Source: Kiritimatiellota bacterium (lineage in GTDB: Bacteria > Verrucomicrobiota > Kiritimatiellia > RFP12 > UBA1067). From it: a stretch of 38,025 nt of DNA. The stretch is from NCBI GenBank assembly GCA_009778475.1, contig WRJS01000022.1, positions 1 through 38,025 of the forward strand. The letters are read 5' to 3'. Positions 1-38,025 of the stretch are shown here, piece by piece. Within the stretch, counting starts at the first letter, position 1. Each line of letters begins with the position of its first letter. Below the pieces are notes generated by a model. It was not told the DNA's origin, did no database searches, and saw only the letters and a list, made by a program, of their open reading frames with translations. A program made the translations under genes and the position numbers.

Positions 1-80
<80 letters not shown>

Positions 81-312
81 TCTTCATTCTGGTGTTTCAT
101 TACCGATTCAACACCCTGGCGAAAATCATCCGCCGCGATGTCTCACCAAAAAACATTGTTTTTCTGTTCAACAACCAGAGAATACTCGCCGATTTTGGAA
201 CTTTTTTTAAATATTGCACTAGCCACAAAATCAAATTAAGGTCAAACTAACAATGATTTTCAAAATTCTAAATATTTTTTGACACTTATTTTAAGATTTT
301 TTGGGAATTCTA

Positions 313-341
313 TTGACAACCCTGCCAAAATCCATTATCCT
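313..341 (+). promoter_or_regulatory. Sigma-70-type promoter of the first secreted giant
   Basis: The -35 box TTGACA (313-318) and the -10 box TATCCT (336-341) are separated by exactly 17 bases. They sit in an AT-rich stretch (about 180-345) in front of the 431 gene. The predicted leader is about 80 bases and ends in a purine-rich ribosome binding site (GGAAAGGAAGAG, about 415-426) just before the ATG at 431. Nothing else was recognised between 81 and 312. Confidence 0.65.
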
Positions 342-430
342 TGTGAACATCTTTAGGGTTCACAGTATTTTTCTGCGGAGGTGCCGCAAGGAAAATGTTT
401 TTTAGGTTGCAACGGAAAGGAAGAGAAGAA

Positions 431-3400
431 ATGAGTACAAAATCACGTATGTTGTCGGCGGTATGCCGTCTCACACAACGGGCGGGCGCAGGGAGATTCC
501 TTGTGGCCGCAACCGCGCTCTTCGGCGCGGCAACGGGCGCGATGGCGCAGTGGACGTATAATCCCGGTCTCTCGGCGAGCATCACCCACCCGGACGGATG
601 GGAAATCATTGTCAGTGAGGACATTATTGGGAATGGTCCCTCCGAACTGATGATAGGCGAGTGTATCGCGGAACCTTCGACGCCGAAGGTCTTGAACCTC
701 AACCAGCCCATCAGCGGCGGTTATGTCATTACGGCCACGACCCCGAGCGGTATATTCGGATGGAACGACGGCGGCACCGTTGGCTTGGACAAGTTGGCGG
801 GACTTATCTTGCCAGACACGTTGAAGCGTATCGAGTCCTCTTCCTTCAGCGACGAGTCATTCCAAGGCGTCAGCCATTCCGTATGGACGCAACGCACTCT
901 CGTCATCCCGGACAGTGTCACCGACATCGGATCCATGGCTTTCCGCAACCTGATTGAGGATTTGGCGTCGCAGGATGAATATGCGATTGACAGTATCACC
1001 ATCGGCGCCGGCGTGGAGTACATCGACACTTACGCCTTCTGGAACATTCGTCCGCTGGACATTTATTTCAGGGGCACGCCGCCAGTGCTAGAGGATGGGA
1101 CTTCCCTGCCGATTCGCGCCAATATATCGGGCAACGCGCAGTTGCCGAACGCCAATGTGTACGTCTTGCGTGACATGGGCTGGGAAGGACTTGTCGATTC
1201 GGGTAGCCTTGAGCAAGGGGACGCGGTTATTCTTTTCAAAACGGGGGGTGTCAGTTACGGTGGCGCCGGTTATGGTTATGTCGGGTACTGGACGCCGCAG
1301 TCGCAGGAACCTGAGTACGCCTGGTACCTCGTGGATAACGGTTCCGGGACCTTCAGCCTCACCAACGCTTTTGGCTGGAAATTCGACGTGGCTCCGGACA
1401 CGGTGACAGGCGAAATCATTGTCGGTGGAAACCAAAACAATAACTTCTTTGGCGGCGGGCCGCTGGATTTTTCCGGCGCCATCCATCACGCGACGCCGCC
1501 GCTCAATGGCGGCGAGTACAGGATTGTCGAGATTGATGGCGGCGGGGCGAGTATCTTTCCCGCGATAATGGCCCCGAGGGTGGAGAGCCTTGTCCTGCCC
1601 GACACGCTTGTCGCCATCGGCGTCCAGGTCTTCTCCGGTTGCGAATGCACGGGCGACCTGGTGATCCCCGCCTCGGTGGAGTACATCGGCACCATGGCTT
1701 TCCTAGACTGCCAGTTTGACGCGGTCTATTTCATGGGACCGTACTCGGAGGACTTCGGAGAAGGGCTCTACCACCCCACCGACATGGATCCCATGTATCG
1801 TTATGACGACATCCCAACCTACATCACCGTGGAACACGCCGCGAGTTGGCTTGCGAGCGGGGAGATCTACGGCATTCCGTCCCCCGCGCAGGCGCTCGCC
1901 GACGGCACGGCGATGTGGCGCGGGAACTATAACGGTGGCGGGCAAATTCTCTGTCCGGGGTATGTCAATGCGTCGGAGTACGCTTGGTACCTCGTGTACG
2001 ACAATAACACCGGGTACAGCATCACCAATGCGGTCGGCTGGGAATTCGCGGTGATTCCGTCCGCCGGGGACGGCGAGTTGACGGTGCAGGGCGCCATCCG
2101 CTACCCCGTAACGCCCGACCTGTTGGATTTTTCGGGCGCGATCCATGATGGCGGCTATCCGCCCTCCAATGGCGGCGACTATAAAATTGTCGCGTTTGAC
2201 AACAGCGGGCCCTGCCTCTTCCATGCCGCGCTCGGCGGCGTGACCGGCCTTGTCCTGCCGGAAACGGTCATCAGCATCGGCGTTCGGTTCTTCGCCGGTC
2301 TCGATAATTGCACGGGGGACTTGGTGATTCCCGCCTCCGTGGAATTCATTGACGACGGGGCGTTTGGCGGGTTCACGGCCGGGCCGTACAATTATTCAGG
2401 AGCGGAATTCGACGCGGTGTATTTCGAGGGCGCGTATCCGTTCCTCGGCACGGACCTCTACGATTACGCCACCATCCCCACTTACATCACCGTGGAGCAC
2501 GCCGCAGGGTGGCTCGCGAGCGGCGAGATTTTCGGCAGCCCGAGTCCTGGGAAGGCGCTGGAGAACGGCACGGCCACGTGGCGCGACGGCGGGGCGATTT
2601 ACTGCCCGGGGTATGTCCACGTGCAGCAAAAGTGGACGGATCGCCGCGACGGGACATGGCCGAACATCGGGGGCGACCACGGGCACATCGTGGGCGGCCT
2701 CTATGTCATCTCCACCGAGGAGCAACTGGCGCAGTTTGCGTATCTGGTCGCTGAAGGCGACACCTTCGGCGGCAAGACGGTGGTGCTGGCCGCGGACTTG
2801 GATATGTCCGGTTACTTCTGGGAGGGCATCGGCAGGGACGGGACCACGCCGTTCGCGGGCACCTTTGACGGCAGGGGCAGGAGCATCAACGGCCTGAATG
2901 GCGACAGCGGGCTTTTCGCGGTCGGCATCCGCAATGGCGCCAGGGTCAGGGACGTCGTGGTCTCTGGCACGATCGTCTCGGACTTGCACATCGTGGGCGG
3001 CATTACCAGCAGCACCTCCACCGGGGCTGTCATCGACGGGTGCAGCTTCGCGGGGAGCATCCTCGGGAGCGGCGAGCATGTCGGCGGCATCGTCGGTCTC
3101 CATTCTGACAGCTCGATGATCGTCAACTGCGAAAACACGGCAAGCGTGTCGGTTCAGGGGAAGGCGGATGCCGCGAGTTTCGATTTCCGCGTCGGCGGCA
3201 TTGCCGGGTCGGTTAACTCCTCGGCCCAGATCATCAACTGCCGCAACGCCGGAAGCGTCACCGCCGCCGCCTGCAACCCGCCGAGCGCCACGGAGCATCT
3301 CCGCGCGGGCGGCATCGCCGGGCTCGTCTCTGGCGGCAGTTTCGACGTTGGGGTCAAGAATTGCTACAATTCCGGCACGGTGACCACGACGGGATCGGTG

Positions 3401-5470
3401 TCCGGGAACAACCATTGTGGCGGCCTCGCCGGCAGCGTACAGGGCATCGCGCACATCACGTCCTGTTACTGGAAGACGGGCGGGGCATCGTACCCGCAAA
3501 ACGCGATAGGGGGCAATTACCTTGGCCAGACCGTGACCATCATTAGCACCGTCTATTCGTTTACCACGCCTCCCGGAACGGTATCCGTCACGGATGACCT
3601 TCTCGACCTGCTCACCGGCTTTGTCGTCGCGAACGCAACCTACAACGGCGTCACCCTCTGGAAGTGGACGCTGGTCGGCTCGCTGGACGGCTATCCCGTC
3701 TTCTTCCCGCGGCCCGTGTGGGTTCCCGACCTGACTGACGGCGCGGGCGATGACGACTGGTTCATCATCACCACCGGCGACAGCGACGACCTGAGCCTGC
3801 CCAAGGAACTCGACGATACCGACCCGCTGTACGTTGAGGACGGCCACCTCGTCGAGGTCGAGCCGGGCAACGACATTGACCACACCACGGACGACAGCGG
3901 CAAGTACAAGTACCGCGTGCCGAACCTGCGGAACTTCCCGCACCCGCAGAACCGCTACATCTTCGACCCGTCGAAGCCCGGCATCTGGGTGATCGAGGAC
4001 GACGGCAACGGCGGCATCACCACCAACGCCTTCATCAACGTCCCGGACGGCACGGTGGACGTCTTCGACCCGAACACGGGCGACAAGAGCGAGTTCTGGG
4101 TGCCCGACCCGAACGACTACGGCGAATACTTCGTGTTCGACTACGACGACGACACGTGGGACTTCCCGAGCGGCTACCAAGAAGGGCCCATCGGCGACGA
4201 GTACGGCGACAACCTCGTGGACGTCCAGCCCGGCACCCTCATCGGCCACACCGACGAGACCAAGGATGGCTATGAACCCCCGTTCGTCGTGCCGGAGGTG
4301 CCCCTCTTCCCGTATGACGGCGGCACCGACAACGGCGGCCACGACTACGTGTTCGTGCCGGACATCCCGGCGGTCATTGTGATTGACGACCAAGGCAACG
4401 TCGTTGCGATCATTGACGTGCCGAGCGGCGCGATCACCATCATTGACGGCCAGGATGGCGACTGGTATTACATCCCCGACACTTCGGACGGGGCGGGACC
4501 GGGCGACTACTTTAAGATTCGCAAGGGCAACAACGCCTTCCACCCCGGTGTAAAATTCCCCGGCAAGGACTGGACAGACATCGAGCCCGGCGTGGTCATC
4601 GAACACGAGCCCGACGGCGACGGCTATCCGTTTATCGTCCCCGAACTGCCCGGCTTCCCGCCCCAACCTGCGCACAATTTACAAAACCTCCGCAATCATT
4701 ACCACTACGAGTTCGACCCTTCAATCCCCGCGGTGCTGGTCATTGACGCGATCAGCCCGAAGACCAACGCGGTCATCCACATCCCGGACGGCACGGTGGA
4801 CATCTTGGATCCCGAGACGGGCGACACGCTCGAGTTCTGGGTGCCCGACCCGAACAATCCCGGCGAATACTTCGTGTTCGACTACGATGACGACACGTGG
4901 GACTTCCCGAGCAAGCATCAGGGCACTCATGGCGGCAAGTACGGCAAGAACCTTGTGGACGTGGCGCCCGGCACGGTCATCGGCCACACCGACGACGGCG
5001 AGGAGGGCTATCCCTTCGAGGTGTCCGAGATCCCCGAGTTCCCGTACAACGGCGGCGAGGGCGAGGGGTACGACTACGTGTTTGTGCCGGACCTCCCTGC
5101 GGTCATCGTCATCGACCGCGACACGGGCGAGGTGGTGGCGGTCATTGATGTGCCGACGGGCGACGTCGAGTACAAGACCGCCGCCGAGGAGTGGGTCAAC
5201 GTCACCGACATCAAGGTCAACCTGCTGACCGGCAATGCGCTGCTGACGCTGGACAACGCCACCGTAGCGGCCCGCCTCGGGCCGGTGTTCACCTACGTCA
5301 TCTACGCGACGACGGACCTGACGCAACCCTTCACGCTCTGGACGCCGCACGACGAGGACGTTCATTTCGGCGTGGCGCGCGGCGGCCCGGCGCACGTGGC
5401 AACCATGGCGACGCAGAACGAGCCGCAGATGTTCTTCAAGGTCAAGGCCGTGCGGACCGTAACCCCCTGA
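431..5470 (+). CDS. Secreted BspA-like leucine-rich repeat / GLUG-motif giant protein
   Basis: A 1679-aa exported protein of unknown precise function, probably at the cell surface. Residues 1-39 form a signal peptide (n-region with several Arg/Lys, hydrophobic core, cleavage after ATGAMA). Three BspA-type LRR_5 blocks follow, around residues 120-175, 375-440 and 595-660, with the signature LxLPDTLxxIGxxxF. Between them is a repeated module with WYLV...SxTNAxGWxFxV. Residues about 845-1015 hold GLUG-like repeats (GGIAGxVxxxAxIxNCxNxG). The last 550 residues are acidic, Asp/Gly/Pro-rich beta repeats ending in a terminal FFKVKAV motif. I chose ATG 431 because a good ribosome binding site and the signal peptide lie there; an in-frame ATG at 395 would add 12 residues without either. 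BspA-like proteins are known adhesins, but binding here is inference. Confidence 0.85.
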   Translation: MSTKSRMLSAVCRLTQRAGAGRFLVAATALFGAATGAMAQWTYNPGLSASITHPDGWEIIVSEDIIGNGPSELMIGECIAEPSTPKVLNLNQPISGGYVITATTPSGIFGWNDGGTVGLDKLAGLILPDTLKRIESSSFSDESFQGVSHSVWTQRTLVIPDSVTDIGSMAFRNLIEDLASQDEYAIDSITIGAGVEYIDTYAFWNIRPLDIYFRGTPPVLEDGTSLPIRANISGNAQLPNANVYVLRDMGWEGLVDSGSLEQGDAVILFKTGGVSYGGAGYGYVGYWTPQSQEPEYAWYLVDNGSGTFSLTNAFGWKFDVAPDTVTGEIIVGGNQNNNFFGGGPLDFSGAIHHATPPLNGGEYRIVEIDGGGASIFPAIMAPRVESLVLPDTLVAIGVQVFSGCECTGDLVIPASVEYIGTMAFLDCQFDAVYFMGPYSEDFGEGLYHPTDMDPMYRYDDIPTYITVEHAASWLASGEIYGIPSPAQALADGTAMWRGNYNGGGQILCPGYVNASEYAWYLVYDNNTGYSITNAVGWEFAVIPSAGDGELTVQGAIRYPVTPDLLDFSGAIHDGGYPPSNGGDYKIVAFDNSGPCLFHAALGGVTGLVLPETVISIGVRFFAGLDNCTGDLVIPASVEFIDDGAFGGFTAGPYNYSGAEFDAVYFEGAYPFLGTDLYDYATIPTYITVEHAAGWLASGEIFGSPSPGKALENGTATWRDGGAIYCPGYVHVQQKWTDRRDGTWPNIGGDHGHIVGGLYVISTEEQLAQFAYLVAEGDTFGGKTVVLAADLDMSGYFWEGIGRDGTTPFAGTFDGRGRSINGLNGDSGLFAVGIRNGARVRDVVVSGTIVSDLHIVGGITSSTSTGAVIDGCSFAGSILGSGEHVGGIVGLHSDSSMIVNCENTASVSVQGKADAASFDFRVGGIAGSVNSSAQIINCRNAGSVTAAACNPPSATEHLRAGGIAGLVSGGSFDVGVKNCYNSGTVTTTGSVSGNNHCGGLAGSVQGIAHITSCYWKTGGASYPQNAIGGNYLGQTVTIISTVYSFTTPPGTVSVTDDLLDLLTGFVVANATYNGVTLWKWTLVGSLDGYPVFFPRPVWVPDLTDGAGDDDWFIITTGDSDDLSLPKELDDTDPLYVEDGHLVEVEPGNDIDHTTDDSGKYKYRVPNLRNFPHPQNRYIFDPSKPGIWVIEDDGNGGITTNAFINVPDGTVDVFDPNTGDKSEFWVPDPNDYGEYFVFDYDDDTWDFPSGYQEGPIGDEYGDNLVDVQPGTLIGHTDETKDGYEPPFVVPEVPLFPYDGGTDNGGHDYVFVPDIPAVIVIDDQGNVVAIIDVPSGAITIIDGQDGDWYYIPDTSDGAGPGDYFKIRKGNNAFHPGVKFPGKDWTDIEPGVVIEHEPDGDGYPFIVPELPGFPPQPAHNLQNLRNHYHYEFDPSIPAVLVIDAISPKTNAVIHIPDGTVDILDPETGDTLEFWVPDPNNPGEYFVFDYDDDTWDFPSKHQGTHGGKYGKNLVDVAPGTVIGHTDDGEEGYPFEVSEIPEFPYNGGEGEGYDYVFVPDLPAVIVIDRDTGEVVAVIDVPTGDVEYKTAAEEWVNVTDIKVNLLTGNALLTLDNATVAARLGPVFTYVIYATTDLTQPFTLWTPHDEDVHFGVARGGPAHVATMATQNEPQMFFKVKAVRTVTP
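3915..5165 (+). repeat. Intragenic direct duplication (741-bp offset) in the 431 gene
   Basis: The acidic C-terminal module occurs twice with high DNA similarity. For example, the segment beginning CCGGACGGCACGGTGGAC is at 4043 and again at 4784, and GAGTTCTGGGTGCCCGAC is at 4091 and again at 4832. Both have an offset of 741 bp (247 codons). Each copy encodes an EFWVPDPN...GEYFVFDYDDDTW segment and a YVFVPDxPAVIVID segment. This is most simply an in-frame tandem duplication. Confidence 0.8.
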
Positions 5471-5546
5471 CGGGATTGATTCTCCCGCGCGGCGGACGTG
5501 TTGTCTTTCATATTATTATCGTCCGACTTGCCGCCGAGAGGGGATC

Positions 5547-5580
5547 GCCCCCGCCCAGCAATGGGCGGGGGCTCTTTTTT
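5547..5580 (+). terminator. Rho-independent terminator after the 431 gene
   Basis: A perfect 11-bp GC-rich stem (5547-5557 with 5562-5572) is closed by a GCAA tetraloop of the GNRA type. It is followed by TCTTTTTT. It lies about 77 bases after the stop codon of the secreted giant. Confidence 0.9.
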
Positions 5581-5618
5581 CCCTGATGCGGGCAGGAATG
5601 CCCGCGCCACCTTTTTTG

Positions 5619-5707
5619 CCGGGAGCGCAAGGCTTCCGCCTTGCCAACCCCGGGAGCGCAAGGCTTCCGCCTTGCCAACCCCGGGAACGCAAGGCTTCCG
5701 CCTTGCC
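5619..5707. repeat. Three tandem copies of the GGGAGCGCAAGGC palindromic repeat
   Basis: Three copies of a unit of about 27 bases (CCGGGAGCGCAAGGCTTCCG, then CCTTGC) are spaced 30 bases apart. The core GCAAGGC-TTCC-GCCTTGC can fold into a 7-bp hairpin. The same unit recurs at 18369-18580, 28513-28540 and 33681-33709, always between genes. The rest of the 5471-5797 gap holds only the terminator. Confidence 0.9.
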
Positions 5708-5797
5708 ATCTAAAAATTCGGATCACCCGCGCCACCCCGTCTCCCTCATGCCTGATTTCTCGTTAGAAGTGAAACGCAACGAAGACGCGGATAGCCC

Positions 5798-5826
5798 TTG
5801 ATGTTTTCTGCGGGTTACGGTATTAT
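5798..5826 (+). promoter_or_regulatory. Promoter of the GYF_2 operon
   Basis: The -35 TTGATG (5798-5803) and the -10 TATTAT (5821-5826) have 17-base spacing. They lie 55 bases before the GTG start at 5881 and after the repeat cluster. No strong terminator separates the next five co-directional genes. Confidence 0.65.
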
Positions 5827-5880
5827 GGTTGCGCTTTTTTGAAAACGGCAAGTGCCTGATCAAAGTGAAAGTGTGGTTGC

Positions 5881-7059
5881 GTGACAAGGAAAAGTGTCCA
5901 GCAGAAACAGGTGCATGAGCGACGTTGGCTCGTGAGGGATGATGAGCAGGGCGAGACGTTCGGTCCCGTCACGGTCGAGACGTTGCGGGCATGGGCGCAG
6001 GACGGGCGGCTGGCGCCCACGAGCATGGTCTCGGAGAACGCGGCGGACTGGTCGCCTGTGGCGCATTTCCCTGGGCTGGGGATGGACTGGGTGGTCGAGA
6101 CGTCGCCGGGGGCGTTCTATGGACCGATCCATCTGCAGGCGTTGGAGGGGTTGCTCAAGGACGGCACGATTGCCGCGTCCGCCATCCTGTTCGCGCGGCG
6201 TGACAGCATGACGGACGCGCCTCCGCAGCAGGGCGGCGCAGTGGCGCGCGCGGAGGCGGCGGAGCAGGCGCTGGCCGAGTGCGTCAAACAGGCGGAGCAG
6301 GCGCAGCGGCTGCTGACGGCGCAGGTCACGCAACTGACGGCGCAACTGTCGGAGTGCGAGATGCGTCTGCAACGGGCCGACCAAAAGACGGCGGAGGCGA
6401 ACGCGCTGCCGCTGTTCGCGCAGCAAATCACCTCCGCGCAGGAAATGGTCGCGCAGCAGATCCTGGATGCCGTGGCGGATGTGCAGACGGCGGTCGCAGA
6501 ACAGGCGGAGCAGGCCGCGGCCTTGCGGCAAGCGTTGAGCCCCCTCCCCGTCAGGGATGCGGTTGCGCGTTTGCAGGCCGCCGTGCAGGATGTGCCGGGG
6601 GAGGTCGCGCGCGCGCTCGCGCCGGAGCGGCAGGAGATGCTGGCGGCGATCGCGAACGTCCAGCCGCAGACGGTCCAAGCCGTTGAGCGGAGTGTCCGTG
6701 ATGCGGTGGCCGCCGTGTCGCAGCAGGTCCGGCAGCTTTCGGAGGGCCTGCGCGAGATGGAGCGGGCGCTGGCGGCAAGTCCGAAGGCGGCGGCGCCTGA
6801 GCCGACGGCCGGGCGCGTGTATGTGGAGGCGGAGGCGGTGGAAGTCATCCCGCCGGCTGCGCACGGGCAGTCGCATGGCCGCCGGGCGCACGCGAAGGCC
6901 GCCACGCACGAGACGCCGCCCGAGGTCCAGACCGCGCATCACGACACGCGGAGGCACAGCGGCGAAGGGCTTTCGATGGCGGAGCTCGAGCAGCAGGCCC
7001 AGCGCGAGCTGGAGCGGCTCGGCGCACAGGGCGTGAACCTTTTCAAGCGGAAGAAATGA
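5881..7059 (+). CDS. Tandem GYF_2-domain / coiled-coil protein (first paralogue)
   Basis: A 392-aa soluble protein. Residues about 15-58 are a GYF_2 (DUF4339) domain: WLVRDDEQGETFGPV, then RAWAQDGRLAPTSMV and ADWSPV. A second, more divergent copy follows at about 61-110 (WVVE...FYGPIHLQALEGLLKDG). Residues about 118-290 are Ala/Gln/Glu-rich coiled coil, and the C-terminus is basic (LFKRKK). GYF domains are known to bind proline-rich peptides, so an adaptor role is likely. The next gene is a paralogue with the same layout. The start is GTG 5881, the first start after the in-frame stop at 5866. An in-frame GTG at 5911 is an alternative, and neither has a strong ribosome binding site. No enzymatic motif was seen. 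Confidence 0.8.
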   Translation: MTRKSVQQKQVHERRWLVRDDEQGETFGPVTVETLRAWAQDGRLAPTSMVSENAADWSPVAHFPGLGMDWVVETSPGAFYGPIHLQALEGLLKDGTIAASAILFARRDSMTDAPPQQGGAVARAEAAEQALAECVKQAEQAQRLLTAQVTQLTAQLSECEMRLQRADQKTAEANALPLFAQQITSAQEMVAQQILDAVADVQTAVAEQAEQAAALRQALSPLPVRDAVARLQAAVQDVPGEVARALAPERQEMLAAIANVQPQTVQAVERSVRDAVAAVSQQVRQLSEGLREMERALAASPKAAAPEPTAGRVYVEAEAVEVIPPAAHGQSHGRRAHAKAATHETPPEVQTAHHDTRRHSGEGLSMAELEQQAQRELERLGAQGVNLFKRKK

Positions 7060-7121
7060 CGGGGTTTTTCAGGATGAACGGGATTATGTTTTTGTTCTAA
7101 GAACGCGAAACGGAGACCTTG

Positions 7122-8831
7122 ATGTCACAGCAAGCAGAGAACGACAGTGCGGTCCAGTGGTTTTTGCGGACAGGCGGCGAGACCGTGTTTGGGCCTGTCA
7201 CGCGGGAGGGCCTTATCGTCTGGGCGGAGCAGGGGCGCATCCTGCCGGGGCATGAAGTCTCGGCCGACCGCAAGAAGTGGCTGCCGGCCGTCTCGGTTGA
7301 GTTCCTCGATATGCGCTGGTACGTTGACGACGGCGACGAGGATTTGCGCGGGCCGCTGAACCGCTTGGCCGCCGAGACACTTGTCAAGAGCGGCAAGGTG
7401 AGCGCGGGGGCGCAGATTGTCGCTGCGGACGAGGTGGACGCGGCCGACGCGGAGGAGGAGGAGAAGCCCGCCCCTGCGCCGCGCGGCAAAGCTTCGGCGC
7501 GGCCGCAGGCGCAAGAGCTTGGGCTTGGGCTGGCGGAAACGCCGCCGCCAACGCGCAGCAGCCGCGCGGCTTCGGATGCCGCGCGGAACACGAGCGCGCT
7601 CCAGCAGGAATGCACGCGCCTGACGGCGAAGGTCGAGGAGCTGGAGGCGCTGTGCGAGACGCTGAAGCGGAACAGCGAGAAAGATTCCCGTGCCGCTGAG
7701 CGGCGTGCGGAGCAGTTGCGCCAGCAGGTCAAGAAGCAGGAGGCCGAGATTGAGGACTTGAACGCGGCGGCGGGCCAGCCCGCCGCACCTGTGGTGGATG
7801 CGGCGCTCGTGCGCGAGCGCGACGACCTGCTGGTGCGGCTCGGCGAGACCTGCCGCGAGCGCGATGACCTGCTGGCGACGGCCGCGGATCAGGACGAGGC
7901 GTTTAAGAGCCTGATCCAGCGCGTTGCCGAGCTTGAGCAGAAGGTGCAGTCGGAGACGCAGAAAAACGATGAGGCCAATCATGCGCTCACCACGGATGAG
8001 CGCGTCATCCAGCAGCTGCGCAACGAGCTGAAGAGCTGGCAGCAGGCGTGCCAGAAAAGCACGGCGACGGAGCAGGCCGCGCTGGCGCGGGCGGCGGATG
8101 CGGAGTCGGATTTGGCGGACGTGCTGGCGACGGCCAACGCGCGTGACGCGGAGTACGCCGAGAAAATCGCGGGCCTCGAAAAGAACGCCACGCAGTCGCC
8201 CGAGGAAATCGCGCAGTTCTATTCCGATCAGGCCGCCATCTATCAGTTGTGCAAGCATGAGCTGGAGACCCTCGCGAAATCGCTGGAGATGGAACGGACG
8301 TACTTTGAGCAGCTGAAGCACATCTCCGCGCAACGCGCGCAGGCCATGCAGGAACGCAAGCAGACGCTGATGCGCCAGCTCGGCAACAGCCCTGCCGACA
8401 TGACGCGCCTGAGCGCGCGCGAGCAGTCGTCCGATCCGGGCGCGGTGCGCATCCGCAACGAGTTCGACAACCTCCGCTTCACGCATGAGCGCGAGATGCG
8501 CCAGTCCGAGGAGCGCGAGCGCGAGATGCAGCGCAAGCTGCACGTGTTCGAGTCGGAGGTCGGGCGCCTGCGCGAGCTTGCCCTGGAAGGCGAGAAGCTC
8601 GGGCGGCGCGTGCAGGAGCTCTCGGATCTGCTCCGCAAGCGCGAGCATGAGCTTGCGGAGACGCGCGCGAAAAACGAGTCCGAGCGCGAACAGTTCCAAG
8701 GCAGCCAGAAGGCCCTGCTCACGCGCATCGAGGCGCTGGAGCGCGGTGTCCGTCCCGAACCGGCGGAGACCGTCCAGTCCGCCGACGCCAAAACCGTCAA
8801 GCTCGCCTCTTGGATGCGTTTTAAACATTAG
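7122..8831 (+). CDS. Tandem GYF_2-domain / long coiled-coil protein (second paralogue)
   Basis: A 569-aa protein. Residues about 10-58 form a GYF_2 domain (WFLRTGGETVFGPV, WAEQGRILPGHEV, KKWLPAV) and about 66-110 a second copy (WYVDDGDEDLRGPL). A linker follows, then about 400 residues of nearly continuous coiled coil (heptads rich in Glu, Arg, Leu, Gln) up to the C-terminus (SWMRFKH). It has no signal peptide or membrane segment, so it is probably cytoplasmic. It shares its domain order with the gene 60 bases upstream, which points to duplication. ATG 7122 is chosen because GGAG (7112-7115) lies 6 bases before it; an in-frame TTG at 7119 is less likely. It may be an elongated scaffold, but the function is unknown. 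Confidence 0.8.
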   Translation: MSQQAENDSAVQWFLRTGGETVFGPVTREGLIVWAEQGRILPGHEVSADRKKWLPAVSVEFLDMRWYVDDGDEDLRGPLNRLAAETLVKSGKVSAGAQIVAADEVDAADAEEEEKPAPAPRGKASARPQAQELGLGLAETPPPTRSSRAASDAARNTSALQQECTRLTAKVEELEALCETLKRNSEKDSRAAERRAEQLRQQVKKQEAEIEDLNAAAGQPAAPVVDAALVRERDDLLVRLGETCRERDDLLATAADQDEAFKSLIQRVAELEQKVQSETQKNDEANHALTTDERVIQQLRNELKSWQQACQKSTATEQAALARAADAESDLADVLATANARDAEYAEKIAGLEKNATQSPEEIAQFYSDQAAIYQLCKHELETLAKSLEMERTYFEQLKHISAQRAQAMQERKQTLMRQLGNSPADMTRLSAREQSSDPGAVRIRNEFDNLRFTHEREMRQSEEREREMQRKLHVFESEVGRLRELALEGEKLGRRVQELSDLLRKREHELAETRAKNESEREQFQGSQKALLTRIEALERGVRPEPAETVQSADAKTVKLASWMRFKH

Positions 8832-8879
8832 CCGTTTTTTTTCTTTTCACATCAACCCTCATTACGCTACACTAAGGCC

Positions 8880-9776
8880 ATGAATGACATTCCTCCGAAA
8901 CACACGCCGGATGATTCAGCCACCGCGAGTGGCAATCTGGTTTCGTTCTATCAGGCGGCCTCGAACGCCCAGCCGGAATCCTTTCCCGTTCTGAAAGCCT
9001 TCCAGGACTACATCGAGGCCGAACGCGCGCAGGCCCGCAAACGGGTCGTCTCGCTCTCGGTCATCTTTGCGGTCATCATCTGCGCGGTCATCGGCGGTTT
9101 CCTCTCGACGGGCATCTACCTGATGCGCGACAGGGCGCAGATGCAGGATCAGATGATGCGCGACCGGACGCAGATGCAGGACAAGATCCTCGAGATCGCG
9201 CTTGCTGCCCGCCCGGCCGCGGAGCCGCCGGTCCCCGCCCACATCGCGCCGCCCGCGCCATCTGCCGCGCCGCAGGTTGACATCGTGGAAAAGACCGTCG
9301 AGGAAATCTCGAAGGTCACCGCCGCCTTGCAGTCCGACATCGGCAAGCGCATCGACGGCATCTCCGAAATCAGCTCGCAGGTGCACGAGAAAGTCACCTC
9401 CCAAGAGACCGAGCTGGAGAAGCTCCGCCAAGAGCTCGGCCAGATGAAAGAGCAGAACCAGCTGCTCAAAGGCGACGTCGAGGTCATGCGCACCGCCACG
9501 GCCCGGGCCACGCCCGTCACGCCCGGACTCACGCCGCCCACAGTCGCCGTCGCCGTGCCGCCCGCGCCCGACGAGCCGCCAGACGTGCCGGGCGTTGTCG
9601 TCGTGCCGCCGCCGCCCAAGGAAGACCTGCGCTTCCCGCCGGCCACCAAAGAGCCCCCCGCCACACCCGACGGCGTGAACCCGCCCGACGCCCCGAAAGG
9701 CACGATGCTCACCTCCGTGCCGCTGGAGTCGAAAGCCAGCGGCACCATCCCGTGGCGCGTCATCATCCCCGAGTGA
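8880..9776 (+). CDS. Single-pass membrane protein with coiled coil and proline-rich tail
   Basis: A 298-aa protein of unknown function. An N-terminal soluble part of about 55 residues is followed by one transmembrane helix (about 56-81). Next come two near-identical 10-residue units (MRDRxQMQDxM), an Ala/Pro linker, and a coiled coil at about 133-205. A strongly proline-rich tail at about 212-272 contains PPAPDEPPDVPG and VVPPPPKED. The flanking GYF_2 genes encode domains of a family that binds proline-rich ligands, so this protein is a natural candidate partner. Its topology is not fixed by the sequence. If the tail is outside the cytoplasm the interaction would be impossible. ATG 8880 follows a short AAGG site, and the phosphatase gene starts 6 bases after its stop. 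Confidence 0.75.
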   Translation: MNDIPPKHTPDDSATASGNLVSFYQAASNAQPESFPVLKAFQDYIEAERAQARKRVVSLSVIFAVIICAVIGGFLSTGIYLMRDRAQMQDQMMRDRTQMQDKILEIALAARPAAEPPVPAHIAPPAPSAAPQVDIVEKTVEEISKVTAALQSDIGKRIDGISEISSQVHEKVTSQETELEKLRQELGQMKEQNQLLKGDVEVMRTATARATPVTPGLTPPTVAVAVPPAPDEPPDVPGVVVVPPPPKEDLRFPPATKEPPATPDGVNPPDAPKGTMLTSVPLESKASGTIPWRVIIPE

Positions 9777-9782
9777 CACGTC

Positions 9783-10289
9783 ATGGCACGCCAAGTCCTG
9801 TTCGTCTGCACCGGGAACATCTGCCGCAGCCCGATGGCCGAAGGGTTATTGCGTGCCGCGTTGCCCAAGGGGACAATATGGCGTGTGACCTCGGCCGGGA
9901 CAAGCACCCTGGACGGCTTCGGCGCCTCCGCCCACGCCATAGACGTCATGGCCGAAAAGGGGATCAGTATCAAGGCGCACCGCAGCCAATCGGCCACGCG
10001 CGATCGGGTCTCCCTGTCCGACGTCATCATCGCCATGACCGCTGAGCACGCCCGAACGCTGACCAGCCGCTTCCCCGAATGCCGCGACCGCATCCACCTC
10101 ATGCGCGCCTTTGACCCCGGCTCGCCGCCCGGCAGCGACGTGAGCGACCCCTTCGGCGGCACCCTCGCCGAGTACCGCGCGTGCTGCGCCCTCTTGCACA
10201 AGAGCATGCCCGGCCTGCTCGCGTTCCTCGAAGCGCACGGGGGGCGTGCTGAGGGGATGGGCAGGGCGCCTCGCGAACCATCGCCCTGA
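9783..10289 (+). CDS. Low-molecular-weight protein-tyrosine phosphatase
   Basis: A 168-aa enzyme that hydrolyses phosphotyrosine (LMW-PTP family, also related to arsenate reductases of the ArsC/Wzb fold). The N-terminal P-loop CTGNICRS gives the catalytic CX5R motif, with Cys9 as nucleophile and Arg15. The general-acid Asp lies in the DP pair at residues 122-123 (SDVSDPFGG). The length is near the family norm of about 150 residues. The gene begins 6 bases after the proline-rich membrane protein, so the two are almost certainly co-transcribed. It could act on a tyrosine kinase or on phosphorylated proteins of this operon, but no kinase is present in the window. It may equally serve another process. 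Confidence 0.9.
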   Translation: MARQVLFVCTGNICRSPMAEGLLRAALPKGTIWRVTSAGTSTLDGFGASAHAIDVMAEKGISIKAHRSQSATRDRVSLSDVIIAMTAEHARTLTSRFPECRDRIHLMRAFDPGSPPGSDVSDPFGGTLAEYRACCALLHKSMPGLLAFLEAHGGRAEGMGRAPREPSP

Positions 10290-10318
10290 AACGCACGGCT
10301 GGCCATCGGAGATTCAAA

Positions 10319-10768
10319 ATGATCATCGACACCCTCACGCAGGCATCCCGTTATGAAGCGCTTCACCCGCGCTTCAAGGCCGCGTTCGACTTCCTGCGCG
10401 GCACCGGCCTGCAATCGCTCGCCCCCGGCCGCACGGAGATTGACGGCGACGACCTTTTCGCGCTCACGCAAGCCTACGAGACGCAACCCGCCCAAGGCGG
10501 CAAGCTCGAGGCCCACCGCACCTACATCGACATCCAGTTCGTCATCAGCGGCGAAGAGCTCATCGGGTACGCGCCCTTGCAAGGCCAGCCCCCGGCCGGC
10601 CCCTTCGACGCCGAGAAAGACATCGGGTTTTACCACGGCGACGCCAGCTTTACAAAACTTTCCGCCGGAATGTTCGCCATCCTCTTCCCCCACGACGCGC
10701 ACCTCCCCGCACGCCACCTCACAACCCCGGCACACGTCACGAAAACCGTTCTGAAAGTGCGGGCATGA
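10319..10768 (+). CDS. YhcH/YjgK/YiaL family protein
   Basis: A 149-aa cupin-like protein of the YhcH/YjgK/YiaL (DUF386) family. Members are linked to sialic acid and other sugar metabolism, but most have no proven reaction. The family hallmark KLEAHRTYIDIQFVISGEE is present at about residues 61-79, followed by FDAEKDIGFY and the metal-site-like FPHDAHLP near residues 124-131. The length fits the family (about 150 aa). ATG 10319 has GGAG about 9 bases upstream. It follows the phosphatase by 29 bases and is probably the last gene of the operon. No sugar-catabolism neighbours are in the window to indicate a substrate. Confidence 0.85.
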   Translation: MIIDTLTQASRYEALHPRFKAAFDFLRGTGLQSLAPGRTEIDGDDLFALTQAYETQPAQGGKLEAHRTYIDIQFVISGEELIGYAPLQGQPPAGPFDAEKDIGFYHGDASFTKLSAGMFAILFPHDAHLPARHLTTPAHVTKTVLKVRA

Positions 10769-10778
10769 TGGATATTGT

Positions 10779-10798
10779 TCAGCCCCTGCAGGGGCTGA
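10779..10798. repeat. 20-bp perfect palindrome after the YhcH gene
   Basis: TCAGCCCCTG followed by CAGGGGCTGA makes a perfect 10+10 palindrome starting 11 bases after the stop codon. There is no T-run after it, so it is not a standard intrinsic terminator. It may be an RNA 3' end hairpin or a dispersed repeat unit. Confidence 0.8.
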
Positions 10799-10838
10799 TG
10801 GCGATTGCTTGCCGTCCGCCGGTTCCGCCCGCATACGC

Positions 10839-11101
10839 TCGCTCTCCATATTACGCCCACCATGACGACAGGGCAGGTTTACTGGTAGAGACGGATGGTT
10901 ATCCGTCTCCCCGTGTCATTGCCTTCAGGAGACGGATAATCATCCGTCTCTACGATGCTTGCCCTCCATATCACGCCCACCATGACGATAGGGCAGGTTT
11001 ACTGGTAGAGACGGATGATTATCCGTCTCCCCGTGTCATTGCCTTCAGGAGACGGATAATTATCCGTCTCTACGATGCACGCTCTCCATATCACGCCCTC
11101 C
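10839..11101. repeat. 120-bp tandem repeat (2.2 copies) with nested inverted repeats
   Basis: Two copies with an exact 120-base period (about 10841-10960 and 10961-11080) are followed by a partial third copy to 11101. Each copy holds GTAGAGACGGAT...ATCCGTCTCC and then GGAGACGGATAA...ATCCGTCTCTAC. Every arm is palindromic on its own, and the two arms also pair with each other. The rest of the 10769-11498 gap is AT-rich with no gene seen; it holds the promoter at 11281. Confidence 0.9.
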
Positions 11102-11280
11102 GAACAGGGTAAAACAAGTATTAAATTACCATTTAGTATGCCGTCATACGCATGTGGGCATCGAATCGTTTGCGTTTTTTCTGAAAATTTCATATAAATT
11201 TACAAAATAAAGCTGTTATTGTATTATCATTGTTCTAATTTTGCATTCAATTTATTAAATATTTTTTTTTATTTTTTCAA

Positions 11281-11309
11281 TTGATAGTTTTCCATAATTT
11301 TGGTATATT
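11281..11309 (+). promoter_or_regulatory. Promoter of the 2288-aa secreted protein
   Basis: The -35 TTGATA (11281-11286) and the -10 TATATT (11304-11309) have 17-base spacing and lie in very AT-rich DNA. The predicted leader is about 180 bases, longer than usual. I found no recognisable riboswitch in it. The gene's own ribosome binding site is GGAAAGGA (about 11484-11491). Confidence 0.6.
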
Positions 11310-11498
11310 TTAATGACTTTGCAAGTGAAAAGGTTTTGGGTGATTTATAGTATGGCTCGAATAGGTTGGAGATGGCTGGTCATAAGCTAGTCATGTCTGT
11401 TGATTGCTTTTAGGCTAATCAATGATAACGAAACTATTTGCTTTGCGGGGTTGAACAGAATCGTGGGATAAACAGAGGCATAGGAAAGGAACAAACGA

Positions 11499-14400
11499 AT
11501 GATTAAGTTCATACAGGCGGCTGCGGCCGCAATCACAAGGGCGGCCTTGGCCGCAACCGCGTTGGCGGTCATCGGGGTATCCAGCGCACAGGCGCAAGTG
11601 GAATACACAATCACAAAGAGCGGCTCGACTTACTCCGCCACACGCGTGGGCAGCGGGGTTATTTACAGCGACAACATCGTTCAAACCGTGGTGAACGCAA
11701 TCAAAGCCAACGCGAATGGCAACGCCAGCATCGTCACGTTCGGATCGGGCGGCAACACGCTGGACATCGGCAACGCCGGCATCAACCTGGACGGTTCGGG
11801 AGTCGGATGGAATGTCACGCTGCACGGGAAGTTGACATCGAGTAATTGGGGCGCTACGCTTACCATCAATAAAGGCGCCGCCGTCACATCCTACGCGGAT
11901 GTCGCCAACACGGGGATTGACGGGTATTGGGAAACTGCGATAAACGTATATTCTGGATCGATAGACAGTAAACAAGCTCCCGTTCATATTCGCGAAGGAA
12001 ACATCAGCAGCGCGTGGGGGCACGCCCTTTACGCCCAAGGGGATACTTTCGAAGTGCACGTCTGGGACGGCACGTTCACGTCCCTTGGCATGGCGATTTT
12101 CGGAAACAACGACGATTACCAACACGGATTTGAAGGAAAAATTTACATTCACGGCGGAAACTTTAGCTGCACAATACCCGTTTATCCCGCCATTGAAGCC
12201 TGCTCGTGTGAAATTCATATTTACGGCGGCACTATCTCCTGTCCTTCACCCAACAACGGCGTGGTGGGCGGTTACATGTATCAAGAGGGTTATTTTATTT
12301 TGGGAGGCGCTCCCGACATTGACGGCGCCCTTATTGTGAGCATTCCTCATGATAATCCCTATCCCTCCGATTATCAACATTATTATACCGTTCAAACTTA
12401 CGGTCCGGACGCTTTCAACCCCGGATCGCGCGTTTACGACATACGCGTAACCGATGGATTGGCGAACAACAGGGTTGTCGTGGCGAACGGCGCGAATTTC
12501 ATCTCAAACTTCAGGCTTGACCCGGCGGGTTCCGGCACCGCAAACTATACTTTGGTTGCGAGCGGAAACGACATCGTCATGCGGGAAAAATCCCAGGTCA
12601 GCCAAGATTATTGGTCGATGACGAACGCGACGCGCATGGTGCACTACACGAACGGCACGCCGGACGGGTGGGATTTGACGGTTTCATTGAACAGCGGGGA
12701 AGTTACACTCGCACCCGTCGCACCTAATGCGCCGGCCAACAAAGCGCCCGCGCCCGTGGGCGGCGTGTTGGTCTGCCCCTTGGAGGACACGATTTACGAC
12801 ATGTACGGCACAATTTGCCCGTTGGTTGCGATCGCGGACTGCGGTAGCGTTTATATTGCGCCCACGTGGTACTATACCCAACCGTTTTGGTTTATCAATA
12901 CAACGCTTACGGGCGTCACCTTCCCGGACACGCTCACGTACATCGGGAATGATGCGTTTAGAAGTTGCGCACAACTCACGAACGTTGCTTTTCCCAATTT
13001 TCTCGTGACCATCGGAAATTCCGCATTTAATTATTGCTCGGGTCTCACGGGGACGCTGACGCTCCCCAACTCCCTCGTGAACATCGGCTATAATGCGTTT
13101 TTCTGGTGCACAGGTCTTACGGGGAATCTCGTCATCCCGAACAACGTACAAACCATCGGAAGTACCGCGTTTTATGGTTGCACGGGGATTGACGGTTCGC
13201 TGACGCTGGGATCGTCGCTGCAAACCATCCAAGGGGGTGCGTTTAGCGAAATCCCTTTCAACGGTACGCCTTTGTCGTTCCCAAATTCGTTGGTGAACAT
13301 TGAGCATCAATTATTCATGTGGAGCACGTTTTCGCATGTTTCTTCGTGGGGTAATTTGAGAGAAATAAATTATTCGTTGTTTGATAAAGCGACATTCACG
13401 ACCAACTTGTTTGTCGTTCCTCCGCAAATCACGAATATCACTTACAGCGCATTTTTCGGAGCCAAATTCGGCGACGGAAACGGCGTGGTCTTTGTGGGAG
13501 ACGAAGTGGAGACTATCGGTTGGAACGCTTTTGATAACGCCCAATACAAGATCATTTCCGTTCCTTCCACAAGCGTTGAGTTTGAACATGCGGTTTTTTC
13601 CTGGTGCCCGGAAGGAGGAAATGTCATTTTCCGCGGTCAATATCCCACATTTAATGATCCAGAGTGGAATAAACTCTACGGAAATTTATATTCGGAAATA
13701 GGGAATTTTTCCGGTTTCGGCACGTCTTGGATTTACCGCGAACACCTTGCGGATTGGAACACAAAGAGCGGCGCTACGGCGCCCATTCAATCCGGTATTG
13801 CGGAATGGTTTGACCTTCCGATTTATTTGATTGACAATCAACTCACGTTCAACGCGCAGGGCGGGCTTTGGATGGAGGGCGCCGCGCCGTCGCCGGTGTT
13901 GTTCACTAATTCGCTCTTCGCGGCGTTGACGGGCGTGAACGTGCTTTGCCCCGCGTTGCCGGAAGTCAAAAAGTTGGGATACCATTTCAAGGGTTGGAAC
14001 ACCTCGCCGGACGGCAATGGCACGACATTGACGCCGGGGCTTCCGATTTCGCTCGACCATGACGCGATGCTCTACGCGCAGTATTCGACGGACGAAAACC
14101 ACATTGTTCCCGCGCACTGGATCGTCATCAGCCCCGACCGCATGGTGCACTACGACACCCACGAAAACCCCACGGGTTGGGAACTTCGCATTTCCATTGA
14201 CAAGGAAAACCGCGTTACGATTTTGGGTGATAATAATATTGGAGATGTTGTCAACTTCTATCCCGACGGTGAAGGTTTCTTGGATCTGCCCTTGGGCGAC
14301 CCGATTTACAGCATGTACGACATCGCGCGTTTCGGCGAAGAGGAAGGATACAACATTTCAAGGCAATTGTTTGTAATGTTCATGAACGACACTTATAGCA

Positions 14401-17400
14401 TGGAGGATTGTGTAAATTATCCTGAATTTATGCGCGCGGACTTCAATGGTGACGGCGTGGTGGATTTGGACGATTTAATGCCGATGGATGCGTGGTATAA
14501 TTTGCATTTCGCCCTGGATGACTTCATGTGTGAATACCCGCTTTATGACCACAACCCCTACTCGCCAATCATCCTTGTGGCGATTGCCGACACGGTTGGA
14601 AATTATAATAACTCGCCGTTTTATCCCGTGGCGGGACGCATTACGACGATGACCTTGCCGGACACGTTGGAATACATCGGCGATATGGCGTTTTTGGTTT
14701 TTGGCAATTTCAACGACCCGAATTTCACGACATTGCCCGATTCCGTGACCCATATTGGAAAACAAGCATTTTATATATGGGAATTTTTCGACCAGCCGTT
14801 CACGATGCCGGATTCCGTGGAATCGATAGGTGTGTCTTCGTTCGAGGGTTGGGTGAATATGAATTCCCCGTTTGTTCTTTCCGCCGGATTGAAAAACATC
14901 CCAGGTGGTGCGTTTGTAAAATGGGGTTTATACAACCAATCTTTCGCAATTCCCGCCGCAGTGACGAATATCGGACACAACGCTTTTTACGGTTGGTACG
15001 ATTTCGACCAGTTCTTCATCATCCCGGAAAACGTTGAGAGCATGGGAAATGGTGTTTTTGCAAATTGCTTTTCGCTTCCCGGTGTCATTTTCGAGGGGCC
15101 CTGTCCGGAATTCGTGACCATTGGGGAAATAAGTGGCATATATTATTCTTACAACGGATTCCCCAAGGATTTCGCGACGTGGGTTCACCGCGCACATGTT
15201 GATTCGTGGGAAAATGAATTCCCCGGAATCTTGGCGGGCAGCGCAATTTTGGACAACAACCCCCTGCGCGTGATTGAGCAGGAAATCACGTATGAGGTCG
15301 GGAGTGCGGTTTACGCCACGGCGCTCTACACGAACAGCGTGCTGGCGAATCTCATCAGCGGCAACAAGGTAACGCCGATTATCAACCCCGCCCCGCCGCC
15401 GCCGTCCATTCCGGACATGTATTTCGCGGGTTGGGTGGATGCGTCGGGCGCGGATTTCGACAATGTGACGGTCGTCGGAACAAGCGACTTCACGGTGTAC
15501 GCGGTGTTCGACGACCTGCCGGAGTTCATGAGCGAATTGCGTTTCAACAACGGCGAGCTCGCCACGGGCGGGCAGGAGAACAACTTGTACGCGTTTTACG
15601 GTCTGCCGATGCCCGCGCTCGATATGTCCGAACCGCCCGTATGGGATGACATGCACTTCATGGGATACTGGGATTCGGCGGAAGACGAAGGCACGATGTA
15701 TTACGGCCCGGACATGATGCCGGCGGTGACGGAATGGGACAAGGAGTACAACGGGGTCGTGCTCCTCTACGCGCGTTGGGGAGAACATCCGGTTTATTTG
15801 CACCAAGCTCCCGGCACCGGCGGCGCGACGGTGGTGTTCGCGACGAGCGGCAGCGTATTACCTATTGCGACCGCGCCGAAACACCCGCAAAGCAACATGT
15901 TCTTCATGGGTTATTTCACGGAAAACATGGGGAACGGCGTCCAATACTATAATTGGAATATGCGCGGACAGCAAAAATGGGTCATCGGCGGCCCGGAAAT
16001 CCTCTACGCGCATTACGAACAGTCGAACGCGCAGGTTAGTTTCAAGGACAGCGATTACGGGATAATGGACAACCCGCCGGCCCCGCAGTATTTCATGCCG
16101 GGGCAAGCCTACGGCACGCTTCGCAACGTGCGCGGCAAAATAAACGGCGTAACCGCATACTTCGCGGGCTGGTACACGGAGCCGGAGTGCATCAACAAAG
16201 TAACTGGCAAAACGGTTACCGATCCGAATGCGCAATCCCACATCTTGTACGCGAAGTTTACTGATACGCAGAACACCTCGCGCCTCCTTTACTACAGGCC
16301 GAACGGCGGCACAATAGACGGCGATCCGGCGATTTCGCTCTTGTTGGAGTTTGACAATTCCTTGACGGCGGGATTGATTATCATGGATTCGGAATATTAC
16401 AGGGAACCGGACTACGACCCGAAGCACGACTTCATCGGTTGGCGGCAGTACGACTCCGTGGGATTGCGTTTGCAGAGCGCGTGGATGGAATACGACACCG
16501 TCATGCCCCTCAACAACCGCATCTATGTCGCGCAGTGGAGCATCTATTGGGCGGACACGCCGTACACCGCGAACCCGGCGGTCACCAACGACCTGGGGCT
16601 CACGTGGCGCGACAACACCATACTCATCACCTCGACCAATCCCAAGTACGACCTCGGCGGGGCGGTCAAGAAGGGCAACGTGAAACTGAAGTACGAAATC
16701 GAATTGGGCGACGGCGAAGCGCCGGACGGACTCTTCGTGGATCCGGACACCGGCCGCCTCTTCGGAACGGTCGCGAACACCGCGCCGAACGGCAAATACG
16801 TTTTCGGCGTTACGGTCAGAGGTTACGAAGGCAACAACGGCACGGAACTCGAACGCGTTCCGCCCATCACCAAGTGGTTCACCATCGAGGTCGTCAACTA
16901 CGAAGAAATCGAACCCATGGTGACGGTGAGTTACGACCCCAACGACGGGACGGCTCCCGACTACTTCTGGCAGGAGGAAGTGCCGACTTCGGGATCCTAC
17001 TCCCACTACAACCCGCCGGCTGCGCCGCTTTATGACGGCTGGGCGTTCCAAGGCTGGTTCCTCGGCTCCAAGCGCATCACCGTCGCGACACCTCTGGCGT
17101 TGAACATCAATCACACCGTGACCGCGTTCTGGGCGAAGGTCAATGACCCGATCTACAGCGGCGACAACGACGATGGCATCATCACCATCCTCCCGCCGCC
17201 CGGCACCCCCGGCGTCACCAACGACGCGCCCGTGGAGATTATCGTGGACGACGGCACGGGTTCGCCCGTGGTCATCCCCGGCCACCTCGATCCCGGCGAC
17301 GCGCCGGGAACGTGGGTGGTCGTCCCCGAAGGCAATCTGCCTGCGGGCGAGGATCTGGACATCACGGTCGTCATCAACCCAAGGGAGCAGGACGAGATCA

Positions 17401-18365
17401 CCCTCGACTTCCCGGACGTGGACATCTGGACGGATTCCGAGTTCGACGACGGCAACGACGGCAACGGCTGGATCGCGTACACCCGTATCCTCAACCAGAG
17501 GTTCGGCAAGTACACCCCCGCCAGCAACGATAGCGAACCCCTCGGCGACAAGACCGTCACCATCACCATCTTCGACCCGGCGGGCAACGGCGGCGACGGC
17601 AGGTTCTACGTCTATCCCGGCCACCTCGACGCCGAAGGCAACATCATCCTCGACGGCCCCGTTGCCGACGAACTCATCGGCAAGGGCAACCTCGACATCA
17701 CCATCAACGTCGGCGGCGACACCGTCGCCGGGGCCGTGACGGTGCTGGAAGGGCCGGACGTGGCGTGGAACGCCCCCATCACGGATGACGATGCCATCCT
17801 CGGCAGCCTCGACCCCAAGGACATGGACGGCGACAGCCGCATCCATGACGGCGCGGTCGTCGAAATCATCCTCGGCGACGGCCGGAGGGTGCGCGGCACG
17901 CTGGCGGAGAAGGGCGGCGGGTACGGGTACGACATCGTGCTGGACGACGGCGAAATGCTGGAGGGCGGCGACACGATCGTCGGGATCATCGTGGATCCGG
18001 ACGGCAGTTACCCGCTGGAGATCCCGACCGTGAGCCCGCCCACCGTCACGGGCAACGGCGGCGAGCAGTGGATCATGGTCCGCGAGATCACCGCGCCGCC
18101 CCAGACCCTGACGGGGACGGACTTCGTCATGGCGTGGGACACCGAGCAGATCACCCTGCGCGGCACGGTCAAGTACATCATCTACACCTCCGAGGACTTG
18201 ACCGTCCCCGTGGGCGGCTGGATGACGTATGACACCAGCGCCCCCGCCACGCCCGCCGTGTTTGATGCCGTCTCTGCCGCATGGCACGAGGTCACGATGA
18301 CCGGCTTCGGCACCGACACCGCCCGCTTCTTCAAGGTCAAGGCCGTGAAGGCGGGTACGCTGTAA
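11499..18365 (+). CDS. Secreted BspA-like LRR and Listeria/Bacteroides-repeat giant protein
   Basis: A 2288-aa exported protein, probably surface-located. Residues 1-32 are a signal peptide (cleavage after SSAQA). Residues about 40-370 look beta-helical (repeated IYGG/IHGG strands). Two LRR_5 (BspA) blocks lie near 470-610 and 1050-1210. Each is introduced by a module with RMVHYxxxxxxGWxLxxS. A dockerin-like EF-hand segment (FNGDGVVDLDDL) is at about 981-992. Listeria/Bacteroides repeat domains (FKGWNTSPDGNG, FAGWYTEPEC and similar) occur between 780 and 1880. A putative Ig-type module (GLFVDPDTGRLFGT) is near 1745. The tail is Asp/Gly-rich and ends RFFKVKAVKAGTL, resembling the end of the 431 gene product. 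Adhesion or polymer binding is an inference from family knowledge. Confidence 0.85.
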   Translation: MIKFIQAAAAAITRAALAATALAVIGVSSAQAQVEYTITKSGSTYSATRVGSGVIYSDNIVQTVVNAIKANANGNASIVTFGSGGNTLDIGNAGINLDGSGVGWNVTLHGKLTSSNWGATLTINKGAAVTSYADVANTGIDGYWETAINVYSGSIDSKQAPVHIREGNISSAWGHALYAQGDTFEVHVWDGTFTSLGMAIFGNNDDYQHGFEGKIYIHGGNFSCTIPVYPAIEACSCEIHIYGGTISCPSPNNGVVGGYMYQEGYFILGGAPDIDGALIVSIPHDNPYPSDYQHYYTVQTYGPDAFNPGSRVYDIRVTDGLANNRVVVANGANFISNFRLDPAGSGTANYTLVASGNDIVMREKSQVSQDYWSMTNATRMVHYTNGTPDGWDLTVSLNSGEVTLAPVAPNAPANKAPAPVGGVLVCPLEDTIYDMYGTICPLVAIADCGSVYIAPTWYYTQPFWFINTTLTGVTFPDTLTYIGNDAFRSCAQLTNVAFPNFLVTIGNSAFNYCSGLTGTLTLPNSLVNIGYNAFFWCTGLTGNLVIPNNVQTIGSTAFYGCTGIDGSLTLGSSLQTIQGGAFSEIPFNGTPLSFPNSLVNIEHQLFMWSTFSHVSSWGNLREINYSLFDKATFTTNLFVVPPQITNITYSAFFGAKFGDGNGVVFVGDEVETIGWNAFDNAQYKIISVPSTSVEFEHAVFSWCPEGGNVIFRGQYPTFNDPEWNKLYGNLYSEIGNFSGFGTSWIYREHLADWNTKSGATAPIQSGIAEWFDLPIYLIDNQLTFNAQGGLWMEGAAPSPVLFTNSLFAALTGVNVLCPALPEVKKLGYHFKGWNTSPDGNGTTLTPGLPISLDHDAMLYAQYSTDENHIVPAHWIVISPDRMVHYDTHENPTGWELRISIDKENRVTILGDNNIGDVVNFYPDGEGFLDLPLGDPIYSMYDIARFGEEEGYNISRQLFVMFMNDTYSMEDCVNYPEFMRADFNGDGVVDLDDLMPMDAWYNLHFALDDFMCEYPLYDHNPYSPIILVAIADTVGNYNNSPFYPVAGRITTMTLPDTLEYIGDMAFLVFGNFNDPNFTTLPDSVTHIGKQAFYIWEFFDQPFTMPDSVESIGVSSFEGWVNMNSPFVLSAGLKNIPGGAFVKWGLYNQSFAIPAAVTNIGHNAFYGWYDFDQFFIIPENVESMGNGVFANCFSLPGVIFEGPCPEFVTIGEISGIYYSYNGFPKDFATWVHRAHVDSWENEFPGILAGSAILDNNPLRVIEQEITYEVGSAVYATALYTNSVLANLISGNKVTPIINPAPPPPSIPDMYFAGWVDASGADFDNVTVVGTSDFTVYAVFDDLPEFMSELRFNNGELATGGQENNLYAFYGLPMPALDMSEPPVWDDMHFMGYWDSAEDEGTMYYGPDMMPAVTEWDKEYNGVVLLYARWGEHPVYLHQAPGTGGATVVFATSGSVLPIATAPKHPQSNMFFMGYFTENMGNGVQYYNWNMRGQQKWVIGGPEILYAHYEQSNAQVSFKDSDYGIMDNPPAPQYFMPGQAYGTLRNVRGKINGVTAYFAGWYTEPECINKVTGKTVTDPNAQSHILYAKFTDTQNTSRLLYYRPNGGTIDGDPAISLLLEFDNSLTAGLIIMDSEYYREPDYDPKHDFIGWRQYDSVGLRLQSAWMEYDTVMPLNNRIYVAQWSIYWADTPYTANPAVTNDLGLTWRDNTILITSTNPKYDLGGAVKKGNVKLKYEIELGDGEAPDGLFVDPDTGRLFGTVANTAPNGKYVFGVTVRGYEGNNGTELERVPPITKWFTIEVVNYEEIEPMVTVSYDPNDGTAPDYFWQEEVPTSGSYSHYNPPAAPLYDGWAFQGWFLGSKRITVATPLALNINHTVTAFWAKVNDPIYSGDNDDGIITILPPPGTPGVTNDAPVEIIVDDGTGSPVVIPGHLDPGDAPGTWVVVPEGNLPAGEDLDITVVINPREQDEITLDFPDVDIWTDSEFDDGNDGNGWIAYTRILNQRFGKYTPASNDSEPLGDKTVTITIFDPAGNGGDGRFYVYPGHLDAEGNIILDGPVADELIGKGNLDITINVGGDTVAGAVTVLEGPDVAWNAPITDDDAILGSLDPKDMDGDSRIHDGAVVEIILGDGRRVRGTLAEKGGGYGYDIVLDDGEMLEGGDTIVGIIVDPDGSYPLEIPTVSPPTVTGNGGEQWIMVREITAPPQTLTGTDFVMAWDTEQITLRGTVKYIIYTSEDLTVPVGGWMTYDTSAPATPAVFDAVSAAWHEVTMTGFGTDTARFFKVKAVKAGTL

Positions 18366-18368
18366 AAT

Positions 18369-18580
18369 TGCCGGGAGCTGCCGGGAGCGCAAGGCGGCGC
18401 GCATGCCGGGAGCGCAAGGCTTCTGCCCTGCACTATTAACGATGCAGGGCGGAAGCCCTGCGCTCCCGGCCTTGCGCCGCCTTGCAATTGCAATGTTGGC
18501 GATGCAAGGCAGAAGCCTTGCGCTCCCGGCACTGCAATTGCAATGTTGATGATGCAGGGCGGAAGCCCTGCGCTCCCGGC
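18369..18580. repeat. Cluster of five GGGAGCGCAAGGC palindromic repeats, both orientations
   Basis: Two forward copies (about 18379-18400, truncated, and 18405-18432) face three inverted copies (18441-18470, 18501-18530 and 18551-18580). The inverted copies end in GCGCTCCCGGC. Between the inverted copies the spacer TGCAATTGCAATGTTG is itself repeated. This cluster separates the convergent 11499 and hydA genes. The rest of the 18366-18708 gap holds only the hydA terminator. Confidence 0.9.
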
Positions 18581-18658
18581 ATGCGCCGCCAGGGGTTCCC
18601 CGCCGGGGCGCATTTCACTTGGGCGTTGATTATTTTTTGTTGGTTATTGGACCTTCAA

Positions 18659-18700
18659 AACAAGAAGGGGTTGCGGCTTGCGCCGCACCCCCTTCTTGTT
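18659..18700 (-). terminator. Rho-independent terminator of hydA
   Basis: Read on the minus strand, AACAAGAAGGGG...TGCGGC pairs with GCCGCA...CCCCTTCTTGTT around a GCAA loop, with one mismatch, and is followed by TTTT. The stem begins 9 bases after the hydA stop. It should end the minus-strand hyd transcript. Confidence 0.85.
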
Positions 18701-18708
18701 TGTTCCCC

Positions 18709-20460
18709 TTACTTCGCGTAAACCTTCTTTACGCTGTAGTGGTTGTGCAGGAGGTGGTGGGCCTTCTCGCTCAACGGCTTGCCGAGGAACTCGTCGTAGA
18801 TTTTCGCGATCTCGGGGTTGAGGTGCGACATCCGCAGAGTGCATTTCTCGTCGTCGGTGTAGATGCCGTCGGTGCGGAGCTTGCGGACTTCGTCGGTCGC
18901 GCCGGTGGGCTGGCCGCCGCCGCCGATGCAGCCGCCGCGGCATGCCATGACTTCGATGAAGTCGTAGCGGGGCTTGCGCCCTGCCTTGCGGTCGTCGCGG
19001 ATGGCTTCCAGCACTTGCTCGACGTTGCCCATCTGGTGGGCGATGGCGATGCGGACCTTGGTGCCTTTGATGTCGATCTCCGCCTCCTTGACGCCCTTCA
19101 TGCCGCGTGTGGCGGCGAAGTCGATGGAGGGCGGCTGTGCCTCGCCGGTGATGAGGCAGTAGGCGGTGCGCAGCGCGGCTTCCATCACGCCGCCGGTCAC
19201 GCCGAAGATCGTCCCCGCGCCCGTGTACGCGCCGAGGATCGAGTCCGCTTTCTCGGCGGGGAGCTGGAGGAAGTCGATGCCCGCGCTCTTGAACATCCGC
19301 GCGAGCTCGCGCGTCGTGAGCACGACGTCGATGTCCTGATGCCCGCTGGCGAACATGTTCTCGCTGCGCGAGATCTCGTACTTCTTCGCGGTGCAGGGCA
19401 TGATGGAGACCATGTAGATCTTCGCGGGGTCGATGCCCATCTTCTCGGCGTAGTAGGTCTTGGAGAGGACGCCGAGCATCTGCTGGGGCGACTTCGCGGA
19501 GGAGAAGTTGTCGATGAAGTCCGGCGCGTACTTCTCCATCCAGTCCGTCCACGCGGGGCAGCAGGAGGTGATGAGCGGCAGGGTGCCCTGCTGGGTGAAG
19601 CGCTCGATGAACTCGCTGCCCTCCTCCATGATGGTGAGGTCGGCGGTGTAGTTGGTGTCGAACACGGCCTTGAAGCCGAGGCGGCGCAGCCCGGCGTAGG
19701 TCTCGTCCGTCAGCAGCGTGCCGGGGGCCTTGCCGAACGACTCGCCGATGGCGACGCGCACGGCGGGCGCAATCTGCACCACGCAATATTTGTCCGGGTC
19801 GCGCAGCGCGTCCCACACCTTGCGGGTCTCGTCGTTCTCGTAGATCGCGCCGACGGGGCAGTGCGCGGTGCACTGGCCGCACTTGATGCAGGGCGACTCG
19901 TTGAGGGTCACGTCCGCGGCCGGGGCCATGCGCGTCTTTTCGCCGCGCCCGATGAACTCCAGCGCCCACACGTTCTGCATCTCCTGGCAGACGAGCGCGC
20001 AGCGGCCGCACTTGACGCACTTCTCCGGGTTCAGCACGATGGACGGCGTGGAGTTGTCCACGGGGATGCTGGGCACCTCGGTGGGGAACGGCAGGTCGCG
20101 GATGCCGAAGTCGGCGGCCAGCTTCTGCAGCTCGCAGCTCCCGTTGCGCGGGCACTGGAGGCAATCGTTCGGGTGGTTGGCCAGCACCAGCTCCAGCACC
20201 GTGCGGCGCACGCGCACGATGTCCGAGTCATGCGTGGTGATCTTCATGCCGGGGGCGACCTCCGTGCAACACGCGCGCAGCAGCTTCGGCGACCCCGCCT
20301 GACGCACCACGCAGATGCCGCACGCCGCCCACGGGCGCAGGTCCGGGTGATAGCACAGTGTGGGAATCTTGACCTGTACGGCTTTCGCCGCGTTCAGGAT
20401 GGACGTCCCCGCAGGGACCTCGACCTGAATACCATTAATCTCTAGCTTAATCATGTCCAT
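18709..20460 (-). CDS. hydA: [FeFe] hydrogenase catalytic subunit, NAD-linked/bifurcating type
   Basis: A 583-aa group-A [FeFe] hydrogenase large subunit that makes or oxidises H2 at the H-cluster. An N-terminal [2Fe-2S] domain (Cys36, 47, 50, 64/65) is followed by the His-Cys [4Fe-4S] motif (His96, Cys100, 103, 109). Two [4Fe-4S] ferredoxin motifs follow (Cys148-158 and Cys191-201). The H-cluster domain has all three signatures: TSCCPAW (298-304), MPCTAKKYE (354-362) and MACRGGCIGGGGQP (505-518). A short C-terminal small-subunit-like segment closes it. It should work with HydB and HydC, encoded upstream on the same strand but separated by 5.4 kb. ATG 20460 has an AGGAG site 8 bases upstream. 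Electron bifurcation with ferredoxin is likely for this family but cannot be proved from sequence. The maturases HydEFG are not in the window. Confidence 0.95.
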   Translation of the reverse strand: MDMIKLEINGIQVEVPAGTSILNAAKAVQVKIPTLCYHPDLRPWAACGICVVRQAGSPKLLRACCTEVAPGMKITTHDSDIVRVRRTVLELVLANHPNDCLQCPRNGSCELQKLAADFGIRDLPFPTEVPSIPVDNSTPSIVLNPEKCVKCGRCALVCQEMQNVWALEFIGRGEKTRMAPAADVTLNESPCIKCGQCTAHCPVGAIYENDETRKVWDALRDPDKYCVVQIAPAVRVAIGESFGKAPGTLLTDETYAGLRRLGFKAVFDTNYTADLTIMEEGSEFIERFTQQGTLPLITSCCPAWTDWMEKYAPDFIDNFSSAKSPQQMLGVLSKTYYAEKMGIDPAKIYMVSIMPCTAKKYEISRSENMFASGHQDIDVVLTTRELARMFKSAGIDFLQLPAEKADSILGAYTGAGTIFGVTGGVMEAALRTAYCLITGEAQPPSIDFAATRGMKGVKEAEIDIKGTKVRIAIAHQMGNVEQVLEAIRDDRKAGRKPRYDFIEVMACRGGCIGGGGQPTGATDEVRKLRTDGIYTDDEKCTLRMSHLNPEIAKIYDEFLGKPLSEKAHHLLHNHYSVKKVYAK

Positions 20461-20463
20461 AAC

Positions 20464-20625
20464 TCACTCCTCTTCTTTTCGGTTAAAACTGTTTCTCCGT
20501 TCATCCTCTGCTCTTGCGTAAACTTTCCTGATCATCAGATAGTTCGGCAATAAGACAGCTACCAAGATGGTGCCCCAAAGCGTAAATGGATTATGACCTC
20601 CATTTTCAAATGCTGGCTCTCCCAT
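20464..20625 (-). CDS. Possible small single-pass membrane protein coupled to hydA
   Basis: A 53-aa reading frame whose stop lies 3 bases before the hydA ATG, so its last codons contain the hydA ribosome binding site. It has one hydrophobic segment (LWGTILVAVLLPNYLMI, about residues 18-34) and a charged C-terminus (RKEEE). ATG 20625 has AGGAA about 10 bases upstream. Its start overlaps the 3' end of the DUF2442 gene by 20 bases in another frame. I recognise no family. It may be a real coupled leader peptide or membrane protein, or a chance frame; a longer version from 20679 is less likely. Confidence 0.4.
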   Translation of the reverse strand: MGEPAFENGGHNPFTLWGTILVAVLLPNYLMIRKVYARAEDERRNSFNRKEEE

Positions 20626-20893
20626 AAACGCCGCGTTCCTCCGCGACACAGAAGGCTGCCGATGGTTTGCCATCCTCATATAAAACCTCGGGGTCCAAGT
20701 CTATTCCATTTGGCCATGCGACGGAGCCAAACGACACCCTGACCTTTTGGAAAAAGGGTTCGTCTTTCAACGCCTTGAACACGCCTAATTCCAGATAAGG
20801 CTTCATGTCAAAGATTTTCACCTCGTTGGTTTCAAATGTGAGTTCCAGTTGGTAATCGTCCAACGCCTTTGCATTCGTTACAGACCAATACAT
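20606..20893 (-). CDS. DUF2442 domain protein (first DUF4160-DUF2442 pair)
   Basis: A 95-aa protein of the DUF2442 family. The family pattern is visible: LELTFETNEVKIFDMKPYLE, then GVFKALKD, VRVSFGSVAWPNGIDLDPEVLYE. The function of DUF2442 is not established. It commonly sits beside DUF4160, and the pair has the layout of a toxin-antitoxin-like module (inference). A strong AAGGAGG site overlaps the stop codon of the DUF4160 gene, with 12 bases between the genes. A second, more divergent pair lies at 33955-34571. The C-terminal 20 residues (after LYEDGKP) go past the usual family end and may be an addition. Confidence 0.8.
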   Translation of the reverse strand: MYWSVTNAKALDDYQLELTFETNEVKIFDMKPYLELGVFKALKDEPFFQKVRVSFGSVAWPNGIDLDPEVLYEDGKPSAAFCVAEERGVYGRASI

Positions 20894-20905
20894 TCCAACC
20901 CTCCT

Positions 20906-21172
20906 TCATCTCAACGGTTCAATGGTAAAAGGCGGCTCGCCGTTTTGCGCAAGTTCCCAGTCCGCCAAAAGTTCGTCACGGCGCAAAACAATCCATGTGG
21001 AGACAAGCTTCTCCTTGTCACCAGGCAACCTCCCCTCCGTCTTTTCGCTTGTTTTAATGTCGAAAACAGCCTCGTCTCCTTGATAAATGGCATGGATATG
21101 GGGTGGATTATGTTCCTTGCCTCCAAGAAACATCCTTATCAAAATCCCGTAAAACATTGAAATGGTTGGCAT
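20906..21172 (-). CDS. DUF4160 domain protein (first pair)
   Basis: An 88-aa protein of the DUF4160 family: MPTISMFYGILIRMF at the N-terminus, the conserved NPPHIHAIYQGDEAVFDI, and DELLADWELA...IEPL at the end. The PPHxHA motif and the DELL-W motif are the family hallmarks. The function is unproven. ATG 21172 is preferred over the in-frame start at 21235 because an AAGGAG site lies about 8 bases upstream and the family begins with MPTI. It starts one base after the stop of the large fusion gene, so translation is probably coupled. Confidence 0.85.
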   Translation of the reverse strand: MPTISMFYGILIRMFLGGKEHNPPHIHAIYQGDEAVFDIKTSEKTEGRLPGDKEKLVSTWIVLRRDELLADWELAQNGEPPFTIEPLR

Positions 21173-21173
21173 A

Positions 21174-23543
21174 TTATCGCTCCTTTTCCGGCAACGAATC
21201 CCAGCACTCGTCCTGAAGCGTGTTGATGATTTCAATCATTTTTTTAGCCTCTGGCCACTCTTGGAACTGCGGGTTGCCATACTCGTATGTACGGTAACGC
21301 ACCCCGTCATGGATTTCAACGACATAGCTTATGCCGTCAAGAACCCCCGCTTCATTCGGCAAAACGGAGGAGTCGGGCAACGTCAGTATCCCCAGCGCTT
21401 CTACCTTGTCCCAGAGGCTCGCCCAGCTTGTCTTCGGCGTGAGCTCGTAAACCGGCTTTGACTCTTTGTAAAGCGATTCATAGATTGCGCTTTGCTTTTT
21501 GTTCAGCAGGTGCTTGTTCTGGAACACCTCTTGCACACGGAAATAGCCTTCGTTTGTGTAAAACCCCGTCCACTCGCCGTTATGGCGGCAGAGCCTTACC
21601 CCTTCGAGGGGAGAAAGGCCAAAACCCATCCAGACGCGCACCTCCAGCGACCCAGAGGGTACCCCCGTTTCGCGCAGCGGCCTCCAGTTTATTTTTTCAG
21701 ACAGCGTGTTTATGGACTCGAAGAAAATAGGCTCCCAGCTGGCATTCGGTATCCCATGCCATCCTTTCAGCCTCTCCTCCGCCACGCGGCGCACCGATTC
21801 GCGCTCATCGTTCTTGGCAATGTCCGCAAGAAGCGCGGGATCGGTGAGTTGCCTTGTCGCCTTTTGGCGCGTATCGCTGTCCTTGCTATTTTTAGCAAAT
21901 TCCGCAAGGAATGCTTGGTCGCAGAGGTTGCCCAGCGCTAGGTCGCGCATCTCCTTGCTTACATCACTCTTGATGAACGCTGCAAGGAGCGCTTGGTCTT
22001 TGAGATGGCGGAGGGCTTCTCGGCGCACGTCGTCATCCTTGTCGTTTCTCGCAAACTCCGCAAGGAGGGCTTGGTCGTCAAGCATCAATACCGCCTTTTT
22101 GCGCACATCATTATTCGCGTCGTTTCTGGCAATATCCGCAAGGAGCGTCTGGTTATCCAGCCGGGACACCGCTTCGTAACGTACCAGCCAGTCACGGTCA
22201 TTTTTTGCCAACGCTTCAAGGAGAGCGCGGTCTTCAAGCCTCGCCGCAGCAGATCCACGGACATGACCGTCCTCGTCTTCATTTTTTGCGATGTCTGCGA
22301 GAATTGTTTGGTCTGCGAGCGCCCTGATTGCCAGCTTGCGCACCCTTTTGTCGCTGTGGTTTTTCGCGATGTCCGCAAGGAACGTTTGATTGTCGAGTAT
22401 TACTAAATGTCCTGTTGCAGTGAAACGCACCCATTCGTCTTTATCATGCCGAACAATGTCCATCAGGAGTGCCGGATCTTTCAGCCTCCATATTGCCGCT
22501 TGGCGTATATCGCTGACTGCGTCATTTCTCGCAAGCTCCGCAAGGACGGTCTGATTGGTGAGCGTGTATATGGCCGCGTAGCGTACAGAGTAGTCCGCAT
22601 CATTTCTCGCAAGCTCCTCAAGGACGGCCTGATCGGTGAGCTGGTCTGCGGCAGCGCTGCGCACTTCCGCGTCCTTGTCATTCTTTGCGATATCCGCGAG
22701 AAGGGTTTGCTCTTGGGATTTGTCCTCAAGTATCCAGCCTTCCATGTACACCTTCTGGACGAGGGCGGCACGGAGTTTTTCACGCTCGGGATGTTCCGTG
22801 ACCGAGACAGGGGGATTTGCACACGACACGACAAATGCAGACGATAGAAGCAGGGCTGTTGATGTTAGACCTCCAGCCTTGAGGACGGCCCGCAACGTTA
22901 CAACTACCTTATCAGGTCTAGGGGCTTGTTCAAGGTCACTTTCATGGTAATCCTGTTTTTCCTTGAGGTCAAGGAACTCCAAGATATACGGGTCTTTGAG
23001 AATATAATCGGGAGCGGTTCTCGGCTCAAGGGATTGAATTTCACGCCTTACGCTCTCTCGCCCGCTCTTCTGCGTGGCAAGCAGCCGTTCGTAAAAGAAC
23101 GAGTTGATCTGCCGCTCTAACTGACGGACAGTCCATGCGGACTCGACACATTCCCGAACGTAAAACTCACGGCGCGACGCATCTTCTATCTTCATCAGCA
23201 GGCGATAATGCGACCAGCTCAATTCGTGCCACAGTGTGGCACGAATCGGGAACGTATTGTAAAACTGGCGCATTCGGCGCAAACTATTTTCGTCGAAGCC
23301 CTTCCCGAATTCCTCCGTCAATTGCCCCGACAAATAGCGCAACAGCCCTTTTCCGTATTCCGCGCGATCCCCAACAGATTCCTCAATCTGACGCCCGACA
23401 TCCCAATAGGCTTCAACCATAGCGGAGTTTATGGCGACGTAGGCTTTTGTCCGCGCTTTCGCGAAGGTGTCCCTTATCCCCTGATAGACGACGATGTCAT
23501 CCGATTGGTTATGTTTCATATTTTGTGTCATGGCAGTCGTCAT
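21174..23543 (-). CDS. DUF1016 N-domain fused to a lipoprotein with HEAT-like repeats
   Basis: A 789-aa reading frame with two unlike parts. Residues about 15-208 match the N-terminal domain of DUF1016/YhcG proteins (INSAMVEAYWDVGRQI, WSHYRLLMKI, DPYILEFLDLKEKQDYHESD). The family's C-terminal PDDEXK nuclease domain should follow, but is absent. After SDLEQA the sequence changes to a classic lipoprotein signal with a basic start and lipobox VVSC|ANPP. Then come about 12 repeats of about 25 residues (DQxLLAxIAKNDxDxxVRxxA, HEAT/LRV-like), roughly residues 275-595, and a C-terminal domain of unknown type (EVRVWMGFGLSPLEG). An internal TTG at 22895 with AAGG upstream could start the lipoprotein alone. 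This may be a deletion fusion, a decayed gene plus an intact lipoprotein gene, or an assembly join. Confidence 0.75.
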   Translation of the reverse strand: MTTAMTQNMKHNQSDDIVVYQGIRDTFAKARTKAYVAINSAMVEAYWDVGRQIEESVGDRAEYGKGLLRYLSGQLTEEFGKGFDENSLRRMRQFYNTFPIRATLWHELSWSHYRLLMKIEDASRREFYVRECVESAWTVRQLERQINSFFYERLLATQKSGRESVRREIQSLEPRTAPDYILKDPYILEFLDLKEKQDYHESDLEQAPRPDKVVVTLRAVLKAGGLTSTALLLSSAFVVSCANPPVSVTEHPEREKLRAALVQKVYMEGWILEDKSQEQTLLADIAKNDKDAEVRSAAADQLTDQAVLEELARNDADYSVRYAAIYTLTNQTVLAELARNDAVSDIRQAAIWRLKDPALLMDIVRHDKDEWVRFTATGHLVILDNQTFLADIAKNHSDKRVRKLAIRALADQTILADIAKNEDEDGHVRGSAAARLEDRALLEALAKNDRDWLVRYEAVSRLDNQTLLADIARNDANNDVRKKAVLMLDDQALLAEFARNDKDDDVRREALRHLKDQALLAAFIKSDVSKEMRDLALGNLCDQAFLAEFAKNSKDSDTRQKATRQLTDPALLADIAKNDERESVRRVAEERLKGWHGIPNASWEPIFFESINTLSEKINWRPLRETGVPSGSLEVRVWMGFGLSPLEGVRLCRHNGEWTGFYTNEGYFRVQEVFQNKHLLNKKQSAIYESLYKESKPVYELTPKTSWASLWDKVEALGILTLPDSSVLPNEAGVLDGISYVVEIHDGVRYRTYEYGNPQFQEWPEAKKMIEIINTLQDECWDSLPEKER

Positions 23544-23558
23544 GGTTCTATGTTTTCT

Positions 23559-24368
23559 CTATTTCAGCAGTTTCCTGCTTTCGACTTCCGTTAAAATCCT
23601 CATCTGCTGGATGGCGACCTGATTGAGCTTGATCAGGCGCTCCCGTTGCGGGAGACCTTCGTTGATGAGCACGGCATTCAGGTTCTCCATGTTCGAGAGG
23701 CAGATCAGCTCGTTGATGGCGGCATCGTCGCGGATGTTGCCCTTGCGGTTAGGATTGGCTTTGCGCCATTCCTGGGCGGTCATGCCGAACATCGCGACGT
23801 TTAGCACGTCCGCCTCGTTGGCGTAGATGGCGGAGGTCTGACAGCTTGTGAGTTCGGCGGGGACAAGGTTGCGCTTAACGGCATCGGTGTGGATGTGATA
23901 ATTGATTTTCGCCAGCTCGCGCTTCGCCGACCAGCCGAGCAGCTTCTGCTCCTCCTCTTTGAGGCGCTGGAACTCCTTGACGATATACAGTTCAAATTCT
24001 ATTGAAATCCAACTTGCAAACTTGAAGGCAATATCCTTGTGGGCGTATGTCCCCCCCCCATAGCGTCCAGATTTTGAAACTAACCCAATGGCGTCCGTTC
24101 GTTCAATCCATTTTTGAGGGGAGAGCGTAAACGCATTCAATCCCGCCTCTTTTCTAAACCCCTCGAATTCGAGGGGTTTAAAATTCGGGTTATAGAGGCA
24201 TTCCCATATTCCCAAGAATTCAATTGTATTCCTATTCCTCAACCAATTACCAATCACAGCGTTCGTGTCATCGGTTTTGAATCTGGCAATATCGGTAATG
24301 GAAACATAATCCGTTCCATTTCGCTGGATAATAGTTACATCAATGTCTTTTACTGTGATTTTTGCCAT
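23559..24368 (-). CDS. KilA-N domain protein
   Basis: A 269-aa protein with an N-terminal KilA-N DNA-binding domain (about residues 5-135). Visible elements are YVSITDIARFK, IGNWLRNRNTIEFLGIWE, AGLNAFTLSPQKWIE, and YAHKDIAFKFASWISIEFELYIVKEFQRLK. The family is typical of phage antirepressors and nucleo-cytoplasmic virus proteins. The C-terminal half (about 150-269) is helical and also seen in chromosomal KilA-N proteins. It ends 15 bases before the DUF1016 fusion gene. A perfect 26-bp palindrome lies inside the gene at 24155-24180, and a related one lies just upstream of its start. It may bind DNA and regulate itself, which is inference. The ribosome binding site is weak (GAGAA). Confidence 0.85.
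   Translation of the reverse strand: MAKITVKDIDVTIIQRNGTDYVSITDIARFKTDDTNAVIGNWLRNRNTIEFLGIWECLYNPNFKPLEFEGFRKEAGLNAFTLSPQKWIERTDAIGLVSKSGRYGGGTYAHKDIAFKFASWISIEFELYIVKEFQRLKEEEQKLLGWSAKRELAKINYHIHTDAVKRNLVPAELTSCQTSAIYANEADVLNVAMFGMTAQEWRKANPNRKGNIRDDAAINELICLSNMENLNAVLINEGLPQRERLIKLNQVAIQQMRILTEVESRKLLK
24155..24180. repeat. 26-bp perfect palindrome inside the KilA-N gene
   Basis: The half-site TAAACCCCTCGAA is followed immediately by its exact reverse complement, with an EcoRI-like GAATTC centre. In the protein it encodes the FKPLEFEGF part of the KilA-N domain. Its arms match those of the imperfect palindrome at 24391-24415. Confidence 0.95.
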
Positions 24369-24390
24369 AAAATCATTCTCGCTTATTACT

Positions 24391-24415
24391 TAAACCCCTC
24401 ATAAATGTGGGGTTT
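24391..24415. promoter_or_regulatory. Candidate operator or hairpin upstream of the KilA-N gene
   Basis: AAACCCC-T-CAT-AA-ATG-T-GGGGTTT forms an inverted repeat with a single T:T mismatch, 23 bases before the KilA-N start. It shares TAAACCCCTC with the intragenic palindrome. It could be a protein-binding site or a terminator-like hairpin for the upstream nucleotidyltransferase gene, although no strong T-run follows. The remaining 24416-24575 gap shows nothing else I can name. Confidence 0.5.
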
Positions 24416-24575
24416 CATAAAAATCCCCCACGAGGTTGTGGCTTGGCGCGGAGCCCGTGTTGCATGGCGCCGCCTGCCCCCGACCAAACAACCAAAACGG
24501 CAAGCATATCCATTATCCGCTGATAACACAGGGATATGAATGGTACCGTTTTTAATTTCGGAAGTTGTTTCAATT

Positions 24576-25127
24576 TCATTTTCGATTTGAAGGGTTGATT
24601 TTCGCCATCACTTCAATCCGTAGCGTGTCGGGAAGAAGCGTGATGATTTGCGGATGGCTTTCCACAAGGCGCAGGATATCCAAAAAGTCCTTTTGCCGCT
24701 TGCTAGGGCGACGCGACGAGTCGAAATACGCGGCGATTTTTCCGGCCAGCGTATCCTCTAGCGACGCAACGCGCATCAGTATCCCCCAGACGTCCGCCGG
24801 AATGGCGCGGTTGGGGACATCGCGGTAACGCTCCTCCGTGGAAATCTGGATGCTGACGCATGAGGTGCCTTTCACATTGACCGACCACTGGAACCGCTCC
24901 GCGACAAATCCCTCTTTTTCAAGCGCCTTGACTGCCGCGTCAACGGACTCTAGCGCCACCACCATGTCAACATCCGCCGTCACCATCGGCTCCGCCGCCC
25001 AATGGTTCACGGCAATCCCGCCAATCGCGCACCAACGAACGCCAAGCCGTTCCAATACGGCAATGGCGCGCACAACATCGCCGCCCCCGCCCGCAGTCTG
25101 CCAATCGTAAAACGCCTTTGCCGTCAT
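24576..25127 (-). CDS. Nucleotidyltransferase-fold protein (AbiEii/MNT-like)
   Basis: A 183-aa protein with the nucleotidyltransferase fold. GGIAVNHW (about residues 36-43) is followed by TADVDMVV (about 50-57), giving the GG...DxD-type metal site. KDFLDILRLVESHP near residues 146-159 is typical of AbiEii-type and related minimal nucleotidyltransferases. These enzymes transfer nucleotides to RNA or protein and often act as toxins or antitoxins. No obvious cognate antitoxin of the AbiEi type adjoins it, so a toxin role is only a possibility. ATG 25127 has GAGAGG 5 bases upstream. It lies 46 bases after the ORF6N gene in the same orientation. Confidence 0.75.
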   Translation of the reverse strand: MTAKAFYDWQTAGGGGDVVRAIAVLERLGVRWCAIGGIAVNHWAAEPMVTADVDMVVALESVDAAVKALEKEGFVAERFQWSVNVKGTSCVSIQISTEERYRDVPNRAIPADVWGILMRVASLEDTLAGKIAAYFDSSRRPSKRQKDFLDILRLVESHPQIITLLPDTLRIEVMAKINPSNRK

Positions 25128-25173
25128 TGAGCCTCTCCCAATGAATCCCTTATTCCAGATAAGGCGAACGTGT

Positions 25174-25884
25174 TCATTCGGGCTTCCTTTTGACGGTGTG
25201 CTTGAATTTCAGGACGGCGAGGTTGAGCTCGAAGCTCGTCTCGGTGTCGGTGGTTTTCATGCCCTCGCCCAGAACGTCGGCCATGATTTCGCCGCTTTTC
25301 TGCATGAGGGACTGTTGCGTGAATTTCTCCTTGGTTTCGGCGAGCCGGGCCACCGTGCGCGCGAGCTCGCGGATTTTGGAATACGTCTCCACAATGGCAA
25401 TCGTGGTCTGAGCCGCCCGCTTGCCTTTGAGGATGGTGGCCAGCATGTAAAGACCTTTTTCCGTGAAGGCCTTGGGGGGATACTTGGGGTGCTGTCCCCA
25501 TTCTCCTTTTCTTAAGGTCAAATTTTTTGACCTTAAGTTTTGCCCATCAAGGAGGTCACAATTTGTGACCTCCTTGTCTGCCTCCAAGATCAAAATTTTT
25601 GATCTTGAATTGGACTTATCACAATTTGTGACCAGTTCTTTTTCACTTAAGGTCACAAATTTTGACCTTAAGTTTTGCCATTCCGCCTTATCCAACTGGA
25701 TGACATACCCTTCCGGGAACTTATCCGGGTTGTTTTTAACGGCTTGGTTGATTTCTTTGGTTTCCACCGCGTACAACGCGGCGACATCGCTGTCGAGCAA
25801 CACGCTCTGTCCCCTGATGGTGATGAGCGTGTCCTCGACCTGCGCCAATGTGACCGTCCCCGTCTTGGCAGATGCCTTTCGCAT
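25174..25884 (-). CDS. ORF6N domain protein with palindrome-derived insert
   Basis: A 236-aa protein of the ORF6N (phage antirepressor-like, KilA-N related) family. The N-terminal ORF6N domain is clear: ITIRGQSVLLDSDVAALYAV, VKNNPDKFPEGYVIQL. It resumes with PPKAFTEKGLYMLATILKG at about residues 136-154. Between these two blocks, about residues 70-130, lies an extra segment encoded by five DNA palindromes (25511-25672). The C-terminus is helical. ATG 25884 lies 6 bases after the hydB stop, and its AGGGGG ribosome binding site is made from the last codons of hydB. It is therefore probably translated from the hyd transcript. It may bind DNA; its target is unknown. Confidence 0.85.
   Translation of the reverse strand: MRKASAKTGTVTLAQVEDTLITIRGQSVLLDSDVAALYAVETKEINQAVKNNPDKFPEGYVIQLDKAEWQNLRSKFVTLSEKELVTNCDKSNSRSKILILEADKEVTNCDLLDGQNLRSKNLTLRKGEWGQHPKYPPKAFTEKGLYMLATILKGKRAAQTTIAIVETYSKIRELARTVARLAETKEKFTQQSLMQKSGEIMADVLGEGMKTTDTETSFELNLAVLKFKHTVKRKPE
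25511..25672. repeat. Five in-frame palindromes inside the ORF6N gene
   Basis: The inverted repeats are: 25511-25537 (12-bp arms CTTAAGGTCAAA); 25548-25576 (14-bp arms CAAGGAGGTCACAA, 1-base spacer); 25585-25607 (11-bp arms CAAGATCAAAA); 25619-25631 (6-bp arms TCACAA); and 25646-25672 (10-bp arms CTTAAGGTCA). The first and last also form a direct repeat 135 bases (45 codons) apart, both followed by TTTTGCC. All lie in coding sequence and keep the frame open. Confidence 0.95.
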
Positions 25885-25890
25885 TTGCGC

Positions 25891-27750
25891 CTACCCCCTG
25901 ACGACCGCCTGGAACTTGCACACGTCGAAGCACTGCCCGCACTTGATGCACTTGGCGGAGTCGATGACGTGCGGCTGCTTGCGCTCGCCCTTGATGGCGT
26001 TGACGGGGCAGACCTTCGCGCAGGCCGTGCACCCGACGCACTTCTCGGGGATGATGCTGTAGCTCAGCAGGTTCTTGCACTTCCCGGCGCGGCACTTCTT
26101 CTGCTCGATGTGCTCCTTGTACTCGTCCATGAAGTAGCGCAGGCTGGACTGCACGGGGTTGGACGCCGTCTGCCCGAGACCGCACAGCGACGCGCGCGAC
26201 ATCGCCTCGCAGATGACCTGCATCTTGTCGATGTCCTCGAGCGTCCCCGCGCCCTTGCAGATCTTGTCGAGGTAGTCGAGCAGCTTGCGCCCGCCGATGC
26301 GGCAGGGGCAGCACTTGCCGCACGACTCGTCCACCGTGAAGTCCAGGTAGAACTTCGCGATGTCCGGGATGCAGTCGTCCTCGTCCATGACGATGAGACC
26401 GCCCGACCCCATGATCGAGCCGATCTTCGCGAGGCTCTCGTAGTCGATGGGCGTGTCGAGGAACTGCGGCGGGATGATGCCGCCCGAGGGCCCGCCCGTC
26501 TGCGCCGCCTTGAACGCCTTGCCGTCCTTGATGCCGCCGCCGATGGTGAAGATGATGCTGCGCAGCGTCGTGCCCATCGGCACCTCGATCAGGCCGCACT
26601 TGTTGACCTTGCCCGTCAGCGCGAACACCTTCGTCCCCTTCGTCGTCTCCGTGCCGATCTTGCCGAACCACTCCGCGCCCTTCAGCAGCACGACCGGGAT
26701 GTTCGCGAGCGTCTCGACGTTGTTGATGACCGTCGGGCAGCCCCACAGGCCCTTGACCGCCGGGAACGGCGGCCGCGGCGTGGGCATCCCGCGCTTGCCC
26801 TCGATGGACGCCAGCAGCGCCGTCTCCTCGCCGCACACGAACGCGCCCGCGCCGAGGCGCAGCTCAATCGTGAACGAGAAGCCGCTGCCCAGGATGTCCT
26901 CGCCCAGCAGACCGTACGCCGTCGCCTGCGCGATGGCCGTCTCCAGCCGCTGGATCGCGAGCGGGTACTCCGCGCGGATGTAGATGAAGCCCTTCGACGC
27001 GCCGATGGCGTAGCCCGCGATGGCCATAGCCTCCAGCACCGAGTGCGGGTCGCCCTCCAGCGTCGAGCGGTCCATGTACGCGCCCGGGTCGCCCTCGTCC
27101 GCGTTGCAGACCATGTACTTCTGCCCCTCCGGCTGCGCCGCGGCGAACTGCCACTTGCGGCCCGTCAGGAACCCCGCGCCGCCGCGCCCGCGCAGGCCGG
27201 ACTTCAGCACCTCGTCCACCACGCCCTGCGGCGCCATCCCCGTCAGCACCTTCGCCAGCGCCGCATAGCCGTCGCGCGCGATGTACTCGTCAATCTTGTC
27301 CGGGTCGATCACGCCGCAGTTGCGCAGCACGATGCGCAGCTGCTTCTCGTAATCCACGCCCCCGATGTCGGCCGTCACGATGTCCAGCGCCGGCGTGTCG
27401 CACACGAGCTCCTCCACCACGCGCCCGCCCGCCACATGGCCCTCCACGATCTTCTGCGCCGCCGCCCTGTCCACGTTCCCGTAGATCACCGCCGGCATCC
27501 CCGGCGCGCGCACCTCCACGGTCGGCTCCGAGTGGCACAGCCCCATGCACCCCGTCGGGCGCACCAGCACATCCTTCAGGCCCTGCGCCGCCAGCGCCGC
27601 CGCGATCGCCTCGAACGTCGCATTCGACCCCGCCGCGACCCCGCACGTGCCCATCCCGACGGTCACCACCACGCCCTCGCCCCGCGCCCTCGCCGCCGCC
27701 TGCTGCTGCCCGCGCAACGCGCCCAACGCCTCCACTGTCAACTTAGCCAT
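25891..27750 (-). CDS. hydB: NAD-linked [FeFe] hydrogenase NuoF-like subunit
   Basis: A 619-aa flavoprotein subunit that takes electrons from or gives them to NAD(P). Residues 1-120 are a thioredoxin-like [2Fe-2S] domain (Cys36, Cys68, Cys72). Residues about 130-460 are the NuoF/51-kDa domain, with GLRGRGGAGFLTGRKW (185-200) for NADH and CNADEGDPGAY (215-225) for FMN. The NuoF [4Fe-4S] site is ESCGKCCPC (475-483) plus Cys523. Two C-terminal ferredoxin clusters follow (Cys571-581 and 601-611). This layout is that of HydB/HndC in trimeric bifurcating hydrogenases. ATG 27750 with GGAAAGGA upstream is preferred to an in-frame TTG at 27759. It is followed unusually by accessory genes rather than by hydA. 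Confidence 0.95.
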   Translation of the reverse strand: MAKLTVEALGALRGQQQAAARARGEGVVVTVGMGTCGVAAGSNATFEAIAAALAAQGLKDVLVRPTGCMGLCHSEPTVEVRAPGMPAVIYGNVDRAAAQKIVEGHVAGGRVVEELVCDTPALDIVTADIGGVDYEKQLRIVLRNCGVIDPDKIDEYIARDGYAALAKVLTGMAPQGVVDEVLKSGLRGRGGAGFLTGRKWQFAAAQPEGQKYMVCNADEGDPGAYMDRSTLEGDPHSVLEAMAIAGYAIGASKGFIYIRAEYPLAIQRLETAIAQATAYGLLGEDILGSGFSFTIELRLGAGAFVCGEETALLASIEGKRGMPTPRPPFPAVKGLWGCPTVINNVETLANIPVVLLKGAEWFGKIGTETTKGTKVFALTGKVNKCGLIEVPMGTTLRSIIFTIGGGIKDGKAFKAAQTGGPSGGIIPPQFLDTPIDYESLAKIGSIMGSGGLIVMDEDDCIPDIAKFYLDFTVDESCGKCCPCRIGGRKLLDYLDKICKGAGTLEDIDKMQVICEAMSRASLCGLGQTASNPVQSSLRYFMDEYKEHIEQKKCRAGKCKNLLSYSIIPEKCVGCTACAKVCPVNAIKGERKQPHVIDSAKCIKCGQCFDVCKFQAVVRG

Positions 27751-27772
27751 CTTATTCAATCCTTTCCTGAAA

Positions 27773-28267
27773 TCACCCTTTGCGGAAACGCGCCACGATG
27801 CCCTGCAGGTCCTTCGTCTGGACCTTCCCGAACACCTCGCCGTTCACGACCATCACCGGCGCCAGCCCGCAGCACCCCAGGCACCGCACCGCCTCCACCG
27901 AGAACTCCCCGTCCGGCGTCACCGTGTTCAGGCCCACGCCCAGGATGCCCTCGAGCTCCTTGACGATGTCCTCGCCGCCCTTCAAGTAGCACGCCGTGCC
28001 CATGCACACCTGGATCTGGTTGCGGCCCGGCTTCGTCAGCTTGAACAGGTTGTAGAACGTGATCACGCCATAGATTTTCGCCAGTGGCACGCCCAGCGCG
28101 TCCGCGACCTCGAACGCCACCTCGCGCGGGATGTAGCCGAACGCCTGTTGCACGCGGTGCAGCACCATGATCAGGTTGCCCGGTTTCGATTTCCATTCGG
28201 CGATGAACGCCTTCAGCTCAGGCGTCAGCTTCAGCGCGCCCTCGGCCGTTTTCGCGGCAGTACTCAC
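27773..28267 (-). CDS. hydC: NAD-linked [FeFe] hydrogenase NuoE-like subunit
   Basis: A 164-aa thioredoxin-like [2Fe-2S] protein of the NuoE/24-kDa family, the small electron-transfer subunit of HydABC (also called HndA). The cluster ligands are visible as CMGTAC (Cys88, Cys93) and RCLGCCG (Cys129, Cys133). The helical N-terminus contains LHRVQQAFGYIP, a family hallmark. The length matches the family (about 160 aa). The start is GTG 28267 with a strong TGGAGGA site 7 bases upstream; no better ATG exists. It is the first gene of the minus-strand hyd cluster, 22 bases ahead of hydB. Confidence 0.93.
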   Translation of the reverse strand: MSTAAKTAEGALKLTPELKAFIAEWKSKPGNLIMVLHRVQQAFGYIPREVAFEVADALGVPLAKIYGVITFYNLFKLTKPGRNQIQVCMGTACYLKGGEDIVKELEGILGVGLNTVTPDGEFSVEAVRCLGCCGLAPVMVVNGEVFGKVQTKDLQGIVARFRKG

Positions 28268-28333
28268 GGTTATTCCTCCACGTTAAATCCGGCCCCGAAC
28301 CGTACCCAAAGCCAGACGGGTTAAAAAAATGAA

Positions 28334-28367
28334 GAGATAGTATCTCAAAAAACATACCCATTGCCAA
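28334..28367 (-). promoter_or_regulatory. Possible hyd promoter overlapped by a palindrome
   Basis: On the minus strand TTGGCA (28362-28367) and TACTAT (28337-28342) are 19 bases apart, a little long for a sigma-70 promoter. The -10 box lies inside the 13-base inverted repeat GAGATA-G-TATCTC (28334-28346), which could be an operator. It is not a recognisable Rex site. It lies about 70 bases before the hydC start. Confidence 0.35.
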
Positions 28368-28506
28368 GCCTGAAAAGTTCGTTTTCCGTTTTGGAATTCC
28401 CACAGCCCGAAACGCGCCCAAACACGTTTGGCGTAACGCCAGCCACGACGGCACCGCATCCTTGGCCTTCGGCGTCAACGACTCCAACACCAAGGCATTC
28501 TTCCGC

Positions 28507-28640
28507 CTTATATGCCGGGAACGCAAGGCTTCCGCCTTGCAACGAGGGACTACGAAAGGGACAAAAGGGACCTAGGGGACGAAGGTGTTTCTCTTTTCCC
28601 CTTATGTCCCTTATGTCCCCTGTGTCCCCTTCGTCCCCTC
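28507..28640. repeat. Composite intergenic repeat, copy upstream of the beta-helix gene
   Basis: One GGGAACGCAAGGC palindrome (28513-28540) runs directly into CGAGGGACTA and a GGGAC-rich stretch. An inverted repeat follows, AGGGGACGAAGG (28574-28585) pairing with CCTTCGTCCCCT (28628-28639). The same succession is found at 33672-33830, on the other side of the 28730 gene. The rest of the 28268-28729 gap holds the hyd promoter region and a possible gene remnant (see findings). Confidence 0.88.
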
Positions 28641-28729
28641 CCCCGGCCTCCCCCAAAAAAACTCCTCGCTTTCCGCTCCGCCGTTTGCTACCCTTAAAAA
28701 TGTTTTCATCCAACTAAAGGAAAGTAATC

Positions 28730-31700
28730 ATGAAAAAACTCGCATGGTTTCTCTCGGGGCTGCTGGTAGCCTCTGCGGCGGATGCCGCCACGAACAGTGT
28801 CTCGGGCGGGGGGGCGAACCTCCAGACAGCCATCAACGCCGCGCAGGACGGGGATGTGCTCTTCGTGGCGAGCGGCACCTATTCGCCCATCGTCACCGGC
28901 AACAAGGACATCCGCATTGAAAGTACGGGGGGCGCAAGCGTCACGTTCATCGACGGCGGCGGCGCCGAACGTTGCGCGACGCTGGGGACGGAGAACGGCC
29001 ACACCAACACCGTGCTCATCGGCTTCACGCTCGCAAACGGCCACGCGAACGTCACGATTCTCGCTCACCACGGCGGCGGGGCGGTTTGCGGCACGCTGGG
29101 GAACTGCACGCTCACGAACAACACGGGATACGCTTACGGCGGCGGCGCGGCTTACAGCATCCTGACCGGCTGCACACTGGTGGATAACATGGCGGTGGTT
29201 GATGGCGGCGGGGCGTACCTCTGCACGCTGGACAGCTGCATGCTCACGAACAACATGGCAGACGCTTTCGGCGGCGGGGCGTGCCGTAGTGCGCTGCTCA
29301 ACTGCACGCTCGCGGATAACGCGGCGGGGCTACAGGGCGGCGGGGCTGATGACTGCACGCTGGAGAACTGCGCCATTACGAACAACACGGCGAACAGCGG
29401 CGGCGGGGCGTACCATTGCACGCTGGACAACTGCACGCTCTCAGGCAATTTGGCGGCGCACCGCGGCGGCGGGGCGTATTACAGCACGCTGAATGACTGC
29501 ACGTTCTCGGGCAACACGGCGGACTACGACGGCGGCGGGGCGTATTACAGCATCCTGAACCGCTGTGCGCTGACGGACAACGAGTCGGGCCGTTATGGTG
29601 GCGGGGCGGCGCACGGGCTGCTGAACAATTGCATCCTCACGGACAACACGGCCTGGGGTGATGAAGAGTGGTCTCCCTGTGGCGGCGGCGCGTATGAAAG
29701 CATGTTGAACAACTGCCTCCTGACGGGCAATTATGCGGAATACGGCGGCGGGGCGTTTGAGAGTACGCTGAACAACTGCACGCTCTACGGCAACACGGCC
29801 TTTTCCGTCGGCGGCGGGGTACGCTTTGGTGCGCTGAACAACTGCGTCGCCTGGGGGAACACCGTCCTCCACGACCCGTTCGAAGGTCACAACCATTACG
29901 AGTGCGTGCTCATGCATTCCTGCTCGACGCCGATGCCGATCGGGGCGTTCGACGGCGGCAGCAACACGAACGCGAACCCGCTTTTCGTGAGCGCGGCAAA
30001 CGGCGACTTCCGCCTGCAGACCGGCTCGCCGTGCGTTGACACGGGCGCGAACATTCTGGTGGTCGGCGGCACGGATCTGGACGGCAACCGCCGCATCTGG
30101 GGGAGCGCGGTGGACATGGGCGCGTACGAGCGGGACGCCTCGCCCCTGCCCGGGCAGATTTTTTACGTGGACCGGGAACGCCTTGATGACAGCGGCGACG
30201 GGCGGACGTGGGCGACCGCGAAAAAGACCATCCAAGGCGCGGTGATCGACGCCGTCGCGGGCGACACGGTGGTCGTGACCAACGGCACCTATACGTTCGT
30301 CATGACACTCAACAAGGCCATCCGCATCGAAAGCGTCAACGGCGCGGAGGCGACGCGCATCAACGGCAACGGCATCTTCCGCTGCGCCACGCTCGGGCAA
30401 GAGATGTATCCCTCGCTGGGCGCCACCCTTGCCGGGTTCACGCTGACTAACGGCAGGGCGCCCTACGGCGGCGGCGCGGCATACGGCACGTTGGAAAACT
30501 GTACGCTTGAGGGCAACCGGGCAGATGACAGCGGTGGCGGGGCGTATGACAGCACGCTGAACCACTGCACGCTCTCGGGCAATACGGCGGAATGCTACGG
30601 CGGCGGGGCGGCTTACGGCACGCTGAATGACTGCACGCTCACAGGCAACACGGCGGCTGACGGCGGCGGGGCGTATGAATCATGGCTGTTCGACTGTGCG
30701 CTCACGGGCAACACGGCCTTCGACGGCGGCGGGGCGTCTTGGAGCACGCTGAACAACTGCACGCTCTCGGGCAACACGGCGGAGAACGGCGGCGGGGCGG
30801 CAGACTCATGGTTGTACGACTGTGCGCTCACGAATAACACCGCCGTTGAGAAGGGCGGCGGGGCGTATGAGAGTACGCTGTACAACTGTACGCTCTCGGG
30901 CAACACGGCGGACTATGGTGGCGGCATGGTATATGGCTGGGCATTGTGCTGCACGCTCTCGGGCAACACGACGGACTTCAATGGCGGCGGGGCGTGTGAA
31001 TCATGGCTGCACAGCTGCCTCCTGACGGGCAACAGGGCGAATGACAGCGGCGGTGGGGCGGAAGGCAGCGAATTGGTCAACTGCACGCTCTCGGGCAACA
31101 TGGCGTATCATGATGGCGGCGGGGCGCATGAAGGCACGCTGAACAACTGCATCGTCTGGGGAAACACCGTCACCAGCGGCGCGTACAGCAACCATTACGA
31201 AGCCACTTTCGCCTTCTCCTGCACGGCGCCCGCGCCGACGTCGGGGTACAACGGCGGCGGCAACATCGCCCTCGATCCCCTCTTCGTCAGCCCCGCCACG
31301 GGCAACTACCGCCTCCAGTCCGGCTCCTCCTGCATTAACGCGGGCAACAACACATACGTGGCATGGGATATCGACCTCGACGGAAACCCCCGCATCTGGG
31401 GCGGTCGCGTGGACATGGGCTGCTACGAGCATGGCTCCCGGTGGGATGCCACCGTGTATTATGCGGATGATACCCGCCCCGACAACTCCGGCGACGGGCT
31501 TTCCTGGGCGACCGCGAAGAAGACCCTTCAGGCGGCGGTGGATCTCGCCCTGTTGCCGGGCGACAGGGTGGTCGTGACCAACGGCATCTATTTCCCCATC
31601 GTCGTCCTGGACGACCTCGCCATCACCATCCAGAGCGTCAACGGCGCGGCGCTCACCTTCATCGACGGCAACGGCATCGACCGCTGCGCCACGCTGGGAT

Positions 31701-33664
31701 CGTCCTACGGCCACACCGCCACCGTGCTGGACGGCTTCACCCTCATAAACGGCTACGCCGCCTACGGGATCACCCCCGTCGAACCCGGCAACGGCGGGGG
31801 CTCGTGCTACGGCACGCTCAACCACTGCGTGCTGTCGGGCAATAAGGCGGAATGGAACGGCGGCGGCGCGTACGGCGGCGAGCTGAACCACTGCACGCTC
31901 ACAGGCAACAAGGCGGGCGGCGGCGGCGGGGCGTATGAAGGCACGCTGAACCACTGCACGCTCTCGGGCAATGAGGCGGAATGGAACGGCGGCGGGGCGT
32001 GCTACAGCACGCTCAACAACTGCCTCCTGACGGGCAATACGGCGGGAGACAGCGGCGGCGCGGCGGATGGCAGTGAACTGAACAACTGCACGCTCTCGGA
32101 CAATACGGCGGAATGTGGCGGCGGCGTGTTGGGCGGTTTTTTGTTCAACTGCATCGCCTGGGGCAACAACAGCAGCGGCGAGTTCAGCAATTACTGCGAC
32201 ACCGCGATTCATTACACCTGCACCGCGCCATTGCCCGAGTACGGCGTTGGCAACATCGACGCGAACCCGATGTTCGCGGACGCGCCCGGCGGAAACTTCC
32301 GCCTCCAATCCGGCTCCCTCTGCATCGACGCGGGCGACAACACATACGCGACATGGGATATCGACCTCGACGGCAACCCTCGCATCTGGGGCGGCCGCGT
32401 GGACATGGGCGCCTACGAGTTCGGCTCCCGGTGGGATGCCACCGTCTTCTATGCGGACGAGAATCGCCCCGACGACTCCGGCGACGGGCTTTCCTGGGCG
32501 ACCGCGAAGCACACCCTGCAGGCGGCGGTGGATCTCGCCCTGTTGCCGGGCGACACGGTGGTCGCCACCAACGGCACCTACGCGCCCATCACGTCGGGCG
32601 GCAGGGCCATCACCATCCGCAGCGTCGAGGGCGCCGGGCACACCTCCATCGACGGCGGCGGCACCAACCGCTGCGCCTCGCTGACCTCCTTCGTCGCCGC
32701 CTTCGATAACACCGTCCTCATCGGCTTCACCCTCGCCAACGGGTACGCCGAATACAACGGCGGCGGCGCGTACGGCGGCACGCTGAACAACTGCATACTG
32801 ACGGGCAACACCGCAGAGTACAACGGCGGCGGCGCGTATGACAGCGTGCTGAACCACTGCACGCTCTCGGGCAACACGGCCAACTGCATCGGCATGGATC
32901 TGAACGGCGGCGGCGGCGCGGCGGACAGCACGCTGAACAACTGCCTCCTGACGGGCAACACCGCGCACAGCGCCGGCGGCGGCGCGTTTGAAAGCACGCT
33001 GAACAACTGCACGGTCTCGGACAACACCGCGCACGATGACGGCGGCGGCGTGCGCGGCGGCAGCGCGCTCAACTGCGTCGTCTGGGGCAACACCCAGACC
33101 GGCGGCAACGGCGGCGCATTCAGCAACCATTACCTAACCACGTTCGCCTTCTCCTGCACGATACCTGCACCGCCGCAAGGATACAACGACGGCGGCAACA
33201 TCAACTTCGACCCCCTCTTCGTCAACCCCGCCACAGGCGACTACCGCCTGCAGCCCGCCTCGCCCTGCATCGACGCGGGCGGCAACGAGTATGTCACATG
33301 GGACCTCGACCTCGACGGCAACCTCCGCATCTGGGGCGGCCACGTGGACATGGGCGCCTACGAGTTCGGCTCCGTCCCCGGCGGCGGCGGCGACGACGAC
33401 CTCACCCTCCTCCTCATCACCCGCATCACCGTCGGCGACCCCATCCCCGTCTCCCCGCCCATGCGCGAGATCATCCTCGACTTCACCTACGACGGTACCC
33501 TGCCCCCCACCGTCCACGCCCGCATGTGGCTCGACCTCGCGGATCTGGGCGCCTCCTCCGTCCCGACCTGCTTCCTCGATGACCCCGGCGGCGGCGCCGC
33601 CACCCTCACCGTCATCCTCCCCGCCGACCTCGCCAAAGCCTTCTTCAGGATCGAGGCGCCATAG
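28730..33664 (+). CDS. Secreted parallel beta-helix giant, four choice-of-anchor-Q modules
   Basis: A 1644-aa exported protein. The signal peptide is residues 1-19 (MKKLAWFLSGLLVASAADA). The body has four modules, starting near residues 22, 476, 909 and 1239. The last three begin YxDxxxxDxSGDGxxWATAK, and all continue with a GDxVxVxxGxY strand. Each then carries short repeats of the form GGGAYxSTLNNCTLSGNTA; I count 12, 11, 6 and 5. Each ends in the choice-of-anchor-Q hallmark LDGNPRIWGGRVDMGAYE. The repeats resemble chlamydial Pmp-type GGA/NxA repeats and should stack into a right-handed beta-helix. The C-terminal domain (about 1550-1644) ends in AFFRIEAP. ATG 28730 has AAAGGAAAG upstream. 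The role may be adhesion or glycan binding; there is no catalytic motif that I can see. Confidence 0.88.
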   Translation: MKKLAWFLSGLLVASAADAATNSVSGGGANLQTAINAAQDGDVLFVASGTYSPIVTGNKDIRIESTGGASVTFIDGGGAERCATLGTENGHTNTVLIGFTLANGHANVTILAHHGGGAVCGTLGNCTLTNNTGYAYGGGAAYSILTGCTLVDNMAVVDGGGAYLCTLDSCMLTNNMADAFGGGACRSALLNCTLADNAAGLQGGGADDCTLENCAITNNTANSGGGAYHCTLDNCTLSGNLAAHRGGGAYYSTLNDCTFSGNTADYDGGGAYYSILNRCALTDNESGRYGGGAAHGLLNNCILTDNTAWGDEEWSPCGGGAYESMLNNCLLTGNYAEYGGGAFESTLNNCTLYGNTAFSVGGGVRFGALNNCVAWGNTVLHDPFEGHNHYECVLMHSCSTPMPIGAFDGGSNTNANPLFVSAANGDFRLQTGSPCVDTGANILVVGGTDLDGNRRIWGSAVDMGAYERDASPLPGQIFYVDRERLDDSGDGRTWATAKKTIQGAVIDAVAGDTVVVTNGTYTFVMTLNKAIRIESVNGAEATRINGNGIFRCATLGQEMYPSLGATLAGFTLTNGRAPYGGGAAYGTLENCTLEGNRADDSGGGAYDSTLNHCTLSGNTAECYGGGAAYGTLNDCTLTGNTAADGGGAYESWLFDCALTGNTAFDGGGASWSTLNNCTLSGNTAENGGGAADSWLYDCALTNNTAVEKGGGAYESTLYNCTLSGNTADYGGGMVYGWALCCTLSGNTTDFNGGGACESWLHSCLLTGNRANDSGGGAEGSELVNCTLSGNMAYHDGGGAHEGTLNNCIVWGNTVTSGAYSNHYEATFAFSCTAPAPTSGYNGGGNIALDPLFVSPATGNYRLQSGSSCINAGNNTYVAWDIDLDGNPRIWGGRVDMGCYEHGSRWDATVYYADDTRPDNSGDGLSWATAKKTLQAAVDLALLPGDRVVVTNGIYFPIVVLDDLAITIQSVNGAALTFIDGNGIDRCATLGSSYGHTATVLDGFTLINGYAAYGITPVEPGNGGGSCYGTLNHCVLSGNKAEWNGGGAYGGELNHCTLTGNKAGGGGGAYEGTLNHCTLSGNEAEWNGGGACYSTLNNCLLTGNTAGDSGGAADGSELNNCTLSDNTAECGGGVLGGFLFNCIAWGNNSSGEFSNYCDTAIHYTCTAPLPEYGVGNIDANPMFADAPGGNFRLQSGSLCIDAGDNTYATWDIDLDGNPRIWGGRVDMGAYEFGSRWDATVFYADENRPDDSGDGLSWATAKHTLQAAVDLALLPGDTVVATNGTYAPITSGGRAITIRSVEGAGHTSIDGGGTNRCASLTSFVAAFDNTVLIGFTLANGYAEYNGGGAYGGTLNNCILTGNTAEYNGGGAYDSVLNHCTLSGNTANCIGMDLNGGGGAADSTLNNCLLTGNTAHSAGGGAFESTLNNCTVSDNTAHDDGGGVRGGSALNCVVWGNTQTGGNGGAFSNHYLTTFAFSCTIPAPPQGYNDGGNINFDPLFVNPATGDYRLQPASPCIDAGGNEYVTWDLDLDGNLRIWGGHVDMGAYEFGSVPGGGGDDDLTLLLITRITVGDPIPVSPPMREIILDFTYDGTLPPTVHARMWLDLADLGASSVPTCFLDDPGGGAATLTVILPADLAKAFFRIEAP

Positions 33665-33671
33665 CCGGAAG

Positions 33672-33830
33672 CGCAAGTGCCGGGAGCGCAGGGCTTCCGC
33701 CCTGCATCGAGGGACTATGGACACCGGGACACCGGGACTACGGGACTACCTAGGGGACATAGGGGACGAAGGGGACATAGGGGACGAAGGTGTTTCCCCC
33801 TATGCCCCCTTCGTCCCCTAAGTCCCCCCC
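33672..33830. repeat. Composite intergenic repeat, copy downstream of the beta-helix gene
   Basis: A GGGAGCGCAGGGC palindrome (33681-33709) leads into CGAGGGACTA. A GGGAC/GGGGACATA repeat tract follows, then an inverted repeat: AGGGGACGAAGG (33779-33790) pairs with CCTTCGTCCCCT (33808-33819). It has the same order and orientation as the copy at 28507-28640. No gene was seen between 33665 and 33954. Confidence 0.88.
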
Positions 33831-33887
33831 ACTTGCCCCCTCATTCCTTAACCCCAAAAGAGCAGCGATCATTTTGGAAATTTAGGG

Positions 33888-33916
33888 TTGCGCTAAAAGC
33901 GGGTTTATGGCACAAT
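33888..33916 (+). promoter_or_regulatory. Promoter of the second DUF4160-DUF2442 pair
   Basis: TTGCGC (33888-33893) and CACAAT (33911-33916) have 17-base spacing, 39 bases before the ATG at 33955. A clear GGAGG ribosome binding site lies at about 33940-33944. Confidence 0.45.
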
Positions 33917-33954
33917 GCCTCTTATCATTTATTTGATCTGGAGGTTTCCGCTTC

Positions 33955-34215
33955 ATGCCTACGATTTGTTTCTTCCGTGGAATACGGGTTTACATCAACT
34001 TCGACGACCACGAGCCGCCGCACTTTCATGCCGAATATGCGGGCGAGGAAGTTGTCATTGCCATCAACGACATTGAACCCTTGACAGGGCAAATCCAATC
34101 AAAGCAACAAAAAATGCTTTTGGGTTGGGCCGCCTTGCATCAAGACGAACTTTTGGAAAACTGGGCCCTTGCCTCCAAGGGCGCGCCCACCTTCATTATT
34201 GAGCCGCTCAAATGA
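33955..34215 (+). CDS. DUF4160 domain protein (second pair)
   Basis: An 86-aa DUF4160 protein. It starts MPTICFFRGIRVYI and has the family core EPPHFHAEYAGEEVVIAI and the end DELLENWALASKGAP...IEPLK. It is clearly homologous to the protein at 20906-21172 (shared MPTI, PPHxHA, DELLxxW, IEPL) but divergent along the rest. The ATG at 33955 has GGAGG about 10 bases upstream. Its stop overlaps the start of the DUF2442 gene by 4 bases (ATGA), which indicates translational coupling and stoichiometric expression. The function of the family is not established. Confidence 0.87.
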   Translation: MPTICFFRGIRVYINFDDHEPPHFHAEYAGEEVVIAINDIEPLTGQIQSKQQKMLLGWAALHQDELLENWALASKGAPTFIIEPLK

Positions 34216-34571
34216 CAGCCACCACACCGAACCCGCACATGGGCGTGCCCCCCGGCGAACCCCCGCCGGAAATCCGTGAGTATTTTGCCAAGGGCAGGCG
34301 AAAAGCCGTCGCGGTCAAGGCACTGCCGGAGTTTATCCTGCATGTCACGTTTGACAACGGGGAGATTCGTGTCATGGACATGAAAGACAAGTTGTCGCGC
34401 CCCGCGTTTGCCCCGCTCCGCGATGCCGCGCGTTTCAACTCTGTTTACATTGACTCGTCCGGCTCCATCGCATGGGACGCGGATCCCGCGGTTGACAGCC
34501 AGACAATCTGGTCAAACCGCATTGACCTTTGCCCGGACAGTTGCTACTTGTCCGCCGCCTTGCAAGCGTGA
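34212..34571 (+). CDS. DUF2442 domain protein (second pair)
   Basis: A 119-aa protein. Residues about 30-108 fit DUF2442 (VKALPEFILHVTFDNGEIRV, MDMKDKL, FNSVYIDSSGSIAWDAD, IWSNRIDL). A proline-rich N-terminal extension of about 25 residues (MGVPPGEPPPE) is not present in the first pair. It begins inside the DUF4160 stop (ATGA overlap). It shares only the family pattern with the protein at 20606-20893, so the two pairs were probably acquired independently rather than by recent duplication. Confidence 0.78.
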   Translation: MTATTPNPHMGVPPGEPPPEIREYFAKGRRKAVAVKALPEFILHVTFDNGEIRVMDMKDKLSRPAFAPLRDAARFNSVYIDSSGSIAWDADPAVDSQTIWSNRIDLCPDSCYLSAALQA

Positions 34572-34608
34572 AGCAAAATACACCAAACGTCTCAAAAGTA
34601 GGATGGAC

Positions 34609-35649
34609 ATGAATGTTATGGCTCATGCGCGGGTTTTCGCGGGCGCGGCTGGCGCGCTGATGCTGGCGGCCGGGGGCGCGGGCGCCCAGACGGCGGCGGC
34701 GTCCGCGCAGGTTCATGCGCGCGTCGCCGCGCTCCGCGAGAAATATGCGCTGCCGTCGCTCGCCGCCGCAGTCGTCTCGGACCAGGGGCTCCAGGCGTGG
34801 GGCATGACGGGCGTGGACACGAACAGCGCCGTCCTGTGGCACCTGGGGTCGAACACGAAAGCCATGACCGCCTCGCTGGTCGGCCTGCTCGTGGAGCAGG
34901 GGCGCGTCTCGTGGGACACGAAGATCGCGGACATCTTCCCGAACGACGCGAAGGGCTTCCACGCCGACTACGCGGGGCTGACGTTGCGCCACCTGCTCGC
35001 GCACCGGGGCGGCGTGCGCCCGAACCTCGACTGGTGGGCGCTGCACAACACCCAGAAGCCCATCCGCGAGCAACGCCTCGACGCCATGCGCCAAGGCTTG
35101 GCGGAGAAGCCCGCGTTCCCGCCCGGGAGCGGCACGCTGTACGCCAACCTCGGGTACGTCATCGCCGGGGCGGTCATCGAGCGGAAACTCAACATGACGT
35201 GGGAGGACGCGATGCGCCGCCGCCTGTTCGCGCCGCTCAAGATGAAACACGCCGGGTTCGGCGAACTGTACGCCGGGGATGTTGACAACGCGCCCGTGCT
35301 GGGGCCTGCCGGGCGCGTCCACTGCACGCTGGAGGACTGGGCGCTGTTCATCGCCGACCAGGTCCGCGGGGCGCAGGGGAAGGCCGGGCTCCTCCGGCCC
35401 GCGACCTACCGCGAACTGCACGCGCCTGTCGCGGGCGGCGACGCGGCGCTGGGATGGTTCTGCGCCGAACGCGCATGGGGCGGCGGGCGCGTCCTGACGC
35501 ACAACGGGAGCAACACGCGCCACTTCTCGACCCTCTGGCTCGCCCCCCAACGGGGCATGGCCTTCATCGCCTGCACACGCCAAGGCGACGACACCGCCGC
35601 CAAGGCCTGCGACGAGGCCGTCGGCATTCTGGCAACGGGAACCCAATAG
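34609..35649 (+). CDS. Secreted serine hydrolase, class C beta-lactamase / AmpH-like fold
   Basis: A 346-aa exported protein of the beta-lactamase (class C/penicillin-binding) superfamily. A signal peptide ends near residue 26 (AGGAGA|Q). The catalytic SxxK is SNTK (Ser81-Lys84), the YxN motif is YAN (Tyr178-Asn180), and the third-box HxG is HNG (His298-Gly300). The usual KTG is replaced by HNG, as is common in serine hydrolases and esterases of this family, so beta-lactamase activity is not implied. The likely substrate is a peptidoglycan peptide or an ester. ATG 34609 is chosen because AGGA lies 6 bases upstream and the signal peptide starts there. The frame is open from 34408, but that part overlaps the DUF2442 gene. 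Confidence 0.88.
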   Translation: MNVMAHARVFAGAAGALMLAAGGAGAQTAAASAQVHARVAALREKYALPSLAAAVVSDQGLQAWGMTGVDTNSAVLWHLGSNTKAMTASLVGLLVEQGRVSWDTKIADIFPNDAKGFHADYAGLTLRHLLAHRGGVRPNLDWWALHNTQKPIREQRLDAMRQGLAEKPAFPPGSGTLYANLGYVIAGAVIERKLNMTWEDAMRRRLFAPLKMKHAGFGELYAGDVDNAPVLGPAGRVHCTLEDWALFIADQVRGAQGKAGLLRPATYRELHAPVAGGDAALGWFCAERAWGGGRVLTHNGSNTRHFSTLWLAPQRGMAFIACTRQGDDTAAKACDEAVGILATGTQ

Positions 35650-35694
35650 CTGTCAAATCGCATTGAATCTAATTGTCAACTGAAAGGGATTGTT

Positions 35695-37374
<1,680 letters not shown>

Positions 37375-37404
37375 CCCTTGCCAAATTGTGCGAGACGCGC
37401 ATAC

Positions 37405-37421
37405 AGGAGGTGTGCTATGAT
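37405..37421 (+). promoter_or_regulatory. Shine-Dalgarno site or extended -10 before the last gene
   Basis: AGGAGG (37405-37410) lies 6 bases before an in-frame ATG-ATG (37417). The same bases, TGCTATGAT (37413-37421), also read as an extended -10 promoter element. If the first is right, the last gene starts at 37417. If the second is right, it starts at 37447. The sequence alone does not decide. Confidence 0.5.
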
Positions 37422-37446
37422 GTGCGCATTCATTGGGAGAAAAGAG

Positions 37447-38025
37447 ATGCAGATGAAAAAGGTTTTCGCGTTCCTGTTGCTGATTCCCGCGCTGGCGTCT
37501 GCGGAGGTGCGCCCGCTGCCGTTGGGTTCCGCCGCGAACACGTCGTTTGCGGACGAGCGCGCGGAGGACAGGGAGGGGGGCTGGATCGACGCGGGGCAGA
37601 ATGATTTGCGGGTGATGACGCCGGGCGACCTGATGGCGGGCGGGGTTCCGTTCGCGGTGACGGCGGGGGACAAGACGTGCATCGTCTTGGGCGGCCCGTC
37701 GCGGGCGTACCTGCCGAAGTCGGCCACGCTGGACGTGGCGGGCGCGAAGGGGAAGGGCCTGTACCTCCTTCACGCGGTGGCGTTCCCGCCCAAGCCCGAT
37801 GAGGTCGCGGGGCTGCTCACCGTCGAGTACGCGGACAGCAAGACGAAGCCCTCCGAGTTCCGTGTGCGGTTCGGGCGGGACGTGGCGGACTGGCAGAAGC
37901 CGACGGGCTACCCGAACGCGGCGCGCGCGTGGACGGCGTACAGCGGCAACACGCAGGTGTCGCTGTTCGCGTCGCGTTTCACGCTGCGGGAGGAGGCGGT
38001 CAAGCGCATACGCTTCGAGGCCGTG
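37447..38025 (+). CDS. Secreted protein of unknown function (3' end cut off by window)
   Basis: The frame stays open to the last base, giving at least 193 residues of an incomplete gene. The N-terminus MQMKKVFAFLLLIPALASA is a typical signal peptide, with cleavage before EVRPLPLG. The mature part begins with GGWIDAGQNDLRVM and VPFAVTAGDKTCIVLGG and then has a beta-rich stretch with FRVRFGRDVADW. This resembles carbohydrate-binding or glycoside-hydrolase-associated beta-sandwich modules of Planctomycetes/Verrucomicrobia, but I cannot assign a family. ATG 37447 has GGAG 7 bases upstream and gives a normal signal peptide. ATG 37417, with a perfect AGGAGG, is an alternative adding 10 residues (MMCAFIGRKE). 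Confidence 0.7.
   Translation, partial: MQMKKVFAFLLLIPALASAEVRPLPLGSAANTSFADERAEDREGGWIDAGQNDLRVMTPGDLMAGGVPFAVTAGDKTCIVLGGPSRAYLPKSATLDVAGAKGKGLYLLHAVAFPPKPDEVAGLLTVEYADSKTKPSEFRVRFGRDVADWQKPTGYPNAARAWTAYSGNTQVSLFASRFTLREEAVKRIRFEAV

Follow-up and report, generated by a model that had tools for sequence, protein, structure and literature searches.

Gene content of the locus

Within the window (the whole stretch of DNA that was analysed, 38,025 nucleotides), two genes for soluble tandem-GYF coiled-coil proteins, gyfA and gyfB, are followed on the same strand by genes for a single-pass membrane protein (TM), an LMW protein phosphatase (LMW-PTP) and a YhcH/YjgK/YiaL family protein:

5881..7059, +, gyfA (ORF), 392 aa, soluble; tandem GYF units at the N-terminus, then a coiled-coil-like region
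5926..6198, +, GyfA tandem GYF region, residues 16-106
7122..8831, +, gyfB (ORF), 569 aa, soluble; tandem GYF, coiled coil and C-terminal SWMRFK
7155..7424, +, GyfB tandem GYF (AlphaFold2, Foldseek, VIA-align); GYF1 residues 12-61, GYF2 residues 64-101
8799..8828, +, conserved GyfB C-terminal motif of the [PS]WM[KR]LK type, from C-termini compared across the order and class
8838..8874, +, promoter-like element of the TM gene, TTT..CTTT then TAnnCTA, inside the 48-bp gap after gyfB
8880..9776, +, TM anchor protein gene, 298 aa, single-pass, N-terminus predicted inside
8889..8900, +, cytosolic TM diproline motif I-P-P-K, residues 4-7, proposed GYF ligand
8982..9047, +, TM juxtamembrane helix FPVLKAFQDYIEAERAQARKRV, residues 35-56, strong class-wide conservation
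9048..9125, +, TM transmembrane segment, residues ~57-82
9507..9701, +, TM proline-rich linker, residues 210-274, predicted periplasmic and disordered; sequence not conserved
9702..9770, +, TM C-terminal beta-hairpin, residues 275-297, last residues WRVIIPE, pLDDT 83-89
9783..10289, +, LMW-PTP gene, neighbour of TM in a subclade; probable bystander
10319..10768, +, YhcH/YjgK/YiaL family protein gene

Genes of relatives were called with a simple ORF caller, which gave some wrong frames and some starts placed too far upstream; presence and absence of genes in relatives was scored by sequence searches of the genomes, not from the ORF-caller output.

GyfA and GyfB carry tandem GYF units

The two tandem-GYF coiled-coil genes described in an earlier note on this DNA are real. 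As judged by the Pfam GYF_2 profile (cut-off 25.8 bits), GyfA lies above threshold with 38.2 bits and GyfB slightly under it with 23.3 bits; the second GYF unit is missed by Pfam in both proteins. The second unit of GyfA was found by alignment, with G81 and P82 conserved. The AlphaFold2 model of GyfB residues 1-114 (all models are of single chains) contains two beta-beta-alpha-beta units with a mean pLDDT of 81, and its best structural matches in Foldseek and VIA-align are known GYF domains or chains that include one, which assigns GyfB to the GYF fold.

The canonical GP[YF]xxxx[MV]xxWxxxGYF signature of the GYF domain (PF14237 / PF02213) is not found in these units, the usual pattern being GP-[VA]-x4-L-x2-W-x3-G-R-[ILV] instead. 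The Trp residues at positions 4 and 28 and an aromatic residue at position 17 are retained, and in most members the canonical pocket is altered at Y6 (to L/V), F20 (to V/A) and Y33 (to R); with the pocket partly changed in this way, binding of the classic PPG-hydrophobic kind is doubtful. GyfB-type proteins are present in 58/60 relatives from the order, and the N- and C-terminal motifs of GyfB match those of the single large Gyf protein found elsewhere in the class. The coiled coil is highly variable in length, with proteins reaching ~2700 residues. A second possible ligand, PPK within the C-terminal tail of Gyf, was rejected for lack of enrichment (5/13 versus 3.5 expected).

TM is predicted to place its proline-rich tail outside the cytoplasm

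TM has one hydrophobic segment. Lys plus Arg is greater on the N-terminal side of this segment in 43/44 homologues and is reversed in none, and by this positive-inside count the N-terminus is predicted to lie inside and the tail in the periplasm. The tail does have the composition claimed for it earlier, about one-third proline (22 prolines in the 61 residues 212-272, 36%). Outside the order, however, tail proline is only 2.5-10%, and the linker differs among relatives in both length and sequence, its proline content not being conserved. The PPDVPGV segment, previously described as near the eukaryotic PPG-hydrophobic consensus, is absent from the relatives as a conserved motif. We rejected the proline tail as a GYF ligand because of its predicted topology and poor conservation.

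Three parts of TM are conserved. Conservation is highest in the juxtamembrane helix, which is nearly invariant and positively charged; the invariant residues in A5 are F35, P36, V37, L38, A40, F41, Q42, E48, R55 and F63. The WR..(L/I)P motif at the C-terminal hairpin recurs across much of the class. At the cytosolic N-terminus, PP[KQR] is present in 34/44 homologues versus ~4 expected from shuffling; the enrichment is seen both within the order (21/26 versus 1.9 expected) and in the class outside it (13/18 versus 2.1), where ten families have the cytosolic diproline. A stricter diproline pattern was found in 3/44 TM tails versus 8.4 expected. In family f4 TM lacks the diproline, though Gyf still adjoins TM. 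Homologues of TM were detected in 31/241 genomes of the phylum, all 31 from the same class. Profile searches of TM yielded neither SPOR nor TonB_C domains, and neither GYF nor zinc-ribbon matches.

The five genes are best explained as two adjacent transcription units

The earlier note had read the genes as a single operon, an interpretation that the gyfB/TM gap does not favour. The promoter-like element upstream of TM is conserved in ten relatives (11 upstream regions aligned) that have differing upstream genes, and a promoter consensus scan of this region returned TTCACA-16-TACACT. GC3 skew flips sign at the gap (+0.41 and +0.21 before it; -0.11, -0.32 and -0.44 after it). Neither is the four-gene neighbourhood conserved: in a congener gyfB is followed by tpiA, in relatives from the order gyfA-gyfB and TM-PTP are usually on separate contigs, and the Gyf and TM loci are apart in most genomes of the window's own family (in family f1 with loss of neither unit). 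We therefore consider two adjacent units, gyfA-gyfB (I) and TM / LMW-PTP / YhcH (II), to be the best explanation of the locus.

The join itself could have arisen by chimeric assembly or through a recent rearrangement confined to this genome, which we regard as a serious possibility, somewhat less probable than its opposite. The skew flip at the 48-bp gap, tpiA after gyfB in the congener and the location of the two units on different contigs in those f1 relatives in which both genes were located are all consistent with it; on the other hand, homologous genes adjoin in f4 and across the class, and the window may keep an ancestral order. This reading covers the arrangement in the window only and is compatible with the overall explanation given below.

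The phosphatase is most likely a bystander

The LMW-PTP gene does start 6 bases past the TM stop, as previously stated, and its product has the catalytic signature: C9-X5-R15 plus the DP-loop aspartate D122. The profile match has an E of 6.5e-33 (PF01451, 114 bits), the top solved matches include the arginine phosphatase YwlE as well as tyrosine phosphatases, and the best curated scores are far under the equivalog cut-offs. LMW-PTP orthologues adjoin TM in 8 relatives and are distant from it or on other contigs in f2, f5, f6 and G017; the association is restricted to one subclade within a single family. We regard the phosphatase as most likely a bystander to the Gyf-TM pair; the best explanation for LMW-PTP and YhcH alike is that they are neighbours of TM in the subclade and stand outside the pair. 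The YhcH/YjgK/YiaL gene adjoins TM in more relatives than LMW-PTP does.

These results bear on the proposal that GYF adaptors bind the proline-rich tail of a receptor in one operon and a phosphatase regulates the set. GYF domains are known binders of proline peptides, and the gene order of the window and the 36% proline of TM residues 212-272 fit the idea. The predicted periplasmic location of the tail, a linker that is unconserved and proline-poor outside the order, the promoter-like element of TM itself, the unlinked phosphatase outside the subclade and the congener without the gyfB-TM join make it highly improbable. What survives of the receptor-adaptor-phosphatase set is the Gyf/TM partnership, backed by linkage and co-occurrence, and not the phosphatase. 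Topology and neighbourhood conservation were the two points on which the earlier note had staked its reading, and both outcomes, that on topology being a prediction, went against it.

Gyf and TM are linked across the class

In many of the class's families, a TM homologue is directly preceded by a GYF coiled-coil gene. Of the 20 class loci retrieved, most of them chosen for a visible match, 19 have Gyf before TM on the same strand (TM of loci L231 and L235 was placed from genome-search coordinates), and in 14 of these the gap is -22 to 24 bp. The gyfA-gyfB-TM order also occurs in family f4, in a different gene context. Gyf was found in 66/69 TM-positive genomes versus 69/124 other genomes (p = 4e-10, a statistic that ignores kinship, having no tree correction). 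MreB, tried as a discriminating profile, is in 187/193 class genomes and thus uninformative.

In family f3, where GyfB was read from 10 genomes, we found no convincing TM match; the GYF1 Gly-Pro is lost in 9/9 readable genes, a count that excludes the G057 gene (L090, L247) with its called ORF start too far upstream, and the GYF2 Gly-Pro is kept. As f3 is one clade, GYF1 Gly-Pro loss with TM absence amounts to a single event. Against the overall explanation given below, Gyf in families f13 and f26 keeps the GYF1 Gly-Pro, yet no TM was found there, and most genomes of the window's own family have the two loci apart. The Gyf-TM pairing is nonetheless well supported by linkage and co-occurrence, and the GYF coiled-coil proteins and TM are probably conserved functional partners across class Kiritimatiellae.

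A proposed tether and its alternatives

The best explanation overall, which we hold with even confidence, joins the two transcription units to a class-specific Gyf-anchor pair and a GYF1-diproline tether. GyfA and GyfB would be cytoplasmic, each with an N-terminal GYF pair and a coiled coil. TM would be a bitopic inner-membrane anchor, with a short cytosolic N-terminus bearing PP[KQ], the juxtamembrane helix and one TM helix, continuing beyond the membrane as a disordered linker, whose richness in proline is largely a feature of this order, and the conserved beta-hairpin. GYF1 would bind the cytosolic diproline segment together with the juxtamembrane helix and so hold the coiled-coil scaffold at the inner membrane, and the periplasmic arm may extend toward the wall or outer membrane; both the binding mechanism and the periplasmic reach are what we infer. 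We propose this tether because the diproline is recurrent, the helix is near-invariant and f3, without TM, has lost the GYF1 Gly-Pro. That the system is a class-specific scaffold, of tandem-GYF-capped coiled coils recruited in trans by the cytosolic diproline of the anchor, we suggest only tentatively.

The partly replaced pocket positions, the Gyf-TM adjacency in f4 without the diproline and the single-event nature of the f3 covariation argue against GYF1-diproline docking. The first two also suit a different contact between the same partners, in which the juxtamembrane helix packs with the Gyf coiled coil or WMKLK tail and GYF binds another protein; so do the rank of this helix as the most conserved TM part and the conserved PWMKLK-type Gyf C-terminus. 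However, the TM-less clade lost the Gly-Pro of GYF1 and kept that of GYF2, and ten families outside the order share the cytosolic diproline, so we judge this contact possible but doubtful. It is less probable still that Gyf and TM share no function and are linked merely by conserved gene order around dnaE: many class genomes have dnaE just before gyf, marking a conserved housekeeping region, and the f1 units are apart with neither lost, but co-occurrence counts genes whether linked or not and the f4 linkage lies in a different context.

The class that conserves the Gyf-TM pair is largely uncultured. The locus also shows how the tidy gene neighbourhood of a single genome can mislead when relatives are left aside. 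To our knowledge, few ligands of bacterial GYF domains have been described; if the docking is true, it would provide one with a short, testable peptide ligand, and the class with a candidate cytoskeletal or envelope-linking system.

Comparison with known systems

Among open-licence papers we found no study of the Gyf-TM gene pair; one DUF4339 gene is reported on a salt-tolerant Akkermansia-related fosmid (PMC3861447). The LMW phosphatases YwlE and Wzb have the C-X5-R signature and DP aspartate in common with the window LMW-PTP. FtsN- and TonB-like bitopic proteins have a short cytosolic N-terminus, one TM helix, a long low-complexity periplasmic linker and a small C-terminal element; TM resembles them in architecture only, with no sequence relation. 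The eukaryotic GYF adaptors CD2BP2, Smy2 and GIGYF1/2 have the same fold (VIA Z 5.9-6.7 over 52-56 residues), whereas the Gyf proteins are tandem, with Y6, F20 and Y33 replaced in most members. GltJ (AglX) of the Myxococcus xanthus gliding machinery likewise ties a bacterial GYF domain to an inner-membrane protein, with GYF, TM and zinc-ribbon domains all on one chain. The GyfB model matches the GltJ GYF domain (PDB 7z3c) in Foldseek (probability 0.99, E 0.05) and VIA (Z 5.4, rmsd 6.4, 77 aligned). The single-polypeptide architecture of GltJ is not seen here, GYF being confined to GyfA/B and TM being devoid of GYF and zinc ribbon: unlike in GltJ, the GYF pair resides on separate soluble coiled-coil proteins.

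Genes of the region

The genes under study are the following.

5881–7059, + strand, gyfA, GYF_2 protein
7122–8831, + strand, gyfB, GYF_2 protein
8880–9776, + strand, TM, single-pass membrane protein
9783–10289, + strand, LMW phosphatase (PF01451)
10319–10768, + strand, YhcH-family protein

Very large ORFs lie on both flanks (395–5470 and 11499–18365); the former matches BspA-type leucine-rich repeats and GLUG, and the latter appears similar in reading. A 31-bp unit containing GCAAGGCTTCCGCCTTGC occurs three times in tandem at 5619–5711, and this 18-mer has 138 copies in the 3.97-Mb genome (71 on the forward strand and 67 on the reverse, against 0 for the control), constituting a REP-like family. 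At 10837–11101, direct repeats of 120 bp bearing 26-nt inverted repeats (GTAGAGACGGAT..) border a low-GC stretch 3′ of the YhcH gene. Farther along, a minus-strand cluster (21174–25884: DUF1016_N plus HEAT repeats, KilA-N, AbiEii-like nucleotidyltransferase and ORF6N) suggests a block of mobile or phage origin, and 34408–37374 encodes a PF00144 (beta-lactamase-fold) protein followed by an ABC protein with two ATPase domains.

Evidence for a class-level Gyf–TM pair

There is good support for a pairing, at the level of the class Kiritimatiellae, between GYF coiled-coil proteins and a TM anchor. The assignment to this class follows contig names of relatives, some records being labelled otherwise. 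TM homologues turn up in 79 of 193 class genomes at E 0.001 (69 of these at 1e-5 or better); in a phylum sample they are confined to the class (31 of 241 genomes). GyfB-type proteins (Gyf) are found in 135 of the 193. Tallied genome-wide rather than by locus, Gyf is present in 66/69 TM-positive versus 69/124 other class genomes (Fisher p = 4e-10, kinship ignored). Among 20 class loci fetched, most of them selected for having Gyf and TM matches visible on a single contig, Gyf lies 5′ of TM on the same strand in 19 (the exception is L242), with −22 to 24 bp separating the genes at 14 of them; at L231 and L235 TM, missed by the ORF caller, was placed by genome-search coordinates, and L236 has an additional fragment between the two genes. 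The partnership proposed in the earlier note is supported as a class-wide pairing by linkage and co-occurrence; a contact via the proline tail is not supported.

In many class genomes dnaE lies 5′ of gyf, and in many (L233, L225, L234 and others) a convergent LysM gene with coiled-coil matches directly follows TM, which hints at a link with the cell wall. Family f4 has gyfA-gyfB-TM in this order; at four loci the next gene belongs to one and the same cluster, with a metallo-beta-lactamase fold in both members scanned. The window genome encodes another GYF_2 protein (G000:C24:10233-10376; 60.2 bits, 265-aa open frame), for which none of the tests run found a relation to the pair.

Two units rather than one operon

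While the region had been read as a single operon, it holds two units, gyfA-gyfB and TM/LMW phosphatase/YhcH. Among 60 relatives of the order, 58 have GyfB-type proteins and 51 the TM family; in f1, the window's own family, GyfB and TM are mostly on separate contigs, and a congener with a 71–74% identical GyfB has a different gene 3′ of gyfB, which, from its translation, we take to be triosephosphate isomerase. When the DNA 5′ of TM in the window is aligned with that of ten relatives, of which several have other upstream genes, a conserved TTT..CTTT / TAnnCTA element emerges a few bases 5′ of the TM ATG; the window copy sits within the 48-bp gap between gyfB and TM, where the sign of GC3 skew also flips. 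Since the GC3 contrast is similar in some relatives, the flip reflects the home location of each unit, not necessarily a recent event. On these grounds, the join in the window is either a rearrangement private to this genome or a holdover of the ancestral gene order, with an assembly error as a further possibility.

Nor is the full gene order kept, the LMW phosphatase being elsewhere in other families: an orthologue lies directly 3′ of TM in eight f1 relatives, with further such records (YhcH comes straight after TM in some f1 genomes), and the closest homologue in f2, f5, f6 and genome G017 is on another contig or distant. The regulatory role ascribed to the phosphatase is not supported. The enzyme has the catalytic signature and, as the only PF01451 match in the genome, may well be housekeeping; we treat it as a bystander.

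TM topology and the proposed contact with GYF1

Comparing 15 residues before and after the TM segment, the N-terminal side is richer in K+R in 43 of 44 homologues and poorer in none (0/44; mean 4.7 versus 1.7), which predicts a periplasmic tail, outside the cytoplasm. Tail proline is 2.5–10% outside the order and up to ~20% inside it, which makes richness in proline a trait of the lineage. The proline-tailed receptor binding GYF adaptors is accordingly not borne out. Three parts are conserved. The cytosolic N-terminus has a diproline, PP[KQ], generally preceded by a hydrophobic residue; the juxtamembrane helix reads [FL]PVLxAFQ[ED]FLxxERxxxRxR; and the C-terminus has WR..(L/I)P, in an element modelled as a beta-hairpin (pLDDT 83–89).

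We infer the pair's mode of contact and purpose: GYF1, the first GYF unit, would contact this cytosolic diproline. Outside the order, 13/18 homologues carry PP[KQR] in their cytosolic N-terminus, as do 21/26 within it, where shuffling predicts 2.1 and 1.9, respectively. A stricter diproline pattern is present in only 3/44 TM tails, below the 8.4 expected. In family f3, for which searches of order and class genomes found no convincing TM homologue, Gly-Pro is lost from GYF1 in 9/9 readable units and retained in GYF2; GyfB was read in ten genomes, the tenth, G057 (L090 and L247 are its one gene), being excluded as its called ORF starts well upstream. As f3 is a single clade, the loss is one event. 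Against the contact, f4 is without the diproline yet retains Gyf–TM linkage, and Gyf of f13/f26 has the GYF1 Gly-Pro, although TM was not found there. Among Gyf proteins from these families without a TM hit, several (L252–L256, L260, L261) bear PP[RK]SxP a short way past the two GYF units, a motif spotted post hoc.

Comparison with known GYF domains

Pfam finds one GYF_2 match in GyfA (38.2 bits, above cut-off) and one in GyfB (23.3 bits, slightly below), and the AlphaFold2 model of GyfB 1–114 (mean pLDDT 81) contains two successive GYF-like units. The structures it matches best are known GYF domains or chains that contain one, among them GltJ of Myxococcus xanthus, Smy2, GIGYF1/2 and CD2BP2. 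The E-values are weak (best 0.011), the GYF matches nevertheless being well separated from unrelated ones; since most reach only residue ~63, the second unit is less tested. GYF1 retains Gly-Pro, two Trp and one aromatic, while three canonical pocket positions are substituted, making a ligand of the eukaryotic PPG type unlikely; notably, canonical Y33 is Arg in nearly all members.
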